This document shows, in pieces, positions 1-64,000 of a DNA stretch of 64,000 nucleotides. Source of the DNA: Paraprevotella clara YIT 11840 (GTDB lineage: Bacteria > Bacteroidota > Bacteroidia > Bacteroidales > Bacteroidaceae). How positions within the stretch are numbered: position 1 is the stretch's first letter; each line of letters starts with the position of its first letter. The DNA lies in assembly GCF_000233955.1 (NCBI RefSeq), contig NZ_JH376582.1:1-64000 (forward strand), given 5' to 3'. The position numbers and the translations under genes were made by a program. The notes under the pieces are model-generated. The model did not search any database. It saw nothing but the letters and a program-made list of their open reading frames with translations, and was not told the origin of the DNA.

Positions 1-353
1 CCTGCCACATTAATCCTCCTTGCTCCTATTGTACCACACAAACTTCATATTGCCCAAAGTGTGGCTGGAGTGCATCAGAAGAAGAATACGAATATCATCT
101 GAATAGGAAACAAGCCCCGTTTGTGTATAAGCATAAAACAGATGAAGAACGCTTTAATGAACTTAAAGATGGTGAATTTGGCTATATCTATGTAGCAAGT
201 GGTAGCAGCATTATTTGCAGAATAAGAGGAAAGCATCCTAACATGAAGCCAAAAGAAATTTATGAGAAACTTCATTTACGTGAAAACCCTGAAATGCCAA
301 GAATGAAAAAATTTACCGATACGGAATTTGAACTTACCTATTTCAACGATTAA
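1..353 (+). CDS. Zinc-ribbon phage protein, 5' end missing
   Basis: The reading frame is open from the window edge (frame starting at base 3) to TAA at 351-353. The first residues read CHINPPCSYC...YCPKCGW, so two CxxC pairs form a probable zinc ribbon near the N-terminus, followed by about 95 residues of mixed charged sequence that I do not recognise. A GTG at 123 could be an internal start, but the cysteine pairs upstream in the same frame argue that the gene begins before the window. The stop codon is one base from the ATG of the helicase gene, so the two are likely co-transcribed in the early operon. Confidence 0.7.
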   Translation, partial: CHINPPCSYCTTQTSYCPKCGWSASEEEYEYHLNRKQAPFVYKHKTDEERFNELKDGEFGYIYVASGSSIICRIRGKHPNMKPKEIYEKLHLRENPEMPRMKKFTDTEFELTYFND

Positions 354-354
354 T

Positions 355-1524
355 ATGTACAAGTTACGTGATTATCAACAGCAAGCCAGTGATGCAGCAG
401 TCAGTTTCTTTGCCAACAAAGCGAAGAAGAACAATGCCATCATGGTACTGCCAACAGGGGCGGGTAAATCAATAGTAATTGCGGATATAGCACATAGACT
501 AAATGACTATGTGCTTATTTTTTGTCCATCACGTGAAATACTCGAGCAAAATTTCAAGAAACTCTGCTCATATGGTATTCTTGATTGCAGTATCTATTCA
601 GCTTCTTTCAACTCAAAGGAAATAAGCCGGATAACATTTGCTACCATCGGTTCTGTGAAGGCTCATCCTGAACTCTTTACCCACTTTAAGAACATCATCG
701 TGGACGAATGCCATCTTGTTAATCACAAAGAGGGAATGTACAAGGATTTCTTTGATGCAGTGAAGTGTAAGGTTCTTGGCTTGACGGCGACTCCTTATAG
801 ATTGTCTTCCTCACGTGATTTCGGCTCTATGTTAAAGTTCATCACCCGTACACGTCCATGTATCTTTTCGGAAGTCATTTATCAGGTACAGATTTCTACT
901 TTGCTCGATATGGGCTATCTGGCGAAACTGGACTACTACGCCATGAATCCTATCGGATGGAACGAACTCAACCTGAAAGTGAACACCACCGGCGCCGACT
1001 ATACCGATAAATCGGTAATCAGAGAATATGAACGGATAGATTTTTACGGTTATCTTGTCCATATTGTCCAAAGGCTTATGAATCCGAAGAGTGGAGTAAG
1101 GCGCAAAGGTATATTGGTATTCACCCGTTTCCTGAAAGAGGCCGAACGGCTCACATGGAGTATTCCGGGCACGGCCATCGTTTCTGGCGAAACACCGAAA
1201 AAAGAACGTGAAAGGGTTCTCGAAGCGTTCAAGGCCGGCGAAATACCTGTCGTGGCCAATGTGGGCGTATTGACCACCGGATTTGACTATCCAGAACTTG
1301 ATACAATTGTTATGGCACGCCCCACAATGTCTTTGGCACTGTGGTATCAGATAGTCGGACGCGCCATCCGTCCCCATCCAAGTAAGAAAGCAGGTTGGAT
1401 TGTTGATTTATGCGGAAACATTAAGCGTTTCGGGGAAGTCAAGGATTTGCGCCTTGTGGACGGCGGCAACGGAAAGTGGGCAGTATATTCCGGTTACAGG
1501 CAATTAACCAATGTGAGATTTTAA
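355..1524 (+). CDS. Superfamily 2 DEAD/DEAH-type DNA helicase
   Basis: This 389-residue protein has the full set of SF2 helicase motifs: Walker A PTGAGKS at 33-39, DECH at 117-120, LTATP at 143-147, and motif VI Q332-xx-GRxxR ending at R339. Such single-chain phage helicases are ATP-driven and act in replication restart, recombination or branch migration (UvsW/RadD-like). I chose ATG 355 because MYKLRDYQQQA matches the usual N-terminus of the family, where the Q-motif-like DYQ lies just after the start; a TTG at 328 would overlap the upstream gene. It heads the replication genes. The exact cellular role cannot be read from the sequence. Confidence 0.9.
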   Translation: MYKLRDYQQQASDAAVSFFANKAKKNNAIMVLPTGAGKSIVIADIAHRLNDYVLIFCPSREILEQNFKKLCSYGILDCSIYSASFNSKEISRITFATIGSVKAHPELFTHFKNIIVDECHLVNHKEGMYKDFFDAVKCKVLGLTATPYRLSSSRDFGSMLKFITRTRPCIFSEVIYQVQISTLLDMGYLAKLDYYAMNPIGWNELNLKVNTTGADYTDKSVIREYERIDFYGYLVHIVQRLMNPKSGVRRKGILVFTRFLKEAERLTWSIPGTAIVSGETPKKERERVLEAFKAGEIPVVANVGVLTTGFDYPELDTIVMARPTMSLALWYQIVGRAIRPHPSKKAGWIVDLCGNIKRFGEVKDLRLVDGGNGKWAVYSGYRQLTNVRF

Positions 1525-1537
1525 ATCAACTAAAACA

Positions 1538-2035
1538 ATGGCACAAAAAACAAAAAAGTCTTTTGTCTTTAATATTGCATGGCAAGAGGTGTTGATGGGT
1601 TATCCATCGGAGGTCAGACTTGAGGTGTACGATGCAATCATAGAATATGTAGCATCGGGGACAATCTCGGAGCTGAAACCGTTGGCTAAGATGGCATTCT
1701 CATTTATTAAGAAGGAAGTAGATAAAAATAAGTTGAAAGAACCCCCAAGTGGCGAAAATCATTGGAATTGGAAAGGAGGTATTACGGATGATAATCATAA
1801 GCAAAGAGAGTCAAGTGAATACAAACATTGGCGAAAAAATGTGTTCAGAAGAGACAATTATACATGCAGGCACTGCGGTAAATATGGCGGGAAGTTGAAT
1901 GCACATCATGTCAAGCCTTTTTCTACATATCCAGATTTAAGATTTAATGTAAACAATGGTGTAACCCTTTGCAGGGAATGCCATATCCAATTACATAAAC
2001 TTGAAAGAGGGTGGATTAAATATTATGAGAAATAG
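1538..2035 (+). CDS. Chimeric protein: DUF6291-like N-terminus fused to HNH endonuclease
   Basis: Residues 8-65 resemble the N-terminal domain of the next gene: both begin SFVF, have AIIEY near the middle and then LKP followed by an alanine-lysine helix. From about residue 72 it switches to a homing-type HNH nuclease: NHWNWKGG at 74-81, CxxC at 110-113, HH at 123-124, an asparagine pair at 139-140, CxxC at 145-148 and H149/H153. The nuclease would cut DNA, metal-dependent, probably at or near the homologous gene. This looks like a homing endonuclease that captured or interrupted a duplicated replication gene. The downstream copy is intact and starts inside this gene's last codons. Confidence 0.85.
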   Translation: MAQKTKKSFVFNIAWQEVLMGYPSEVRLEVYDAIIEYVASGTISELKPLAKMAFSFIKKEVDKNKLKEPPSGENHWNWKGGITDDNHKQRESSEYKHWRKNVFRRDNYTCRHCGKYGGKLNAHHVKPFSTYPDLRFNVNNGVTLCRECHIQLHKLERGWIKYYEK

Positions 2036-2831
2036 TTTTGTTTTTTACGGTAGCTGGTGGGAGGCAATCAAGAATCTGCCGAGAGATGTTCAGGGAGACG
2101 TGCTCACAGCCATAATAGAGTATGGCTTAACAGGAGAAACTACTGGACAACTGAAGCCGATAGCGAAAGCCATGCTGGCTATGGCAAAGACACAAATAGA
2201 TGTCAACAACCAACGGTTTGAGAATGGAAAAAAGGGAGGCAGGCCGAACCAAGTGGAAACCAAAGAGAAACCAAAAGGTAACCAAACCGGAACCAAAGTC
2301 GAACCTAATGTAAATGATAATGTAAATGATAATAATCCCCCCATAAGCCCCCCTAAAGGTGGGCAGGATTTAAATCCGGATGAAGATACACTTTCGGAAA
2401 GGGAGGCGGAATTGAATGCGCGAGAACAGGAATTACTAAAGCGAGAGGCGGCATTAAAGGCCAAAGAGGGCACAAAGCTACCGGACATAAGTTTTGTGTC
2501 GGATGATTTCAAGGACATATTTGAGACATGGCTAAAATACAAGCAGGAAAAACGTGAAAGCTACAAATCGAAAAAGTCCTTGCAAGCATGCTATAAAAAA
2601 CTTCTCACGTTAAGTGGAAACGACCCTGATACAGCCCGTAATGTGGTTGAGCAGTCAATGGCCAACAACTGGTCAGGCTTATTTGGATTAACAGGAAACA
2701 ATCATGGAACAGCAAATCGGAGCAATTATACAAGCAAGCAAGAAGCAAACGCCTACGCTCTTGAACGTTTGCAACAACATAAGCTTGACCTCGAAGCGGG
2801 CTTGGCTGACCAAGTGGAAAGGCCGTTCTGA
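2025..2831 (+). CDS. DUF6291-type phage replication protein
   Basis: The protein has about 268 residues. The N-terminal 70 residues match the DUF6291 pattern (SFVFYGSWWEAI, AIIEY, then GKKGGRPN). A basic linker, a Pro-rich stretch and a charged coiled coil (EREAELNAREQEL and onward) follow, then a C-terminal helical region of about 90 residues. Proteins of this layout sit in replication modules of Bacteroidales phages and resemble replisome organisers, but the function is inferred. ATG 2025 is preferred to TTG 2001 because the homologous segment starts at MRNSFVF. It overlaps the upstream HNH gene by 11 bases and the next gene by 128 bases in another frame. Confidence 0.75.
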   Translation: MRNSFVFYGSWWEAIKNLPRDVQGDVLTAIIEYGLTGETTGQLKPIAKAMLAMAKTQIDVNNQRFENGKKGGRPNQVETKEKPKGNQTGTKVEPNVNDNVNDNNPPISPPKGGQDLNPDEDTLSEREAELNAREQELLKREAALKAKEGTKLPDISFVSDDFKDIFETWLKYKQEKRESYKSKKSLQACYKKLLTLSGNDPDTARNVVEQSMANNWSGLFGLTGNNHGTANRSNYTSKQEANAYALERLQQHKLDLEAGLADQVERPF

Positions 2832-3360
2832 GATAGTGGACGCATTTTCTCCGATGCAATGGGGATATGCCGCCGGTAATCCAGAAAAGGCGTATATGGC
2901 AGATTGTCCCACACTATTGCAGCTTGACGCGCTTTATGGGGGAGGTACTTCCGCCTATTGGGTAGACACACAGGTGTCCGCCCTGTTCGGCTCTTCCAGC
3001 AGCCGTGAAAAGGGCGTTGTGGACGGTATAGGCATATTCTGCCAGTCGTTTTCATCGCAAATATCCGGATTCAAGCTGTCCGAAGTCATGCTGTTCTTCG
3101 CACGCTACAAGGCAGGCCGGTACGATAACTCATACGGCGCATTTGATTCCCGGCGTATAGGTAACGCTTTCTTCAAGGAGTTTGTTCCTGAACGCAACAA
3201 GGAGCTTGATTTAATCAACCGCAACAAGCTTGCTGAAGAAATCGAGCGCAGGAGATTTGTCCCGCCGAAAGGGCATACAAGCTTATCATTAGTGCAAGAA
3301 CTTCGCCGACGTGCCGCCGATGGCGACAAAGAAGCCCTCAGACAACTCACTCCACCATGA
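2704..3360 (+). CDS. DUF6633-like phage replication-module protein
   Basis: This 218-residue protein has an N-terminal segment, MEQQIGAIIQASKKQTPTL, that is reminiscent of DUF6633 proteins of Bacteroidales phages; the C-terminal third has a helical charged tail (LINRNKLAEEIERRR). No catalytic motif is visible. It probably acts with the DUF6291 protein in replication, judging only from neighbourhood. The start lies 128 bases inside the preceding gene in another frame, unusually long for this operon, but the N-terminal region looks like real protein and no better start exists before the conserved-looking part. The stop overlaps the next start as ATGA. Confidence 0.65.
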   Translation: MEQQIGAIIQASKKQTPTLLNVCNNISLTSKRAWLTKWKGRSEIVDAFSPMQWGYAAGNPEKAYMADCPTLLQLDALYGGGTSAYWVDTQVSALFGSSSSREKGVVDGIGIFCQSFSSQISGFKLSEVMLFFARYKAGRYDNSYGAFDSRRIGNAFFKEFVPERNKELDLINRNKLAEEIERRRFVPPKGHTSLSLVQELRRRAADGDKEALRQLTPP

Positions 3361-3548
3361 AACTGACTATTTACTGGGTAACGAAAGACGAATCCATACG
3401 CGCCCGCATCAGGAAGCGTTTCGGCACCCCTTGGGGCATGACCGTCAACAAGGAAACGAAGGTCGAAATACGGGATGAGGATATGGAATTGCTCCGCGAG
3501 GTGGAACGGAGGGGATTCATACAAATCAGATTTAAAAAATCGTTTTAA
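3357..3548 (+). CDS. Small conserved phage protein, 63 residues
   Basis: The protein is basic at both ends with a predicted beta-strand start (MKLTIYWVTKD) and a helix around EDMELLREVERRG. I do not recognise the family. It is translationally coupled to the upstream gene through an ATGA overlap, and the next gene begins one base after its stop, so it is almost certainly a real member of the early operon. Function unknown. Confidence 0.6.
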   Translation: MKLTIYWVTKDESIRARIRKRFGTPWGMTVNKETKVEIRDEDMELLREVERRGFIQIRFKKSF

Positions 3549-3549
3549 C

Positions 3550-3996
3550 ATGAACTATTCAGAAAACCAATGGACACCTGCGGAACTGGAGTTCCTTCAG
3601 GCGCATTACGGTACCATGCCGGTACGCGAGATTTCCGTATTGCTGTCCAAGCACACTTTGCACGGGATATACCAAAAGGCAAGCTCGATCGGTCTTAAAC
3701 GCCGTACTCTCCCGCCAAAGAAAAGGAATCCAGCCAACCGGAAACCGGAGAAGGCCGTCAAGCGGGATGAAACGTTGCACGAACCACGGGAGAAAGAAAA
3801 GCCCAGTTACTATGGCCCCTATGACCCGTCATGCCATTGCAACGAATGCGTGCATTATTCCGCAGGGGAGTACAAATGCCGCTGTTGGCACGTGAAAGGC
3901 CGCCACGGGGATTACAAGGAAGTCCGCCCGAAGGATGCCTCATGCCGTTATTTCATCCCCCTCACCGCATCCACGTCAAGCGGTGAAAGCTATTAG
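3550..3996 (+). CDS. SANT/Myb-like DNA-binding protein with Cys-rich tail
   Basis: The 148 residues divide into two parts. Residues 6-50 (WTPAELEFLQAHYG ... GIYQKASSIGLKR) look like a SANT/Myb-type helix-turn-helix with the usual tryptophan and IGLKR end, as in many phage proteins that bind DNA. A basic linker follows. The C-terminal 45 residues hold seven cysteines (CHCNEC, CRC, then C before RYF), which suggests a metal-binding module. ATG 3550 is chosen because it directly follows the preceding stop and opens with MNYSENQWTP; upstream codons in this frame encode no plausible domain. Confidence 0.65.
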   Translation: MNYSENQWTPAELEFLQAHYGTMPVREISVLLSKHTLHGIYQKASSIGLKRRTLPPKKRNPANRKPEKAVKRDETLHEPREKEKPSYYGPYDPSCHCNECVHYSAGEYKCRCWHVKGRHGDYKEVRPKDASCRYFIPLTASTSSGESY

Positions 3997-4045
3997 CCCA
4001 AGCATCCGCTTATTATCCAAAATCCCCAAAAAACATTATTTTGAC

Positions 4046-4438
4046 ATGCAACAAGGAACAGACAACTTAAATACACTGACCAACATCGTGTACGTACTGA
4101 CCGATGTATTGGAAACCAACCTCATGGATATGCAGGAAGCATTCAAGAAGCAAGGTTGCGCCCTGCGTCACGATGTGAAGCGGAATTATAACACCGCCAT
4201 TCATGCCATCAGGTGCATAAAACGGGATATTGCCCATTTGGAATCTTCAACCCAGGAAAATTTCGGGCATGATGCCGACATTACGAATGCACTCCTTCTT
4301 ACGCTGATAGACAGGTGCGGTGACGATGATGAGCTTGCATTCAGATTCTACAACTACATCAAGTCCTTTCCCTCTAAACTTGGGCTTAGGCTTGAAGTGG
4401 ACGATGCTTTTGATTTTTTAGACGAAAAACAGAAATAG
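4046..4438 (+). CDS. Small helical phage protein of unknown function
   Basis: The protein is about 130 residues and mainly helical, with HDVKRNYNTAIHAIRCIKRD near the middle and an acidic C-terminus (VDDAFDFLDEKQK). I do not recognise it. I chose ATG 4046 (MQQGTDNLNT) because the preceding in-frame codons are Pro- and Ser-rich and overlap the upstream gene. It sits in the early operon between the Cys-rich protein and the interrupted small gene. Confidence 0.55.
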   Translation: MQQGTDNLNTLTNIVYVLTDVLETNLMDMQEAFKKQGCALRHDVKRNYNTAIHAIRCIKRDIAHLESSTQENFGHDADITNALLLTLIDRCGDDDELAFRFYNYIKSFPSKLGLRLEVDDAFDFLDEKQK

Positions 4439-4440
4439 TG

Positions 4441-4587
4441 ATGGAAAAGAAAAAGCAATATAAAGCCATCATCAATCTGATTAAGATTAAGTTTGGAATC
4501 GATGGATAGGCACTTGACACACGGCAGCTTGTTCCGCAAGTAGCCTATGAGATATTTAAAGCAATAGAATTGTCCTGGGCGAAGTGA
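4441..4587 (+). pseudogene. Small gene interrupted by in-frame amber codon
   Basis: ATG 4441 opens 22 codons (MEKKKQYKAIINLIKIKFGI, then DG) that end at TAG 4507-4509. In the same frame another 25 sense codons follow (ALDTRQLVPQVAYEIFKAIE and onward) up to TGA 4585-4587. Both halves have protein-like composition, and the second has no start of its own. Neighbouring genes end with TAG normally (at 2035 and 4438), so the phage does not recode amber generally. The simplest reading is a broken 48-codon gene; readthrough is possible. Confidence 0.4.
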
Positions 4588-4633
4588 GACTGAAAAACGG
4601 CAATGTATATAAACAAAAAGAACTGTTTGATTT

Positions 4634-5557
4634 ATGAATATAGGTTTATTGGCTGTAGATAGCAATTATCCGAATCTTGCTCTTATGAAGATAAGTGCAT
4701 GGCACAAAAAGCAAGGTGATAGGGTGGAATGGTATAACCCGTTCGAACACTATGATAAATTGTATATGGCGAAAGTATTTTCATTTACGGAAGATTACCA
4801 TCAATACATAAACAATGCGGATTGCATAGAGAAAGGTGGAACAGGATATGATATACAGAAGTTTCTTCCGGAACAAATCGACCGGATGCAACCTGATTAC
4901 AGCTTATACCCCTCCATAGACCATAAAACAGCCTACGGTTTTCTTACACGTGGTTGCCCCAATAAATGCAAATGGTGTGTCGTACCCAAAAAAGAGGGAA
5001 ACATACGGCCTTATATGGACATCGAGGAAATAGCCATAGAAGGGCGAAAAAATATTATTCTCATGGACAATAATATACTTGCTTCCGATTACGGATTAAG
5101 TCAGATAGAAAAGATTATCCGTTTGAATTTACATGTAGATTTTAATCAAGGATTAGACGCACGATTAGTTACGGATGATATTGCAAAACTATTAGCTAAG
5201 GTCAAATGGATAAAATGTATAAGATTCGGCTGCGATACACCGAAGCAGATAATTGAATGTGAACGCGCTACGGCTTTAATAGAAAAGTACGGTTACAAGG
5301 GTGAATATTTCTTTTATTGCATTCTTCTTGACGATTTTAAAGAATCATTTAATCGGGTGAATTATTGGAGAAATAAAGGACGTAGGTACCTACCACACGC
5401 CCAACCGTATAGAGATTTAAACAACCCACGGCAGATCCTCCCTCAATGGCAAAAGGATTTAGCAGGATGGGTAGATAAAAAGTGGATATTTAGAACTTGC
5501 GAGTTTAAAGACTTTGAGCCACGAAAAGGATTCAAGTGCAAAGAGTATTTCAAATAA
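4634..5557 (+). CDS. Radical SAM protein with N-terminal B12-binding-like segment
   Basis: The 307 residues carry the radical SAM 4Fe-4S motif CxxxCxxC at C108, C112 and C115, within TRGCPNKCKWCVVP. The N-terminus (MNIGLLAVDSNYPNLALMKI) resembles the Rossmann-like cap of B12-binding radical SAM enzymes. Such enzymes cleave S-adenosylmethionine to start radical chemistry. The substrate is unknown; in a phage early region, nucleotide or tRNA/DNA base modification are reasonable guesses but nothing in the sequence decides this. No QueE-like or other nucleoside pathway partners are visible nearby. Confidence 0.82.
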   Translation: MNIGLLAVDSNYPNLALMKISAWHKKQGDRVEWYNPFEHYDKLYMAKVFSFTEDYHQYINNADCIEKGGTGYDIQKFLPEQIDRMQPDYSLYPSIDHKTAYGFLTRGCPNKCKWCVVPKKEGNIRPYMDIEEIAIEGRKNIILMDNNILASDYGLSQIEKIIRLNLHVDFNQGLDARLVTDDIAKLLAKVKWIKCIRFGCDTPKQIIECERATALIEKYGYKGEYFFYCILLDDFKESFNRVNYWRNKGRRYLPHAQPYRDLNNPRQILPQWQKDLAGWVDKKWIFRTCEFKDFEPRKGFKCKEYFK

Positions 5558-5563
5558 AGTGAT

Positions 5564-5917
5564 ATGAAAAGGGAAGATATTGAAAAAGCGGCGGCAATAT
5601 ATACCGCCCAATCAGAGGACAGCGATTATGCAGAAGTTAGAGACGTTAAACAGGCTTTTGTCAGTGGTGCCAACTGGCGTATAAAATCTGTATGGCACGA
5701 CGCAAGCGAACGACCCAAAGACAGGAACGCCCAATGTCTCGTAGAGGTAAAATCAGGAGGTAGTAGTTTTTTTCTCCTCAGTCAATTTTATCACAGCGGC
5801 GGATTCTCATTTATGTACGGAATAAATAAAATACAACCGAAACGTTGGGCATACATTGAAGATTTGTTACCAAACAAGGAAATAAAAAGTATTGAAAATG
5901 AAAAAGATAATGTTTAA
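5564..5917 (+). CDS. DUF551-like phage protein
   Basis: The 117-residue protein contains VWHDASERPKDRNAQCLVEV, which fits the W-x(n)-E-x-P pattern of DUF551-type proteins common in phage early regions, and ends in a lysine-rich tail. N-terminal helix residues 1-38 contain the EKAAAIYTAQ segment often fused to this domain in Bacteroidales phages. Role unknown. It starts 6 bases after the radical SAM gene and overlaps the next gene by 20 bases. Confidence 0.65.
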   Translation: MKREDIEKAAAIYTAQSEDSDYAEVRDVKQAFVSGANWRIKSVWHDASERPKDRNAQCLVEVKSGGSSFFLLSQFYHSGGFSFMYGINKIQPKRWAYIEDLLPNKEIKSIENEKDNV

Positions 5918-6506
5918 TGACAAATACGGCTTGACACAAGCTGTATTGGAAGGAAGAAAAACGCAGACAAGAAGAATTATATCTAAGGAATTTTTCTCAT
6001 TAGTTTGGGATGAGAGGGAAGATACTTTAGTGTACGAAAACAGCGATGGGGATTTTATTGATATACGAAAATCCAAGTATTGCCATTATAAGGAGGGGAA
6101 AATCGTTGCCATTGCACGAAGCTATAAAGACATGTCTTATGGAGCTTTATGGGACGATTGTCTTGAGTTTGAAGGTGTTGAACCAACAAAACTTGCAGGT
6201 TGGAACAACAAGATGTTTGTCAGGGCAGATTATATGCTTCACCGCATCCGCATCAACAAAGTAAGAATACAGCGGTTGCAGGAAATATCTGATAATGATT
6301 GCATCAAAGAGGGTATATTTGAGGATTCAGGAGATGATAAATTTCCACCGTCCATATTCTATGATTTTGAAGGAAATAAAGATGATGGATTTGATACACC
6401 CCGTGAAGCCTACGCTGCTTTGATAGACAAGATAAGCGGCAAAGGCACATGGGAAAGCAATCCTTATGTGTGGGTATATGAGTTTGAATTAGTAAAATGG
6501 ATATGA
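5898..6506 (+). CDS. ASCH-domain protein
   Basis: The start MKKIMFNDKYGLTQAVLEGR, followed by KTQTRR, is the typical opening of the ASCH fold (PUA-like, RNA-binding) in Bacteroidales phage proteins; the GRKTxTRR stretch lines the presumed ligand cleft. The C-terminal part (REAYAALIDKISGKGTW, then NPYVWVYEFE) also fits the family. ASCH proteins are proposed to bind RNA or modified nucleosides, and some cleave modified cytidines; no such activity can be assigned here. ATG 5898 is preferred over TTG 5892. It overlaps its neighbours by a few bases on both sides. Confidence 0.8.
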   Translation: MKKIMFNDKYGLTQAVLEGRKTQTRRIISKEFFSLVWDEREDTLVYENSDGDFIDIRKSKYCHYKEGKIVAIARSYKDMSYGALWDDCLEFEGVEPTKLAGWNNKMFVRADYMLHRIRINKVRIQRLQEISDNDCIKEGIFEDSGDDKFPPSIFYDFEGNKDDGFDTPREAYAALIDKISGKGTWESNPYVWVYEFELVKWI

Positions 6507-6826
6507 AAGCAAGAATAAAATCAAACGGGCATATAGTGAATGTCAACGAAACGGGAGAACGCGTGATTAGTAAAAACGGTATCGAACGAGTATATATAAG
6601 CGATGATTGCAGTGGAATTTACTATTCCCAGTCGGAACTTGAATTTTTACAAACCAAGAACGAAGACACCATCGACTGGAATCAAGTCCGCATACAGGAG
6701 GCCATAGCGGAAACGCAAGCATTCTGTAATGATAAAACCTTGTCTTGCGAAAAAACATCGAAAATGCCAGTCAGTCAATCCGACGCTTTGGTGGCAGAAC
6801 TAAAAAAGAAAGGAGGACAGGAATGA
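6497..6826 (+). CDS. Small hypothetical early phage protein
   Basis: The 109-residue protein has a beta-rich first half (KARIKSNGHIVNVNE, GIERVYISDD) and a lysine-rich end. I do not recognise the family. Either ATG 6497 or 6503 could be used; both lie just inside the end of the ASCH gene. Its stop overlaps the YopX-like gene as ATGA and an AGGAGG sits a few bases before that junction, so translation of the two is likely coupled. Confidence 0.55.
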   Translation: MDMKARIKSNGHIVNVNETGERVISKNGIERVYISDDCSGIYYSQSELEFLQTKNEDTIDWNQVRIQEAIAETQAFCNDKTLSCEKTSKMPVSQSDALVAELKKKGGQE

Positions 6827-7287
6827 AACGGGAAATCAGATTCAGAGGAAAAAGAATCGAAAACGGCGAATGGGTATTCGGTGACTTAATCCACTTCGGA
6901 AATGGGTGTATAATATATCATGGTTCACAAGAGAATTATGAAATAACCAACAGGACAGATGTAGCCATCGAATATCTTGACGATGAAATTTCAGTTGTCA
7001 ATCCCGATACCGTCGGGCAGTTCACAGGATTGTACGACAAGAACGGAAAAGAGATTTACGAGGGGGATATAGTCAAAACCAAAGAGTATGGAATTGATAT
7101 TCCTAATGGAGTTTTTTGTACCAATGTCGCCGGATACGATACATTTCAAATAAAATGGAACAATGGAGGATTCCACCTGTCAAATGACAAAAGGAATTTT
7201 CGCCTATGCGGAGGTTCACATCTTGAATTTATCAGCAACATCCACGACAACCCCGAACTACTGGAAGGAGGAAGCGATGAAGAATAA
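6823..7287 (+). CDS. YopX family protein
   Basis: The 154 residues begin MKREIRFRGKRIENGEWVFG and continue with GQFTGLYDKNGKEIYEGDIV, which are hallmark stretches of the YopX family (first described in Bacillus phage SPbeta and frequent in phages of Firmicutes and Bacteroidetes). The family folds into beta barrels; its function is not known. ATG 6823 is chosen because it follows a strong AGGAGG and begins the conserved part. It overlaps the next gene by 11 bases. Confidence 0.88.
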   Translation: MKREIRFRGKRIENGEWVFGDLIHFGNGCIIYHGSQENYEITNRTDVAIEYLDDEISVVNPDTVGQFTGLYDKNGKEIYEGDIVKTKEYGIDIPNGVFCTNVAGYDTFQIKWNNGGFHLSNDKRNFRLCGGSHLEFISNIHDNPELLEGGSDEE

Positions 7288-7681
7288 CCAATTATTGAAC
7301 AATTACTACGATTCCTGCAACGCCCTGCTCGAAGCCTTCTGCAAAAAGCACGGCTTCGACTATGAGGATGCGAAGAAAGGTTGGGTCGCCGGATGCGTGG
7401 GCGAAATAGTGTGCTGTGGCGACTATCACTTCAACATGGACGTTATAGTCACCGACTTGAAAGAAAACGCCCCAGAAGGGGAACTGCTGAAATGGTATGA
7501 CTATAACACAGAATGTTCCTTCTTCGGAATAAACGGTTGTAACTACCATTCATGGCTCAAAGGTTGTCCTAAATTGTCAGAAAATGAAATTGAAGAAATC
7601 AGGCAATATCAAAAGATTGTGGAAGACGCCAAAAAGCAATTGGATGAATGTATAACCAAATACAAGGAAGGAGGGTTTTAA
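7277..7681 (+). CDS. Hypothetical early phage protein, Cys-rich
   Basis: The 134 residues include several cysteines (GCVGEIVCCGDY, NGCNYHSWLKGC), a predicted acidic core and a C-terminal coiled helix (EIRQYQKIVEDAKKQLDEC). I recognise no family. ATG 7277 follows GGAGGAAGC, a good ribosome site, and lies in the last codons of the YopX-like gene. The cysteine spacing is not a standard zinc finger. Confidence 0.6.
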   Translation: MKNNQLLNNYYDSCNALLEAFCKKHGFDYEDAKKGWVAGCVGEIVCCGDYHFNMDVIVTDLKENAPEGELLKWYDYNTECSFFGINGCNYHSWLKGCPKLSENEIEEIRQYQKIVEDAKKQLDECITKYKEGGF

Positions 7682-7683
7682 AA

Positions 7684-7998
7684 ATGGAAATATCAGATTT
7701 ACTCAAAGACAAAAGTAGTGTATTGAGATATATCCTGCAAACAATCACTTCAAGCCAAAAGAATGCCGCCGGACTGAGGGGCATGAAACAAAGAGGGTTC
7801 AGCAATGAAGGCATGCTTGAAAAAGTAATCGAAGTGACTGCCATCCAGTCCGAACAGATTCAATCATTGGCTTTAATCGCTTTGGTGGGACTGCAAAGCC
7901 GTGACTTCGATTCGCAAGTTGCCGAGATGATGAACAAGATGGGACGAGGTGAAGAAGCATTGCGTATTATGGTGGATAAAAAGCTGAAAGGAGAATAA
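7684..7998 (+). CDS. Small helical phage protein
   Basis: The 104-residue all-helical-looking protein (MEISDLLKDKSSVLRYILQT, later KKLKGE at the end) begins two bases after the upstream stop, preceded by AAGGAGGG. No family recognised. It contains a hydrophobic helix (SLALIALVGLQ) that looks amphipathic rather than membrane-spanning. Confidence 0.58.
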   Translation: MEISDLLKDKSSVLRYILQTITSSQKNAAGLRGMKQRGFSNEGMLEKVIEVTAIQSEQIQSLALIALVGLQSRDFDSQVAEMMNKMGRGEEALRIMVDKKLKGE

Positions 7999-8000
7999 AT

Positions 8001-8441
8001 ATGAAATGTAAAAAATGTGGGACAGAAAACCCATCCTTGAAAAAGTGTTGTACTAATTGCGGTGCTTATCTGGAAGGATGGACAGTCAATAACGTCACCA
8101 GAGAAGTTGGGTACAGAGGCGGGGATGGACTTTTCTATGAATCGGAAGAGGATTATCTAACAAAAGTAGAGCAACTTAAAAATAATCAGCCTATGATACC
8201 CTACAAAACCAGCCGGGACTACTCCCGGCTTAAACAACTCCTTAATGAAGGAAATGAAATCGTATGCTTCTCTTTGAAAAGCAAAGAATGTGCGCTCGCG
8301 AAAAAGCAAACATTCTGTGACGGTCAGAACTTCGGCTACAACTTTGGGTGTTTCCACATCTTCGACCATGATTTAGAGGAAGCTACATTCGAGCAACTTT
8401 GTGAACTCTACGATGTCGAATTTATTGAACCGGACAAATAA
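8001..8441 (+). CDS. Zinc-ribbon phage protein
   Basis: The 146-residue protein opens with MKCKKCGTENPSLKKCCTNC, two CxxC pairs forming a zinc ribbon of the type found in many small regulatory or nucleic-acid-binding proteins. The remainder has no catalytic motif I recognise; an acidic C-terminus ends in VEFIEPDK. It follows the preceding gene by two bases. Function unknown. Confidence 0.65.
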   Translation: MKCKKCGTENPSLKKCCTNCGAYLEGWTVNNVTREVGYRGGDGLFYESEEDYLTKVEQLKNNQPMIPYKTSRDYSRLKQLLNEGNEIVCFSLKSKECALAKKQTFCDGQNFGYNFGCFHIFDHDLEEATFEQLCELYDVEFIEPDK

Positions 8442-8449
8442 AGGAATAT

Positions 8450-8599
8450 ATGAAACTTGAAAGAAATGAATACCTCTGGTACAAAGCCAGTCTTGCAGCC
8501 CTTGGTAACGAATATCTTACCAAAAATTGGGAAGTGAAACTCTATGCTACCTCACTCTACAATGCAATGCTGTGGGGACGGGAGACAAATGGAAAATAA
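8450..8599 (+). CDS. 49-residue phage protein
   Basis: ATG 8450 opens a 49-codon frame ending in TAA 8597-8599: it starts MKLERNEYLWYKASLAALGN and continues through EYLTKNWEVKLYATSLYNAM to GRETNGK. The composition is protein-like with regularly spaced aromatic residues suggesting two amphipathic helices. AAGGAATAT lies just upstream and the gene continues the tight operon spacing. Family unknown. Confidence 0.55.
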   Translation: MKLERNEYLWYKASLAALGNEYLTKNWEVKLYATSLYNAMLWGRETNGK

Positions 8600-8659
8600 A
8601 AAAGGGAGCCAGCCCGCACGACCAAGCAGGCCCCCAACGATTATTTAGGTACAAATATA
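8597..8659 (-). ncRNA. Candidate small RNA antisense to the early-gene end
   Basis: Read on the minus strand, a perfect -7 box TATATTTG (8659-8652) is followed about 20 bases later by CGTTGGGGGCC, a GC-rich stem (GGGGGCC with GGCTCCC) and a run of six T (8602-8597). This has the form of a very short transcript of about 50 bases pointing against the early genes. No good -33 element is seen. The CGTTGGGGGC block recurs in the RNA-like element at 13 kb. A terminator alone is the competing explanation. Confidence 0.35.
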
Positions 8660-8681
8660 CGGATTTCTAATTAAATAATCG
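8638..8681. promoter_or_regulatory. 10-bp inverted repeat before the 8686 gene
   Basis: CGATTATTTA at 8638-8647 and TAAATAATCG at 8672-8681 form a perfect 10-bp inverted repeat with a 24-base spacer that holds the minus-strand TATATTTG box. The right arm ends four bases before ATG 8686 where no clear Shine-Dalgarno is seen. It may be an operator or an RNA stem that controls translation of the following gene. Confidence 0.4.
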
Positions 8682-8685
8682 TGTC

Positions 8686-9120
8686 ATGGAACTGGATTTT
8701 GATAAAATCAAACGCATTAGGAAAATCAGAAGCGTAAAATCGGATTTGTCCAAAGAAGAAAACATCTTAATAAAACCGATACTATCAGACAAGAAGCTTA
8801 TTCCCCTAATTTATAAAACGTTCACCAATATCATTTGCAAAAAGTCCGATGAAGGTATAAGTACAGTAATGCAACGTAAAAAGTTCATCTTCATTATATT
8901 ATATCTTTACTCTCCATCCTCTTTGGCAGGCGATAAGATGGCTTCCGGGTTGCGTAACGAGTTATCCAAAGTGTTAGGCATTCAGGCTAAAAGCACAATT
9001 TCTAATAATTGTGCGAATTTGGTCTTCCTTTATCAGAACTATATGGACTTCCGTAATGATGTGGAGTTCATCTACAATAAGATTCTGTCATGGCTGAAAA
9101 TTTATGGATTGATAAAATGA
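8686..9120 (+). CDS. Last early gene; possible regulator of late expression
   Basis: The 144-residue basic, helical protein contains the stretch SSLAGDKMASGLRNELSKVL, then TISNNCANLVFLYQNY, which has the look of a helix-turn-helix. I do not know a characterised relative. Its position as the final plus-strand gene, immediately before the switch to the late minus-strand operon, with its own leader sequence, is where many phages keep a late-gene activator or antiterminator. That role is inference from position only. Confidence 0.6.
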   Translation: MELDFDKIKRIRKIRSVKSDLSKEENILIKPILSDKKLIPLIYKTFTNIICKKSDEGISTVMQRKKFIFIILYLYSPSSLAGDKMASGLRNELSKVLGIQAKSTISNNCANLVFLYQNYMDFRNDVEFIYNKILSWLKIYGLIK

Positions 9121-9165
9121 ACAATAGTATTGGTCCTCATAAATTCCAATACAGTACCGACAGCA

Positions 9166-9199
9166 ACCGGCAATAATCCATATACGGAATATTGTCGGT
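9166..9199. terminator. Hairpin between converging early and late operons
   Basis: ACCGGCAATA (9166-9175) pairs with TATTGTCGGT (9190-9199) with one G-U, and inner TCC/GGA bases extend the stem. It sits between the convergent ends of the 9120 and 9216 genes, where a bidirectional terminator is expected. There is no T-run on either side, so termination is likely but not certain. Confidence 0.42.
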
Positions 9200-9215
9200 T
9201 CTGTCAATCAGCTCA

Positions 9216-9398
9216 TCAATGTATTCCCTTCCTCGCATCACGTTCAAGTTTTCTTCGCATCCCCCGGCTCACACCATGACGGGCAGCAATGTCATTCAAT
9301 ATTCTCTTCTCATCCGCAGAAAGCATACTATATACTTCCTCCCGGCTCTTGCCGCTGAACACAGCTTTCAATACCTTCATTACTTCCATTCGCTCCAT
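9216..9398 (-). CDS. 60-residue protein at end of late operon
   Basis: The protein (MERMEVMKVLKAVFSGKSRE ... ARHGVSRGMRRKLERDARKG) is strongly basic at the C-terminus and probably two or three helices, with a helix-turn-helix-like middle (DIAARHGVSRGMRRKL). It could be a small DNA-binding protein. It is the most distal gene of the late minus-strand operon. Family not recognised. Confidence 0.55.
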   Translation of the reverse strand: MERMEVMKVLKAVFSGKSREEVYSMLSADEKRILNDIAARHGVSRGMRRKLERDARKGIH

Positions 9399-9407
9399 AT
9401 ATACTTA

Positions 9408-9830
9408 TCATCTTCTTACCAGTTCCTTCCGGCAATGTTCACAAAGGAATTTCTTCGCCACCGGAAACATTTTCTGGCCCACATACCCGCTAAGGTACTG
9501 CGCCTCCTCCCCAAACGGGTCAATCCCGAACGCCTGTGAGATATGCCGGCACAAATGCCCCTTCTCATGGTCCCATGAGTTCTGGAACTGCTCAGGGGTA
9601 GACGTAAGCGAAATCACCATCAACGTCTCTCGCCCGTAAAAGTCAGAATACGTAAGCCCCGTGTCCGGATTACCCTCAGAAAGGCTCCGGGCAGCCCTTT
9701 CAAGCTGTTCACCCCGGCATCCTATCCTTTTCAACTCATGAAGAATCTCATACTTCCAGTACGTCGTCACGGCATAGTAAACCCTAACCTTCCAGTCATA
9801 TTCCGGTATGTAGAAATCCTGCACTATCAT
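9408..9830 (-). CDS. Zincin-like protein with HExxH motif
   Basis: The 140-residue protein carries HEKGH at 88-92, the zinc-metallopeptidase HExxH signature, with an EE pair about 15 residues later and a CxxC pair near the C-terminus (C130, C133). MIVQDFYIPEYDWKVRVYYA is taken as the start (ATG 9830), overlapping the upstream stop. I infer a small metallopeptidase or a zinc-binding structural protein; the third ligand is not certain. It lies among unknown proteins after the lysis genes, so a role in the virion or in host takeover is equally possible. Confidence 0.6.
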   Translation of the reverse strand: MIVQDFYIPEYDWKVRVYYAVTTYWKYEILHELKRIGCRGEQLERAARSLSEGNPDTGLTYSDFYGRETLMVISLTSTPEQFQNSWDHEKGHLCRHISQAFGIDPFGEEAQYLSGYVGQKMFPVAKKFLCEHCRKELVRR

Positions 9831-10261
9831 AACATATCCGACCACATAATCGGTGTACCGCTTCCGATGCAATCCGCGTAAAACCTCGTGAAAGGCAACC
9901 CCTCATATCCGTCCGGATCATCAATATAATCCTTGACGAACAACGCAAGATGTGATTCGTCGGCAATCGAGCTCTTGTAATAATCCGCCTTCGCCATGTT
10001 GGCCACGTACACGCAGTCGTATCCGGCATCCTTCTCCAACTTGATACCGTATTTCTTCAAAAGCTCCTCGACTTCATCCTTCTTCATTGCCTCCAGCTTA
10101 CGTGTCTTACCTGTAGATGCGGCAGATGAAGAATCATCCGACACCCTCATTTTCGATACGGCCCACTCGCACATCTTTTTTGAGAAATGCCACCCGTACT
10201 GTGAAAGATACTCTTTCATTCCCGACGGAAGCCTGTCGTATGTATCCAATCTTTGTCCCAT
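9827..10261 (-). CDS. Conserved Bacteroidales phage protein, unknown function
   Basis: The 144 residues begin MGQRLDTYDRLPSGMKEYLS and continue YGWHFSKKMCEWAVSKM. A charged middle (KKDEVEELLKKYGIKLEKD) precedes a compact C-terminal part ending PIMWSDML. I have a general impression of similar proteins in gut phage late regions but no function. Its stop overlaps the next start by four bases. Confidence 0.6.
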   Translation of the reverse strand: MGQRLDTYDRLPSGMKEYLSQYGWHFSKKMCEWAVSKMRVSDDSSSAASTGKTRKLEAMKKDEVEELLKKYGIKLEKDAGYDCVYVANMAKADYYKSSIADESHLALFVKDYIDDPDGYEGLPFTRFYADCIGSGTPIMWSDML

Positions 10262-10308
10262 AACCCATTTATGATTTAGTGAAAGAGGGGCATTCCACCC
10301 CTCCCATG

Positions 10309-10602
10309 TTAATAAAACTCCCCGTTGGCACGTCTGCGCCGACGTTCGCCCATCTCATCCATTCGAGGATACTCCGGAAAGTAGCCCGGCATACGGCGTT
10401 CCCCCATGTCGGAATAACTTCCTCCACCGTTGTAACCGCCTTCACCACGGAACCCCATTCCTCCGTGCATCTCTCTCATGGCCTTTTCATAACCATGCCG
10501 GCAACCTTCCCTGTAAGCCTCCTCCAGTTCACTGCCGCCTCTCATTCCGAAGCCGCGTCCGTAATCGTCACGCCCCTCTTCCAAAATACTCCACATTCCC
10601 AT
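10309..10602 (-). CDS. Glycine- and arginine-rich small protein
   Basis: The 97-residue low-complexity protein is rich in Gly, Arg, Met and Glu (RGFGMRGGSELEEAYREG, GMGFRGEGGYNGGGSY, GERRRRRANG). It starts MGMWSILEEGRDDYG right after the upstream gene. The composition recalls nucleic-acid-binding or virion-packaged proteins, but no family can be named. It belongs to the four-gene block transcribed from the promoter at about 12.68 kb. Confidence 0.55.
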   Translation of the reverse strand: MGMWSILEEGRDDYGRGFGMRGGSELEEAYREGCRHGYEKAMREMHGGMGFRGEGGYNGGGSYSDMGERRMPGYFPEYPRMDEMGERRRRRANGEFY

Positions 10603-10604
10603 AA

Positions 10605-11147
10605 TTACTTCTTGGTTTTAGATGTTTCAGCATTCAGGCCAAGCTGCTCCATAAGCTGCCGGTTCAACGCCATAAGGTCGGACATGTTCTTGCTCATGTC
10701 GGCCATCTGGCTTTTCAAGCTTGAAATCTCCTGTTCCTGCCTTTGTTTCTCCGCAAATTCAGGGTTGAGCATGGTCAGCATCTCATCGCATGCGGTTATC
10801 ACATTAAGATGGTAATCCCGGCTGTTGACAATCTCGCTGCTCTTCTGTTTTATCATCGAGATTTCATTGTTCATCGCATCCCGCGAACATGAGACCACGA
10901 TATTCCCGTTCTGTCCGAAGTCCGCGATGTCACCGCCTGCCGGAAGGTTCTGGAACGTCGTATTCTGCCCGTTGATACTGGCCACCACGTCCACCACCAT
11001 TTCTATCTGCGGTGACGGGAAAGGCTGTGTCATGGGATATTTGGGTTTGGGAGCCGACACGCTCACCACCGAACCTATCTCCACATAATGCTTAGCTTCC
11101 TTATGAAGGATGAATAACTGATTGTTTGCCCTTAAATTCTGAAACAT
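10605..11147 (-). CDS. Probable virion-associated protein with C-terminal coiled coil
   Basis: Residues 1-100 are beta-rich (MFQNLRANNQLFILHKEAKH, then VEIGSVVSVSAPKPKYP). Residues 100-180 are a heptad-type coiled coil (EISSLKSQMADMSKNMSDLM). I recognise this as a protein type that recurs beside the 326-residue membrane-helix protein in Bacteroidales prophages, but not its job. An oligomeric structural or assembly protein is likely. Confidence 0.6.
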   Translation of the reverse strand: MFQNLRANNQLFILHKEAKHYVEIGSVVSVSAPKPKYPMTQPFPSPQIEMVVDVVASINGQNTTFQNLPAGGDIADFGQNGNIVVSCSRDAMNNEISMIKQKSSEIVNSRDYHLNVITACDEMLTMLNPEFAEKQRQEQEISSLKSQMADMSKNMSDLMALNRQLMEQLGLNAETSKTKK

Positions 11148-11197
11148 GATTGTTGTTTTTTAAATAGGGACACCGCAACCTGCGATGCCCCGGTTAA

Positions 11198-11623
11198 TTA
11201 CTTGTTCACTCCAGCCGGAGCCGTTCTCACGTTTGCCTGTGCCGCCGTGGCGGTCGTTGGCCTGTATCCTCCATTGACAAGGAACAACTCATTCGTGTAC
11301 TTGTTATAATGGATTTCATAAATGCCCGTTCCCGCAAGGTTGGCCACCGTCACCGGCTCATTGTTATAAGCCATAAGCGGACGGGTATCACCGTTTGTCC
11401 CTATCAGTATGGGGAGCGTGCCCGTCGTACCGGCCGGTATCGCCTGACGGAGGTTGATGTAGAACCCGCCCACATAGTCCCTGTTACGGAACGCATGGTT
11501 GGGAAGCTCCAGCGTCACATTCTCCGTGCCCACCGTGACCGCCACCGTCGGGAGGGTGTTGAAATTCACCCTGCCCAGTGACGGGAACGGAAAGGGAAGT
11601 CCTGTAAAAAAGTTAGGCCACAT
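11198..11623 (-). CDS. Small beta-rich probable virion protein
   Basis: The 141 residues (MWPNFFTGLPFPFPSLGRVN, then TLPTVAVTVGTENVTLELPN and GGFYINLRQAIPAGTTGTLP) are rich in Pro, Gly, Thr and Val, as in phage decoration or tail-surface proteins. No cysteine or catalytic motif. It lies between the coiled-coil protein and the membrane-helix protein in one operon. Structural role is inferred from composition and place. Confidence 0.6.
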   Translation of the reverse strand: MWPNFFTGLPFPFPSLGRVNFNTLPTVAVTVGTENVTLELPNHAFRNRDYVGGFYINLRQAIPAGTTGTLPILIGTNGDTRPLMAYNNEPVTVANLAGTGIYEIHYNKYTNELFLVNGGYRPTTATAAQANVRTAPAGVNK

Positions 11624-11646
11624 AGCTACCTCCTTTCTTACCGGAA

Positions 11647-12627
11647 TTAACCCCAGTAGTTGTTACCACATCCATAACCGCTGCGGCCATAAGCCACATC
11701 TCCGGCGTATGCACCGAAAGCTGCCGCACGGAAAGTTTCCGGGTTATATACCTGCAACTGCGGGTACGGTACCGCTACTGTGGGAGGCATCTTACACTTG
11801 ATACCATCCACATCCCCCTGCAAAGCCTGCAAGCCTGCCGCCAAAGGCGCAATCTGCTGTCCTACGGCATTCAGGATGGTAGCGTTCTGGTTACGTTGCG
11901 AAATCTCACCCTTCAATGTGGCAATCTCCGCATCCTTGGCTGCCAAAGCCTCTTGCTGACGACGCGCCTCTGCCGCATCCATTTTGGCGACAAGCGTATT
12001 AAAACCGTCACGGTAAGCATCAGCCAAAGAGCGAGTGTTACCCTCCATAGTACGGGTGAGCGTATTCATGCTTTCGCAATTTGCCAAACGGTTCTCATAT
12101 CCCTGACGTTCAATAGCTGTCTGCGTCTTGCAGCAGCAGTCGGCAATCTGAGTGAGAATGGCTTGGTTTCCGCTCTGGAAGGCGTTGATGATTTGCTGCG
12201 TGGACATGCCCACCTGGTTCCCTACACCCTGAATCAAGCCTTGGATGTTGCACAAAGCCGTCTGCAACTGTTGTGTAGAACAGTTCAAAGAAGAAGCGAG
12301 CTGGTTAATGGCATTGCCGTTACCCTGAATGGCACTCATCAGGTATTCACGACCCACATCACCGTTCAATTCAGCCGGTAATCCTCCTCCGTTACGTCCT
12401 CCGAAACCGAATCCGTTACCGCCCCAGCAGAACCAAAGCAGGATAATCCAGATAAACCACCATGAGCCTCCCCATTGGTCCTGGTTGTTGCGTCCCTGAG
12501 AAAGGAGCGCCATCAAGTTAGGATCCACTCCCTTGCCGCCCATCAGGTTAGGAAGCATGGCCATGATGTCAAACTTGTTGCCCCCACCGCTCGAAGGCTC
12601 CTGATTAAAAACATAAGTTCTCTCCAT
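11647..12627 (-). CDS. Conserved phage protein with Trp-rich hydrophobic helix
   Basis: The 326 residues fall into parts: a polar N-terminus, a hydrophobic helix at about 54-70 (WWFIWIILLWFCWGG), Gly-rich linker, a helical domain with several cysteines (LNCSTQQLQTALCNIQ, IADCCCKTQTAIE), a coiled coil at about 215-245 (AAEARRQQEALAAKDAEI), and a Gly/Tyr-rich tail. This type recurs in Bacteroidales phages with unknown function. The membrane helix plus coiled coil would fit a membrane-active or virion-ejected protein. It has its own strong promoter and a leader hairpin, so it is probably abundantly made. Confidence 0.72.
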   Translation of the reverse strand: MERTYVFNQEPSSGGGNKFDIMAMLPNLMGGKGVDPNLMALLSQGRNNQDQWGGSWWFIWIILLWFCWGGNGFGFGGRNGGGLPAELNGDVGREYLMSAIQGNGNAINQLASSLNCSTQQLQTALCNIQGLIQGVGNQVGMSTQQIINAFQSGNQAILTQIADCCCKTQTAIERQGYENRLANCESMNTLTRTMEGNTRSLADAYRDGFNTLVAKMDAAEARRQQEALAAKDAEIATLKGEISQRNQNATILNAVGQQIAPLAAGLQALQGDVDGIKCKMPPTVAVPYPQLQVYNPETFRAAAFGAYAGDVAYGRSGYGCGNNYWG

Positions 12628-12653
12628 AATGTATTTTTAATTAATAGTTACAA

Positions 12654-12705
12654 GGTCAGGCATATCCTGACCCTGCAAAACTACAAATACATTATGTCAC
12701 TCAAA
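12654..12705 (-). promoter_or_regulatory. Promoter and leader hairpin for the 12627 operon
   Basis: On the minus strand TTTG (12705-12702) and TAGTTTTG (12683-12676) fit the Bacteroidales -33 and -7 elements with 18 bases between. Directly downstream, GGTCAGG (12654-12660) and CCTGACC (12666-12672) form a 7-bp hairpin in the mRNA leader, which may stabilise the transcript. It separates the terminal four- to seven-gene block from the rest of the late operon. Confidence 0.65.
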
Positions 12706-12706
12706 A

Positions 12707-13000
12707 TCAATTCTTTCCCAACTCATTCCCGATTCTTTCCCGATATATTCCCATCATTTTCCCACACCTCACACGCGAAGAAAAATTAGACAGCATATAG
12801 TTTACCGCCCGTTTCGTCTTGCCGACCAATGATGCAATTTGGGAAGGGTAGAAGCCCTCCTTAAAAAGGAAATACACAAGCAAGTAACGCGCATCGACGA
12901 CCTCCGCCTCCTTGCTTCCCGACAATATGACTTTGGGTGCGATTTCCGTTTCCCTGCTGACAACCTGAATAATCTCATTAAAAATATCTGCCTTACACAT
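12707..13000 (-). CDS. DnaA domain-IV-like small DNA-binding protein
   Basis: The 97-residue protein has VDARYLLVYFLFKEGFYPSQ then IASLVGKTKRAVNYML, which matches the pattern of the C-terminal DNA-binding domain of DnaA (arginine, hydrophobic helix, IA/IG turn, RxHxT-like recognition helix), but lacks the ATPase part. Such stand-alone domains occur in Bacteroidetes phages. It probably binds DNA and could regulate host or phage replication or transcription. It lies alone between a promoter region and the RNA-like element at 13.0 kb. Confidence 0.7.
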   Translation of the reverse strand: MCKADIFNEIIQVVSRETEIAPKVILSGSKEAEVVDARYLLVYFLFKEGFYPSQIASLVGKTKRAVNYMLSNFSSRVRCGKMMGIYRERIGNELGKN

Positions 13001-13021
13001 ACAATATTCAATTTTTATTCA

Positions 13022-13153
13022 TACCTTTGTCAAACCACATGACAAGGCGTTTATATACAACAATAGCTCGCGATGAAGACATAAAGCCCTCAACGCGCGA
13101 GCTATTTTCGCGTCTTGTCATGTGGTAATGCAAGGAACGTTGGGGGCTTTTTT
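13022..13153 (+). ncRNA. Candidate structured RNA with two long stems and a loop-tail pseudoknot
   Basis: A plus-strand -7 box TACCTTTG (13022-13029) precedes an element with a 13-bp perfect stem (ACCACATGACAAG 13034-13046 with CTTGTCATGTGGT 13114-13126, extendable by four more pairs) enclosing an 11-bp perfect stem (13062-13072 with 13096-13106). The apical loop AAAGCCCTCAACG (13083-13095) is complementary over 13 bases, with one G-U, to the 3' tail CGTTGGGGGCTTT (13138-13150), which runs into T7. No reading frame fills it. It points against the flanking minus-strand genes. No -33 box is clear. Confidence 0.6.
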
Positions 13154-13182
13154 TCATTCTCCCGTCCCCGAAGGAGCAAACG

Positions 13183-13740
13183 TTACTTTTTCAGCCTGTA
13201 CACAAACCTTCCGAATCCGATAAGGATACAAACAACCACAGCCAGAAGCGCAAATCCTCCGTAATGCAGCTTGGTTTCCTCCCACCACGAAAGCTTACGT
13301 TCTGCTACCTTTTCCAACGACAAACCTTCCACCTTTTCCATCAACGAATCAATCCGGTGTGAAAGCCTCAGATAGTCTGCCATGGTTTTCTCTTCCAGTT
13401 CCGTAATCTCCCGGTCTCGCCGGTCAATGCTCGTGTGGCTCTCACGTTCCTTATACTGCTTCCCGCAAGAATCCGGTTCCGACCATACCACAGTCCGCTT
13501 CTCCACCTTCAAGTCCGAAAAACGCTCCATCGTATGCCGGACGACACGTGACAACTCCATACGCAGACTGTCCACGGTATCCTCAAAAGAAGAACTGTGT
13601 CCCGTATAATCTGCCGTACGTTCCGTTTCCAAATGCTTTGAACCGGCACATCCGCATATGGCAAACAATAACAGGCCGACCACGAGCCAGAACACCGGCA
13701 CCATCAGCCAAGGCCAGAACACTTTAAAAAATCTATTCAT
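13183..13740 (-). CDS. Probable unimolecular spanin (u-spanin)
   Basis: The 185 residues start MNRFFKVFWPWLMVPVFWLV and include a lipobox-like ICGC with candidate lipidated Cys31. A periplasmic helical region of about 130 residues follows (SLRMELSRVVRHTMERF, ITELEEKTMADYLRLS), then a C-terminal membrane helix at about 163-180 (FALLAVVVCILIGFGRF) with a basic end. An outer-membrane lipoprotein joined to an inner-membrane helix is the layout of u-spanins such as T1 gp11, which fuse the two membranes at lysis. The endolysin is nearby. An Rz-like protein with only the C-terminal anchor is the alternative. Confidence 0.68.
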   Translation of the reverse strand: MNRFFKVFWPWLMVPVFWLVVGLLLFAICGCAGSKHLETERTADYTGHSSSFEDTVDSLRMELSRVVRHTMERFSDLKVEKRTVVWSEPDSCGKQYKERESHTSIDRRDREITELEEKTMADYLRLSHRIDSLMEKVEGLSLEKVAERKLSWWEETKLHYGGFALLAVVVCILIGFGRFVYRLKK

Positions 13741-13765
13741 TCCTACTTCTTTTTGTGGCAACGAA

Positions 13766-13806
13766 AAAGCGGCAACCCCGACTTGTTTATGTGGGATTGC
13801 CGCTTT
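13766..13806 (-). terminator. Terminator downstream of the Fic gene
   Basis: AAAGCGGCAA (13766-13775) and TTGCCGCTTT (13797-13806) form a 10-bp stem extended by CCC/GGG; on the minus strand the 3' arm runs into CTTTTTCG. It ends transcription about 17 bases after the Fic stop. Confidence 0.75.
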
Positions 13807-13822
13807 ATTACCAATTATACAA

Positions 13823-14971
13823 TTAATTATTCAAAGGTAGAAAACCATTATTATCAAGAGACTTAAGAACAGACCTAAGCAAATAATTACTACCAAAAGA
13901 GATAACATATTTTCTTGCTCGTTCCGAAATGGGAATTAACATTCTTTTATCAATAAGCGAACGTATGATCCTGGATATTTCTGATGAAGTCTTCGTGATA
14001 TAAAGCTCTTTTATATCTGATGCTTGTATTTCTTGTGTCTTTTTAGACACAGTTAATTTCAAAATGGAATGTTCCACATCTGTGATATATTTATTCGATA
14101 ATGCATCCGATAAAGATGGAATAAGTATCTTATCCCGCAGATAAGAATAATCCACAATATGGTCTATTTTCTCAATTTCAACCTTAAGCCCATTCAAGAC
14201 ATATTCACTCCAAGCAATCAGACCCTCGTTAGTATATTTATCAGCCAAAGACAAATAATTATAGTATTTGCTTCTATCAGAACAAAATACAGCAGTCGGA
14301 TTTATAATTCGTTGCTTACTCTTAAAGACATTCTTCAACAATAGTGCATAAGTAAACAATCGTACGACACGGCCATTTCCATTTTCAAATGGATGTATCC
14401 ACACAAAACGATGATGTGCTATACATATTTTTATTAAGTCAAATTTAGGTTTGGTTGTCTCATTGATAAAATCAACAAGTTCTTGCATCAGAGGTAGTAC
14501 CTGCAAAAAGTCAGGAGGTGTATGGAGAGACCCACTTATCCGGACATTGCATTTCCTAAATTCACCTTTTGTACAACAACCTTCCTTGCTTTCACTAAGG
14601 GAATCGACAACCAAAGAATGAAGTTCTCTTATAAAATACAATGTAATTGGAGTGTCATCAATAACACTTTCAATAAAAGAAGTTGCTTTTTCAATATTTA
14701 ATATTTCTAAAATCTGTTCATTTGACCTATTCCTATTTTCGTCATTAATTTTTGTACTCTCCACATAATCCATGATGGTTGTATTGTTTCCTTCTATACG
14801 AGAAGAACCAATACTTTCAAGCATATGGAAAACGTTTTTGATTTGCATAAAAACCAAAGGATGTGTGGTACCTTCAAGAACTTTGTATCTTAATTTTTCC
14901 AATTCAAGAACCAAATCTGTTATAGGCATATCAAATCCTATCTCAGGCATAATTATCTTTTGTTCCATCAT
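13823..14971 (-). CDS. Fic-domain protein (AMP-transferase type), class II autoinhibited
   Basis: The protein has about 382 residues. The Fic motif HPFENGNGRVVR is complete (H at about 193), so it should transfer AMP or a related nucleotide group to protein hydroxyls. An N-terminal inhibitory helix fits [ST]xxxE[GN]: SSRIEG at about 57-61. The C-terminal third is a winged-helix-like region (SEISRIIRSLIDKRML). ATG 14971 is used; GTG 14977 is in frame. The gene is more AT-rich than its neighbours, has its own promoter and terminator, and splits the lysis genes, which marks it as a moron. Target unknown; host control or exclusion of other phages is plausible. Confidence 0.9.
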   Translation of the reverse strand: MMEQKIIMPEIGFDMPITDLVLELEKLRYKVLEGTTHPLVFMQIKNVFHMLESIGSSRIEGNNTTIMDYVESTKINDENRNRSNEQILEILNIEKATSFIESVIDDTPITLYFIRELHSLVVDSLSESKEGCCTKGEFRKCNVRISGSLHTPPDFLQVLPLMQELVDFINETTKPKFDLIKICIAHHRFVWIHPFENGNGRVVRLFTYALLLKNVFKSKQRIINPTAVFCSDRSKYYNYLSLADKYTNEGLIAWSEYVLNGLKVEIEKIDHIVDYSYLRDKILIPSLSDALSNKYITDVEHSILKLTVSKKTQEIQASDIKELYITKTSSEISRIIRSLIDKRMLIPISERARKYVISFGSNYLLRSVLKSLDNNGFLPLNN

Positions 14972-14991
14972 TTGCACATTATCATTATAAC

Positions 14992-15088
14992 ATTTGCAAT
15001 ATTATTATTTTATTATATTGTATTACAACATCTTGCAAAGATACAAAACTACTACGCATTTGCAATGCAATTAATTGTTAATTTGCAA
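14992..15088 (-). promoter_or_regulatory. Fic promoter with three ATTTGCAA repeats
   Basis: On the minus strand TATCTTTG (15043-15036) is a perfect -7 box with TTG 19 bases upstream. The octamer ATTTGCAA occurs on the plus strand at 14992-14999, 15058-15065 and 15081-15088, around and upstream of the promoter, and could be an operator for the Fic protein's winged helix or another regulator. Confidence 0.5.
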
Positions 15089-15150
15089 AAAACTGCAATC
15101 CCACCAAGTCAAAGACCGCTTCCCCGTCACCGGGTTAATAATCATTCATT

Positions 15151-15285
15151 TCACATCGCCAATGCCCGCGCCAGCATCCAGACCCCCACGGCCAACACGA
15201 GGAAAACCAACCAAGGCGGCAAACCCTTCCCGTCGTCTCCCCCGCCGTCGTCAAGCATCGGCCAGTATTCATCACTCGTTCCCAT
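15151..15285 (-). CDS. 44-residue single-span membrane protein after endolysin
   Basis: ATG 15285 opens two bases after the endolysin stop. The product begins MGTSDEYWPMLDDGGGDDGK, an acidic exposed head, followed by a hydrophobic helix at about 25-42 (WLVFLVLAVGVWMLARAL) and the stop TGA. The spacing implies translational coupling to the endolysin. A small holin, antiholin or pinholin-like role is suggested by position and by the single span, but the other holin candidate at 18805 also exists. No family recognised. Confidence 0.6.
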   Translation of the reverse strand: MGTSDEYWPMLDDGGGDDGKGLPPWLVFLVLAVGVWMLARALAM

Positions 15286-15287
15286 TG

Positions 15288-15731
15288 CTATGCGATATTA
15301 AAGAACCTGTCAGCCTCCCATTTCCTACGCTTCACCAGCCCCTCCAGCTTCCGCTTCTTCCCGGCCACCGTCGCATACACCCACTTCATGAACTCCGCAC
15401 GCACCTCCGCATCAGGCGCGCAAGCCCGTATTTTCTTCAAAAGTGTGGAACCGGCCAACGCATCGCACCCAAGGTTATACGCGAAATCCACCAACGCGTC
15501 AAACTTGTTCTGCCTCTCCGTCACGCCCAGTTTGTCCACGAATGCCTCATATTCCGCCAAGTCACGCCTGAGCTGCCGTTCCGCCTCGCCCTCCGTCATC
15601 TTGTCGCCACGCTTTACGCCCGCCGTATGTCCGTAGCCTATCGTCCACACCCCCGCCGGGCAACGGTAAGCCGTGCCCCGGAATCCCTCGAAACGCTTTA
15701 TCGCCTCGATCAATGAATTACTTGCTTTCAT
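15288..15731 (-). CDS. Endolysin, T4-type lysozyme (glycoside hydrolase 24)
   Basis: The 147-residue protein opens MKASNSLIEAIKRFEGFRGT and contains WTIGYGHT: the catalytic glutamate is E15 and the active-site threonine T36, as in GH24 muramidases that hydrolyse peptidoglycan beta-1,4 links. LVDFAYNLGC matches the conserved family core. No signal peptide or SAR helix is visible, so release would need a holin. Neighbours are the small membrane protein and, beyond the Fic insertion, the spanin. Confidence 0.92.
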   Translation of the reverse strand: MKASNSLIEAIKRFEGFRGTAYRCPAGVWTIGYGHTAGVKRGDKMTEGEAERQLRRDLAEYEAFVDKLGVTERQNKFDALVDFAYNLGCDALAGSTLLKKIRACAPDAEVRAEFMKWVYATVAGKKRKLEGLVKRRKWEADRFFNIA

Positions 15732-15748
15732 ATCTCCACTTTTTTGTT

Positions 15749-15854
15749 TAACTTTGCTTCTGCCTCCCGCGAGGGACGCTTATGTAATTAATATGTTTTC
15801 ATAAAGTATTAAGATTAAGGTTAATGTGTAGGGAGGCGGCGGCCTCCCTTTTTT
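15749..15854 (+). ncRNA. Candidate antisense small RNA between endolysin and fibre genes
   Basis: On the plus strand TAACTTTG (15749-15756) fits the -7 consensus. About 75 bases on, GGGAGGC (15831-15837) and GCCTCCC (15842-15848) form a tight hairpin followed by T6 (15849-15854), a plus-strand intrinsic terminator. A second GCCTCCC at 15762-15768 near the predicted start could pair with the same GGGAGGC, giving two alternative folds. Both neighbours are on the minus strand. The -33 element is weak. Confidence 0.4.
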
Positions 15855-18298
15855 CATGCCCCGCTTCCCTTTAGTGCTTCTATTTCCTCCTTTAATGCCG
15901 AAACCTCCAACAGCAAACCGGAGATTACTTCCTGCACGGATTGGGCTGTGAAACCATCGTTGATTCCGTCATATCCGCCGACACCTTCGATGTACACGTC
16001 ACCGTTCTTCATCACCTCCATGGCGTTCTTCTGTTTTGCCGTCCCCCAATCGTTGAAATACTGCGTCCCGTTGCCGATGGAAAACAACGTCTGCTTGTCC
16101 GCAGAATCCCCTTTGTGCGATTTGTTGGACATCCCCAACGCCGTCTCGGCGAAGTTCCGCGCCACCGTTTGCCAACACAATGCCACGGAACAACCACCCG
16201 TGGACACGCAACGGTCGCCAAGGGCAACGCACCCGTCAGCACTTTCCGCGCCCGCCACGCACTCTTCCCCGGCGATGCCGAGAAATGTGGAAGTGCCTGC
16301 CGAAAGGCACAACGAACCGTTTTCCGCATAGGCTTTGAACGAGGCGGAATAATCATTGAAATCCGTGTATGGGTTCAAGCTCTCCGAGAACGTCACGGTC
16401 CCCCCTTCCGCATCCACGGACACCACTTCGGCCACGTATTCTTTTTTCGTCTCATCCGATTCGCTTGTCTTGTCTTCACTTACTGCGACCTTTCCGGCAT
16501 GGAAAAATTGTTCCGGACAGTTCTTCATCATCCAGTATCCCACTGAAGCATTCGACACAACCTTATAAGTGGTACTGTTTTTAACTCCTGTCAGGTGAAG
16601 GGCAACGTCTTGAGTTGAAATGGCCAAAGCCCCGTCTTTCACTATGGAGCGGTCGAATATGTTCCCCACCTGGAACCCGGTACCTAAAAAAGTAGTTCCC
16701 ACTTTTTCGTAGGCTTCATTGACGCACAGGTATCTTCCCACGGTACTCCGCCACTCAGTCCACTTCCCGTTTGTATATTGTCTTGTGAGGGAAAAGGGGA
16801 GTATCCTCGAATCCGAATTCTGGGAGTAATACGTCTGTATATACCCGCAATTATCCTCATCCACATACCTCACGCACATTGATTCCAAAACGAAGCCTCC
16901 CTTTGCCGGTATATTCGATATGTTTTCCGCTGTGGAGGCGTTCTTGTTCAGGTATCTTACGGTGAGTTTCGGCACGATAAGGTCATCGGCATCCACCGTC
17001 TGCCCGGAAATTTCCTTATACTCGATGGCACCACCGTCTTTCATGTTGTCAAAGGTTTCCTTGTCCTCCTTCGACATTAATCCATCCTTTTCCGCAGAGG
17101 CAGGATTTGAGATTTCCGCAATCTTGTCGTTCAACGCCTTCCCCTGAGCAGCCGACAAGGCTTTTGAAGCTTCATCCGTAGTTAGGTTGTCCACCACATC
17201 CTCCTTCGCCAACTTCTCATCCTGCAATTTCTTACCCATGGATGCCGATAATGCCTCAGATGCTGATGTAGATGTCAGGGTATTGTTTACTGATGGGATG
17301 GAATTTATAGGGTCTTCTATGCCATCAACCCTGAAACTGGAACTGCTCCCAGAAAGCACACTAATATGTACAGTTAAAATGTTACTGCTATATGCAGAAC
17401 AATAAGTGATTGATATAATATTGGGGGCAGCATACCGGACTGAACACGGACATAAATTTTTATCCGTGGACTCTGTATCAACACTAACAAAATTTAATCC
17501 TTTAGATATTAAAGATTCAAGGTCTTGTGGACTGTCTATGTTTAATGCTTTCTTAACATCATCCGAAGAAGATGACGTGCTTAATCTTTGTAGGTTCTTA
17601 AATACATGTACCCCGTACTTCTTCCCGTTGAACAGCACACTGTTCTCATCTTCGCTGAACCAGATTCCGTCAACCTTGGCCTTGTCCTCCTTGCTCATCA
17701 GCCCGTCATTGCTGGCAGATGCCAAAGAAAGTCGGACTGTGCCGTTATCAAATACGCCCGTCCACTTCGTCAGATCTTGTGGATCATACTTCATGCGGAA
17801 CCCCCTGAACTGTATTTCCATATTGTTGTTAGACTCCAGGAAATACAGCATAAAATAGTAATTGCTTGCCGAATATATACGGTAACATGTCACGGGGCTG
17901 AAATTCTCATTCGTGTCGTCCTGAACCCCGATGAAAGGTGCTTTCAGGTTACCGTCGTTATAGTTCTCCAACATTTGGGGTAGGGTACAAAACCATTCGC
18001 CACTGTTGGCCTTCTCCAGCATCGTGGAATCGTCCGAGGTTTCATTATATTTGGGATACCTCAATATGACCGGCTTACCGGCATCGCTTTCAAAGGTGAT
18101 ATCTCCAATTCCGGTCAACTTTTCCCCGTTGATGGTCTTCAAGCCGTCCTCTTTTACCAAGCCCTCGCCCACATACTCTTTCAACCTTTCCATGAGCACA
18201 TGCCCGTTCTGCACACCCTCCTGAAACGGGATACCCTCTTTCCCCGTCAGCTCCGTGCGCTCCGTAGTCTGTAATATCGTTTTTCCTTCTACTGCCAT
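15854..18298 (-). CDS. Tail fibre / receptor-binding protein
   Basis: The 814 residues start MAVEGKTILQTTERTELTGK, contain the fibre-type INGEKLTGIGDITF at about 58-71, and repeat DGLMSKEDK at about 200 and 405 as knob-like units. Near residues 690-730 a YadA-head-like stretch appears (VALGDRCVSTGGCSVAL, ETALGMSNKSHKG), then IGNG and NAMEVMKNGDVYIEG, common in trimeric fibres. The end is a coiled coil (ISGLLLEVSALKEEIEAL). It probably trimerises and binds the host surface. No reverse transcriptase or template repeat for diversification is seen. Two small proteins follow upstream in the operon. Confidence 0.8.
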   Translation of the reverse strand: MAVEGKTILQTTERTELTGKEGIPFQEGVQNGHVLMERLKEYVGEGLVKEDGLKTINGEKLTGIGDITFESDAGKPVILRYPKYNETSDDSTMLEKANSGEWFCTLPQMLENYNDGNLKAPFIGVQDDTNENFSPVTCYRIYSASNYYFMLYFLESNNNMEIQFRGFRMKYDPQDLTKWTGVFDNGTVRLSLASASNDGLMSKEDKAKVDGIWFSEDENSVLFNGKKYGVHVFKNLQRLSTSSSSDDVKKALNIDSPQDLESLISKGLNFVSVDTESTDKNLCPCSVRYAAPNIISITYCSAYSSNILTVHISVLSGSSSSFRVDGIEDPINSIPSVNNTLTSTSASEALSASMGKKLQDEKLAKEDVVDNLTTDEASKALSAAQGKALNDKIAEISNPASAEKDGLMSKEDKETFDNMKDGGAIEYKEISGQTVDADDLIVPKLTVRYLNKNASTAENISNIPAKGGFVLESMCVRYVDEDNCGYIQTYYSQNSDSRILPFSLTRQYTNGKWTEWRSTVGRYLCVNEAYEKVGTTFLGTGFQVGNIFDRSIVKDGALAISTQDVALHLTGVKNSTTYKVVSNASVGYWMMKNCPEQFFHAGKVAVSEDKTSESDETKKEYVAEVVSVDAEGGTVTFSESLNPYTDFNDYSASFKAYAENGSLCLSAGTSTFLGIAGEECVAGAESADGCVALGDRCVSTGGCSVALCWQTVARNFAETALGMSNKSHKGDSADKQTLFSIGNGTQYFNDWGTAKQKNAMEVMKNGDVYIEGVGGYDGINDGFTAQSVQEVISGLLLEVSALKEEIEALKGSGA

Positions 18299-18300
18299 AA

Positions 18301-18519
18301 CTACTTATGTTTTAATTGTTTCTTAACTGTCCTTCTCGTCACCTCTGCCATCATTACGGGACTTCCGTCAGCCCAAAGCCAAGCCTTCCCTTGCTCCAAG
18401 AGCAAGGCATTGTCGACAAGCTCATACGAATCCCCGCACTCCGTGATACCGGAAGAATTGACGCGGGCTGTACCCAGCCCCGTCATATTCAACCGTGAAA
18501 AGTTCATCCTCTCCATCAT
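18301..18519 (-). CDS. Small protein between fibre and holin, 72 residues
   Basis: MMERMNFSRLNMTGLGTARV begins a protein with a basic end (VTRRTVKKQLKHK). It overlaps the upstream gene as ATGA and is two bases from the fibre gene, so it is a real operon member. It may be a fibre-assembly or virion accessory protein; nothing in the sequence tells. Confidence 0.55.
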   Translation of the reverse strand: MMERMNFSRLNMTGLGTARVNSSGITECGDSYELVDNALLLEQGKAWLWADGSPVMMAEVTRRTVKKQLKHK

Positions 18520-18803
18520 TCCGCCTCCCTGATAGTGCCCTTCGTCACCTCCGTCATGCTCTCAATCCTGATGTGCATCGGATAAACGCCATGGCCGAAA
18601 CACCAGTCTATGAACTGGCCGGGATTGTACAAGCCCGCCGGGAGCGGGCACGACACGAACATGCCATCGTCCGAACTGCGCTGCAAAATATAAAAACCGC
18701 CGCCCGCCTTCCTTTCCAGATGAAGCGCATAGTCCGCGTTCACCGTCTCTTCCGCCACATACCTGTCACCCTGAAGGGTGAAATTCAAATTCCTAAGTGC
18801 CAT
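18516..18803 (-). CDS. Small phage protein, 95 residues
   Basis: MALRNLNFTLQGDRYVAEET begins a beta-rich protein with aromatic and glycine residues (AGGGFYILQRSSDDGMFVSC, GQFIDWCFGHGVYP). Composition suggests a small virion or fibre-associated protein. It starts one base after the holin-like gene's stop. Family not recognised. Confidence 0.55.
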   Translation of the reverse strand: MALRNLNFTLQGDRYVAEETVNADYALHLERKAGGGFYILQRSSDDGMFVSCPLPAGLYNPGQFIDWCFGHGVYPMHIRIESMTEVTKGTIREAE

Positions 18804-18804
18804 C

Positions 18805-19266
18805 TTATTTTTCCTCCTTCTTTACTGTATTATTCTCATTCTCCCTTTGAAACAGAAGCTCTGCCGCCATCTTGGCTATCTCATCCTTGTTGTCAATGAT
18901 TACTCTCATCGTCTTCTCCGCCTTCCGAAGCTCCTCCTTCTGCCATGATTTCTCCCTTACGGACACAAACTCACAGAAAATGCAGTAAGCCGTCCACAAC
19001 ATCGAGAACACCGGAATGGGAATCACCACGCAACAAAGGATGTCGATAAAACACAACGTCAGGAAAGGCGTGAAATACTTCTTAGCCTTCGTGGCCGTCT
19101 TCTTATATCCCGTAGAAGTCCGTGCCTCACCGCGTTGTTTGGCCTTTTGTACCCCCGAGACCAAATCCACGGCCATTGCACCTATCGTGGCCGCCACGCA
19201 TAACGCTATGAGTATGATGTGGTTCATCATGTGGTTTTCAATAAAATCAATAATAGCTTTCTCCAT
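18805..19266 (-). CDS. Phage holin family protein
   Basis: The 153 residues have an N-terminal membrane helix (HIILIALCVAATIGAMAVDL), a basic loop (SGVQKAKQRGEARTSTGYKK), a second long hydrophobic stretch of about 40 residues (FTPFLTLCFIDILCCVVIPI, then PVFSMLWTAYCIFCEFVSV) and a charged coiled tail. The VDLVSGVxKA motif after helix one is typical of the Bacteroidales phage holin family. It would form membrane lesions that release the endolysin. Position just upstream of fibre and lysin is consistent. Confidence 0.8.
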   Translation of the reverse strand: MEKAIIDFIENHMMNHIILIALCVAATIGAMAVDLVSGVQKAKQRGEARTSTGYKKTATKAKKYFTPFLTLCFIDILCCVVIPIPVFSMLWTAYCIFCEFVSVREKSWQKEELRKAEKTMRVIIDNKDEIAKMAAELLFQRENENNTVKKEEK

Positions 19267-19283
19267 TACAATACATTTTTCTA

Positions 19284-19374
19284 ATTAATGCCAAAGCCCC
19301 CCCCGGTCCACAAGACAAGACCCCGGCAAACGGGTAAGGCAGGCACCGCCGCCTTATACCCGTTGTTTCAATAG
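19284..19374. repeat. Gap with hairpin and degenerate copy of the 13-kb RNA motif
   Basis: ACGGGTAAGGC (19330-19340) can pair with GCCTTATACCCGT (19352-19364), a stable stem between the 105-residue gene and the holin gene. Read on the minus strand, GTCTTGTCTTGTGG followed by GGGGGGGGCTTT resembles the GTCTTGTCATGTGG ... GGGGGCTTT ends of the 13-kb element. No T-run or clear promoter box is present. Confidence 0.3.
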
Positions 19375-19692
19375 TCAGGCAGAAGCGTCTTCTTTTATCT
19401 GCTTCACTATCTGGATGGCATCCGATATGTACTTCGGAAGTTCCTCACTCTCCGGGAAGTTCGACATCGTGTAATAACCGTTCTCATAATAGATGCCGCC
19501 CAACGGGGTTTCCTGCACGCCCTTCTGCATGCCTTCCTCCATAGGGAACTCCACTTCCTCCACTTTGTTCACCGAGGCGTTCACGCGTTTCAGTTCCTTG
19601 CCGTCCGTCTCATACTCGATGTAGTACTTGGCATTTGCCGTTGTGGTCTCTCCGTTGTAAATCACCCTCGTGCTGTTTGTCTTAATCTCCAT
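19375..19692 (-). CDS. Small phage protein after tail-tip gene, 105 residues
   Basis: MEIKTNSTRVIYNGETTTAN begins a beta-rich N-terminal half; a helical end (YISDAIQIVKQIKEDASA) follows. It sits between the giant tail protein and the holin. It may be a tail-tip accessory or chaperone, but I do not recognise it. Confidence 0.58.
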   Translation of the reverse strand: MEIKTNSTRVIYNGETTTANAKYYIEYETDGKELKRVNASVNKVEEVEFPMEEGMQKGVQETPLGGIYYENGYYTMSNFPESEELPKYISDAIQIVKQIKEDASA

Positions 19693-19763
19693 AACCTTTT
19701 GTTTTTAAATTAATGAATAATGTTATTTGAATTTCGCATGTTTTTTCCGCCGGATGCCTCCAA

Positions 19764-22700
19764 TCACGCCCTGCTTATGGTCAACACCGTGCCCGACGCT
19801 TTGTACGTCGCACCGCCAGGAACGAGCAAGAGCCACACGATGTCAGGCAGCGTGCTGCTTTGTCCCGTCTGGTAGGCGTGCCATCTTGCTGCATCCACAG
19901 AGTTTGGCACGGCCACGAGTTCCACGTATGTGCAAGATGTACTTACGACAAGAGAGGTGTAGTTTTCCACCCCGTTGTAAGATATTTTTGCACCCGACGT
20001 TTGCACGCTGCTTCCACTGTATATGTAGAGGTGCGTCCCCAAGTAGTCACCGGATGTGGGCAGTGTCACAGTGCCGCGCGAACTTCCGTCCCTTGTCGGG
20101 AAACAGAAGAATCCCCCTTTCTTCAATACGTCCCTCGTCACCGTGACGCTGTTATTGTTGGGGTCCACCTGTGGTACGGTCTTCATGTAACCCGAAAATT
20201 CCCCACTTCCTATTTTCAGAACCCCGTCTGCGTCCACGCTCGCCGTCACTTCTCCGTCATTGTTCTGTATGACAAACTGGTCGCTCGTCACGGTGATTTT
20301 TTTGTTTATCACGTCTATTCCCGTGGCAAGTTCCCCGTCATGTTTCCCCTCCACGAATCCTGAAGGCAAACTTCCTGTCAAGTCCCCTTCAAAAACCATG
20401 ATGCTGTCAAAATACAACGTACGGCTTGTCGTTTGTCCCGCCGTTCCAAGGCGTAATACAAGATAATTGCTTCCACTCGGAGCGGTAACCTTATATGCTT
20501 TCCTTGTCCATGCCGATGTAAATTGAGGTTGGAAAGCTGTGAATCCAGCCAGTTCAAGCTGGTCGTTTTTTGAAAAGTAAGCCCCTGTCGCACCGCCGCT
20601 TTCTGTAAAAGTGGACGTCGCCCGTATCCACATGACTATGGTATATACTTTTCCGGAAACAACTGGAATTTGCGCACGCCCTACATATACCCATGAATTC
20701 CCTGTTACACATTGTATTTTCAAACTTTTGCTACCATGTATATGTGAGGACGTGTCAATTGAAACCGTACAATTTGACAGGTTTCGGTTCGCCAATCCAC
20801 CGTTTTCAAAACTTCCATCCGGGAAAATATTGTCCGGCCAAATACTATCCACCTTTAAAGAAATCTTGCTCGTCGTCTGCTCCAAAGTGCTCACATCCCC
20901 TTGTATGCCTTGTACCGTAGTTTTCAGACTGCTTGCCGTCTGCTCCACGGTACTCACCCTCGTGCCCAAGGAACTCACCTGCGATGCCGTGCTATTCACC
21001 TTCCCGTCAATGGCCGATATTTTGGACGTGTTGGTCTCCACTTCCTTTTCAAGACCCGTCACGGAATCAACCACGGTAGTGACCTTGGTAGACATCACGC
21101 CGAATTCATTCTCAAGCATGACGAAATCCGCATGAACCTTTTCATAAACATTCACAGCGTCACCCACGACAGGGACTCTTTGTGTACATCCCCCCATGAG
21201 TGTACTCCCGTCATAAAGGTAGAACACTATCTCCGTGGTGGATTGTGTGATGGCTACAGCTCCTGTGTAATTCTGTACCGAACTATCCTGGCCTACACGT
21301 TGGTATTTCAACGTTTTCTCCGTAGTCTCCTGTTGTGTGTTGCCCACACATTTGAATTTTTTGCAAGTCACGGACGTCGGGGTTAACTTGTTGTCCCAAG
21401 ACTTCTTCACCACATTTGCCGAAGGCTCTATGGTATAGAATACAGCATCATCCCCCTTGGGACCCGTCGCCCCGGTGGCGCCCGTGTTGCCCTTGAAAGC
21501 CACGGAAAATGAGAAATTCTTCGTGAAGGACTTCCCGTCCACGGTGATAGGCACGGTCAGCACGCCCTGTCCGGTAGTCAACGAAGAAGTGACGGACACC
21601 GTGAACGAGGCCGATGTGGTTCCGTTGCTTGAAATGCTCGTGGACATTCCCGACGGTGCTCCGGTTATAGTACCAATCGTTGCCGACACCCTTGTGGCAC
21701 CCTTGTATGCGATAACCTCGCATTTCGTGGATGCAGCGATGGCCGCGCTCGTCGTTCCTTGGAAGGCATGCGATTCGTTGCCAAGAATTACGGTGTAGGC
21801 ATCCGCGCCGTTCTTACCATCTGCACCGTCCTTTCCATTCGTGCCATTCGTGCCATCCTTGCCATTCGTGCCATCCTTGCCATTTGTCCCGTTGGTACCC
21901 GAAGAAACCTTGGCTATCGTCATCTCGTCATATACACCGCCCGATGTGCAACGTATGGTCACAGACTTCGCGCTGCCCCAAACCGTTGAATTGTTATGTG
22001 CCAAGGCATAAGTCTGCGAAGTGGCTCCCGATATGTTCGTGAAAGAAGTCTGTCCCGCCTGTTTATAGCTCCACTGGTAGCCGGATGTCCCCGTGAGGGT
22101 GGCCGTCAGCGTAATGGAGGTAGGTGTGGGATTCCCTGAAAAATTATTGGCGTATATAAACACCTGGTCGCCCGCAACCCTCACGTACTTGGCCGCCGTG
22201 CCGTCCGTACCGTAATAACTCACGGAATACACTGTCGTCGGGTCACTCTTCTTGTAAGTCGTCACCGTTTTCGTCCAAAGGTATTTACCTTTCTGTGGCG
22301 AAGGTACGGTTGCGCTCCAGCTTCCTGTCGGTGCCGTCGTGCCGGAACTGCCTATCTGGTAAGTGTTCGATACCGACACGATGCCGTCACCGTCAGCTCC
22401 TGCGGGTCCCGTATCGCCCTTGTCACCTTTGGCTCCGTTAGCCCCCATCTTACCCACGCTGTACGACGTGGATGTGGTATTGTCCGTGTAGGTTATAACC
22501 GTACGCGTCCAAAGGTACTGGTTGGCGGCCACGGAAGGGATAGAACCGCTCCACGTCCCCGTGGGCGGCGTGGTGCCCGATGTGCTTACCTGATAAGTCA
22601 CGGCGGTGCTCTTGATGCCTTTCCCGTCCGCACCGTCGTCACCTTTGAACTTAGACCACGTGTAATCCGATGGAGTATTGCTCTCTGTGGCCGTTGTCTT

Positions 22701-25700
22701 GTTTACTGCTATGCCGATGTACTGTGTCGTGGATTTGGGAGTGTCATACATCCCGCTGCCCGTCGAGTTATCGGAATACTTTATCCATGTGTAAGTGGTT
22801 TTCCCGTCAGCCCCTTTTGCCCCCGGAACACCTTGGTCGCCCTTTTCGCCTTTGATAAGTGACCATGTGTAATCCGAAGGGGTGTTGCTTTCCGTGGCGG
22901 TGGTCTTGTTATAAGCAAACCCGATATAAGTTTTTCCCGTAGGAGAGTTGCTGATGCCCGAACCCGATGCGTTGTCAGCATAGCGTATCCAAGTATAGCG
23001 GGGCGTCCCGTCCGCACCCTTTGGACCCTGTACTCCCTGTGGACCAGTATCACCCTTATCCCCATAAGTACCGATAATCACCGGACTGCTCGTATATTTC
23101 GTATCATTGGTGTAAGTCACCACCTCATAGTTCCAAAGGTACTTCTTGGAAGATGAAGTGGCCTGTACCGAAGTCGTCCATCCTGACGTTGAAGTTGTCA
23201 CTCCACTCGATGACGAAGAGGCCAAATAATATTCCGTAATGGACTTGATACCCACACCCGTCGCCCCGGTGGCGCCCGTGTTGCCAGTATTCCCGTATAC
23301 ACCTATGACCCTCTTTTTGGTCTCGCTTGTCGTGCTGTTGGTATAGGTGACAATTTCATAATTCCACAGATAACGGTTCGTGGCAGTCATTGTCGGCACC
23401 GTATCGCTCCACGATGTCGGCGCGGTGGTGTTCGATGCGGATACGGCATACTTGTTGGTTATGGACTTGATGCCCACTCCGTTTGTGCCGTCCGCTCCGT
23501 CCGCTCCCGCCTTTACTTTATATACAGAGAATACCGCAGATAGGTCTGTCTTTCCGCTCTTCTTGGCCGTGACTGTCACCGTGCCAGTATCCGCGCTTAC
23601 CCCCGTGACCGTGATTTGTCCCGTCGATGAGTTCACGCTTCCGGAACATCCGGAGAATGCACCCGTAAACGCCCAACCCGTATCAGGTTCCGTGCCATAA
23701 TATACCGTGGCCTTGCTGCTCGGGAATCCGCCGGTCACGTTCCCCGAAGCGTCACACGACACCGGGCCGCCGTCGTTGTCCAAGTCCAGATAGTAATGCC
23801 CCGCACGCGCGGCATCCTCCACAGCCTGATTCGCCTTGTTCGTCGCATCGTCCGCAGCTTTCTTGGCCGCAGCGGCAATCGCATCGAGGATGGTCTTCCG
23901 CGCATCGTAGTAGGCCGATATGTTCGCGTAGTCACTGCCCACCGTGATATATTCCGGTGATGAAGCCGTATATTTCGTCAGGGCAGCGTTGGCAAGGTCA
24001 TAGGCCGACTTGTAAGCCGTGGTGGACACGGCATAGCGTGAGGCGTTGGCAGTAATCTCCCCGTATTCCGAACGGATGTCCGCTTGCTGCTGTTTCAGGG
24101 CTGTCTTTTCGATGGGGGATATGAGGTTGTCGCTCTTGATGTTCGCCAGCTCCTTGTTGGCATTCGTGGCATCTACCTGCGCGTTCTTGGCCGCTTCCGC
24201 CGCGTCATCTGCCGCCTTTTGGGCATCCTCTATCATCCCGTTCACGTCCTCTATGGCGGGAGACCACGCCGTAGCAACGTTCCCTTTTTCGAGCTTCATG
24301 TTTTTGATACATATGTAACTTAATGAGTTGAAAGGGAATCCGAAATACAACACTTGGGAATCCTTTGAGGACAGGCCGTTTGTCACAAGGTTCAATGCCA
24401 CGTGCTTCTTCTTGTTGGCCTCGAAGCTGAACGAAGGACTGTTGGTAAGGTCCCCTTTGAAATCAGTATTCTTTATTCCTAGTAATGACTTGTTTGATGC
24501 GTTTGAAAGGATGTCGAAGCTCAACGTATAGGTGGTGTCGGCTTCAAGCAAATCCAATGTCCCGTTGAGGTTATAATAAAAAATACTCCAAGAAGAAGGT
24601 TTTTTTATCAACTCTATCTTCACGCCTTTCACTCCCGAATCTACCCATTCGGAGACAACGAAGTTCCCCGTCCCCTCATTCGTATTTGCGTACCACCTTT
24701 TCTTCCCTTGGTTGGTCTCCATAAGAATGTTACGTCCACCGACTTCAATCCCCGCCACCACCTTGTCCGCGTACGCCTTCGCTGCGTCCGAGATGGCCGA
24801 CAGGGCGGCACTCTTCTGCGTATAGTACGCCGTGCGCTTCGTGGAGAAGTCCGAAGGGATGGCCACGGTCTCCGAAGAGGAAGACACCACGCCGTTGATG
24901 GCCGTCCGGTAGTTCGTGTAAGCCGTGTTATAGGCCGTAGGAGTGCCGAGGCCGTACTTCGTGTAACCGTCCGTGACCTGCGTCTTGTCCCCGTCGATGC
25001 GGGCAAGCTCCTCCTTCAACTGTTTCTTTTCAGAAGGGGAGAACTTGCCGTCGGCCGCCCATTCGTCCATGCGCTCCTTCTCGGCGTCCACGTCCGCCTG
25101 CGCCTTGTCGGCGGCATTCTTCGCCGCCGCCGCGTCCTCTATGGCCTGCGAGGCGTTCTCCGCCGCCGCGTCAGCCGCCTCTTGCGCGTTGTCGGCCAGT
25201 TCCTTGGCCTTGGCCGATATGGCGTTCAGCAAGTCCGTGCGTGCGTCATAGTAAGCCTTGAACTTCGCCCTGAACTCCGTGCCCGTGATGTTGCTCGTGG
25301 AGCTTAAATCTGACAATAGGGGCGTTATATACGTGCTTAATGCCGTGTATGCAGAGCCGTAGGCTGTCTTGGATACGCCGAACTTGTCAGCCGAAGCGTC
25401 GTTTTTAGGCTTCTCGGACACTATCACGTCCCATTCCTTCTTGGTCTGCTGTTTCTCCTGCGCCGTGAGCTTGTTGTCGTTGGCGATGTCCGAAAGCATG
25501 GAGTTCGCCTCGTCGGCATCGGTCTGGGCGTTTTTCGCGGCAGTGGCCGCATTGTCTGCGGCAGTCTTGGCCTCTATGGCCTTTTGTGCCGCCTCGCTCG
25601 CCGATTCTGCCGCCTCATCTGCCTTCGCGGCAGCGTCGTCTGCCGCCTTTTTCGCCGCGTCCGACGCTTCCTTGGCCTTTGCGGCGATGGTATCCAATAT

Positions 25701-28700
25701 CGTCTGCCGTTTGGAATAATAGGCGGAGATGTCCGAATAGTCGGATTCCACGGTGATGTATTCGGGAGTGGAGGCAGTGTATTTGGTAAGCGCGGCATCG
25801 GCCTTCTTGTACGCGGCCTCATAGTCCGTCACGCTTATGGAATACTTTCCGGCCTCCGCCGTTATCTGCCCGTGTTCCGCCTTTATGTCGGCATGCTGTT
25901 GCTTCAGCGCGGTTTTCTCCACCGGGCTTATCGTGCCGTCGGATTTCAGGTTGTCCAGCTCCGTGTTGGCGGCTTGTGCTTCCGTCTTGGCTTCCCCTGC
26001 CGTGGCGGCGGCTTCGTCGGCGGCTTCCTGTGCCGCATTCGCGGCCTCCGCAGCCTCCCGTGCGGCCTCTGCCGCCTCGTTGGCCTTCGTATCGTCTGTA
26101 TAGCGTGAGGCAAGCTCCCAATGCGAGATGGAGAAAGCCTCATTCTCTTTCTTGGCGGTCTTGCAACGCAGCAGGTCGTTCTTGTACGTATCCCCGTAAG
26201 TCGCGTTCACCCAAAGGTCGCCCACGTCGTAAGCCTGCCCCGTGGTGGGTTGGCTGACGAATACCCTGCGTTTGCCGTCAGCCGTATCCTGCGCCTTGGC
26301 AGCAGCGGCCAAAGCCTTTTCCGTGGCCGTGTCCGTGATGGGGTTCCATTTCCACGTGTCACCGTCCTTCACCCATTTCCAGCTCTTGCCCGTGCTGAGA
26401 TTGGTATAAGTGTCGTTTGAATGCGCCTGTTTCTGTTCTTCGGTGGTCCACTCGTTCGCCGGGTAGTTGGAGGTTGTCGGGTCGGTTTTACCATAGTGGC
26501 TTTCTATTACACCGTCAACCTGGTCCTGCAAGTCCTCGATGATCTTCTGTAGGGCGGCGATGTAATTCTGCTGCTCCGCCAGACGTTCCACCGCGTCCTC
26601 CACCTTTCCGCTCACTTCATCCACTTTGCTTTGTACGTCTCCCACCGCGCCGTTGATGTATTCCTTCACCGTCTCGCCGGTGGACAATTTTATATTGTCG
26701 GAGATAATCATGACATCTTCCCGTGAGAGGTTGACAAACTCCTTGCCTTCCAGTTTGTAAGAGTTGATTCCCCGGTACATCTTGAAATAAGGGGCATCGT
26801 TCCCGTATGCCGAAAGGATAATGGCCGCCTGTCGGGCCACGTCATTCCGGTTTCCCAACTGGACGATTTCGTCACCGGCGGCCGGTACCGTGCTCCCCGC
26901 ATCGCAGTCCGTCTTCGAGAGGTCTATGTAGTTGTCCCCCACGCCCGTCACCAGACGCCAGTAATAAGTGTTCTTCACGTTCTCGTTCACGCCCTCCTTC
27001 ACGTTGAACGTCTGGGCGCGTGCCTGGTCACCGGCGACAAACTGGTTCTCCACCGTCTTTACCCCGTCCGTCGCCTCGAAATAGCAACGGTAGGCACTCC
27101 CCGTATCTTCCACACGGATGCACTTCATCGAGGCCGGGGTAAGCACGATTTGCCCGCCCACGTGCTTGATTTCCTGAATCACAAGCTGGATGAACTCGGC
27201 CACCTTGCGCACAAGCATTTCGTCCACCTCAAGGCGACTGCTTCCCTGTTCGTTCATTTTCAGGCACAGCCCCGAGCCAAGCGCACCCGAAGAGAATCCA
27301 GGAGACTGTATGCCTTTGGCCGTTACCATCCCACGCACAAACACGCTCAGAAGTTCCGCAGCACCGTCCTCGCCAATCTTCGCGCCCCGATTCCCGGCCA
27401 CGTACTTGCCAACCTCCAAAGCGCCCATTAACAGCAGTGAAGCCAGTTCTGCATCCCCTTCACTGCCGATACGCCCTCCGCTTTCACCTGCCTGGTAGTC
27501 ACCAAACAACATGTCTTTCAAGAATGTAAGGATGCCCTGTACCGTATCATCCTTCAATTTTGAAACGAACTTGTTGTCAAGTTCCCGGTTGTTCTTATTG
27601 ATGCTATCCTTTATCTCCTTGTCTGTCCTTAACGAAGAATAAGCGTTTGTATCCGACGGCTCGGTTTCGTCATCCTTCTTTATCAAATATACATTTGTAC
27701 CGGAGGTTGAAGAACTTACCTTTCCAGAGAAGTAACTGCTTCCATTCAGCTTGATGGAATCAATCTTGTCTTCAAGTGCGCCAAGACGGGAATAGGAAGC
27801 ACTTTCACCTATAGTATATACCGGAGAATCCCATGGAATGTCAAGTGCAAGTTCATAGCCAAGTACGCGCATGGTACGGGGGCTTGGGAAGAATGAAGAG
27901 TTGTTTACCCTCACTTTTTGGCCGACACCGAAAGGACAAGGCGTATCCTGTGTCTCATTACGTGCCTTTGACCAGTCTGACATGAGTTTGGCCGACACGG
28001 TGCCGATATTGTTCCTGATTTTTTCGGCATATTTTTCTGTTTCCGTTTTCAGTTCCTCTTCCGCTTCCGGGACAAGGTTCTCAAAGACATATTCCGTGTC
28101 GTATCCGGCCATGACAAAATCATTCCCGGCCTCCGGCTTCATTACAGTATCTGGTAAACGGCCTCCGTAATCCTCATTGGCCACGATTTCAAAGCATGTG
28201 GACGTATCGTCACTCTTCTCCGGAAGGAACGTCAATCCAAAGGTAAGTCCGGCAAGCCTGCCCGTTTGGAAAGTGACCGTAAGTTCCTCTGAAATCACAT
28301 AGGACTTGTCGAACCCCACAAGTCCGGTGGTCTTGATGGTGTACACCGGTACTTTCATTCCTGTGGGTTTCTTTTCTTCGCCTTCCGTGACATCAATCAT
28401 TTCCTCTTCGACAGAGGATATTGAAAGCACCTTGCGTGGATAGACGTAGTCGAAAGTCACGATACCCTCTATCACTTCGTCGGGTGACATGTCGGGGTAA
28501 ACGTCTATGTACGGTGTGCCTTCAGGAAGCATCAGCCTGCGTTGTACAACCCCGTTTACAGTAAGACCGTCCACGTCGGAATCAAAATAGCCGAGGGGTA
28601 CATTCCCTTTCACAAGCCCTTCTATTGTGAATTTGGCACCTATATATAGTTTGTCGTTTGACGTGGTTTCGTATAATAAGGTAGCATGCTCGTCCGTATA

Positions 28701-30011
28701 TGGCATGGCATTACGGTTGATGGTTACTCCTATTTTGTGGTTGCCTCCGTCATCACTGACATAATTCACATCCGTTTCCACGTAACCATATACAGAACCC
28801 AATATGCAATCACCCACAATGGTATATGGAATATATGTGACCAATGGGGATACACAAGAATATGTGATGCGCAAATACAGTTTACGTATTGCCTCGTACG
28901 GGCTTTCAAATCTTTCCTTGGACAGCCTGAGCGTTTTGTTTGAACTGTCAATGGTATAGCTTGATTCCGACAACACCGTGCTTGAATCATTTCCGGATGC
29001 CACTATTTCCACTCTTACATCCAATACGGCATTGGGGAATGATGAAAAATCATAGCTGAATACCATGGAAGACAAATCAAGTACATAAGCGGATTTGTAT
29101 AGTTGCATGGCATTTATGGTAATACTGTCATACAACTCATATTCTTCCACGTCCGGAGTGGCCAAGCTTGCGGACACCGAACCTACACCATCCATCTGTT
29201 TTTCATAAGAATAATACTTTATGAGGTCTTTCCTGAAAAAAGACGGATTTACAGGCTTCTTGCTGTCATTAAAGTCGCTTTTGTTTCCAGAACGGTTAAG
29301 CGTGTCTATGGTGAACTCCAGTTTCTTCCGGTACCGGCTGGATATGTTTTGCGTGGAGCCAAAGGCGTATATGCGCGTGAAATAGTCACCGCTGCTCTTG
29401 GACAGGCTCATGGTTTCTGCTTCTTCGCCAAGGCTTATTTCCACCGCTTCCCCCTTCTCACAGCGGCCGAAACGGATTTTCTTGTCTTCCATCCACCACT
29501 CGCAGTTTGCGGCTTCCGCAAGGGAGGTAAGGGCATCAATGAGGTTGGTGTTGGAATAGTGCATGACCAAGGCATCCACATTCACATCATTGTCAATCTC
29601 GTATTCATAGTCCTCATCGCCAGATTGGAATCCCCATACTTTCAGGTTACGCAGGAAGATGTCAAGATGGTATGACAATTGCGCCGTCAAATCCCAAGCG
29701 GCTTCATTTCCTCCTGTTTCCGGTGTGTACTTGAAGATCTTGTTCTTCCACTTCATGTAAGAGGCTTCCATCTTCAACTCATAGTCATAACCGCCCGTGG
29801 AATTGTTGAAAGATGGCTTTTGGTCTTCTATGATTTCAAAACGGCCAAAATCACATTCTGCATAACATCCCATTTTGAATGATATGGGATTAAGCAAGGA
29901 AAATTTGAGCGTGATATAGTCATCTTTCATCAACTCAAATTTTCGCTTGCTACCTACACCTATCGGTGTGGACAAAACTAATACCTCGTTGTTATCCTTT
30001 ATCTCTATCAT
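19764..30011 (-). CDS. Giant tail-tip / central tail protein, 3415 residues
   Basis: Residues 1-800 look like a siphovirus baseplate hub (opening MIEIKDNNEVLVLSTPIGVG). After about 1150 come Ala-rich helices with four copies of a module of about 100 residues, each beginning like SDGTISPVEKTALKQQ and ending near ISAYYSKRQTILD. A jelly-roll carbohydrate-binding-like domain (GRNILMETNQ ... GNVATAWSP) separates copies three and four. Then five or more repeats of GIKSI...YLW and DYTW type joined by collagen-like Gly-X-X stretches, an Ig-like domain, a long coiled region, and a second jelly roll near the end. It should span the tail tip and reach the cell surface. Confidence 0.88.
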   Translation of the reverse strand: MIEIKDNNEVLVLSTPIGVGSKRKFELMKDDYITLKFSLLNPISFKMGCYAECDFGRFEIIEDQKPSFNNSTGGYDYELKMEASYMKWKNKIFKYTPETGGNEAAWDLTAQLSYHLDIFLRNLKVWGFQSGDEDYEYEIDNDVNVDALVMHYSNTNLIDALTSLAEAANCEWWMEDKKIRFGRCEKGEAVEISLGEEAETMSLSKSSGDYFTRIYAFGSTQNISSRYRKKLEFTIDTLNRSGNKSDFNDSKKPVNPSFFRKDLIKYYSYEKQMDGVGSVSASLATPDVEEYELYDSITINAMQLYKSAYVLDLSSMVFSYDFSSFPNAVLDVRVEIVASGNDSSTVLSESSYTIDSSNKTLRLSKERFESPYEAIRKLYLRITYSCVSPLVTYIPYTIVGDCILGSVYGYVETDVNYVSDDGGNHKIGVTINRNAMPYTDEHATLLYETTSNDKLYIGAKFTIEGLVKGNVPLGYFDSDVDGLTVNGVVQRRLMLPEGTPYIDVYPDMSPDEVIEGIVTFDYVYPRKVLSISSVEEEMIDVTEGEEKKPTGMKVPVYTIKTTGLVGFDKSYVISEELTVTFQTGRLAGLTFGLTFLPEKSDDTSTCFEIVANEDYGGRLPDTVMKPEAGNDFVMAGYDTEYVFENLVPEAEEELKTETEKYAEKIRNNIGTVSAKLMSDWSKARNETQDTPCPFGVGQKVRVNNSSFFPSPRTMRVLGYELALDIPWDSPVYTIGESASYSRLGALEDKIDSIKLNGSSYFSGKVSSSTSGTNVYLIKKDDETEPSDTNAYSSLRTDKEIKDSINKNNRELDNKFVSKLKDDTVQGILTFLKDMLFGDYQAGESGGRIGSEGDAELASLLLMGALEVGKYVAGNRGAKIGEDGAAELLSVFVRGMVTAKGIQSPGFSSGALGSGLCLKMNEQGSSRLEVDEMLVRKVAEFIQLVIQEIKHVGGQIVLTPASMKCIRVEDTGSAYRCYFEATDGVKTVENQFVAGDQARAQTFNVKEGVNENVKNTYYWRLVTGVGDNYIDLSKTDCDAGSTVPAAGDEIVQLGNRNDVARQAAIILSAYGNDAPYFKMYRGINSYKLEGKEFVNLSREDVMIISDNIKLSTGETVKEYINGAVGDVQSKVDEVSGKVEDAVERLAEQQNYIAALQKIIEDLQDQVDGVIESHYGKTDPTTSNYPANEWTTEEQKQAHSNDTYTNLSTGKSWKWVKDGDTWKWNPITDTATEKALAAAAKAQDTADGKRRVFVSQPTTGQAYDVGDLWVNATYGDTYKNDLLRCKTAKKENEAFSISHWELASRYTDDTKANEAAEAAREAAEAANAAQEAADEAAATAGEAKTEAQAANTELDNLKSDGTISPVEKTALKQQHADIKAEHGQITAEAGKYSISVTDYEAAYKKADAALTKYTASTPEYITVESDYSDISAYYSKRQTILDTIAAKAKEASDAAKKAADDAAAKADEAAESASEAAQKAIEAKTAADNAATAAKNAQTDADEANSMLSDIANDNKLTAQEKQQTKKEWDVIVSEKPKNDASADKFGVSKTAYGSAYTALSTYITPLLSDLSSTSNITGTEFRAKFKAYYDARTDLLNAISAKAKELADNAQEAADAAAENASQAIEDAAAAKNAADKAQADVDAEKERMDEWAADGKFSPSEKKQLKEELARIDGDKTQVTDGYTKYGLGTPTAYNTAYTNYRTAINGVVSSSSETVAIPSDFSTKRTAYYTQKSAALSAISDAAKAYADKVVAGIEVGGRNILMETNQGKKRWYANTNEGTGNFVVSEWVDSGVKGVKIELIKKPSSWSIFYYNLNGTLDLLEADTTYTLSFDILSNASNKSLLGIKNTDFKGDLTNSPSFSFEANKKKHVALNLVTNGLSSKDSQVLYFGFPFNSLSYICIKNMKLEKGNVATAWSPAIEDVNGMIEDAQKAADDAAEAAKNAQVDATNANKELANIKSDNLISPIEKTALKQQQADIRSEYGEITANASRYAVSTTAYKSAYDLANAALTKYTASSPEYITVGSDYANISAYYDARKTILDAIAAAAKKAADDATNKANQAVEDAARAGHYYLDLDNDGGPVSCDASGNVTGGFPSSKATVYYGTEPDTGWAFTGAFSGCSGSVNSSTGQITVTGVSADTGTVTVTAKKSGKTDLSAVFSVYKVKAGADGADGTNGVGIKSITNKYAVSASNTTAPTSWSDTVPTMTATNRYLWNYEIVTYTNSTTSETKKRVIGVYGNTGNTGATGATGVGIKSITEYYLASSSSSGVTTSTSGWTTSVQATSSSKKYLWNYEVVTYTNDTKYTSSPVIIGTYGDKGDTGPQGVQGPKGADGTPRYTWIRYADNASGSGISNSPTGKTYIGFAYNKTTATESNTPSDYTWSLIKGEKGDQGVPGAKGADGKTTYTWIKYSDNSTGSGMYDTPKSTTQYIGIAVNKTTATESNTPSDYTWSKFKGDDGADGKGIKSTAVTYQVSTSGTTPPTGTWSGSIPSVAANQYLWTRTVITYTDNTTSTSYSVGKMGANGAKGDKGDTGPAGADGDGIVSVSNTYQIGSSGTTAPTGSWSATVPSPQKGKYLWTKTVTTYKKSDPTTVYSVSYYGTDGTAAKYVRVAGDQVFIYANNFSGNPTPTSITLTATLTGTSGYQWSYKQAGQTSFTNISGATSQTYALAHNNSTVWGSAKSVTIRCTSGGVYDEMTIAKVSSGTNGTNGKDGTNGKDGTNGTNGKDGADGKNGADAYTVILGNESHAFQGTTSAAIAASTKCEVIAYKGATRVSATIGTITGAPSGMSTSISSNGTTSASFTVSVTSSLTTGQGVLTVPITVDGKSFTKNFSFSVAFKGNTGATGATGPKGDDAVFYTIEPSANVVKKSWDNKLTPTSVTCKKFKCVGNTQQETTEKTLKYQRVGQDSSVQNYTGAVAITQSTTEIVFYLYDGSTLMGGCTQRVPVVGDAVNVYEKVHADFVMLENEFGVMSTKVTTVVDSVTGLEKEVETNTSKISAIDGKVNSTASQVSSLGTRVSTVEQTASSLKTTVQGIQGDVSTLEQTTSKISLKVDSIWPDNIFPDGSFENGGLANRNLSNCTVSIDTSSHIHGSKSLKIQCVTGNSWVYVGRAQIPVVSGKVYTIVMWIRATSTFTESGGATGAYFSKNDQLELAGFTAFQPQFTSAWTRKAYKVTAPSGSNYLVLRLGTAGQTTSRTLYFDSIMVFEGDLTGSLPSGFVEGKHDGELATGIDVINKKITVTSDQFVIQNNDGEVTASVDADGVLKIGSGEFSGYMKTVPQVDPNNNSVTVTRDVLKKGGFFCFPTRDGSSRGTVTLPTSGDYLGTHLYIYSGSSVQTSGAKISYNGVENYTSLVVSTSCTYVELVAVPNSVDAARWHAYQTGQSSTLPDIVWLLLVPGGATYKASGTVLTISRA

Positions 30012-30084
30012 ATTCCCAAAAGTAAGGAATATTACTCATGCCACATTATATTGGATAACCGATTTTGCAACAATCTGGCTATTG

Positions 30085-30510
30085 TCACAAATCTCCCCGA
30101 TTTGTTGGATTGGGTTCCTCGAATTTGGCTGAAAATTTACCGAAACACCTGTTAAGGCTTAACCCATAAGATATATTTTTACCCAAGTAGACCAAGTTAT
30201 AAACTTCACTTCCTAGTGCCGGGACTTTGATGGCCACGACCCCTTTACCCAATTCTGTCAGGAAAGCTTTTTTCTTTGTCCTATAATCACTTTCTGTGGT
30301 ACCCGTAATGGTAAATGCCAATGTCAACTCCCGTGAGTCAAGTTTGGCATTATCAGTTATTACACGCTTGCCATGCTCCAATCTGCTTTCATTCTCTATG
30401 TAGTCTTTCATTGGAGCGGGTGCATCTATTGAATCAAGGAATCCTTCCCCCATACATACACCCCATGTTGTCCAGGCATCTTTTCCGTTAATTAGTAATT
30501 CACCTTTCAT
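30085..30510 (-). CDS. Distal tail-like protein
   Basis: The 141 residues (MKGELLINGKDAWTTWGVCM, then DSIDAPAPMKDYIENESRLE and DSRELTLAFTITG) have the ring-forming N-terminal pattern of phage distal tail proteins, in which a short beta-domain precedes the hexamer core. It lies exactly between tape measure and tail-tip genes, where Dit is expected. Its start overlaps the tape-measure stop by four bases. Confidence 0.72.
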   Translation of the reverse strand: MKGELLINGKDAWTTWGVCMGEGFLDSIDAPAPMKDYIENESRLEHGKRVITDNAKLDSRELTLAFTITGTTESDYRTKKKAFLTELGKGVVAIKVPALGSEVYNLVYLGKNISYGLSLNRCFGKFSAKFEEPNPTNRGDL

Positions 30511-33500
30511 AATCTTGATGTGTTTCGTTTTACTTCTTCTATATCCTTTTGCATCTGTTTGATTGGCTTGACTATTTCACCTGTATTTTCTCTGATTTGT
30601 TGAAGTTCCAAATAAGAATTGGCCAAAATTGTACGGGTCTCATCGGAAATATTGTACATGCCGCCAATTTTGGACAACAATCCTGAAATCGAGCCTTTAA
30701 GTTCAGTTATGGCAATGGCCTGCTGCTGGTTGACATTCTCAATACGGTATCCCGTTTCTTGAATGGCCGTGAGCCTTCCGTTGGTCTCATCCACGCTTTC
30801 TTGGGATGCCTGTACCTTAACCGCGCTACTGGCTTGTTGCGCAGAAGTACCACCTGACGGTTCCCAACCGAAATCATTCATGAGCTGTTCCCGGTCGGCA
30901 AGCATTTGGTCTGTAAGTTCTTTCTGTTCTTGCCGTAGCCTTTCTGCTTCCTCCGGAGTAAGCCTTCCACCACTTTCTGAATCTGCCGCCCATTGGTCGT
31001 ATAAACTTTCTATTTCGTCCTTATACTTGTTGGCTATAAGCGAAGAAAATATGGCATTCTGCAAATATTTCTCGAAATTGTCGGCAAATTCTTCGTTTGT
31101 TGAATCCAAATCGGACAGCAAATCCACATATCCGCTCTTGAACTCGTCAAGGCCGATTCCGGTCAATGCTTCTTTTTCCTTTTGAGCTATTTCTTCAAGT
31201 TGGTTGCCATAATCCGCTATATTCTGAATGTATTCGATGAACTCACCGTTTACCTCGCCCAATACGGACACAAGCCTCTCGTCCGTCAACAGCTTCTCCA
31301 TCTGTTCGGAAGACAAGTCCCATAATTGGTATTCAGCCGTTATCTTCTCGCCTACAAGGCCGGATATGCGTTCGTAGTCTTCTGCCGTAAGTCGGTCATT
31401 TATACGGTATCCAAGAGAATGGGAACCGGCACTACTTCCGCTTGAAGCCAACTGCTTAATGAGTTGCCGTTGACGCTCTATTTGTATATTGACAAGCTTG
31501 GCGGCTTCGTCTGCGGCTTTCTGTGCCTCAATACCGTAATCAATGTCAATATACTCCATCTTCTTGCCTATGAGTTGGTCCCAAATGCCTATCAGGGTTT
31601 CATATTGGGATTTCAAGGCATCATACTCCGAGTAGTCGGCACCAAACTTTTCTTTGAAGAAACCACCTATTCCTGATATGATTTTCATTCCGGCACTTAT
31701 TGCGGCTAATATGCCCGATGCCTTTTCCAATCCCGATGCCGCTTCACCGATGCCTTTTATGGCACCCACTGCCTGCAATGATGAGGAAGCGATACCTCCG
31801 GCTAAAGAGATGATTTCACCGAATGTTCCCCCGACAGTATCTCCTATCTCCTCGAATACATCATTCACATCGGTAAGGACTTTATACAACTTGTCCCAAT
31901 CCTTAATGGACTTTCCGGGAGATACCTCTTTTTCAATCTCTTTCTTTTCCAAGGCATTTCTTAGCGTGGCCACTTTCGCCCTCTTGACTGCCAAATCAGG
32001 ATTGTTCGGGTCACTGATTTCCATATTCATCATCTCCTGATATGCCTGATTAAGCAATTCACGGAGTTTTCCAATAGATAAATCAATCACGCTGTCAGCC
32101 CAAGAGTTAAAGCTTTCCTCACGGGATGCGAACTCTTTGTTTATGGCCTTTAACGCTTCTTCCTTTTGGTGTTCAATCTCTTTCAATTGGTCATCGGAAG
32201 CTCCAGCTTCCTCATACTTTTGCCTTGCCTTGGCAAACTTCTCCACCGTGGAGTTGTACTTCGTGACGTAATCCTGATATTCGGAAAGGATATCCTGATA
32301 GAACTTGGCTATTTCCATTTTCTGCCTTTCCCTCGCTTCCTTTCCCATAATGTCGAACGCGGATGTATCAACGCTTACGGTGGAAGAATCAAATGCCTTT
32401 GGCTTATAGTTCTTGTCATTGGACGCTTTCAACTTCTCCTTGGCATCAAAAGCTTCCTTTTCCATTTGTATGACGGCATTGACGTAATCCTGACGTTGGC
32501 GGCCAATCTCCTGCAACTCTTTTTTATGGTTGAGTTCCATTTGGGCTTTCTCTTTCTCAAAGCCTTCATCCATGGCATCTATCCGGGATTGGGCCACTTT
32601 ATTCTCCAAATCTTCCTGTTGGCGGATGCGGTCTGTGGCATTCTTCTTTTCGAGTTCGGATAATTTATCAAACTTTTCTACATATTTGTTGCTTTCGTTC
32701 TTTATTTCTCCGTATGTATTATATTGAGACAATTCTTTTTCAGCCTCTTTCAGAGATTTAAGTGCTTCTTCAGCCTCCTTACTTCCTTTTTGGGTTGCCT
32801 CGAAAGCTGATTTTCTTATACTCACCTGTTCTTCCCAATATGAACGGCCTTGTTTATTGTCACCTTCTACCTTTGTTATTTTTTCCTGATTTTCTTGTAT
32901 TTTTTTACTATATGAAGTCATTTGTTCTTCAATAATTTCCATTTTCTTTCGATGTTGTTCTGCCCTTTTTTCTCGTTCTTCATATCGTTCTTTAATTTCT
33001 AATGCTTCTTTATATCGTTTAGCAGCATCATAATCCGCAACCCAACCAGTTTTTGAACGTTCAAGATCTCTTTTATCTTCTTTTGCCTGTTCACTTTCAA
33101 GATAAGCCTTTGCGTTATTATAAAAAATGCGATTACGATTCATATAGTTCGTATCAGCATTTAATCCTTTTTCTTCACTAACAGATTTTTCGGCCAATTC
33201 TTCCATTCTTTTCTGGTATGCTCTCGCATACGACACGGCCATCAGGTCTTTTGTAAGTTGTTGATATGCCGAAGATGCCTTTCCGGCTAAAATAGCCTCT
33301 TGTGATAGATTCCCAAAATATGATGGATATTGTTGTTGTAATCTTTTTGTAATTGATATCCTGCTCTCCATAGAGGCATTTACATTCTGTGTCATTTCAT
33401 AAAGTACTCGCAAATTTGTTTTCTGTTTTGCGACAGAATTCATTGCCTCTGACATGGCTTTATTCAATTCTTTCTGCTCGTCAGCAAGAATTGATATTTC

Positions 33501-34631
33501 TTTTCTTGCATTGAATAATTCTTTCACCCATTCCACAATATCCTTACCATACATTGAAAGCACAGTTATCCCAACCATCATGGCTGTTTGCCAACTAAAC
33601 AAGGAAGAAACAAGCTGCTTCCACACCGGTACTCCTTTCTGTCCGGACTTCTTTAATTCCTCGTTGGCGATTTTGGCACGCTTTATCTCATCGGTCAGGA
33701 TGGGAAGATTGTTCGATATGGCAAGAAAGAACATATTAAGCCCCATTGTTGCCGCAGGAAGTTCACGTACTATCTGCTGTACAGACATATTAAGTCCGTT
33801 CCATCCCGAAGCATAGTTGCCAACGTTGCGCTGATGGTTGCCTATTGTAGCATCAAGTTCCTTAATCTTTGCGTCTGCCTGGTTAATGGATGTACGTAAC
33901 TCTTTGCCGAAAGGTGAATTTCGTTCCTCCTCTGTCAGTTCACGATAAGCAATCCTCATACGTGACAATGATTGTGAAAGCCCGTTCATTGAAGTAGCCG
34001 CGACATTATCCATTTTCACATTGTTCATCAACGTTTGACGAACCTCCGATAAGGCTGCCTTATGCGTTAACAAAGAATTATTGAGTTGTTCCAACCGTTT
34101 TTGTTGGCTTGATGAAAGTGTCAAGCTGCCTGACTGGTATTTTGTCAGTTGCTTTATTTCTCCATTTATCAAACGTATTGCATTTTGTTCTTCAATTAAG
34201 CGTTTGATGTTTTGCATACGCGTTCCCATAACTGCGTCAATTTCTGCCGCCAGTTCATCATACGCCTTAGCCTGTGCCTGCACGCTTGCCGTTTCCGCAT
34301 TGTTCGCCGCCGTGTTGGCATTCCCGCCTCCCGGCTGCGGATTCACGCCCGCCGCCTTTGAAAGCTGCTCCTGCGCCTTGATAATCTTTTCCGAAGCCTC
34401 GTTTATCCTCTTGGTGGAAACCATGATTTTCCCCTCCGTTTCCGAAACTTTCCTTACCAAGGCATCATACTGCCCCATGAGGGATTGCAACTGCGCTTCC
34501 ATCCCCTTGGCGATATCAATGTCAACTTTCACATTGATTTGCTTCAATGCTTTCTTGACATTCTCTATCTCAGTCTTTAGCTTTCTGAGTTTCTGAATGT
34601 CACTGTCTACGTTTGCGAATATACCAGCCAT
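30507..34631 (-). CDS. Tail tape measure protein
   Basis: The 1374-residue protein is long, helical and coiled-coil rich from the start (KLRKLKTEIENVKKALKQI). Two hydrophobic segments appear: one near 330-350 (WQTAMMVGITVLSMYG) and a glycine-rich one near 980 (IGGTFGEIISLAGGIASS). The C-terminus is again coiled (IREN, then VKPIKQMQKDIEEV). Tape measures set tail length and are ejected ahead of the DNA; at about 0.15 nm per residue this predicts a tail near 200 nm. Position after the tail chaperones is canonical. Confidence 0.93.
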   Translation of the reverse strand: MAGIFANVDSDIQKLRKLKTEIENVKKALKQINVKVDIDIAKGMEAQLQSLMGQYDALVRKVSETEGKIMVSTKRINEASEKIIKAQEQLSKAAGVNPQPGGGNANTAANNAETASVQAQAKAYDELAAEIDAVMGTRMQNIKRLIEEQNAIRLINGEIKQLTKYQSGSLTLSSSQQKRLEQLNNSLLTHKAALSEVRQTLMNNVKMDNVAATSMNGLSQSLSRMRIAYRELTEEERNSPFGKELRTSINQADAKIKELDATIGNHQRNVGNYASGWNGLNMSVQQIVRELPAATMGLNMFFLAISNNLPILTDEIKRAKIANEELKKSGQKGVPVWKQLVSSLFSWQTAMMVGITVLSMYGKDIVEWVKELFNARKEISILADEQKELNKAMSEAMNSVAKQKTNLRVLYEMTQNVNASMESRISITKRLQQQYPSYFGNLSQEAILAGKASSAYQQLTKDLMAVSYARAYQKRMEELAEKSVSEEKGLNADTNYMNRNRIFYNNAKAYLESEQAKEDKRDLERSKTGWVADYDAAKRYKEALEIKERYEEREKRAEQHRKKMEIIEEQMTSYSKKIQENQEKITKVEGDNKQGRSYWEEQVSIRKSAFEATQKGSKEAEEALKSLKEAEKELSQYNTYGEIKNESNKYVEKFDKLSELEKKNATDRIRQQEDLENKVAQSRIDAMDEGFEKEKAQMELNHKKELQEIGRQRQDYVNAVIQMEKEAFDAKEKLKASNDKNYKPKAFDSSTVSVDTSAFDIMGKEARERQKMEIAKFYQDILSEYQDYVTKYNSTVEKFAKARQKYEEAGASDDQLKEIEHQKEEALKAINKEFASREESFNSWADSVIDLSIGKLRELLNQAYQEMMNMEISDPNNPDLAVKRAKVATLRNALEKKEIEKEVSPGKSIKDWDKLYKVLTDVNDVFEEIGDTVGGTFGEIISLAGGIASSSLQAVGAIKGIGEAASGLEKASGILAAISAGMKIISGIGGFFKEKFGADYSEYDALKSQYETLIGIWDQLIGKKMEYIDIDYGIEAQKAADEAAKLVNIQIERQRQLIKQLASSGSSAGSHSLGYRINDRLTAEDYERISGLVGEKITAEYQLWDLSSEQMEKLLTDERLVSVLGEVNGEFIEYIQNIADYGNQLEEIAQKEKEALTGIGLDEFKSGYVDLLSDLDSTNEEFADNFEKYLQNAIFSSLIANKYKDEIESLYDQWAADSESGGRLTPEEAERLRQEQKELTDQMLADREQLMNDFGWEPSGGTSAQQASSAVKVQASQESVDETNGRLTAIQETGYRIENVNQQQAIAITELKGSISGLLSKIGGMYNISDETRTILANSYLELQQIRENTGEIVKPIKQMQKDIEEVKRNTSRL

Positions 34632-35029
34632 TATTTGAATATTTTCTTGTTTACCTGCCGTTTGGCATATAATATTGAATTGCTTAACACGTTATACCCT
34701 TTGGATTCGACAAAAGATGCGTAGGGCATACCGTCAGCCAAATAAAGACCGTCCTGTGGCTTTTCTGAATAGATAAGCAGGTTTTCCGTGTTCTTCTTCG
34801 CTTCTGGATGTCCGCCATCGTCGCCAACTTCCATGTGGATTATCTGTCCGGAACGAACAACACAAAATCCGGGGGCATTGCGCAAATTATAGGTATGATT
34901 CTTGTACTCTCCGTTCTTTTGCGCATATATTACGGCATCTCTACCTATTTCAATCAGTTTATTGAAATAAACGTCCTCCACTTGCCGTTCCAGTTCGTCC
35001 AAACCCGATATGTCGCCTTTGAATTGCAT
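34631..35029 (-). CDS. HK97 gp10-like neck/tail protein
   Basis: The 132 residues contain RDAVIYAQKNGEYKNHTYNL then RNAPGFCVVRSGQI, which resembles HK97 gp10 family proteins (TGxLRxS region). Gp10-like proteins usually lie upstream of the tail terminator, but here the gene sits between the tail chaperones and the tape measure. The start codon overlaps the stop of the chaperone extension (TAATG), showing that the frameshift product's end is a real gene boundary. Confidence 0.6.
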   Translation of the reverse strand: MQFKGDISGLDELERQVEDVYFNKLIEIGRDAVIYAQKNGEYKNHTYNLRNAPGFCVVRSGQIIHMEVGDDGGHPEAKKNTENLLIYSEKPQDGLYLADGMPYASFVESKGYNVLSNSILYAKRQVNKKIFK

Positions 35030-35606
35030 TACTCGTCAAATTTTCTATTCTTGAACATATCCTCATCCGATACTTCACGTAATACTTCGCCGAAAGCCAC
35101 ATGGAGCTTGTCTTTTTGCATGATTACCAAGTTACGGTAGGGTATCTTATTCACCACTTCATCGTAAGACAAATGCAGATTTTCCATGAACGATGCGATT
35201 TGTCCCAGTAAGCAATCATTTCCTACTGTTTCGGTTTTGCTGTCAGATTTGCTACGTTCTTGGCTAAAGCCAACAGCTTGGAAAAATTTTCAGTAGAAAT
35301 CAATGAATAGGCTTCTTCCAAAGCGTCACTCAGTTCTTTATCTGTACCGTTCAATAGTTCTTCAAACAGACCATCGTCTCCTTGTATCAACCACGACAAG
35401 GCGTGTGAAAAGGCTTCTATATTGTCTTTCGATAAAAGCGCATCTTTAATGGTTTCTCCCTCAATTCCGGAAAGCCAATAACCAGCTCCGGCAAGTTTTT
35501 TCATTGTTGGCGGCATAATTATATACGCTTTCCCTGCTACTACCACTGTTTTAAAGTCCATATCAAGGATGGCACTTGTTACTATTTTTGCTGCGTTCTG
35601 TTTCAT
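35029..35606 (-). CDS. Tail assembly chaperone GT fusion (-1 frameshift product)
   Basis: Reading shifts -1 at the run of A in the minus-strand sequence GCAAAACC (plus 35234-35240), four codons before the zero-frame stop. The new frame continues without a break for about 68 codons (GNDCLLGQIASFMENLHLSY, DEVVNKIPYRNLVIMQKDKL and onward) to TAA at 35031-35029. This is the G/GT arrangement conserved in siphoviruses, in which a minor fusion product loads the tape measure. The extension has no start codon of its own. The exact slip site is my inference. Confidence 0.75.
35223..35606 (-). CDS. Tail assembly chaperone G (zero-frame product)
   Basis: The 127-residue product starts MKQNAAKIVTSAILDMDFKT and has a beta-rich N-terminus and a helical, acidic C-terminal half (GTDKELSDALEEAYSLIS), as in gpG-like chaperones located between the major tail protein and tape measure. 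It ends LTAKPKQ-stop right after the slippery run. It should be the majority product. Confidence 0.78.
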   Translation of the reverse strand: MKQNAAKIVTSAILDMDFKTVVVAGKAYIIMPPTMKKLAGAGYWLSGIEGETIKDALLSKDNIEAFSHALSWLIQGDDGLFEELLNGTDKELSDALEEAYSLISTENFSKLLALAKNVANLTAKPKQ

Positions 35607-35620
35607 ATTAAAGACCTAAA

Positions 35621-35653
35621 AAGGGTAAGGCAAAACATTATCACCTTACCCTT
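35621..35653 (-). terminator. Terminator after the tail-protein extension
   Basis: On the minus strand AAGGGTAAGG and CCTTACCCTT form a perfect 10-bp stem running into CTTTTTAGG. It lies between the second stop of the tail-protein frame (35665) and the chaperone gene, so it probably reduces transcription after the abundant major tail protein. Confidence 0.72.
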
Positions 35654-35664
35654 ACAATTAAACA

Positions 35665-36402
35665 TTATCCTGAAACTGCTACAAGAACAATCTGTTTATC
35701 CACAGTCTTGCCTGCATCTGAAGATTTGGTTTCTATCGTTCCAGATTGGGTGGTGTAACCAACCTTTGACACTTCATAGCGAACGGAAGCCCCAGCGTTC
35801 ACCCGCTTTGACTTTACCGTTTCACCATCCAGTTTCACTGTCGCGTCGGAAGGTGTAGAGGTTACGGTAACAGTAGTTCATGTGGCATTAACCTTTTCCC
35901 CGTCAAATAAGTAATCTGATTTAACTCCTTCTGCCGGATTCGACATGGCAACAGCAGTAACGCCTAATCCGATATTCTTTTCAGCCGGTGTTCCCTTGGC
36001 AATAACGGCAGCATTGGTAAAGACAATATAATTGCCTGTTTTGGTTTGCGCCACAATACCCAAGTTAACAATGCCCGGAGTATCGGAGGCTCCCCAACCG
36101 GCGTCTGTGTCAACCTTTTCTCCGCCTTGCAAGGCAACTTTATCTTCAAAAGTCCATTCACCCATTGTAAAGGCGATGGTTTTTGCTCCATTTTGGGTAA
36201 CATCACGATAATATATCTCGCCGTTCAGCTCGTTGATGTAATCCGTGTAAGTCGGATCATCCTCCGTGTACTGCCACGTATCTTGGTGGGAGTTCTTAAC
36301 TTCGGTCATTTCACCTATAAGGGTCTTCAAACTCGTTTTGGTTACAGCTTCATTTATTACGTCGCCGTACCATATTTTTTTTATTCCTATAAACGGTTTC
36401 AT
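35665..36402 (-). CDS. Major tail protein with in-frame TGA before Ig/PEGA-like domain
   Basis: Codons from ATG 36402 encode 174 residues (MKPFIGIKKIWYGDVINEAV ... VTAVAMSNPAEGVKS) ending ...VNAT at TGA 35880-35878; size and place fit the tail-tube subunit. The same frame continues for 70 sense codons (TTVTVTSTPSDATVKLDGET, VKSKRVNAGASVRYEVSKVG and onward) to TAA 35667-35665. That extension is a typical Ig/PEGA-like domain, as found at the C-terminus of many tail proteins. A terminator follows only after the second stop. UGA readthrough, a recent nonsense mutation or a sequencing error are the options. Confidence 0.7.
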
Positions 36403-36403
36403 C

Positions 36404-36808
36404 TTATTTTACATTTAAAATTTCAAACAATAATTTTAAATTCACATAGCTACATTTCAATGCTTCATCTCTTTCAGTACCTAATGATATTTTGGATATT
36501 TGATACCAATTGTTATCGTATTCATCAACAATTCCATAGGAAATCCACTGATTAGCCAATCTTTCCATTTCAGTGAGCTTTCTTTTATTTACGCATTCCA
36601 GATAATCCGGTACGCAAATATTCACATGTACGAAAGCTTTTTCCCAATAGGTATCTGGTTCAATCGGCGTAGAAGTTACGATAACAATAGCTTCCTCTTT
36701 CAGTTCGGATGTTATGGGGTTCCAACTATCATAAACAGCCTTTATCCCAAACTCCCGAACCTTTTCGTAGAGTATTTTGTATATGTCACCCGTGACTATC
36801 ATATCCAT
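36404..36808 (-). CDS. Tail terminator / tail completion-like protein
   Basis: The 134 residues (MDMIVTGDIYKILYEKVREF, then IEPDTYWEKAFVHVNICVPD) have the size and alternating beta/helix look of tail completion proteins, and the position directly before the major tail protein is where they occur. Either ATG 36808 or 36802 may be used. The family assignment rests mostly on synteny. Confidence 0.58.
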   Translation of the reverse strand: MDMIVTGDIYKILYEKVREFGIKAVYDSWNPITSELKEEAIVIVTSTPIEPDTYWEKAFVHVNICVPDYLECVNKRKLTEMERLANQWISYGIVDEYDNNWYQISKISLGTERDEALKCSYVNLKLLFEILNVK

Positions 36809-37137
36809 ATATCACAACGTCCTTTCAGTTCCTCAGAATAACATTCGGCATTTTTGATTACCTTGCCCCCTCCTACAATCTCTTTCGTGTCCTTATCCAA
36901 ACACCTGACTTTCGTGTCTAATGCCAACTTCTTGCCCTCATACACTACATGGTAGGAATAAACCCACAGTTTGCCGTTCACCGACACTTCCTTTTGCTGG
37001 GAGTTGTCATGGCAAAAGCATTCAGTAAGTTCATCCCACGATTCACCGCCCGTGCCGGGTATCGGTCGCCCGTACTCGTCATTCTCCGGCGGTATCACCG
37101 TCCTTACCACTAATATGTGAGGAGCTTCGTCTAACAT
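36799..37137 (-). CDS. Head closure-like protein
   Basis: The 112-residue beta-rich protein (MLDEAPHILVVRTVIPPEND ... CFCHDNSQQKEVSVNGKLWV) resembles the SPP1 gp16-type stopper group in size, composition and gene order between the connector and tail terminator genes. It overlaps the next gene by ten bases. Confidence 0.58.
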   Translation of the reverse strand: MLDEAPHILVVRTVIPPENDEYGRPIPGTGGESWDELTECFCHDNSQQKEVSVNGKLWVYSYHVVYEGKKLALDTKVRCLDKDTKEIVGGGKVIKNAECYSEELKGRCDIWI

Positions 37138-37138
37138 C

Positions 37139-37477
37139 TTACCACGCTCTAATTGTTGGTTTATTGGATAACAAGTCTTTCAGACCGTATTCCTTGCATT
37201 TCAAAGAGTAATAGTCTTTGATACCCTGAATATCCCACGATTGCGATTTGGAATGTCCGTTTTCCGATACGGATTTAGAACTACCACGAAGTAGGAGTGT
37301 AGGAATAAACGTTGTCATACTGACCGAAACAGCCCTGAATTGGTTGTCACTCAGATTTTCTGCATCATCATCCCCATTTACTCCTGATGGCTTTAGAATC
37401 GCAAGGAGATTGGCATCGCTCAAAGCAACGCCAAAGTCCCTGAAGGTCTGCCTTATGTAGTCAGATACTTTCATCAC
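37139..37477 (-). CDS. Head-tail connector protein (DUF6706-like)
   Basis: MMKVSDYIRQTFRDFGVALS at the N-terminus is the pattern I associate with DUF6706 proteins of Bacteroidales phages, which occupy the adaptor position next to the capsid gene. 112 residues, helical start and end. The start overlaps the major capsid stop. An adaptor role on the portal is inferred from synteny. Confidence 0.6.
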   Translation of the reverse strand: MMKVSDYIRQTFRDFGVALSDANLLAILKPSGVNGDDDAENLSDNQFRAVSVSMTTFIPTLLLRGSSKSVSENGHSKSQSWDIQGIKDYYSLKCKEYGLKDLLSNKPTIRAW

Positions 37478-38553
37478 GCCAACATCGTATCCAAATCAAG
37501 AATTACAATCTTATTCGGAGCCGTATATTCCGGAATCCATTCACAACCGTATTCCATGAAGCGGCCTTCTTCCGTTCTTACATTGGAGATATACATACCT
37601 CCTTCCGAACGGGTGTAGTTTTTACCCGGAACAGGGTCTGTGATTTCATACGGAGTGTGCCAACGCATCTTTCCTTGCTTAGCCGTGGTGAACAATGAAA
37701 TGCGGTTATCCTTGAATACCTGCTTCATTGTACCGTCAGCAAGTTCTACCAAATCCTCATTGATAACAATAGGTGGAAAGCCTAATCCCTGGAAAATCGT
37801 AGTAGCCATTTCACTCGACATCAAGCCGGAAGAAAGTTGCACCTCTTTCTGCGCAAAGGACTGTTTATAGAAATCACCGAAATCCTTTGAGCCGACAATC
37901 GACTTGATGAAGGTCTTACGAGACATTTCCATAGAAACAAACATACCAAACTTGGTACGAAGTTCGACGACCTGCTCCATAAGGTATTTTATGAAGTTGC
38001 TCTTATCTCCCGTTGTTGGAGTGATACGATGTACAGGCAATTCCATATCAAGCATGGCAATACCTTGTGGATTGTCATCCACTTTCACCGTTGCCTTGCC
38101 GTCAGAACGCAGGGCACCATCAACTAAGTCCATACGCTTATGTGGAGCAAGCAATACTTGGCGATAATCATCCACAATATAGTTGATAATATCGTTTAAT
38201 GCTCTTTGCTGGTCTGCCGGACGAGCGTTGTTGTACTTGGTTACAAGCTCCTGTAACATATCCAACCTGTCATTGTCCATCTGGTAACGGTCACCCAAAT
38301 AGGCGACTTCACCATAACCTGAACCGAGAGATTTTCGCTCTCTTAACGGCTTGTTAGAATTTCGGTCGATAACGGAACCGGCTGTAACACCCGTAACCGT
38401 ACCGAGATAAGTTTTAAACACGCGAGACTTCGTTTCCTCGAAATCAAGGTGCTTCTTCCAGAAAATAGTATCAAGACGGAGAGCCTGCACACGGTCAATC
38501 ACCGCTTTTACTATTTCAGGGTCATTCAATAATGTCTGAACTGTCAAATACAT
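37474..38553 (-). CDS. Major capsid protein
   Basis: The 359 residues begin MYLTVQTLLNDPEIVKAVID, followed by DTIFWKKHLDFEETKSRVFK, as in the lambda gpE-like branch of HK97-fold capsid proteins (Trp/Phe-rich opening and a conserved second part). MSSEMATTIFQGLGFPPIVI and KMRWHTPYEITDPVPGKNYT occur in the C-terminal half. It follows scaffold and head-protein genes and precedes the connectors, the normal order. No long N-terminal delta domain is present, in line with a separate scaffold. Confidence 0.85.
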   Translation of the reverse strand: MYLTVQTLLNDPEIVKAVIDRVQALRLDTIFWKKHLDFEETKSRVFKTYLGTVTGVTAGSVIDRNSNKPLRERKSLGSGYGEVAYLGDRYQMDNDRLDMLQELVTKYNNARPADQQRALNDIINYIVDDYRQVLLAPHKRMDLVDGALRSDGKATVKVDDNPQGIAMLDMELPVHRITPTTGDKSNFIKYLMEQVVELRTKFGMFVSMEMSRKTFIKSIVGSKDFGDFYKQSFAQKEVQLSSGLMSSEMATTIFQGLGFPPIVINEDLVELADGTMKQVFKDNRISLFTTAKQGKMRWHTPYEITDPVPGKNYTRSEGGMYISNVRTEEGRFMEYGCEWIPEYTAPNKIVILDLDTMLA

Positions 38554-38567
38554 ATACTCTCCTTTCT

Positions 38568-39161
38568 TTAATAAGTAAACATGAATCTGTCACCTAACGA
38601 AGCCTTATCCTTTTCTGAGATAGGAACAATCAGCTTGGTTGGTCTAATCTCGTAAGCCTGTCCGATAGCGGTGACGGTTGCACCTTCTTCTACTTTCGTC
38701 CATGCGTAGTTCAGTGCGGTTGCGGTAGCTTTGGGAGTTTTCCCTGCGGCTGCTGTAGCTTCAAACAAAGTGTCTCCTTTTTTAGCTGCCAAAGTTGGTG
38801 AAGCAGCTAAAGTCACTGTATCATACTCGGCATTAGAGGTTTTATCAATAGATTCGATTGTTCCTCCATTCGTACCATTACCTAAGTGCATACCTTTATA
38901 GGCAAAGGAATTTTTCTTTATCTTCAAGGAGGTTGTCCCTGCGGAAATATCCTCTACCACATCTACATTGATGACTGCTGTTGCCTGTCTTTTTACAAAA
39001 TCAAGCACCAATGGTGCCATGGGTGGAATTTTATCCACTCCAGTCAAATTATCCAAAACCAGATTGAAGCCACCCGAATAACGATATACCGTCTCGTAAC
39101 GGCACATCTCCGGCATATTGGCTTCGATAGATTTTAAATCATACTTAAATCCTGCTGGCAT
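38568..39161 (-). CDS. Head fibre / capsid-associated protein
   Basis: The 197-residue beta- and Thr/Ala-rich protein (MPAGFKYDLKSIEANMPEMC, TAVINVDVVEDISAGTTSLK) lies directly before the capsid gene, separated by 14 bases. Similar proteins in this position are annotated as head fibre or decoration proteins in Bacteroidales phages. The NAWTK-type C-terminal strand is compatible with this. Assignment is by position and composition. Confidence 0.6.
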   Translation of the reverse strand: MPAGFKYDLKSIEANMPEMCRYETVYRYSGGFNLVLDNLTGVDKIPPMAPLVLDFVKRQATAVINVDVVEDISAGTTSLKIKKNSFAYKGMHLGNGTNGGTIESIDKTSNAEYDTVTLAASPTLAAKKGDTLFEATAAAGKTPKATATALNYAWTKVEEGATVTAIGQAYEIRPTKLIVPISEKDKASLGDRFMFTY

Positions 39162-39181
39162 AATCTTCTTACCTTTAGTTT

Positions 39182-39802
39182 TTAATTCTGTTTTTTAATC
39201 TCTTCCGTTCCCTTGTTAATCATAGCAGCAATGTCATGATTCTCTTTTTCGACACGCTGCTCTGCTGTTTTGGGAACTTGTACACCTTGAAATCCCGCAT
39301 TGACAAACGTTTGCTTTGCGTCCTTCATAAATGTATCCAAGTCCGCATCGTTCGGAATGTTCAACATGGGCACAAGTGTTTCGGGAATACCATACTCCTT
39401 TGCCTTGGCGGAGACCTGCGCATTACGTTGAGCTTGCACACGTTCCTGCTCATAACCAGAAAGTTTTTCAGAAAGAGTTTTGTTTGAGTCAATGATAGCT
39501 TGCGCCCATGCTGGTACATCGTCTTTCTTTTCTTCTTTCGGTTTAGGTTGAGGATTGGGATTCTCGATTTTCTTTTTCAGTTCGTCCAATTGCTTTTGTA
39601 GACCCGATTTTTCGTTTCGTACATAATCAACATCTCCCTGAAAACCCTTAAAAAGCCCTTCGACCCCGTCGATGGCGGTTTCTATCTGACTTTCTTCAGT
39701 TACGGTTTTAGATAAGTAGTCGGCCACCCCGTCAAACGCCTTTTCACTAAACCCAAAGGTTTTATACTTCGTTTTCAGTGCTACTAAGATTTTCTCTTTC
39801 AT
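39182..39802 (-). CDS. Capsid scaffolding protein
   Basis: The 206 residues are highly charged and helical: an N-terminal helical region (MKEKILVALKTKYKTFGFSE), coiled coil (SGLQKQLDELKKKIENP), Pro/Lys linker, more helix (YEQERVQAQRNAQVSAKAKE) and a charged end. This is the usual layout of phage scaffold proteins placed between portal and capsid genes. It would direct procapsid assembly and be lost on maturation. Confidence 0.78.
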   Translation of the reverse strand: MKEKILVALKTKYKTFGFSEKAFDGVADYLSKTVTEESQIETAIDGVEGLFKGFQGDVDYVRNEKSGLQKQLDELKKKIENPNPQPKPKEEKKDDVPAWAQAIIDSNKTLSEKLSGYEQERVQAQRNAQVSAKAKEYGIPETLVPMLNIPNDADLDTFMKDAKQTFVNAGFQGVQVPKTAEQRVEKENHDIAAMINKGTEEIKKQN

Positions 39803-39916
39803 ACCGTATGAGTTTGATTAATAAATTCCTATGGTAAAATTACGAATGTGGAAAATAAAAAAGAAATTTAGGAAAGAATAATACGTGACAAACGCGTGAT
39901 TGTCATGAATTAAACA

Positions 39917-39948
39917 AAAATAGCGATACCCTGAAAGATACCGCTATT
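39917..39948 (-). terminator. Terminator between portal and scaffold genes
   Basis: On the minus strand AATAGCGGTATC pairs with GGGTATCGCTATT over about 12 bp (two G-U), followed by TTTTTG. It lies 25 bases after the portal stop in a 170-base gap, which otherwise holds AT-rich sequence with a weak promoter-like TTTG and TAAATTTC pair ahead of the scaffold gene. Confidence 0.72.
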
Positions 39949-39972
39949 CTCCGAACTAACATTTTGTCGATA

Positions 39973-41487
39973 CTACACTGCTGGCCGATTCTCATTTTGA
40001 GGCTTATTCTGTGACATTTTGCTCTGCTTTTCAATCTCCATGCGTTGCTTTTCCTCCTGTTCTTCCTTGATTTGCTGGAGTTCTTCTTCCAATCTATCTG
40101 CATTCCCGGCGAACAGTACGCCATGCTTCTGCGACCACACATTACCACTAACAGCTTTAACCGCCGTGCTTACTCGGTCATCGATGTTATCAAGGCGGTA
40201 AGGTTCTATTTCTACATCAATGTCAATGGTCTCGGCTGCTTTTTCAAGGCTGGAATTGATAGAGCCGAGCGCGGAGACAAGGAAATTCACACGCCGCTGC
40301 ATGAACTCACCGATTACTTCCGCCAAGTTCTCCACATTCAGGTGGGTGGATAGGAAAACGTAATCGAATGCCACGCCGGAGAGGGCATTTCCGCTTCCCT
40401 TCAGGTTCTCGAAGGAGATACGCGGCGTGTTTGTCATCGAGTATATCTTCTCAATGAGCGAATCCAACTCCAATTTCACCGTGTCGCTCGCCTGGTTCCA
40501 CGTCAGGTATTGCGCATTCGCTCCATCTTGTAATTCCACTACACGATTTTTGAACTCTCCAGAAAGGCTTTGTACATCACCGAACAGCATTAAAATAGGG
40601 AAAAAGTGATAGTCTATACAATCAGCATAGCCTGACATAAGCTTTTCAAGACGTACCCGGAGCGTCTTTATCTTCTCGCAATAGGCTTCCGGACGGTAGC
40701 AATACAAAACAGGAAGCTTCTTGAAACCATGCTTGAATGAAGGAATAGGCTTCCAACCGTCGGTCAGTTCCCATTGGTAAACGGAATCCGCTGTGATGGT
40801 CATAAAACAGGTGATTTCCATATCGTCCAAATCCTTCTTCTTATACTCACGGGAGAAAGCCACCAAATTGTTGCTATCGTCAAAGAATGGATAGAGCTTG
40901 TCACCCCTGAACGGAGACCATATCACGCTTTTCAGGCGGTATTCGGGAGCGGATGCACCGAAAAGGTTGCCAATCCTGCGTTTCAATTTCGCCCAAAAGC
41001 CATCATCTTTCACCACGTACCAATATTCGGCACACTCCTGCTCTGAAAGCCACGAACGCACAATACGTTTGTTCTGGTACTTAATTTTGTTCTTCTCTAA
41101 TACCTTTTTCAGAGCAGAGAACAAGCCCTGTTCGCTTTCCTCCGGTTCACAGTTCATCTTCGGTTCTGTTCCAACAGTAAAAGCAGTCTGAATGTTCACA
41201 ATGTCCTGCTCAATGGGCAGAGCGATACGGTTCGGCTCCACATCCTTTGTCTTTTTCGGGATGGTGGTTGTCTTACCTGTTTTTTCATCATAGACTTCTT
41301 TCTCCTTCTCGACCGTGATTTTAATCTTCGGATACTTCTCCTTGTCTGTGATTATCTCGTGCCGGTTGGGATTCCAGTCATTATAGAGTTTTACCGCATC
41401 GGGAAGTTCCGTCTTGCGACCTTTTTTTAGATAGGCTATCTTTTGGTCTATATCCTCAATTCTTAAAACTTCGTCTATCGTCCTCAT
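39973..41487 (-). CDS. Portal protein (SPP1 gp6-like)
   Basis: The 504 residues include WNPNRHEIITDKEKYPKIKI near the start, QDIVNIQTAFTVGTEPKMNC and YWYVVKDDGF in the body, and PYRLDNIDDRVSTAVKAVSG plus a Gln/Glu-rich tail (LEEELQQIKEEQEEKQRM) at the end, as in the SPP1-type portal family. The dodecameric ring would form the DNA entry vertex. It follows the large terminase by 12 bases. Confidence 0.88.
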   Translation of the reverse strand: MRTIDEVLRIEDIDQKIAYLKKGRKTELPDAVKLYNDWNPNRHEIITDKEKYPKIKITVEKEKEVYDEKTGKTTTIPKKTKDVEPNRIALPIEQDIVNIQTAFTVGTEPKMNCEPEESEQGLFSALKKVLEKNKIKYQNKRIVRSWLSEQECAEYWYVVKDDGFWAKLKRRIGNLFGASAPEYRLKSVIWSPFRGDKLYPFFDDSNNLVAFSREYKKKDLDDMEITCFMTITADSVYQWELTDGWKPIPSFKHGFKKLPVLYCYRPEAYCEKIKTLRVRLEKLMSGYADCIDYHFFPILMLFGDVQSLSGEFKNRVVELQDGANAQYLTWNQASDTVKLELDSLIEKIYSMTNTPRISFENLKGSGNALSGVAFDYVFLSTHLNVENLAEVIGEFMQRRVNFLVSALGSINSSLEKAAETIDIDVEIEPYRLDNIDDRVSTAVKAVSGNVWSQKHGVLFAGNADRLEEELQQIKEEQEEKQRMEIEKQSKMSQNKPQNENRPAV

Positions 41488-41499
41488 ATCTCAATATTT

Positions 41500-42735
41500 T
41501 TAGTGTGCGAATATTCCTGAATTGTCTCGTGGCTGCTTAATTCGTCCCATAAGTTCACCCATTACCCAATACCTTGCCGCATCAAGCAAGTGATCAGCCT
41601 GTCCGTCAGCAGGCTTGTTGATGAACTTCTTTATTTTATCATCAAACATCCATGTGTAGTTCTTTATCTCCTTTATCAGGTTTACGCTGTCTTCTGTGAT
41701 CATAATCCTGTAACCGTGCATCACAGAAATAGAGGCTTCCACGCTGCCTTGCCCTTTGACGACAGGGTAAATCCTTATCCCAGCGTTATGTATCTCGCTC
41801 ACAAGACGCGGATCGGCACTTTCTGACATGACACGCATCGGCTGTTTCCTCTTGTAGAATTTGATGATGTCTGCCGCCTCCATGTGCGTGCGATAACACA
41901 GTTCACGTAAGTACAGCGTATTCGTTTGTACGTCAAAAGCACACTCCACAATCCCCGTAGGGTCTAACGTGAAACCTAAGTCCATGCCGTAACCACGTTT
42001 TGAAAGTCCTGACGGTATTTCCTTGCAATATCCCCAATTTTCATAGATAAGCCCTTCAAGACTTGCACGCTTACCAAGTCCGTATATCTGCCATTTGCGC
42101 TTGTCCGCCGTGCCATGCTGAATGTTATACTCCGTAGGCTCATAGCTTAGAATCTGCTCCTTGGCATTGTCGGGAATCAAAGGGTTGTCAAGCATGGTAG
42201 AGTGCATATACCGTGTTTTCTCACGCTTGCATATCTTGTCGTAAATCCAATGCTCATCGTATGACGGGTTATAATCGAGGACAGCAAAGCCGGAGCAACG
42301 CTGCATCAGTTGGGCGTAATCATCGAAGCTGGATTCTACCGCCTCGTTAATCCAGAAAGCATCCGACTTCATGCCATGTATGCGTTGTTCATCATCCAGT
42401 CCCAAGAACCAAAATTCAGTAGTATAGAGAGTATATACACCCGCACCCACTGACTTGTTATGGTTACGCTTATCATACAAACCGTAATCTTTCAGCACAT
42501 CAAGAAAGTCCTTCAATACGGTAGCCGTTATCCATGTGGCTTTCAGACGAGAGACGATAACACGTCTTACCCGGTCTTGGTGCTCGTAAGCATACCTTAT
42601 CCAAAATTGGATAATGGAATAGGTCTTGCTTGAACGAGAACCGCCTTCAAGGACAAACACATTGTACCTGCCCGAACGGTAAGCGGCATCAAGTTTCTGA
42701 TATACCGGTGTCGTTGCTATCTTCTTTGTTGCCAT
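41500..42735 (-). CDS. terL: Terminase large subunit (PBSX-type)
   Basis: The 411 residues contain the Walker A variant GGSRSSKTY at 31-39, Walker B FWINEA at 127-132, and an RNase H-like nuclease with acidic residues at D252 (GMDLG), D308 (ESADPR) and D381/D385 (QADHLLDAARY). It is the ATP-driven packaging motor and headful or site-specific nuclease. GGSRSSKT is characteristic of the PBSX/Terminase_3 branch. The start lies 47 bases inside the small-subunit gene. Confidence 0.95.
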   Translation of the reverse strand: MATKKIATTPVYQKLDAAYRSGRYNVFVLEGGSRSSKTYSIIQFWIRYAYEHQDRVRRVIVSRLKATWITATVLKDFLDVLKDYGLYDKRNHNKSVGAGVYTLYTTEFWFLGLDDEQRIHGMKSDAFWINEAVESSFDDYAQLMQRCSGFAVLDYNPSYDEHWIYDKICKREKTRYMHSTMLDNPLIPDNAKEQILSYEPTEYNIQHGTADKRKWQIYGLGKRASLEGLIYENWGYCKEIPSGLSKRGYGMDLGFTLDPTGIVECAFDVQTNTLYLRELCYRTHMEAADIIKFYKRKQPMRVMSESADPRLVSEIHNAGIRIYPVVKGQGSVEASISVMHGYRIMITEDSVNLIKEIKNYTWMFDDKIKKFINKPADGQADHLLDAARYWVMGELMGRIKQPRDNSGIFAH

Positions 42736-43150
42736 TCTGAATATCCTTTATTTCCTGAATATCTTTCTCCGACAAAGGTGTGGGCGAGAAAACAATCTGT
42801 TGCCCAATGTCCTTGCCGTTGGTAGTTACGTCAATCTTGGTAGCCGCAATGTCCTTGCTCCACAAATCCGCCTTTGTTTCTTCCAGTGAACGCGAATCTC
42901 CTTTAGCCGCCCCCTTTATATAGGTACGGCAAAGAATAACAACCCACATAGGAGTATTTTCATCCTTTGCAAGCTCCTCCAGTTCCTTTTTAGAAAGTTG
43001 CATCAGGTACATGCGCATTTCTTTGTACTCCTCGTAAGATAGCCCGTAGGCTTTCTTGGCGATGGTGTACAGTTTGGGCTTCCTGCCACGGTTGGGAGGC
43101 TGGTTGGTGCTGGTGAACTTGTTTCCGTATTTACCTATATCTTTGTTCAT
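42689..43150 (-). CDS. terS: Terminase small subunit-like protein (DUF5681-like)
   Basis: The 153 residues start with an arginine/proline-rich segment (NQPPNRGRKPKLYTIAKKAY) followed by helices (YEEYKEMRMYLMQLSKKELE) and a threonine-rich end (ATKIDVTTNGKDIGQQIVF). This pattern is common in proteins directly before terL in Bacteroidales phages. It probably recognises the packaging site on phage DNA. The assignment rests on position and the DNA-binding-like N-terminus. Confidence 0.7.
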   Translation of the reverse strand: MNKDIGKYGNKFTSTNQPPNRGRKPKLYTIAKKAYGLSYEEYKEMRMYLMQLSKKELEELAKDENTPMWVVILCRTYIKGAAKGDSRSLEETKADLWSKDIAATKIDVTTNGKDIGQQIVFSPTPLSEKDIQEIKDIQNGNKEDSNDTGISET

Positions 43151-43188
43151 TCAACTTGTTTATAACTTGTTTTCTCGACAATAATCAC

Positions 43189-43338
43189 TATCTTTGCAAT
43201 GGCGTAGGTTCGGGAGCGGATGTGGGCAACCACCCGGGGAACGCATCTTGTTTGGGATGTACTGAAGTTCGCACAGCATAGCCAACCCACATGCTCTATG
43301 CAAAGGCAAGGACATTAAAATGCTCTTGCCTTTTTTAT
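43189..43338 (+). ncRNA. Candidate structured small RNA between terS and the nuclease gene
   Basis: On the plus strand CTTG (43166-43169), 19 bases, and TATCTTTG (43189-43196) make a convincing Bacteroidales promoter. GAGC plus ATGTGGG (43214-43226, two-base bulge) pairs with CCCACATGCTC (43286-43296); CATC/GATG forms an inner hairpin; GCATAG (43276-43281) with CTATGC (43296-43301) forms a competing or pseudoknotted stem. AAAGGCAAG ... CTTGCCTTT (43302-43334) followed by T6 is a good terminator. The 135-base transcript would oppose both flanking minus-strand genes. No plausible reading frame is present. Confidence 0.55.
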
Positions 43339-43850
43339 GTATTGTGCTTATGGCGGTGTATTTTCCCATCTTCTGTTACAATAATAATTTGTTTAAATCG
43401 CTTGTTATTCTTTGTTTCAAACTTCTTAATCCCATCCTCAATGCTTTTGCGTGTATGACCACTTCCTTTTTTCATATAAGCAACCAAGACATCAGCATTC
43501 TTTTCAGCGGCATGTCCTAATGCTTTTTTGAAGTTCTGGGCATTGTTCCCTTGTGGTGTACGCTGCTCAAATGAAGCCTTAAACAAATATCCATCTGGAG
43601 TTTTCATTTCTCCGCTTTCATTTTTCAGCGTCACTTTATACCCTTTGTCTGCAAGGATTCGGGCGGCTTCCAGTTCTTCGGGTTTGTGGCGTGCTGTGCT
43701 TTTCTCGATAGCTACGTAGCCACCACCTTTGCCCATCTCCACGCTGGAATACTTGCCGCTGGCACGCATGGTTTCAACTTCCGCCTGTCTTTTGCGGTAA
43801 GTGGAGCTGCCTTGTCGATATGTACGCACACCGCCCGAAGTCTTTGCCAT
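43335..43850 (-). CDS. CdiA-CT-like nuclease toxin-type protein
   Basis: Of 171 residues, the C-terminal 100 (KPEELEAARILADKGYKVTL, then KTPDGYLFKASFEQRTPQGN and later KKGSGHTRKSIEDGIKKF) have the pattern of the RNase-type toxin domains found in CdiA C-termini and MuF-like phage proteins (hydrophobic helix, PDG, basic loop). The N-terminus is a short basic tag, MAKTSGGVRTYRQGSSTYRK, whose first nine residues equal those of the next gene. No immunity gene is recognised. It may be a virion-carried nuclease or a defence or exclusion protein. Function is inference. Confidence 0.6.
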   Translation of the reverse strand: MAKTSGGVRTYRQGSSTYRKRQAEVETMRASGKYSSVEMGKGGGYVAIEKSTARHKPEELEAARILADKGYKVTLKNESGEMKTPDGYLFKASFEQRTPQGNNAQNFKKALGHAAEKNADVLVAYMKKGSGHTRKSIEDGIKKFETKNNKRFKQIIIVTEDGKIHRHKHNT

Positions 43851-44188
43851 TATCTTCTACCAGTATATCCACCACGCCCAGCTCTGAACTCTCGTTTATC
43901 CTTTGCTTCAAACTCACGAGCCAAGTCACGATTGTAAATATCATATTGGGTACCACGTTTCGTATCTTTATCAATAGCCGCTGTGGTTGCAAATCCGGAT
44001 TTAGCCGGGCTGTCGAAACGGGAAGCCACTCTGTCAATCCATTGTTCAGCTTGCTTTTGTGTACGGAAGTTCTTTTGCAACCATCTTGTTTCTCCATGAC
44101 GGTTTTCCACTGCAACGGAAGCCTGATAATTGCCTCCACTACTTCTTGATGAGCTTTTACCTCTTACTCCTCCACTTGTTTTAGCCAT
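43850..44188 (-). CDS. Small basic protein sharing MAKTSGGVR start with neighbour
   Basis: The 112 residues begin MAKTSGGVRGKSSSRSSGGN and continue YQASVAVENRHGETRWLQKN. The rest is basic and contains AEQWIDRVASRFDSPAKSGF and FRAGRGGYTGRR. It starts inside the last codons of the ParB gene, and its stop overlaps the next start as TAATG. The shared N-terminal nonapeptide with the nuclease-like gene suggests a common targeting tag or a duplicated start. Family not recognised. Confidence 0.55.
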   Translation of the reverse strand: MAKTSGGVRGKSSSRSSGGNYQASVAVENRHGETRWLQKNFRTQKQAEQWIDRVASRFDSPAKSGFATTAAIDKDTKRGTQYDIYNRDLAREFEAKDKREFRAGRGGYTGRR

Positions 44189-45281
44189 TTTTGCCTTCTT
44201 TCTTGATTTGTTTAGTCCTATTAGCCATAAACTGTTCCACATAAAGCACATTATTCTGTGTACACAGTTCCTTTATCTTCTCACCGCCGCCGTAAACTAT
44301 CATATTGGGGTTATCCCTGCCGGATATTTCACGGGCGATTTGTATCTCCATTTTCAAATATTCCTGTCTGTCGGCATAACCACGTGTGGCGAAAGCATTG
44401 TAACCGTCGGGAATGCCCAAACGGTTGTACTTGTAGAACTTCTGTGCCACGTTCAGATCGGCGTACACCTTTGCGCCGCACTCCTGCCAAAAACGGGCAA
44501 TCCAACGCTTCATATAGATTTGTTGTAATCCGTAGGCTATTGGTGTAGTGTCGAACAAAGACAGGTTAGGTTCTACCAATTCGGTACATCCGCTATCCAA
44601 TACCGATACGGGATTATTCCAAATGTTGGTGAAGCGGTAATCCTCCACATAGAAATGATAAGTGGATATGCCCTTCTTCGCCCTCGTGTCCGCTCCCCAT
44701 CCGGCAAAAGGCAGCAACAAGCCGCTTGTAGGCTGGCGGTCAAGGAGCAAGTTCGGTATGTCAAACTCATTGTTACTGTCATATATGCGGTCGCCTAACA
44801 TGGCAGCAAAGAAGTCCGGCTGTTCTTGCTTTTCTTCGGATGTTTCTTTTGGGGATTTAGCCTTGGCCTTTTCCTCTTTCGGTTCTTGCCACACGTCAAA
44901 GCCCCATTCATCCAACTCTATGCTATCCCATTCATTAGCCAAAGCGTCCCAGTCTGTTTCTCCGAAAGGATTGTTGTCCTGGATAAGCATCTGCCGGAGC
45001 TTTTCCACCGGTATGTTTTCAGGCAATATGCAACAAGGGACTTCTCGCCAGTTCAAATGCTTATAGGCCTGCAACCGCATATTGCCGCCAATCACAACGT
45101 AATTGTCTTGATACGGATAGACAAGAATATCCCTCGCCTCTGTCATTTCAGGAAGCGACTGGATAGAACGGCATAACTTCCGGAACTTCTCGTCTTTGAT
45201 GAGACGGGGATTTCTCGGAAGTCCTTCTATCTGTCCTTCATTGGGTAAAACTTTCTGTATGTCTATCTTGGCTCTTTGCAT
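44181..45281 (-). CDS. ParB-like nuclease domain fused to DUF4417
   Basis: Residues 1-100 (RNPRLIKDEKFRKLCRSIQS, VVIGGNMRLQAYKHL, VPCCILPENI) match the ParB/sulfiredoxin-like domain that binds or cuts DNA. Residues 125-155 are a charged linker. Residues 180-350 (FHFYVEDYRF, WNNPVSVLDSGCTE, EPNLSLFDTTPIAYG) match DUF4417. It precedes the packaging genes in the late operon, so a role in packaging or genome processing is possible, but in Bacteroidales phages the function of this fusion is not known. A palindrome lies six bases before its start. Confidence 0.78.
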   Translation of the reverse strand: MQRAKIDIQKVLPNEGQIEGLPRNPRLIKDEKFRKLCRSIQSLPEMTEARDILVYPYQDNYVVIGGNMRLQAYKHLNWREVPCCILPENIPVEKLRQMLIQDNNPFGETDWDALANEWDSIELDEWGFDVWQEPKEEKAKAKSPKETSEEKQEQPDFFAAMLGDRIYDSNNEFDIPNLLLDRQPTSGLLLPFAGWGADTRAKKGISTYHFYVEDYRFTNIWNNPVSVLDSGCTELVEPNLSLFDTTPIAYGLQQIYMKRWIARFWQECGAKVYADLNVAQKFYKYNRLGIPDGYNAFATRGYADRQEYLKMEIQIAREISGRDNPNMIVYGGGEKIKELCTQNNVLYVEQFMANRTKQIKKEGKNG

Positions 45282-45286
45282 AAAAA

Positions 45287-45317
45287 TACCTTTGAGAAAA
45301 TGGTATTCTCAAAGGTA
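45287..45317. promoter_or_regulatory. Palindrome with two converging TACCTTTG boxes
   Basis: TACCTTTGAGAA (45287-45298) and TTCTCAAAGGTA (45306-45317) form a perfect 12-bp inverted repeat with a 7-base spacer. Each arm contains a consensus -7 box TACCTTTG, so two promoters would converge. The minus-strand one would start transcription in the spacer and leave a leader of about 22 bases with AAAGG as ribosome site for the ParB gene. As an RNA, the hairpin could instead mask that site. Either way it is likely regulatory. Confidence 0.5.
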
Positions 45318-45415
45318 ATAATACTATAAATCACAACGGAATAAATTAAAATCTTATTTGTGACAATCCCTGCGTTGTTGTAAAATACTTGTATTTGCAC
45401 GATCATTCATCCAAA

Positions 45416-45510
45416 CCCCACCGCCCATTTGACGGTGGGGGCATCATTGCAAGAAACGTTGGCCGAAGCCCCAACTCGCTATTATTGTCTTGTCATTGTG
45501 GCCTTTATTT
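45416..45510. repeat. Permuted copy of the 13-kb RNA motif
   Basis: CCCCACCG (45416-45423) with CGGTGGGG (45433-45440) forms a strong hairpin. Next come TTGCAAGAAACGTTGG (45447-45462), a GTTGG...CCAAC hairpin, and AAGCCCCAACTCGCTATTATT then GTCTTGTCATTGTGG (about 45466-45500). The same blocks occur at 13.08-13.15 kb in the opposite order (AAGCCCTCAACG ... GTCTTGTCATGTGG, then TGCAAGGAACGTTGG). It lies in the 223-base gap between the ParB gene and the DUF2693 gene. Strand of any transcript is unclear. Confidence 0.4.
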
Positions 45511-45837
45511 CGAGAACCTAACCAGATTGCATTTCTTGAAACACCTGTATTCTTCTTTTTCAGTGTCCCAATAAACTTGCAAATTGTCATTTAGATTTCT
45601 GCCTGTGCCTTTTACCTCACCGATTAGCCCCTCTTTGAGAGTGCCGAACGCTTGGCGTAACGTGCCGTCTGTTTTTTTGAAATAGAACTCTACTATCTTC
45701 TTTTGAAGCAATGCAAGAAGTTTGATATTAGTCCATGCTACTTTTAATGCTTCACTCATCGTGTAGCCGTTTCTTTTTACCATTTGCCAAGCCAAATTCA
45801 TGATTTCGCTTAACTGATTTCTATTTTCTATTGCCAT
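45505..45837 (-). CDS. SH3-barrel protein, DUF2693 family
   Basis: The 110 residues have a helical N-terminus (NLAWQMVKRNGYTMSEALKV) and then EFYFKKTDGTLRQAFGTLKE and LQVYWDTEKEEYRCFKKCNL, the signature of DUF2693, a small SH3-like barrel family found in mobile elements of Bacteroidales. The role is unknown. It is the first gene of the minus-strand module, transcribed away from the repressor. Confidence 0.85.
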   Translation of the reverse strand: MAIENRNQLSEIMNLAWQMVKRNGYTMSEALKVAWTNIKLLALLQKKIVEFYFKKTDGTLRQAFGTLKEGLIGEVKGTGRNLNDNLQVYWDTEKEEYRCFKKCNLVRFSK

Positions 45838-45894
45838 AGTTCTTTATGTTTTATTAATTATACTACTTCGTTTTGTTTGACACTACAAAGTAAT

Positions 45895-46007
45895 ACTATA
45901 TAGTTTAATTAAGCAATAATTATATAGCTAATTTATGTTAAATGTAAAACTATATGGATTTATTTTTCACTTTCCTTTGTATTATATAGTATAAATACCT
46001 ATATTCG
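45895..46007 (+). promoter_or_regulatory. Repressor promoter with repeated TATATAG operators
   Basis: TTTG (45976-45979), 20 bases, and TATATTCG (46000-46007) make a near-consensus promoter for the XRE gene. The motif A[CT]TATATAG or its variants recurs at 45895-45904 (perfect palindrome ACTATATAGT), about 45918-45927, about 45949-45956 and 45981-45990, the last lying between the -33 and -7 boxes. This is how a repressor that also controls the divergent DUF2693 gene would be expected to autoregulate. Confidence 0.55.
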
Positions 46008-46029
46008 CAAAATAAAACTAAGTAGTATT

Positions 46030-46320
46030 ATGGACTTTAGAGCAAGAATAAAAGAACTCTGCCAGTCTAAGGGTCTTACTCAAAAAGATTTGGCTGATAA
46101 AATGGGCATATCTGATATTAGCCTTAACAAGACATTGAGAGGTGATTATCCACAATTACAATCCTTAGAACGTATTGCAAATGCCTTAGAAGTAGATATT
46201 GCGGAACTATTTGTGAGAAATACTCCTGATTCCGAAGTAAACGGCTATGTAAAAGTGAAAGGGACTCTTTATGAGGTTCACTCTTTTGAAGATTTGGAGA
46301 AACTGTTAAAACTAAAATAA
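46030..46320 (+). CDS. XRE-family phage repressor
   Basis: The 96-residue protein has a helix-turn-helix at about 15-60 (SKGLTQKDLADKMGISDISL, then NKTLRGDYPQLQSL) and a short C-terminal strand-helix part (VNGYVKVKGTLYEVHSFED). It probably maintains lysogeny by binding the TATATAG sites just upstream. No protease-sensitive LexA-like domain is present, so induction would need another mechanism. It is one base from the following gene. Confidence 0.82.
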   Translation: MDFRARIKELCQSKGLTQKDLADKMGISDISLNKTLRGDYPQLQSLERIANALEVDIAELFVRNTPDSEVNGYVKVKGTLYEVHSFEDLEKLLKLK

Positions 46321-46321
46321 T

Positions 46322-47719
46322 ATGGGATTATTAGATTTTCTAAAGCATAAAGAACTTACAGAAATAGCACTTCTGAAAAAAGATATTGAATCTGCAAAAG
46401 AGAAAGAGGAAAAACTTTTTTCCGAAATTACAAATCTCCAATCACGATGTTCAGAACTCTCTCAATATGAAAAGATAGCTGATATAGAAAGGGAAAAAGA
46501 AAGAACACTATCCTTTATTCAAGAACAAAATACGAAATTTGAACAAGATAAACAGCAATATATAAATGAAATAGATTCTTTGAAAGACAAAATAATCTCT
46601 CTTTCCGAAGAAATTGAGCAAAAGAAGTCGCAAATTGTAGAATTAGATGAAACAATCCTATTACAGGAATTTGGTATGTATTCTCCCATTTATGATTTTG
46701 CAAGTTCTGAAATGTATAAAGATAGACTTGACGCTATACGGACAGAACAAAAAAATATGATTTTATACAAAACCGCAGCTACATGTTCTGAGGTGTGGAC
46801 TGTAAATGGTAGCGAGGCACAAGGCCGGGTTATGACTAATCAGAATATAAAACAGATATTACGCTGTTTTAATGATGAGTGTGACATGCTCATAAGTAAA
46901 GTAAAATTTAATAATATCGCAGCGTTCATAGAGAAAATACGGAAATCCTATGAAGCGTTAAATAGAATGAACACAAAAAATGCTGTTTCTATCTCTTATG
47001 AATATCTCGAATTGAAAGTACAAGAATTACAATTAGCCTATGAATATGCAGTAAAAAAGCAAGAAGAAAAGGAAGAACAGCGTAGGATTCGTGAACAAAT
47101 GCGAGAAGAAGCTCGATTGCAAAGAGAGATAGAGGAAACAAGGAAAGATATTGAAAAAGAACAAAAACACTATACTAATGCACTCGTAAAACTCAATAAA
47201 CAAATCGAATTTTGTAGCGAATTGGAGAAAGAAGTTCTATTAGAAAAGAAAGAAGAAATTGAAAGGCACCTTTCAGATTTAGATATAGCTATAAAAGATA
47301 TAGATTATCGAGAGGCTAACAAGAGGGCAGGATATGTATATATCATATCAAATATCGGTTCTTTTGGAGAAAATATATATAAAATAGGAATGACGCGCCG
47401 CCTTGACCCAATGGAACGTGTAGATGAATTAGGCGATGCTTCCGTTCCATTCAAATTTGATGTCCATGCTATGATATTTTCAGATGATGCACCATCCTTG
47501 GAAACCGCTTTGCATCATGCTTTCGAGAATAAAAAAGTCAATATGATAAATGGACGAAGGGAATTTTTCAATGTCACTCTTGAAGAAATTGAGGAAGTAG
47601 TAAAAGCCAATTACGACAAAACGGTTGAATTTGTAAAACATCCCCAAGCAGAACAATATCGCGAATCTCAGAAAATAATTAATCTAATTAACAATAATTT
47701 AAAAACAAGCAACTTATGA
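46322..47719 (+). CDS. DUF4041 coiled-coil protein with GIY-YIG (T5orf172/MUG113) nuclease domain
   Basis: Of 465 residues, the first 110 are coiled coil (LKKDIESAKEKEEKLFSEIT). The central region fits DUF4041 (FGMYSPIYDFASSEMYKDRL), another coil follows at about 240-320, and residues 338-440 form the GIY-YIG variant: GYVYIISNIG, NIYKIGMTRRLDP, ERVDELGDASVPFKFDVHA, and EFFNVTLEEI. Such proteins are found beside phage repressors and may act in defence or superinfection control; cutting activity is inferred. The gene is AT-rich and translated directly after the repressor. Confidence 0.85.
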   Translation: MGLLDFLKHKELTEIALLKKDIESAKEKEEKLFSEITNLQSRCSELSQYEKIADIEREKERTLSFIQEQNTKFEQDKQQYINEIDSLKDKIISLSEEIEQKKSQIVELDETILLQEFGMYSPIYDFASSEMYKDRLDAIRTEQKNMILYKTAATCSEVWTVNGSEAQGRVMTNQNIKQILRCFNDECDMLISKVKFNNIAAFIEKIRKSYEALNRMNTKNAVSISYEYLELKVQELQLAYEYAVKKQEEKEEQRRIREQMREEARLQREIEETRKDIEKEQKHYTNALVKLNKQIEFCSELEKEVLLEKKEEIERHLSDLDIAIKDIDYREANKRAGYVYIISNIGSFGENIYKIGMTRRLDPMERVDELGDASVPFKFDVHAMIFSDDAPSLETALHHAFENKKVNMINGRREFFNVTLEEIEEVVKANYDKTVEFVKHPQAEQYRESQKIINLINNNLKTSNL

Positions 47720-47787
47720 TATTTCACCACTACAATAGCGAATTTAGAGGAATTTGTGGGAAAAATCAAAGAAAAGTCCGAATAAAG

Positions 47788-47818
47788 TTGTTATATATGT
47801 AAACTTTTACTATATTTG
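47788..47818 (+). promoter_or_regulatory. Promoter of the toxin-antitoxin pair
   Basis: TTG (47788-47790), 20 bases, and TATATTTG (47811-47818) form a good promoter. The toxin ATG at 47823 is only four bases beyond the -7 box, so the mRNA may be leaderless. An imperfect palindrome GTTATATATGTAAAC lies between the boxes and could be the antitoxin operator. Confidence 0.55.
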
Positions 47819-47822
47819 TACC

Positions 47823-48158
47823 ATGAAAGAAGAAAGAAAAATATTGTTTTATAGAGAATATTTCATTTCATTCTATCGCTCATTAGATAGTGGAGCGCAA
47901 AAAAAACTTGACTACGTTTTGGGTATGCTTAAAATACAAGAACGGGTAAGTGAAAAATTCGTGAAGTCTATACGTGACGGTCTTTATGAAATCAGAGCAT
48001 CATATAACGGGTGCATTTATCGAGCGTTTTTCATCTTTGACGAAGGGAACATCGTGATGCTGTTTAATGGCTTCCAGAAGAAAACGCAAAAAACACCTGA
48101 TAACGAAATAAAGAAAGCATTAGAACTTAAAAAGGAATATTATGAAGGAAAGAAATGA
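47823..48158 (+). CDS. RelE/HigB-like (Gp49 family) toxin
   Basis: The 111-residue basic protein has FISFYRSLDSGAQKKLDYVL, FVKSIRDGLYEIRASYNGCI, YRAFFIFDEGNIVMLFNGFQ and KKTQKTPDNEI, which match the Gp49/HigB branch of RelE-type mRNA interferases (KxxxGLxElR...R and F.KK..KTP). It would cleave mRNA on the ribosome unless bound by the antitoxin. ATG 47823 is the only sensible start. The antitoxin gene overlaps it by 17 bases, in the reverse order typical of HigBA. Confidence 0.88.
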   Translation: MKEERKILFYREYFISFYRSLDSGAQKKLDYVLGMLKIQERVSEKFVKSIRDGLYEIRASYNGCIYRAFFIFDEGNIVMLFNGFQKKTQKTPDNEIKKALELKKEYYEGKK

Positions 48159-48444
48159 CATTGGTAGTTTTGATGCCATACTGGATGAAAAATACGGAAA
48201 GATTGGTACACCGAAAAGGGACGAGTTTCACCGTGAAGCATGCGCCTACTGTGTCGGTCAAATGATTAGTGATGCACGGAAACAAGAAAAAATGACACAA
48301 TCAGAATTGGCGGAAAAAGTGGGAACTAATAAAACCTATATATCAAGAATTGAGAAAGGAGTAATCGAACCGGGAGTTGGATTGTTTTTCCGTATTATTG
48401 ATGCACTTGGATTGAAAGTTGAGATAGTCAAACCTGTCATGTGA
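48142..48444 (+). CDS. HigA-like XRE antitoxin
   Basis: The 100-residue protein has an N-terminal toxin-binding-like arm (FDAILDEKYGKIGTPKRDEF) and a helix-turn-helix (MTQSELAEKVGTNKTYISRI, then EKGVIEPGVG). Antitoxins of this kind bind the toxin and repress the shared promoter. It follows the toxin with overlap, so the pair is translationally coupled. Confidence 0.88.
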   Translation: MKERNDIGSFDAILDEKYGKIGTPKRDEFHREACAYCVGQMISDARKQEKMTQSELAEKVGTNKTYISRIEKGVIEPGVGLFFRIIDALGLKVEIVKPVM

Positions 48445-48450
48445 GAAAAC

Positions 48451-48537
48451 ATGTATTTAACAGAACTCTTTGACAACCCCAAAGAGGGGATTATACATTG
48501 CCCTCATTGCGAAAAGAAAATCAAAATAGAAAAATGA
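48451..48537 (+). CDS. 28-residue CPHC peptide
   Basis: ATG 48451 opens MYLTELFDNPKEGIIHCPHC then EKKIKIEK and stops at TGA 48535-48537. The CPHC knuckle and lysine tail look like a zinc-binding micropeptide. It lies six bases after the antitoxin and nine before the next gene, so it fills the gap in the operon. It may be real or fortuitous. Confidence 0.38.
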   Translation: MYLTELFDNPKEGIIHCPHCEKKIKIEK

Positions 48538-48546
48538 GAATAACCC

Positions 48547-49116
48547 ATGAACCAACTACAACTCATCCAAAGCAAAATATATGAAATCAGAGGGCAGAAA
48601 GTAATGCTTGACTTTGACCTCGCGGAAATGTATGGCACGGAAACCTCTCAACTAAAGCGTTCCGTAAGACGCAATATAGAACGTTTTGAGGGAGAGGATT
48701 TTATGTTTGAAGTTACTCGTGAAGAACTTTCAAGATGCCAAATTGGCACCTTGAACAAAGGAAGAGGAAGTAATATCAAATACTTACCTTTTGCATTTAC
48801 TGAATTAGGAGTGGCGATGCTCAGTAGTGTTCTCAATTCAAAGACTGCAATAGAGATTAATAGGGGAATCATGCGTGCATTTGTTTCCATACGGCAGATG
48901 ATAGCAAATCCTCCTGTAAATGAACTCTCAGATCTTCAACAAGAAATTAAAGAGTTGAAAGGTTATATTGAGGAAGTCTTTGCCGACCAAAACGACATCA
49001 ACGAGGACACCCGTATGCAACTGGAACTCATAAACCAGACGCTCGCCGAGCTTCAGGCACAAAAGCGACTGCAAGAGAAGCCACGTAACCCGATAGGATT
49101 TATCAAAAACAAATAA
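48547..49116 (+). CDS. ORF6N-domain protein
   Basis: The 189 residues open with IQSKIYEIRGQKVMLDFDLA, then EMYGTETSQLKRSVRRNIER and KYLPFAFTELGVAMLSSVLN, the standard ORF6N pattern, a DNA-binding-related domain widespread in phage and large DNA viruses. The C-terminus is a coiled coil (LQQEIKELKGYIEEVFADQN). It probably acts as a regulator. It is the last gene of the immunity operon and is followed by a terminator shared with the integrase. Confidence 0.88.
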   Translation: MNQLQLIQSKIYEIRGQKVMLDFDLAEMYGTETSQLKRSVRRNIERFEGEDFMFEVTREELSRCQIGTLNKGRGSNIKYLPFAFTELGVAMLSSVLNSKTAIEINRGIMRAFVSIRQMIANPPVNELSDLQQEIKELKGYIEEVFADQNDINEDTRMQLELINQTLAELQAQKRLQEKPRNPIGFIKNK

Positions 49117-49121
49117 CGAAA

Positions 49122-49148
49122 AAAGCCGGAGAATATTCCTCCGGCTTT
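49122..49148. terminator. Bidirectional terminator, ORF6N gene / integrase
   Basis: AAAGCCGGAG (49122-49131) and CTCCGGCTTT (49139-49148) form a perfect 10-bp stem with a 7-base loop between the convergent ORF6N and integrase genes; A-rich on one side and T-rich on the other, so it works in both directions. Confidence 0.85.
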
Positions 49149-49155
49149 AAGCATC

Positions 49156-50355
49156 TTATCCAAACATATATTCAATTAGCTTAAAATTAGCATCATTGAC
49201 GGGAGCGAAATCCTTTTGTATATACAGGTCGGTTATCCTCATTGACGAATCCACATGACAAAGCATGTCGTTGACAATATATTTGTTTATTCCTACTTTA
49301 TTAATTGCGATTGTGGCCATGGAATGCCTCGCGGAATAGAATTGGAGGTTGTCTATTCCCAATTCTCTTCCAATTTCTTTAAGTCCTATGTTTATGGAGC
49401 GGTTCAAGTCACCCATTGAAGAAAACCTCTCATAGAAGTTAAACACACGTTTCTTACCACGATATTTCTCTATCAAAGGCTTTATTATAGGGTGTACCTT
49501 GACAACCATTTTTGCATTATCATTTCTCCGGTCTTTTGTCTTGGTACGATAGTAAGTGATATATTCTCCGTCATATTCTGCGGCATTATACAGGTCGGCA
49601 GAGTTCATGCCCATCAGGCAAAAAGAAAGCATGAAGCAATCCTTCGCCAAATCCCTTCTATTGCCCATCCCCCTCACTTTGATTCCGGTATAAGGAATAT
49701 TGAATACATTTCTAATTTCATCCACAGTCAACGCCCTCTTTTCGGCTACATTTTGCTGCTTAGGCTTATACTTTGACAGGTTTTGTTTTATACGGATAAT
49801 GTTATTATCCTCGTCGTTAAAATAGTTCCTTGCCTCCATAAAAAGCCGGACAATGGCAGATGGATATAAGGATTGTGCACGCTTCTTGTCTGAAAGATAT
49901 TCCTCGTACTCTTTCAACTTTTGGACGGTTATCTCACTGCAAAGTATAGATTCTCTTCCAAAAAACGTGCAAAGCGAATTTAGGGCTGTAAAGTAATTCC
50001 TTATTCCCTTTATTTCAGTATGGGAAGCGCACCATTTCCTTGAGAAGGCGATAAAATCTATGCCGCTTTTATCATCTTTTGATTTCAGGTAATCTATGAG
50101 TGAATCAATGTCCATGGAGTTGATTTCAAGATTCAGTTTGTTAACCTTGTCCCGATAAACCCGAATCAAATCCTCGCATTTATCTATCACTTGCTGGTTT
50201 TTGATTTTAAAAGACGCGGTCAGGTCTTTCTTTGTGACGTACATCGTTGTAGAGATATATCTCACCTTACGTTCATGCGTGAATCTGATAAGCACATTCC
50301 ATGTTTTATCAGAACGTTGCTTGTCTTTCTTTATTGTTGCTTTAAATGTAGCCAT
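49156..50355 (-). CDS. Tyrosine recombinase integrase, Bacteroidetes type
   Basis: Of about 399 residues, the N-terminus is an arm-binding domain (MATFKATIKKDKQRSDKTWN, then RYISTTMYVTKKDL), followed by a SAM-like core-binding domain and a catalytic domain with YYRTKTKDRR, the FYSARHSMATIA box with its arginine, CHVDSSM, and the nucleophile tyrosine in ITDLYIQ. The box I arginine is not where expected: the segment reads LMGMNSADL. ATG 50355 is chosen over upstream codons because MATFKATI is the usual family start. It should integrate the phage at the tRNA-Arg gene next to it. Confidence 0.92.
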   Translation of the reverse strand: MATFKATIKKDKQRSDKTWNVLIRFTHERKVRYISTTMYVTKKDLTASFKIKNQQVIDKCEDLIRVYRDKVNKLNLEINSMDIDSLIDYLKSKDDKSGIDFIAFSRKWCASHTEIKGIRNYFTALNSLCTFFGRESILCSEITVQKLKEYEEYLSDKKRAQSLYPSAIVRLFMEARNYFNDEDNNIIRIKQNLSKYKPKQQNVAEKRALTVDEIRNVFNIPYTGIKVRGMGNRRDLAKDCFMLSFCLMGMNSADLYNAAEYDGEYITYYRTKTKDRRNDNAKMVVKVHPIIKPLIEKYRGKKRVFNFYERFSSMGDLNRSINIGLKEIGRELGIDNLQFYSARHSMATIAINKVGINKYIVNDMLCHVDSSMRITDLYIQKDFAPVNDANFKLIEYMFG

Positions 50356-50392
50356 AACTTTTAGGATAAACAATGGGTAAACAAATTCAGGT

Positions 50393-50421
50393 TACTTGTA
50401 AGTCTTAAAGTCTACTTGTAA
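50393..50421. repeat. Direct repeats TACTTGTAA near integrase
   Basis: TACTTGTAA at 50393-50401 and 50413-50421, centre to centre 20 bp, lie between integrase and tRNA. Spacing of two helical turns fits arm-type integrase or excisionase sites. The rest of 50356-50519 holds the tRNA terminator and no gene. Confidence 0.45.
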
Positions 50422-50479
50422 TAAGGTTCTTCATGACATATTTTCGTCTCCATCTGTGCAATTCCTTTATATACAGCGA

Positions 50480-50513
50480 AAAAGAGGAAATTCATTACTG
50501 AAAATCCTCTTTT
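50480..50513 (-). terminator. Terminator of the tRNA-Arg gene
   Basis: AAAAGAGGA (50480-50488) and TCCTCTTTT (50505-50513) form a 9-bp stem; on the minus strand the 3' arm ends in TTTTTCGC. It lies seven bases after the tRNA 3' end, on the phage side of the junction. Confidence 0.7.
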
Positions 50514-50519
50514 CTACCG

Positions 50520-50593
50520 TGACCCCGGAGGGATTCTAACCCTCGACCTTCAGAACCGGAATCTGACGCTCTATACAGCTAAGCTACGGAGCC
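50520..50593 (-). tRNA. tRNA-Arg(CCG), probable phage attachment site
   Basis: Read on the minus strand, 74 bases fold as a cloverleaf: acceptor GGCTCCG/CGGGGTC, D stem GCTT/GAGC, anticodon stem TCAGA/TCTGA with loop TTCCGGT (anticodon CCG), variable AGGTC, T stem GAGGG/CCCTC and discriminator A. No CCA is encoded. Two acceptor pairs are G-U (2-71 and 4-69), position 19 is T instead of G, and position 56 is A instead of C. The integrase gene starts about 165 bases beyond the 3' end, as for tRNA-integrated phages. The 3' half may be phage-supplied. Confidence 0.9.
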
Positions 50594-50605
50594 TTAAAAA
50601 CGATG

Positions 50606-50637
50606 CAAAATTAAGAAAAAAACAAAGACGCACCAAA
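50606..50637 (-). promoter_or_regulatory. tRNA-Arg promoter
   Basis: On the minus strand TTTG (50637-50634), exactly 20 bases, and TAATTTTG (50613-50606) match the Bacteroidales -33 and -7 consensus fully; transcription would start about six bases before the tRNA. Confidence 0.8.
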
Positions 50638-50724
50638 CTATTTCAAAAAATTAATCCGCAGAATAAAAATTATCATATAGACACAAAAAACACTTTATCC
50701 GCTTCCACGTTAACAAAAATACGC

Positions 50725-50732
50725 TATCTTTG
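50725..50732 (+). promoter_or_regulatory. asnA promoter -7 element
   Basis: TATCTTTG matches TAnnTTTG, 39 bases before the asnA ATG. No clear -33 TTTG is visible at the right distance, so strength may depend on other factors. Confidence 0.6.
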
Positions 50733-50771
50733 CAGAACATTCTGAAAGAAATCAATTAACGTCATAAAGCA

Positions 50772-51812
50772 ATGAGTCATTTAATCAAACCGGAAAACTA
50801 TCATGCGCTGTTGGATTTGCAGCAGACAGAAATTGCCATTAAGAAAATAAAAGACTTCTTCCTGAGTAGCATATCCACCGAACTGCGTTTACGCAGGGTG
50901 ACTGCTCCCCTATTCGTACTCAAAGGGTTAGGAATGAACGATGACCTGAACGGAGTGGAACGTCCTGTCACTTTCCCCATCAAAGACATGAACGAGGCAC
51001 AAGCGGAGGTGGTTCACTCGCTAGCCAAATGGAAACGGGTCACACTGGCTGAGTATAATGTGGAACCAGGATACGGCATCATCACCGACATGAACGCCAT
51101 CCGTGCGGACGAAGAAATGGACAACCTGCATTCGCTTTACGTAGACCAGTGGGATTGGGAACGTGTCATGCCGTCCCACAGCCGCAACACGGAATACCTG
51201 AAAAAAATCGTCAACCGCATTTACAATGCCATCCTACGCACGGAATTCTTTATTTGCGAGACCTACCCACAATTGAAAGCATTCCTGCCGGAGGACATAC
51301 ATTTCATACATGCCGAGGAACTTCGCCAGCGTTATCCCAACCTCACCCCGAAAGAACGTGAGGATGCCATCTGCCGGGAGTACGGTGCCGTATTCATTAT
51401 CGGCATCGGCGGGAAGCTGGGCGACGGAAAAGAGCATGACTTACGTGCTCCGGATTACGACGATTACTCCACTACTGACGAACGTACCGGCTTGGCCGGA
51501 CTGAACGGAGACCTGCTCATCTGGTATCCCATATTGGGCCGCGCCATCGAACTTTCCTCTATGGGCATCCGCGTAGACCAAGAGGCTTTACTCCGACAAC
51601 TGCAACTGAGCGGAAAAGAAGACCGTAAGAACCTTTATTTCCACCGTCGGCTGCTCGATGGAACTCTGCCCCAATCCATCGGTGGCGGCATCGGGCAAAG
51701 CCGCCTGTGTATGGTGCTGCTCCACAAAGCACATGTAGGCGAAACCCAATCGAGCATCTGGCCTGAAGAAATGCGCCGGGAATGCAAGGAAGCCGGCATG
51801 ATACTGATTTGA
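50772..51812 (+). CDS. asnA: Aspartate-ammonia ligase (asparagine synthetase A)
   Basis: The 346 residues include LRLRRVTAPLFVLKGLGMND, VHSLAKWKRVTLAEYNVEPG, YGIITDMNAIRADEEMDNLH, SLYVDQWDWE and IGGGIGQSRLCMVLLHKAHV, which are diagnostic for AsnA. It makes asparagine from aspartate, ammonia and ATP via an adenylated intermediate in the cytoplasm. Length is close to the usual 330-345. It is a single-gene unit with its own promoter and terminator and the first clear host gene right of the prophage. Confidence 0.97.
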   Translation: MSHLIKPENYHALLDLQQTEIAIKKIKDFFLSSISTELRLRRVTAPLFVLKGLGMNDDLNGVERPVTFPIKDMNEAQAEVVHSLAKWKRVTLAEYNVEPGYGIITDMNAIRADEEMDNLHSLYVDQWDWERVMPSHSRNTEYLKKIVNRIYNAILRTEFFICETYPQLKAFLPEDIHFIHAEELRQRYPNLTPKEREDAICREYGAVFIIGIGGKLGDGKEHDLRAPDYDDYSTTDERTGLAGLNGDLLIWYPILGRAIELSSMGIRVDQEALLRQLQLSGKEDRKNLYFHRRLLDGTLPQSIGGGIGQSRLCMVLLHKAHVGETQSSIWPEEMRRECKEAGMILI

Positions 51813-51844
51813 CCCACATTGTCATCGCATGGTTATACAGCCCA

Positions 51845-51881
51845 AAAAGCCTCCCACATTTTATAACGTAGGGAGGCTTTT
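51845..51881 (+). terminator. asnA terminator (also shields fimbrial operon end)
   Basis: AAAAGCCTCCC (51845-51855) and GGGAGGCTTTT (51871-51881) make an 11-bp stem with T-run, between the convergent asnA and large fimbrial genes. It should work in both directions. Confidence 0.85.
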
Positions 51882-51926
51882 ACTTATATGGGGAAAAAAC
51901 ACACTTTCCCCTTAAACATATTCATG

Positions 51927-54900
51927 TTATTTCACGTGGAGTTTCACGTCGGCTTTCTTTCCGTGGACATTCGTCACTTGCACCACATAATTCTCATTTC
52001 CTTTCACGACCAGCCTGCACATGGTTGTGCCTTCCGCACATGTTTCCTCTGCCATCAGCACACCACCGACCGTATAGACCTTCACCGAAGCCAGACTGCC
52101 CACAGACGAAGCCACAACCACTTCACCGGAACGCACGGAATAGACCGCAAACTCATCACCGGCTTCTTTTTCCTTTTCAAGCCCCGTCCCCGCAGGCACG
52201 ATGTAATAACGCCCGTCCTCGTTGGTGCGCACCGTGATTTCCATACCGTCATAAAGTGCCGTCCGCGCCTGCGTCTGCGCGTCGTAAAGTTCTGCCCCGT
52301 TACAAACGTCAGTACCCTCGAAGCGCAAGGCCACCGCCTCGTCCTCCGCACCGTACACGCCCAACGGAATCCGTTTCGTGGCCGGGGTCACGTTGACACT
52401 CAGGGCCTGCGTGCCGCCCACAGTGTAGACGAAAGGCACATCGCCCAAGTTGGAGTCGAGGAAGAGTTCGGCATCCTCACCTGAAACATAGCTCTCGGAG
52501 GATCCATCCGCATAGGCCACCACGGCATGGCTCTCGCGCCCGTCTTCCGTCGTGGCCGTCAAGCGCAACAGGTTGGCATTGACATTTCCTCCGGCTGCTT
52601 CCGGCGCAAAGGCCTGCATGCCCGCCGTGAATTTCACCGTACGGCCTGCGGCGTTCTCCGCTTTCTTCACAAAGAAAGAACGCATGGGAGGCACAAGGGC
52701 AGGACCCGATGCACCTTCCGCCACAGAAATCCATCCTTGATCGCCCTGCGCAGCGGCCACGGCCGCATCCTGCACTCCGTTCTCCACATACCAATATTTC
52801 CGTTCCAAGACATCGCTGTTGACCGTCAGGAACTCGGCCACGTCCAAATGCGACATGAACGGGTTGCCCACCAAGTAATAACCACCTGCGGCAGAAGTCC
52901 CAAGCCCTACTTCGAGTGCCCCATCCACAATACTCCCCCAACCATAATCCGGTGTAAGTTTCCTCACGAACAAACTATCCGACTTCAGTTTACCCACAGC
53001 GGACTCGTTCCTTCTTATTCCGGTCGTATGTCCAGATGCCGCGCCGTCCTGGCTGTAGTACCGATAAGAGTCATCCTCCTTAGGCAAACGCACCAACACT
53101 TTGCCTCCGGCCTCGTCCGCAAGGTCCTGCACTTTCAACGAGAAGCCCCACCCCGAAGGATAACGCTCGTCCACGTCGTTGTAAAGCGCACTCCAGTTTC
53201 CGGCCACAGCCACATTTTTCACGCCGTCTTGCCGCGTTTGCAGCGGAACCGTCTCCGCATCATCCTTCCACGCCCGTTGGTAGAACGACGGGGAGAAACG
53301 GTCGTTCTCCGAGCCGTCGAACGAAATTCCCGTAAAGTATCCGGCATCCTCTCGCCCGCTCCGTTTCGTATAGAAATCCCCGGCCACCACTTCCTGCAAG
53401 GGCGAAGCCAAAGTGTACCACTGTCCGCCCTCCAGTTCCACGTCCGTGTAAGCCTTATTATAATAAAGGTATTCGGCATGCAACATCTCAGCCTCCGGCT
53501 CGAAATGGATCTCGTCCGCCATGCTCACACGGAACGGCTCGGTCTCCAATTGACTGCCATCTGCCTTATGGTCGTAAGCCATCAGGTCATATTGGATGTT
53601 GTCTGTCGGTGCACCGATATGCTGCGGACGCTGCGTCACCCATGCCTGTCCGCTGCCCGAAGGCGACAAACCCGCTGCATACAGTTCCACTTTCGATCCT
53701 CTCGGCATGACGATCTTGGAAAACAACATCGGCGTGAACGCCCGTCCGTCTCCGTCCGCATATTCCTCGTAAGTATTGTCAGTCTGCGCTTTGTGCAAGT
53801 CACCCTTGCTTGCGCGCCGCCAGTTGCCGTCTTCGTGCCAGTTGCCCGTGGCCACTCCATTTTCCCCGGCCTGCTTGTCGTCCCACACGAGATATTCGGG
53901 CACTACCTTCATTGTCACCGGGAACGAACCCCAACAACTGGTCGTGGCCTCTCCACCACCGGTCTTTTCCTCGAAATGCACGATAAAAGTATAATAGTAC
54001 CCTTCACGTGGAGCAAAGGTGAACGTAGTCCCGTCCGCCAGTTGCTGTTCATCCAAGAAGAACCCAAGGTCGGCATGGTTGTCAAAGCCTCCCCCTACCT
54101 CATACTCTTCGCCTACGAGAGCCGACAACTTCCCGATAGGTAGCATGAATTCGTTAAAGTTTTCAGGCGTGGTGTTGGCAAAGTAACGTTCATACTGTGG
54201 GTCATCCGTGTCTACGAGATACACCTGCGTATAATCCACCTCGTCCGTACCCGGATTATAGTCTATCAGGCCCAACCGATCCACGCCGTCGCTCACGTAG
54301 GAAGCATCGCGCAGGTCTATCCGCAGCGTGTTCGTACTCTGCCCTCCGTCGCATTTCACCCGCTTTATCTGGTCCAACCCGATACGCAAGGCCGGGTTGT
54401 AACCGGCCGGATAGTCCATGATATGGTTAAAACCGGCATACAGCGTCGGGGCCTTCCCGTTGGCATGCAATTCCAAAGGTACGTAGCTCGTACAAACCCT
54501 TGTCCATTGTTCATCGGTAATGCCTGCTTCCGCAGGAGGGAAATCCTTATGTATGGGATACACCACCAACTGCAAGCCCGTCTCCAATATCCGGATGTCC
54601 AAGTTCTCGCGGTGCAAGACGAGCGGATGGTTCATGCCGCCCGCATCGCCTTCCACGGTCAGGTAATGGCGGATGAGGTCGATATGATCCTGCGTCAGTT
54701 CCGGCTTATCCTCATCCGCTTGTTGAGGCACCACGCCATCCAAGGTCTCCGCATCGGGATAATGCTCGCGGAAACACTGCAACGCATTAAATAAAGACAC
54801 ATTGCCATACTCCATGTTGCCTGTCGTGAATTCATCCTCCGTTCCGAAGAACCAGTCGAAATACACGCCTTCGTTCAACACGACAAACTGCTGTTCCCCT

Positions 54901-57713
54901 TCGTCATTGAAACCGGTCGGCACGCGGATTTGTGCCCCGAAGCTGAACACCTGCCCCTCGCAGAAATCGGTCTGCGGGTCGAGCACCTCGCCATTCACCT
55001 TCACCATGGTTTGGGAGGTCACGTAGAACAGTGTCTTGATGCCGCAAGGGTCGTCCATCATATCGTAGAAATCCTCCGCCGTGGCCTGTCCCTTTTGTAG
55101 GTCGCGGTCGATAATCAGCATCAGGTACGGACGGTTGGGTGAAAGGTCGGAGTAAAAGTCGACAGACAACTTGCGGTTACTTTCCGCCTCTGTTCCCGTG
55201 GCATAGAAATAGAAATTTCCGTCGTCCTTTTTATGCTTGTATGCGATGTTATATATTTTACGACCGTCAGCCCCGACCTGATGTTTCGGATACGGGTCAT
55301 TTTTTTCCCAATCGAGGTAAAAGAACAAGGAAACTATAGGTTCGTCGTAACCTTCCGATTCGTCATCAGCCGCCCCCACGTTTACTATCGCGTCCTTCAG
55401 TGCTTCGATACTGTCTTGCCGGGTTCCGGCATCGGCCAACAACCGGGCATACTTCACAGTGTCGATGAAACAGAAATCTATGCCTTCAGCCGCATTGCCA
55501 TGCGTCAAACTTTCATCGATGCCGAGGCGTTCGCAAAGTTGGTTCCAGTCCAACGTGATGTTCAAGGGCGTGCGGTCGTTGACGCAGGTGTATTCCAACT
55601 GTTCCACCTCTGCCGTAGGTTGGGCGATAAACACCTCGATGTCGTCCAGGTAGAAGTCACCGCCGTCCGTACTGGCACAGTTGTTGTCCACCTGCAACTC
55701 GTATGACACGAAACCCGCGTTCTTTTCATCATCGTTGATAAACGAGAAGAAAATCTGATACCAGTCGTTCGTGCCCGTCCCATAGCCGTTATCCCTCGTA
55801 TATTCTGTAGAACTTGCCGTCGTCATATACGTCGTGGTACGGATTTGCCCCGTGGACTGCTTGTACAGCGGAGTCTTGTTCCCGTCCGCATCGATGCCGT
55901 TGATGGTAAAAAGCATGGCCGCATCCTCGATAACTGCGTTATTTGCATCTGCTGCTCCGGCTCCTTTTACCCATGCACTGACAAACAACTCTGATCCCCG
56001 GCAAAGGTTTACCGCGAAAGGCAGCGTGACAATAGAACCTGGCAAATCGGCCGCATCCACATAAAGGAAATATTCCGATTTGTCGCCTTCTTCCCCACGA
56101 CCACCCAAATAGGGATCCGGAGAGGTTCCTTTTAAATTAACCATATCATTATACCCCACATACGAATTGGTAATGGCATAACTACCCCATTCCACAAAAG
56201 GTTGGTTTCCATAATTAGAATTATTACTTGTAGACCCGTCAAAATCAGTTTTGAGAGACCCGTCGAAGAACGCATAGGAACTGTAGCCCCATTCCAAGGG
56301 ATAAGGATAATACATATCCGACCCATAATCAGCAGCCACCGCCGGGTCGTAATCGAACGTACGCGAGGTCAGCAACTGGTAGTTTTCCCTTAAATAACGG
56401 GGTGTGCGTGTGGGCATGTACCAAGTCTGTGTTGCCACATTCCCGTCGCGCGTGTCAATCCGCTCCAACTGGTGCTGCGTCAACAACCGCGTGTCCTTGC
56501 GGAAGGTGAGGTTGAACTTGGCGATATTGTACGTCGTACGGTCCACGATCTTCGTCACCACGATGGTGGCCTTGCTTCCGTCCGTCACGCTCCAAGGGGT
56601 ATTTCCGCGCACGCCTTGCTTCCTGAATTTGATAACCCGGTCTTCATCGGACAAGCTTGTCGTTTGGAGACTCAACCCTGCCCCATTGTCGGCCAGTCGC
56701 ACAGAGAGGTTCCCATCAGAACTGCCTGACATGCCCGGCAATCCATATCCCATCGCACTTTTGCTCAAGGTCACCACCTCGTCCGTGTGGTTGGAAATAT
56801 GGTCGCAAGGGAAAGTGATGTCATATTCTTCCAGAAACTTCTTTCCGGTGGCGTTGCCTTCCTGGTATTCCGTGCTCAACAGCCTCCCGTGCCCTTTGGT
56901 CCAGAAATCCGGGTTGTCGGGAAAGTCCTTTTCCGCATCCACGTCGTCCACCCCCACTATCACATACACGGCACGCAAGGACAACGTCGGTTCTATGGGA
57001 TTTCCCCTGTTGGGCATAAAACTCAGCCCCCCTGATTGTCCTTCCTTAAAGGTATTGGTAAAATCCATATAGCCGGAAAGGTCGCATGCCACGACATACA
57101 TCGCGTTACCATACTCGCCGTTCTCAACATTCCATCCCCCAAACTCTTGGTTCGTCGGATAATAAAAATTCGCATTATACATAATGCTGCTTGATCCCAA
57201 CAAACCATGTCCGCCCACGTAACCGTTTGCAAGGCGGTAAACCGTTCCGCTCGACGGGGTAAGCAAATCCTGGACTTGCCTGTCCCCTGTATTCCCCGTA
57301 CGAAAAAGCCCGTCCGTCACCAAGTTGTACCATCGTTGGTATTTCTGCGCACTGTTTTGTTTTCCCGAGCTCGAGACTGTAGGCAGGTTCAACGTCACCG
57401 AACTCCCCTTGTGTACATACAACGTGTCAGTAAAGGTATGGGCGGCCTGTACGTCGTGCCCGTAAACGTTGAAAGACCATACCTCGTCGTTGAACGTATC
57501 CATGGCCTTGGCCGAAGCGGACATTCCTGTGGCCTCACGCGTTTGGAACCATTTATTCTTGGTCGTGCCGGTCGCCTTATGCTGGATGGTACGGTCTGAA
57601 TAATTGGTATTATATCTATTCCCATTAACCTGACCGGCTGCCGGTTGCACGGCAAGCCAAGCTGTTCCCACAATCCCCACGATGACCTTATATAAAATCC
57701 GAAGTTCTTTCAT
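51927..57713 (-). CDS. Large Mfa5-like fimbrial tip/surface protein with type IX-like C-terminal domain
   Basis: The 1928 residues start with a signal peptide (MKELRILYKVIVGIVGTAWL ... AAGQ). The body holds several beta-rich domains with long Asp/Asn-rich loops (DGNVATQTWYMPTRTPRYLR; NNCASTDGGDFYLDDIEVF, a jelly-roll-like segment). The last 80 residues (SLASVKVYTVGGVLMAEETC ... KADVKLHVK) resemble a type A C-terminal sorting domain of the type IX secretion system. It is the fifth gene of a five-gene Mfa-type operon; in Porphyromonas, Mfa5 is a large tip protein with such a domain. I see no clear von Willebrand A motif. Tip adhesin is therefore inferred. Confidence 0.7.
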   Translation of the reverse strand: MKELRILYKVIVGIVGTAWLAVQPAAGQVNGNRYNTNYSDRTIQHKATGTTKNKWFQTREATGMSASAKAMDTFNDEVWSFNVYGHDVQAAHTFTDTLYVHKGSSVTLNLPTVSSSGKQNSAQKYQRWYNLVTDGLFRTGNTGDRQVQDLLTPSSGTVYRLANGYVGGHGLLGSSSIMYNANFYYPTNQEFGGWNVENGEYGNAMYVVACDLSGYMDFTNTFKEGQSGGLSFMPNRGNPIEPTLSLRAVYVIVGVDDVDAEKDFPDNPDFWTKGHGRLLSTEYQEGNATGKKFLEEYDITFPCDHISNHTDEVVTLSKSAMGYGLPGMSGSSDGNLSVRLADNGAGLSLQTTSLSDEDRVIKFRKQGVRGNTPWSVTDGSKATIVVTKIVDRTTYNIAKFNLTFRKDTRLLTQHQLERIDTRDGNVATQTWYMPTRTPRYLRENYQLLTSRTFDYDPAVAADYGSDMYYPYPLEWGYSSYAFFDGSLKTDFDGSTSNNSNYGNQPFVEWGSYAITNSYVGYNDMVNLKGTSPDPYLGGRGEEGDKSEYFLYVDAADLPGSIVTLPFAVNLCRGSELFVSAWVKGAGAADANNAVIEDAAMLFTINGIDADGNKTPLYKQSTGQIRTTTYMTTASSTEYTRDNGYGTGTNDWYQIFFSFINDDEKNAGFVSYELQVDNNCASTDGGDFYLDDIEVFIAQPTAEVEQLEYTCVNDRTPLNITLDWNQLCERLGIDESLTHGNAAEGIDFCFIDTVKYARLLADAGTRQDSIEALKDAIVNVGAADDESEGYDEPIVSLFFYLDWEKNDPYPKHQVGADGRKIYNIAYKHKKDDGNFYFYATGTEAESNRKLSVDFYSDLSPNRPYLMLIIDRDLQKGQATAEDFYDMMDDPCGIKTLFYVTSQTMVKVNGEVLDPQTDFCEGQVFSFGAQIRVPTGFNDEGEQQFVVLNEGVYFDWFFGTEDEFTTGNMEYGNVSLFNALQCFREHYPDAETLDGVVPQQADEDKPELTQDHIDLIRHYLTVEGDAGGMNHPLVLHRENLDIRILETGLQLVVYPIHKDFPPAEAGITDEQWTRVCTSYVPLELHANGKAPTLYAGFNHIMDYPAGYNPALRIGLDQIKRVKCDGGQSTNTLRIDLRDASYVSDGVDRLGLIDYNPGTDEVDYTQVYLVDTDDPQYERYFANTTPENFNEFMLPIGKLSALVGEEYEVGGGFDNHADLGFFLDEQQLADGTTFTFAPREGYYYTFIVHFEEKTGGGEATTSCWGSFPVTMKVVPEYLVWDDKQAGENGVATGNWHEDGNWRRASKGDLHKAQTDNTYEEYADGDGRAFTPMLFSKIVMPRGSKVELYAAGLSPSGSGQAWVTQRPQHIGAPTDNIQYDLMAYDHKADGSQLETEPFRVSMADEIHFEPEAEMLHAEYLYYNKAYTDVELEGGQWYTLASPLQEVVAGDFYTKRSGREDAGYFTGISFDGSENDRFSPSFYQRAWKDDAETVPLQTRQDGVKNVAVAGNWSALYNDVDERYPSGWGFSLKVQDLADEAGGKVLVRLPKEDDSYRYYSQDGAASGHTTGIRRNESAVGKLKSDSLFVRKLTPDYGWGSIVDGALEVGLGTSAAGGYYLVGNPFMSHLDVAEFLTVNSDVLERKYWYVENGVQDAAVAAAQGDQGWISVAEGASGPALVPPMRSFFVKKAENAAGRTVKFTAGMQAFAPEAAGGNVNANLLRLTATTEDGRESHAVVAYADGSSESYVSGEDAELFLDSNLGDVPFVYTVGGTQALSVNVTPATKRIPLGVYGAEDEAVALRFEGTDVCNGAELYDAQTQARTALYDGMEITVRTNEDGRYYIVPAGTGLEKEKEAGDEFAVYSVRSGEVVVASSVGSLASVKVYTVGGVLMAEETCAEGTTMCRLVVKGNENYVVQVTNVHGKKADVKLHVK

Positions 57714-57732
57714 AACCGAATCTCCTCCTTAT

Positions 57733-59169
57733 TTAATTATAGCTCAGGTTTACCCTTTCGTATTTTTGTGCATTCTCTGTCCACCCCGGCAAACTGCGCC
57801 GGTTCACAAGCCCGTAGCCGTCCATGTCGCCCAACGGCACGGTGGTCAGCGTCAGTGTCCCTTTCTTGACGTGGGGCGTGGCGACGCTGAACTCCAACGT
57901 GGCTTGTTTGCCGGGCAAAGCCGTCAGCCAACCCACCAGAGGGATGGCCGTTTCATTCTCTACCGCCACAAGGCCGGCAGATGCCTGCGGCACGGTCCAC
58001 GCCCACGATGTGACCGGCATGTCTGCGGTCTCCGTGCGCCCGAACGTGCCTTCCACCTCGAAATGGCAACCTTCCGGCACGTCCACTTCGTAATGGTCCG
58101 TCAGCGAAGGCTCCGTCATCACCGCCACCGGGTAACCGCCGATGGGAGCCACGTAGGCCGTCACCGCCAAACGGAAATCGGACAGGTTCAAGGCCAAAGG
58201 CAGGTAATGGTTGCGCGGCACGGCTGTGGCCACAGTCTTCCCCGCCATCTCGTCACCGTCTATCGTCAACGTAATCCGGAACGGGGTACTGCCGTCTGTT
58301 TCGTTCACATAAATTTCCGGCATCCCCTTTCCTCCGGACGAGAGCACAGCCTGTCCGTCGTCCCCCGTGCCGTACAAATCCATGGGAGCAGCCCCCACTG
58401 TGCGGTCGAGTGTGAAAAGGCGCGTCCTGTCGAACGACACCGTGCCCGCACTCCCGCCCTCAAACAAGGCCACGCGGTCGGCAAAGTCCCCGATGGAGAG
58501 CGAAGTCACACGCACGTCCCCTCCTTTGTCGTTCGTCAACCGGGGACGCACCTTCCCGACGAGGCGCACCAATTCGAGGCGCACCGTCCCGTCGCTCACA
58601 GGTATGCTCACTTCGCGCCGCGCTGCCATGGGGATAAAAACGTCCGCCAAATTTATTTTCGAAGCGGGGTCAGCCACGGCCGTACCGTCGTTTATCCCGG
58701 CATCCGCCCAAAGGCTTCCTTCCTTGATGCCGCCTAACACCTCCCCCAAATTTTTCCCCTCAACATCCGCATGGCCGTCCAGATTGGCAAAGGCATAGAT
58801 GGTCTTGGCCCCCGTGCGGAGTGTCACGGTGGTGGAATAGTCCGTCTCGCAACCGCCCCGCCCGTTGTCCTCCGGCACAAAATTCGCATCGTCCGTGGCG
58901 CGGATGACTTTCTCCACCACGCCTTGGCCGTCCACGATGAAAAGCTCCAAGGTGTTCATGAATTCCCCGGCGATGGCCGCACCGTCACCCCCGTAAGCCC
59001 GGGTCTGCACATTACCCGCAGCCCCTACCTGTAAGGTCACCACGGCCGTAGCCGCCCCGTCCGTTTCCGACCCGGGATACTCCGTGCCGCTTTCCTGCAC
59101 GCAGCCTATCGGCATAGAAAGGCATACGGTCAACACCGCCTCATACATATAGCGCACCTTCTTCGTCAT
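57733..59169 (-). CDS. Fimbrillin-like lipoprotein (Mfa4-position)
   Basis: The 478-residue precursor has an N-terminal hydrophobic segment ending at a cysteine (SMPIGC), probably lipidated though the box is weak. Fimbrillin-type stretches follow: ANVQTRAYGG, TIYAFANLDG and PLALNLSDFRLAVTAYV. The C-terminus (LTLTTVPLGDMDGYGLVNRR, then SLPGWTENAQKYERVNLSYN) is beta-rich. It is a minor or accessory subunit of the fimbria assembled outside the cell after lipoprotein export and Arg-protease processing, by analogy with Porphyromonas. Start ATG 59169. Confidence 0.72.
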   Translation of the reverse strand: MTKKVRYMYEAVLTVCLSMPIGCVQESGTEYPGSETDGAATAVVTLQVGAAGNVQTRAYGGDGAAIAGEFMNTLELFIVDGQGVVEKVIRATDDANFVPEDNGRGGCETDYSTTVTLRTGAKTIYAFANLDGHADVEGKNLGEVLGGIKEGSLWADAGINDGTAVADPASKINLADVFIPMAARREVSIPVSDGTVRLELVRLVGKVRPRLTNDKGGDVRVTSLSIGDFADRVALFEGGSAGTVSFDRTRLFTLDRTVGAAPMDLYGTGDDGQAVLSSGGKGMPEIYVNETDGSTPFRITLTIDGDEMAGKTVATAVPRNHYLPLALNLSDFRLAVTAYVAPIGGYPVAVMTEPSLTDHYEVDVPEGCHFEVEGTFGRTETADMPVTSWAWTVPQASAGLVAVENETAIPLVGWLTALPGKQATLEFSVATPHVKKGTLTLTTVPLGDMDGYGLVNRRSLPGWTENAQKYERVNLSYN

Positions 59170-59184
59170 ATCTTTTTCCTTTCT

Positions 59185-60702
59185 TTATTGTAAATCCACA
59201 TTCTCTTCGTCCATCGCCTGCCAATTCCTCACGGCCACTTCTATCGTCAATTCACTGTCACCGGGCTGCGGGTCACCTATGCCGCTTACCGACGTGACAG
59301 TCAGTTGGTAAAGGTTGTTGCGCACGATGGCGTATTCCATCGTACCGAACGCTGTGTCATCTCCGTCATCGGCATGCTTGATCCAATAAGTATAATAGCA
59401 CACACCTTTCGGGTAATACGTGATGCCGTACCCGGCGCAGTCCTCCACGGTCACGCTTTCCGGCACACCGGCGGCTTCGCCGGCGGCCTCCAACGTGGCG
59501 TAGAGGCCGTTCCCATACTTGAAGATGTCGCCACCTTCGGTAAATCCGTCCGCCTTCACATTGTATTGCGCCCGGAACACCACGCCCGTGGCATAGCGGC
59601 GCAACTCGTCCGCCCCCTGTATCCGGTTCGTATTCTCCCGGACGTAGCCAAGACAGTTCCATTCCGTCCCGTTGCTTGCCGTCATGGGTAGTCCCTTAGA
59701 GAACAAGTCCTCCCATCCGGCATCCTCCGTCAGTTTGGGCAGGAAGTCCCCGAACTTCTTGTCTGCCGTCTCATAGGCGTCCACCACCCAGTTGGTGGCA
59801 CGGCCTCCGTCTGCGGCCTTTTCCCGTCCGATTGCAGCATCGGCCACCTCCTCCGTATAGTCGTCAGACACATGCTTGAGCAGGTTCACATCACCGTCCA
59901 ACCGGTTGACAAGGGCGGCACCTGTAATCTCCACCTCGCCCACGGTATTTTGCCCGCCATCCACCACGTCGAACACATCTCGCCCCGTCCGGTAGTCCAC
60001 CCGGGCAGCCAACCGCTCCACATATACCACAGCCTTGGCCGGACTGGCCTCCGTACTGTTCCGGATGTCGGTCACCGTGACCAGTTCCGTGGAAGACATC
60101 AGGAAATTCGTCTTCCGGATATTCTGCGGGTCTGCGGCCTCCCGCCATAAGTCGTTCCCGGTCTGCCAGTCGCGCAAGTCGGCCAAGGTCGTCCACGTGC
60201 CGTTCTCGAAGTTTCCCGAATAATCCGCGTTCACCACGGCCAGCACTTTACATTGATCCAAATTCAAGTCGGACACGTCCAATGGGTTTTTCGTCGCGTA
60301 TGAAACGTTTACACCCGTACCGACCCGCGACAAGTCGCTGCCATCGAAATAGTAAGCCGCCAACACCGGCTGGGCACGTCCCGTCTCCGAGTTCAGATCC
60401 GCCTCGTTGGGGAACAAGAATACCGTAAGCCCCGTCACCGTGTTTTCGTCGTCGTTGCCCGGTTCGCGCCCGTCACCGTCCTCTCCTCCGGCCGGGTTGC
60501 CCCGTTTCGACGGTCCGCCGTCGCCCACGGAAAGCCTCACGTCGAGGAACATCGTCCCCTCTCGCACCTCCGCGTTTTCCATCGCGTCACACCGGCCGTT
60601 GCCCCACGCCTCGTCCTCCATCTGCCCACACGAGGCAGCAAGGCCGAGACATGCACCGCACAGCAACCCTCCCATGATATGATATGCTTTCTTCATTTCC
60701 AA
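59185..60702 (-). CDS. Mfa1-family fimbrillin, accessory subunit (Mfa3-position)
   Basis: The 505-residue lipoprotein precursor has a lipobox LAASC (MEMKKAYHIMGGLLCGACLG ... SC), a Gly/Asp-rich segment, then TVTGLTVFLFPNEADLN, NTLLKHV-like and VERLAARVDYRTG, and a C-terminal half with YPKGVCYYTYWIKHADDGDD, YAIVRNNLYQLTVTSVSGIG and EVAVRNWQAMDEENVDL, strongly like Mfa1-type fimbrillins with a donor or acceptor strand. It lies after the anchor gene and before the next lipoprotein in one operon. Likely a minor subunit, though a second major subunit is possible. Confidence 0.82.
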   Translation of the reverse strand: MEMKKAYHIMGGLLCGACLGLAASCGQMEDEAWGNGRCDAMENAEVREGTMFLDVRLSVGDGGPSKRGNPAGGEDGDGREPGNDDENTVTGLTVFLFPNEADLNSETGRAQPVLAAYYFDGSDLSRVGTGVNVSYATKNPLDVSDLNLDQCKVLAVVNADYSGNFENGTWTTLADLRDWQTGNDLWREAADPQNIRKTNFLMSSTELVTVTDIRNSTEASPAKAVVYVERLAARVDYRTGRDVFDVVDGGQNTVGEVEITGAALVNRLDGDVNLLKHVSDDYTEEVADAAIGREKAADGGRATNWVVDAYETADKKFGDFLPKLTEDAGWEDLFSKGLPMTASNGTEWNCLGYVRENTNRIQGADELRRYATGVVFRAQYNVKADGFTEGGDIFKYGNGLYATLEAAGEAAGVPESVTVEDCAGYGITYYPKGVCYYTYWIKHADDGDDTAFGTMEYAIVRNNLYQLTVTSVSGIGDPQPGDSELTIEVAVRNWQAMDEENVDLQ

Positions 60703-60744
60703 ACCATCCTTTTATGTTCTTAAAAGTGCGTTTTTCCGCCGCCG

Positions 60745-61842
60745 TCAAAGTTCCTCGAACTGCACCCTCACGCTCCAGTTCAACACGCTGATGCCGATGT
60801 TCACGTAAGCCAGTTCCCCCCCTTTCAGGAAGAAGTCCATCTGGTAGTCATACCCCCGGTCGAGGAATTCCTGCGGCGAATAGCGGTAGATGTCCGCATA
60901 CTTGCGCAGGCGGCACAGCATGTCGGGCAGGTTCACGCGGATGACCTCCACCCCCGTCTCGCGGTTCGTCACCGACAAGATGCCGTCGTCCGCCGCATCC
61001 TCGTGGTAGAGGATGCGCGAGGTCATGAACTCCACGTGGGCGATGTGCCCGGGCTGACCCAAGTCGTTTCCTTCGGCGTCGGTTGCCGGTACCCGGTCGT
61101 CCGTGTTCCACGCCGCGTAGGGCGTGTAGGCCACCTGCTCGGCCTCGTCCAGGGAGTTGTCCCAAAGAATACGGGCATTGCGGTCGATGATGCGAAAATC
61201 ATAGTTGGCCACGTCCATCTGCGTGGGGTCATCTATCTCGCGCAGGCTGACGTTGATGTGTTTTGTGTCGCGCACCAAGGAGATGGTGTCGTAGGTGGGC
61301 TTTCCCTCGAAGACCTCCGCAGCGGAAAGCTCCATGCCGTGCCACAAAGTGTCCAGAGGCAGGCCGCCATGCGCCACCTCCCATCCCGACGCGCCCGCCA
61401 CGCGGTCCAGCGTCACGTCCAACGCTCCTTCCATCGCGTCGCCCGCACCTGGCTCACGGCGCACAAAACGTGCACCTCCCCCGGCCAGTTGAGCCTCATA
61501 ATCCTTCTGCCCGGCCAATACCAAAAACTTGTACTTGCCCGGGGCGAGGTTCATGCGCATCGTGTACAACGGGGAAGAAAGGGGGGCATGCCCCGGCACG
61601 TTGGCTTCTTCCTGTTTCGTCACATACCGCCCTTCCTCGTCGAAGACATACACCGTGACGGCACCCACATGGTCGTTGAACATATCGGCCCGCTGCAGGT
61701 TGTAGTCATACTTAAAGGAGAGGTACAGCCCTGTGGGGCAATCGTCCAAGTCGTCCTGCATCATCGAACAGGAGGTCGTCATGGCGCACGCCGCCGTCAG
61801 GCCGCACCACGCCGCAAACCATTTTTTCATCTTATCCCTCAT
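60745..61842 (-). CDS. FimB/Mfa2-type fimbrial anchor lipoprotein
   Basis: The 365-residue precursor starts MRDKMKKWFAAWCGLTAACA with lipobox MTTSC. It contains DDLDDCPTGLYLSFKYDYN, AGQKDYEAQL and TKHINVSLREID, and ends in VNIGISVLNWSVRVQFEEL, typical of the FimB/Mfa2 family, which anchors the fibre to the outer membrane and ends its growth. ATG 61842 is preferred because AAGGA lies five bases upstream; ATG 61830 is a second option. It follows the major subunit gene after a 306-base gap with a terminator. Confidence 0.88.
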   Translation of the reverse strand: MRDKMKKWFAAWCGLTAACAMTTSCSMMQDDLDDCPTGLYLSFKYDYNLQRADMFNDHVGAVTVYVFDEEGRYVTKQEEANVPGHAPLSSPLYTMRMNLAPGKYKFLVLAGQKDYEAQLAGGGARFVRREPGAGDAMEGALDVTLDRVAGASGWEVAHGGLPLDTLWHGMELSAAEVFEGKPTYDTISLVRDTKHINVSLREIDDPTQMDVANYDFRIIDRNARILWDNSLDEAEQVAYTPYAAWNTDDRVPATDAEGNDLGQPGHIAHVEFMTSRILYHEDAADDGILSVTNRETGVEVIRVNLPDMLCRLRKYADIYRYSPQEFLDRGYDYQMDFFLKGGELAYVNIGISVLNWSVRVQFEEL

Positions 61843-62067
61843 ATATCCTTGTTTTTCGTTCAACATTCTTTCCTTCGTTCTCTTTCCTTTTTTATATATA
61901 GTGGGCTTTGCCACACACGCGGCTCCACCTCATGGGTTCCTCTTCCGTTGGGCAAATCCTTGCCGTTTCTATGCTCCCGCCCGACTGGTTCCGAGACCGG
62001 CGGAACGTCCCGTCTCCCTCCCTGCGGAGGGTCCGCGCCCCAAGGGCACACTTCCTTTCCCATTCCC

Positions 62068-62110
62068 AAAAAGGGGAGGCCGGAAAGCCCGGAGACCATG
62101 CAGCCTCCCC
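62068..62110 (-). terminator. Intercistronic terminator after the major fimbrillin gene
   Basis: On the minus strand GGGGAGGC (62110-62103) and GCCTCCCC (62080-62073) form a stem followed by TTTTT, 38 bases after the stop of the 62149 gene. It is 230 bases before the anchor gene. The rest of the 306-base gap contains another GC-rich inverted region (about 62014-62046) and no convincing gene. Partial readthrough would give excess major subunit over anchor. Confidence 0.7.
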
Positions 62111-62148
62111 CTATTTCACTTTATTCATTCATCTTCTGCAAGACGCTT

Positions 62149-63984
62149 TTATAGGTCCACATCCTGAGAGCGTGTCGCCCAAGGCAAAATATGGATTTCC
62201 ACTGCGATGTATTGGTTCAACGGGTCGTCATAGCGCACACCTGCGTCAGGCACTTCGCAGAAACCGATGTTTTTCAGACCCGTCACGTTGACGGTATACC
62301 ACGTATTGCGGAGCACGCCGTAGCGTCCCAGCCAATTGTTGGCGGCATTCGGGTCGGGATAAGACTCCATAACTCCGCCAGTAGGCATAGTCCAAGGCGT
62401 TTCAGTGTCTCCGAAATGCTGGATCAGCACCGGATAGTAAGCCACACCGCCCTTGTAATAGGAGATGGTCAGCATCTCGTTCAACGTAGGCAGATATGCT
62501 GCGGCTGCGGCGTTTATGTCAGCAAGGTTTTTGCCGTCTTGGTATTCAAGGTCTGCCACGTTATTATCATTCATTACAATGCCCGTCACCGTCGTATAGC
62601 CTCCGTTGGCCTGTGCGGCACCCGTTGCGTTGCTCAGGGTCACGGTCACATTATCCTCCGTAAACGTTCCGTTCTTGACATACGTAGAAATGATAGTCTG
62701 GAAATAATTCATCCACAAACGTTTCACTTCGTTCTCCACGCCTGCCTTTTGGTAAATCGTGGCGGTGTTCTTGTTCAGCAAATAAAAGTCGCCATTGCCC
62801 TCAGCTCCGTCGATTTCCAATGTGGCTGCCACGATCACGCGGGTAGTGTTCTGTTCCGTCATGTGTTTCACGTCGAAAGTATTCTCCAGACAGTAGCGGG
62901 GAGTTTCGCCGGCCGGGGTCAGGTCGCCCGCCGGAATGGTCTTAGCCACCTTGTTCAACAAACTTCCCGTAGCATAAACATTATCCACGGCATAGTTGGG
63001 GTCGATGCCGAAATGGGTACGATAAAATGAGACACCCGTCTCTACGGCTGCAACGTCCACGAAGCGATAGTAATCTGCCCTCGTATTGTTGTACTGCCAC
63101 CATGCCGGTTGTGCCGTAGCCAAGTTTTCAGGTGCCACATTGCGTACCAGGTAAGTGGACTTGTTCGTGTTGTCAAGCGTCCACCCGCTAACCGTATAAC
63201 CGACAAGGTTCTCATTGGCATCGGCGCTCAGCTTGTCATTATCGGCCTTTACCGTCACTTTGGCAAGGGCACGCTCCACATACACCGTGACAGCAGGGTT
63301 CTGGCGCGCTTCCAGTTCGGTCTGGAAAATCTTAGTTTGGTCGATTTCGGCCAAAGTGGTCACCTTGCCGTTATCGGCCGGACGCGTAGTACCCCCGGCC
63401 ACACTGTACATGGGCGCATTGCTCATGAAGAAGCTGGGATTGCCGCCGTGAGTCCGCAGAGTGTTTTCGTCCAAATCCTTAGCCAACTCACTGACTTCCT
63501 TGAAAGTCTTCTGGTGGAATTCCGTGCCGGACGCATCGCCCTCACTGGGCAACAGCCCGTTGTCGTTCAGCACGACCATGGCATAAAAAGTGGGGGCTTG
63601 CTGTCCTACCGTAGGAGGCACCAGAATATCCTGCACGATGTTGGCAGAAGAAGTAATCTGGGTCTCGTCGTTTTTCGTGAAGGCACTGACATCCAAGTCA
63701 TACACCTGGTGCAACGTTGCAGCAGCCTCAGACTCACCGGAGAACACCAACAATTTGGCACTGTTCACCTGGTACTCATCCGGCGTACCGTCGTCGTAGC
63801 CCGCTGCACGCTTCACGCCCACAGTTGTCGGCAAGTTGATAGACATGCTGAGGAATCCCTCTTCGCCGGGCTGTACCGCCACCGCACCATCTTGGCCACC
63901 GTCGCCCACGACCACGTCGTCGCTGGAGCATGCGCCGAATAGGAATCCGGCCATAGCCATTGAAAACAAATACTTAAGTTTCAT
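62149..63984 (-). CDS. Mfa1-like major fimbrillin
   Basis: The 611-residue lipoprotein precursor starts MKLKYLFSMAMAGFLFGACS with a clear lipobox. It contains a TRPADNGKVTTLAEIDQTKI region, VYVERALAKVTVKADND, and a C-terminal part with TYTT-like strands (TISYYKGGVAYYPVLIQHFG, then GRYGVLRNTWYTVNVTGLKN and IAVEIHILPWATRSQDVDL). This matches major Mfa1 subunits, in which an N-terminal segment is cut off and the C-terminal strand joins subunits. It is first in the five-gene operon. The start of the promoter lies at or beyond the window edge. Confidence 0.88.
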   Translation of the reverse strand: MKLKYLFSMAMAGFLFGACSSDDVVVGDGGQDGAVAVQPGEEGFLSMSINLPTTVGVKRAAGYDDGTPDEYQVNSAKLLVFSGESEAAATLHQVYDLDVSAFTKNDETQITSSANIVQDILVPPTVGQQAPTFYAMVVLNDNGLLPSEGDASGTEFHQKTFKEVSELAKDLDENTLRTHGGNPSFFMSNAPMYSVAGGTTRPADNGKVTTLAEIDQTKIFQTELEARQNPAVTVYVERALAKVTVKADNDKLSADANENLVGYTVSGWTLDNTNKSTYLVRNVAPENLATAQPAWWQYNNTRADYYRFVDVAAVETGVSFYRTHFGIDPNYAVDNVYATGSLLNKVAKTIPAGDLTPAGETPRYCLENTFDVKHMTEQNTTRVIVAATLEIDGAEGNGDFYLLNKNTATIYQKAGVENEVKRLWMNYFQTIISTYVKNGTFTEDNVTVTLSNATGAAQANGGYTTVTGIVMNDNNVADLEYQDGKNLADINAAAAAYLPTLNEMLTISYYKGGVAYYPVLIQHFGDTETPWTMPTGGVMESYPDPNAANNWLGRYGVLRNTWYTVNVTGLKNIGFCEVPDAGVRYDDPLNQYIAVEIHILPWATRSQDVDL

Positions 63985-64000
63985 TTTTAAATCTGTTTTG

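Follow-up and report, generated by a model that had tools for sequence, protein, structure and literature searches.

A fast-diverging family of predicted pseudoknotted RNAs encoded opposite the late genes of Bacteroidales phages

The locus and its proposed RNA

The window, that is, the whole 64,000-nucleotide stretch of Paraprevotella clara YIT 11840 DNA analysed here (contig NZ_JH376582.1, positions 1 to 64,000), holds an integrase-type prophage, in which a tRNA-Arg gene (50519-50593) adjoins the integrase gene (49156-50373). Its minus strand encodes the terminase, an SPP1-type portal, the major head protein and the tape measure, and the order continues with a lysozyme, a Fic protein, a 192-aa late protein, the gap that harbours the RNA, a 97-aa helix-turn-helix (HTH) gene and a 326-aa protein. 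The RNA element sits in the gap between the open reading frames 12707-13000(-) and 13183-13761(-). The latter, the preceding late gene, belongs to phrog_35356 (function unassigned), and its stop codon faces the 3' end of the RNA. The former is the small HTH gene, which lies on the late-operon strand, divergent from the RNA, and is DnaA_C-like. PADLOC gave no match for either of these two flanking genes. A preliminary description of the locus, made from the sequence alone, had proposed a phage regulatory RNA pointing against late genes and abutting a DnaA-domain gene. Prophage genes do surround the RNA and its place holds, while the match of the small gene to Pfam Bac_DnaA_C (E 3.6e-5, 24.2 bits) falls below the curated cut-off of 31.5. 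The same description saw no reading frame here, and the gap is indeed intergenic, except that a mechanical frame, 12839-13042(+), the only one of at least 50 aa at the RNA, clips its first bases.

Three other genes of this late region deserve mention. The Fic protein (13823-14977, minus strand) has SoFic as its best PADLOC match (E 1.5e-42), and a 3415-aa open reading frame occupies 19764-30011(-). The 326-aa late protein (11647-12627, minus strand) is akin to 'spike/outer capsid' proteins of crAss-like phages, a similarity by which its gene is a cassette shared between these phages and an integrative prophage.

From its 5' side, the element begins with a match to the TAnnTTTG promoter -7 box (TACCTTTG, 13022-13029, plus strand, as are all features that follow). 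The proposed RNA gene, delimited by its structure and by covariance-model matches, runs from the start of the outer stem to the end of the U tract (13034-13154) and measures up to 121 nt. The outer stem, P1, comprises 17 pairs in the RNAfold structure (13034-13050 with 13110-13126), which lengthens a perfect core of 13 bp (13034-13046/13114-13126). The inner stem, P2, is a perfect 11-bp helix (13062-13072 with 13096-13106) and is hypervariable among homologues. Its loop contains a strand (AAAGCCCTCAACG, 13083-13095) that pairs with the tail (CGTTGGGGGCTTT, 13138-13150), adjoining the U tract (T7, 13148-13154), and this loop:tail pseudoknot consists of 13 standard pairs, 12 of them Watson-Crick and one U.G. 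A further helix, P4, is placed at 13114-13117 (CTTG, overlapping P1) and 13131-13134 (CAAG) on the basis of a family-level test; in the window it is weak, at -3.8 kcal/mol, and partners from six other sequences score better. Downstream, at 13159-13176, stands a hairpin (CTCC/GGAG) whose CCCC loop is complementary to the G-run of the tail.

The observation behind the preliminary description is thus confirmed: the box, the 13-bp outer stem, the 11-bp inner stem, the 13-base loop-tail match and the T7 are all present, with the coordinates it gave. Its claim of a structure far above chance is likewise borne out, since the MFE of the RNA is -55.4, against -31.3 +/- 3.6 for 200 dinucleotide shuffles (z -6.6), none of which is as good. 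The opposite strand folds too (z -7.6), as expected of inverted repeats, so that folding energy alone cannot give the strand. A search for tandem repeats inside the window RNA found none. To the features described earlier, the present comparison adds the P4 helix, the downstream C-run, hypervariability and a spread to Hankyphage.

Distribution and sampling of the homologues

DNA similarity searches of phage records with the RNA returned matches at chance level only, and homologues were therefore sought through the neighbouring gene and with covariance models. Exact loop...tail patterns retrieved close relatives only, in five viral stretches and in one of 393 genomes, the own genome. Where the HTH gene has relatives, in viral contigs and in genomes, most of them are accompanied in the same place by an opposite-strand RNA that shares the anatomy but differs in sequence. 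Four such relatives (L043, L044, L077 and L078) lack an RNA of this anatomy. There, AAAGCCCC...GGGGCTTTTT encloses the gap and the double stem is absent; this element may represent a simpler form related to the RNA, and neither covariance model matched in L043 or L077.

The first model, R1, was built from seven HTH-linked RNAs and starts at the promoter box. It matched the remaining HTH-linked copies given to it and, without any HTH input, 32 of 399 family genomes, in 12 of 30 genera. The sequence was inspected for 30 of these matches, the other two being weak (28 bits), which places the RNA in about 7.5% of the sampled host-family genomes (30/399, leaving aside the two weak matches). Among 393 genomes sampled from the order, four gave a match: the own one, two that belong to another family (L137 and L138) and a false one (L139, 36 bits), which was rejected as an ordinary terminator-like hairpin with no tail. 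A 34-bit match at L129:105-271 was excluded as an unrelated inverted repeat, and partial reverse-strand model matches were kept out of the comparison. The own genome carries a second copy on contig C65, found with R1, and a third at C29:48740-48901(-) (L147), found with the second model, R2. From a search for relatives of the spike-like gene, seven of 32 records were taken, NC_055893 and OR296439 being searched over their first 48 kb; R1 and R2 had no match in five of the seven, the others being L087 and L089.

In total, 46 distinct sequences from viral contigs, phage records and genomes were compared, the window included. They were hand-picked from the R1 matches, with near-identical copies omitted (among them L038, L039, L042, L045, L053-L055, L095-L099, L106, L108, L110 and L135). 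Counts of neighbouring genes refer to 48 loci, namely these 46 plus L137 and L138. For covariation, 27 divergent sequences were used, and for the swap tests 27 representatives with less than 80% identity; the inverted-loop sequence L073, described below, is not one of these representatives, being more than 80% identical to an earlier one. L071 and L046 fell below the E-value cut for the alignment, A6, and stand outside the 27 covariation rows but inside the permutation and loop:tail tests. L121 was mis-segmented, its 'P2' being the pseudoknot strand, and its row in the helix permutation tests is unreliable.

Covariation of the helices

Each of the 28 pairs modelled in the two stems (13 of 13 in P1 and 15 of 15 in P2) shows two-sided compensatory change among the 27 divergent sequences, and 96.1% of the 711 cells are paired. 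The covariation score amounts to 0.828, compared with 0.08-0.15 when the partners are slid by 1-3 columns, and none of 500 shuffles reaches any of the five covariation measures. As A6 was fitted to the structure and hence leans towards it, complementarity was also tested free of alignment, by pairing each 5' segment with its own or with a foreign 3' segment in the 27 representatives. Own partners bind better on average than swapped ones in P1 (-18.7 versus -8.3 kcal/mol), in P2 (-23.2 versus -7.4 kcal/mol) and in the loop:tail helix (-22.5 versus -17.7 kcal/mol), with 0 of 2000 permutations as good in each case. The own partner is the best of all in 20 of 27 sequences for P1, 27 of 27 for P2 and 13 of 27 for loop:tail. 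This swap test is generous for P1 and P2, because their segments were picked by their own pairing; for loop:tail and P4, the positions of the stems and of the G-run set the windows.

The loop:tail helix is present in all 46 sequences as an uninterrupted run of 9-15 standard pairs, or in 38 of 46 by a stricter Watson-Crick count. Its presence is not in itself covariation, because the G-run and the C-run are conserved: all 27 loops form at least eight pairs with their own tail, but so do 526 of the 702 combinations of a loop with a foreign tail, and 12 of the 27 loops when their own tail is reversed. When the conserved G-run is left out, the covariation signal of this helix is weaker, at 1 in 5000 permutations. 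In 43 of the 46, a CCCC or CCCTC motif lies no more than 45 nt from where the G-run begins. P4 joins the segment after P2 with the linker just before the tail, as in TGTTAATA/TATTAACA, TGATTGTA/TACAATCA and CGTTTGCAG/CTGCAAGCG. Its own-partner energy of -6.6 kcal/mol compares with -3.6 for swapped partners (0/5000; own partner best in 8 of 27), with windows that were redefined once, the first version having given -5.9 versus -3.3 (0/2000; own best in 7 of 27).

The preliminary description had proposed compensatory changes in its helices as a check and stems broken without compensation as a refutation. The former are found in both stems and, more weakly outside the G-run, in the loop-tail pairing; the latter were not found in any of the 46 sequences, L073 included. 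Compensatory change in several helices marks these sequences as a conserved structured RNA family, one that appears to be new. What the comparison shows is a structured element, about 105-150 nt long, that is composed of P1, a hypervariable P2, the loop:tail pseudoknot, P4 and a U tract.

Strand, predicted promoter and terminator

An A.C mismatch on the RNA strand corresponds to G.U on the other, so that the two are informative about the strand on which the fold is kept. Inside the helices of the 46 sequences there are 70 G.U and 9 A.C positions, besides 36 other mismatches; the counts come from related sequences and the events are not independent, yet the direction is clear. By part, the G.U:A.C ratio is 25:1 in loop:tail, 44:7 in the stems and 1:1 elsewhere, in a few chance helices; among the 27 representatives it is 15:0 in P1 and 18:6 in P2. 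Because internal G.U exceeds A.C to this extent, the promoter strand is taken as the folded strand, and the bias suggests that it is the RNA fold that has been conserved.

The TA..TTTG box, which corresponds to the Bacteroides -7 consensus TAnnTTTG as published in the consulted part of PMC7366714, is found in 27 of 27 representatives, a count that is not fully independent as R1 starts at the box. In the 41 loci linked to an HTH-like gene the box occurs 41 times on the RNA strand and once on the other, where shuffles expect 5.7%. P1 follows the box at a distance of 0-4 nt in all 46 sequences, close to the expected transcription start, and on this spacing the window RNA would start at 13034, slightly earlier than the position of about 13036 proposed before. 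At the other end, a run of at least three T follows directly upon the G-run of the tail in 46 of 46, and the loop:tail helix ends 0 nt (44 sequences) or 1 nt (2) before it; on account of this abutment it is regarded as the putative terminator helix. Judged by its sequence, the element has the makings of an independent small RNA gene with its own promoter and intrinsic terminator. Most likely, the gap in the window makes a small, tightly folded RNA whose shape, rather than its sequence, is kept in many related phages.

Hypervariability of the stems

The pace at which the RNA diverges varies among pairs of loci. Between L056 and L058, the HTH side is 98-100% and the next 50 nt on the tail side 98% identical, compared with 62-80% for the RNA, in which both stems and the length of the loop:tail region have changed. 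No such variable island separates L064 from L067 (RNA 76-81%, HTH side 80-94%). Nor do the alleles of RNA and HTH gene travel together: L056 and L058 have the HTH gene in common and not the RNA, while L059 and L079 share most of the RNA and not the C-terminal part of the HTH protein.

A comparison of L073 (2540-2694) with L079 (2829-2981) reveals an inverted inner loop, with one arm copied from the other and similar flanks. This is likely a template-switch event, or else an assembly artefact. The inverted loop of L073 still pairs with the tail through 12 pairs, four of them G.U. Template switching may supply variation while keeping the arms alike.

Genes beside the RNA and the Hankyphage copy

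At 41 of the 48 loci, a small gene divergent from the RNA begins at a distance of 14-25 nt from the box, and it is DnaA_C-like (23), Mor-like (15) or of a third kind (3). The matches to Pfam Bac_DnaA_C and Mor lie below the curated cut-offs, and the third kind, which found no Pfam helix-turn-helix support, is called HTH-like from its sequence. The DnaA_C-like loci are a biased set, because most were found through that gene; the 18 loci of the other two kinds were found through the RNA. The remaining seven loci have none of the three. Two of these (L111 and L117, from two genomes of one genus) show the RNA near a tRNA gene in what is apparently one host locus, possibly a domesticated remnant, and since no small gene is present there, the RNA can outlive its supposed target.

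The element usually lies within a run of opposite-strand genes; at L127, those before the RNA look, by eye, like ParA and not like late genes. In 40 of the 41 HTH-linked loci there is no TA..TTTG box for the HTH strand between the gene start and the tail. For that reason the HTH gene is probably reached by read-through of the late operon, the box being the only promoter type considered.

In the record of Hankyphage p00, BK010646, the RNA is found antisense at positions 40548-40693, within the gap 40529-40709. That gap is flanked by a DUF4376-like gene and by a small gene called 'Mor transcription activator domain' in related records. Neither the p00 nor the BKO1-TP1 record annotates anything in this gap. 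The RNA is one gene away from the reverse transcriptase of the phage, which is annotated with a DGR template and a variable repeat, the template repeat of p00 lying elsewhere, at 38419-38534. Hankyphage is a widespread gut prophage under experimental study, yet its RNA is unannotated in p00. Stranded RNA-seq exists for a Hankyphage lysogen, B. thetaiotaomicron jmh43, both with the repressor silenced and without, according to the sections seen of PMC12135933.

Relation to known RNAs

Rfam 15, run over the whole window at gathering score, detected only a tRNA. At E <= 1, the region 12900-13300 gave only mir-4529, on both strands (E 0.73-0.75, 18.2 of 88 bits). Across 12 homologue loci (L008, L009 and ten others), the only match at the RNA was ohsC, on the opposite strand of L082 (E 0.86, 30.9 of 50 bits). 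A literature search for such an RNA found no description.

Structured antisense RNAs of phages are already known, and this family is set apart from them because of its pseudoknot before the U tract, its P4 and its rapid allele turnover. Plasmid copy-control RNAs such as CopA and RNAI are fast-diverging structured antisense RNAs whose alleles define compatibility. The family resembles them in structure and rapid divergence, the compatibility-defining alleles belonging to CopA/RNAI; it differs in giving no sign of replication control, in its pseudoknot and in its late-operon place. The promoter of lambda OOP RNA adjoins the start of gene O, and GOLLD, one of the ornate RNAs, is linked to prophages and is much larger. 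Apart from this difference in size, the family RNA has no Rfam match; it shares with GOLLD and other ornate RNAs that these are structured bacterial RNAs, as covered in the accessible part of PMC12286853. OOP is, like the family RNA, a small phage antisense RNA (PMC12197685 and PMC7067206, in the parts available); in the text seen it overlaps the 3' end of cII, whereas the family RNA, at the loci examined, lies almost wholly within a gap and is more structured.

Two further cases offer closer precedents. STnc6030 of the Salmonella prophage BTP1 is, in the available portion of PMC7067206, antisense to late genes and abolishes infection by BTP1 but not by P22. The likeness lies in a prophage RNA antisense to late genes, with allele-specific superinfection exclusion shown there and proposed for the window RNA. 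STnc6030 is, however, 786 nt long and overlaps the coding sequences of tailspike and DNA-injection proteins, and that portion of PMC7067206 mentions no conserved fold, whereas the window RNA is intergenic, about 120 nt long and of conserved structure. The c4 RNA, which decides the heteroimmunity of P1 and P7, is likewise a phage antisense RNA with structure, and its action centres on a ribosome binding site; its target is the mRNA of the antirepressor ant and not a late-operon HTH gene, and no pseudoknot is mentioned (all in the part seen of PMC12197685). The Hankyphage papers PMC12135933 and PMC6199706, in the parts available, contain no description of the RNA.

Possible functions

The RNA is encoded opposite to the late operon, beside the start of the small gene, and, with read-through assumed, it has the appearance of a regulator of late genes in its own phage. 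To this extent the interpretation in the preliminary description is supported, the word 'regulatory' being its inferred part. The reading preferred here, with a probability of roughly 0.4, is that the RNA regulates the late operon as an allele-specific antisense RNA and that the pseudoknot serves as its terminator helix; this reading is favoured because of the place of the RNA, its fixed coupling to the small gene, the turnover of alleles and the precedents. The RNA would be made in the lysogen from a housekeeping-type promoter, and termination would have to wait for P2 to form and for the P2 loop to capture the tail, the loop:tail helix acting as terminator. Being the exact complement of any late-operon mRNA extending as far as the HTH gene, the RNA would pair with read-through or incoming late mRNA, and this pairing would block HTH translation or expose the mRNA to RNase III, leaving the operon silent. 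Recognition would be confined to the same allele, as in homoimmunity, and this would drive the stems to diversify. On induction, late transcription would sweep over the RNA promoter and outnumber the RNA. If the RNA is such a regulator, it would offer a handle on the silence of gut prophages and on which of them coexist.

Several observations speak against an antisense role, and some of them point to a structured RNA that acts in trans through its shape, its antisense place being a free slot beside a promoter. A cis-antisense RNA can do without a pseudoknot, without P4 and without a conserved motif at its apex, and the loop from which pairing should start would be hidden in the pseudoknot. The seven loci without the small gene, the unmatched alleles of RNA and HTH gene, and the missing turnover island of L064/L067 fit an antisense regulator poorly. 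In G257, moreover, two 99.9% identical prophage ends carry the same RNA, so that exclusion of the same allele is not absolute; transposition can explain the case. A trans-acting RNA might bind a host or phage protein, such as a nuclease, an RNA chaperone, a defence factor or, as 6S RNA does, RNA polymerase; alternatively, it might titrate another RNA. Such an RNA would account for a shape and a tail motif kept while the stem sequence turns over, for a G.U bias that reflects selection on the RNA's own fold, for the copies without an HTH-like neighbour, and for the lack of unusual complementarity elsewhere in the prophage, where the longest stretch has 11 bases compared with 10-14 for 100 shuffled RNAs. 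It leaves the strict spacing of 14-25 nt to the start of the small gene at 41 of 48 loci without a reason, and Rfam provides no match. A 6S mimic in particular would be expected to conserve the sequence of its duplex, where P2 is hypervariable, and the RNA has no Rfam match to 6S RNA. Taken together, a trans-acting role is a tentative option that stands close behind the antisense one.

Two further explanations are tied to the DNA or to the other strand, and the G.U bias weighs on both. An element acting on the late-operon strand or its transcription, as a roadblock of opposing promoter and terminator or as an mRNA hairpin that sets the ratio of HTH to late products, would agree with the strong folding of the minus strand, with the usual position inside a run of other-strand genes and with the conserved pair of G-run and C-run beside the U tract (43/46). 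It is nonetheless unlikely, as the 70:9 excess of G.U on the RNA strand over the mRNA strand, seen in P1 and P2 alike, and the placement of both promoter box and U tract favour the RNA strand. A DNA palindrome without RNA function, serving as a site of replication, packaging or recombination with arms kept alike by template switching, would explain why the inner arms are often perfect and why the inverted loop of L073/L079, with its copied arm, bears the signature of hairpin template switching. Template switching predicts no excess of G.U, however, and the promoter box at a fixed distance and the U tract also count against this account, which is highly improbable. Least probable of all is membership in a known RNA-centred system. 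Proximity to the DGR reverse transcriptase in p00 might hint at a retron or DGR RNA, and pseudoknots occur in type III antitoxins. The p00 template repeat lies elsewhere, however, and no reverse transcriptase match was found among the window neighbours scanned, a subset of the open reading frames. In type III toxin-antitoxin systems, the gene for a ToxN-like toxin is preceded by pseudoknot repeats in tandem; the window RNA has no tandem repeat, and its flanks, a DnaA_C-like HTH gene and a late protein, are blank in PADLOC.

A bolder reading is more doubtful: the RNAs might form a new phage class that is kept by shape and terminated by a pseudoknot stem, its stems serving as an identity tag by which each allele recognises its own kind. 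If true, a self/non-self RNA code would be common to different phages of the human gut, Hankyphage included. Whatever the function, the family offers a natural test of an intrinsic terminator built from a pseudoknot and of fast-changing stems that stay paired.

Other elements encountered

An 18-base stretch of the window RNA matches exactly a multicopy hairpin element (TTTATATACAACAATAGCGACTG...CAGTCGCTATTGTT) found in many family genomes, several times at contig ends (seen in L019, L020, L023, L024, L026, L028, L029 and L030). A relation between the two was rejected, because the stem differs and the 18-base stretch is not conserved in the RNA family; the match is probably due to chance. Lastly, L008 contains, at 306-369(-), a sub-threshold match (47.4 of 56 bits) to FopS (RF04319), a Bacteroidetes sRNA family; it lies some 1.1 kb away from the copy of the RNA that G087, a genome of the same genus, carries.
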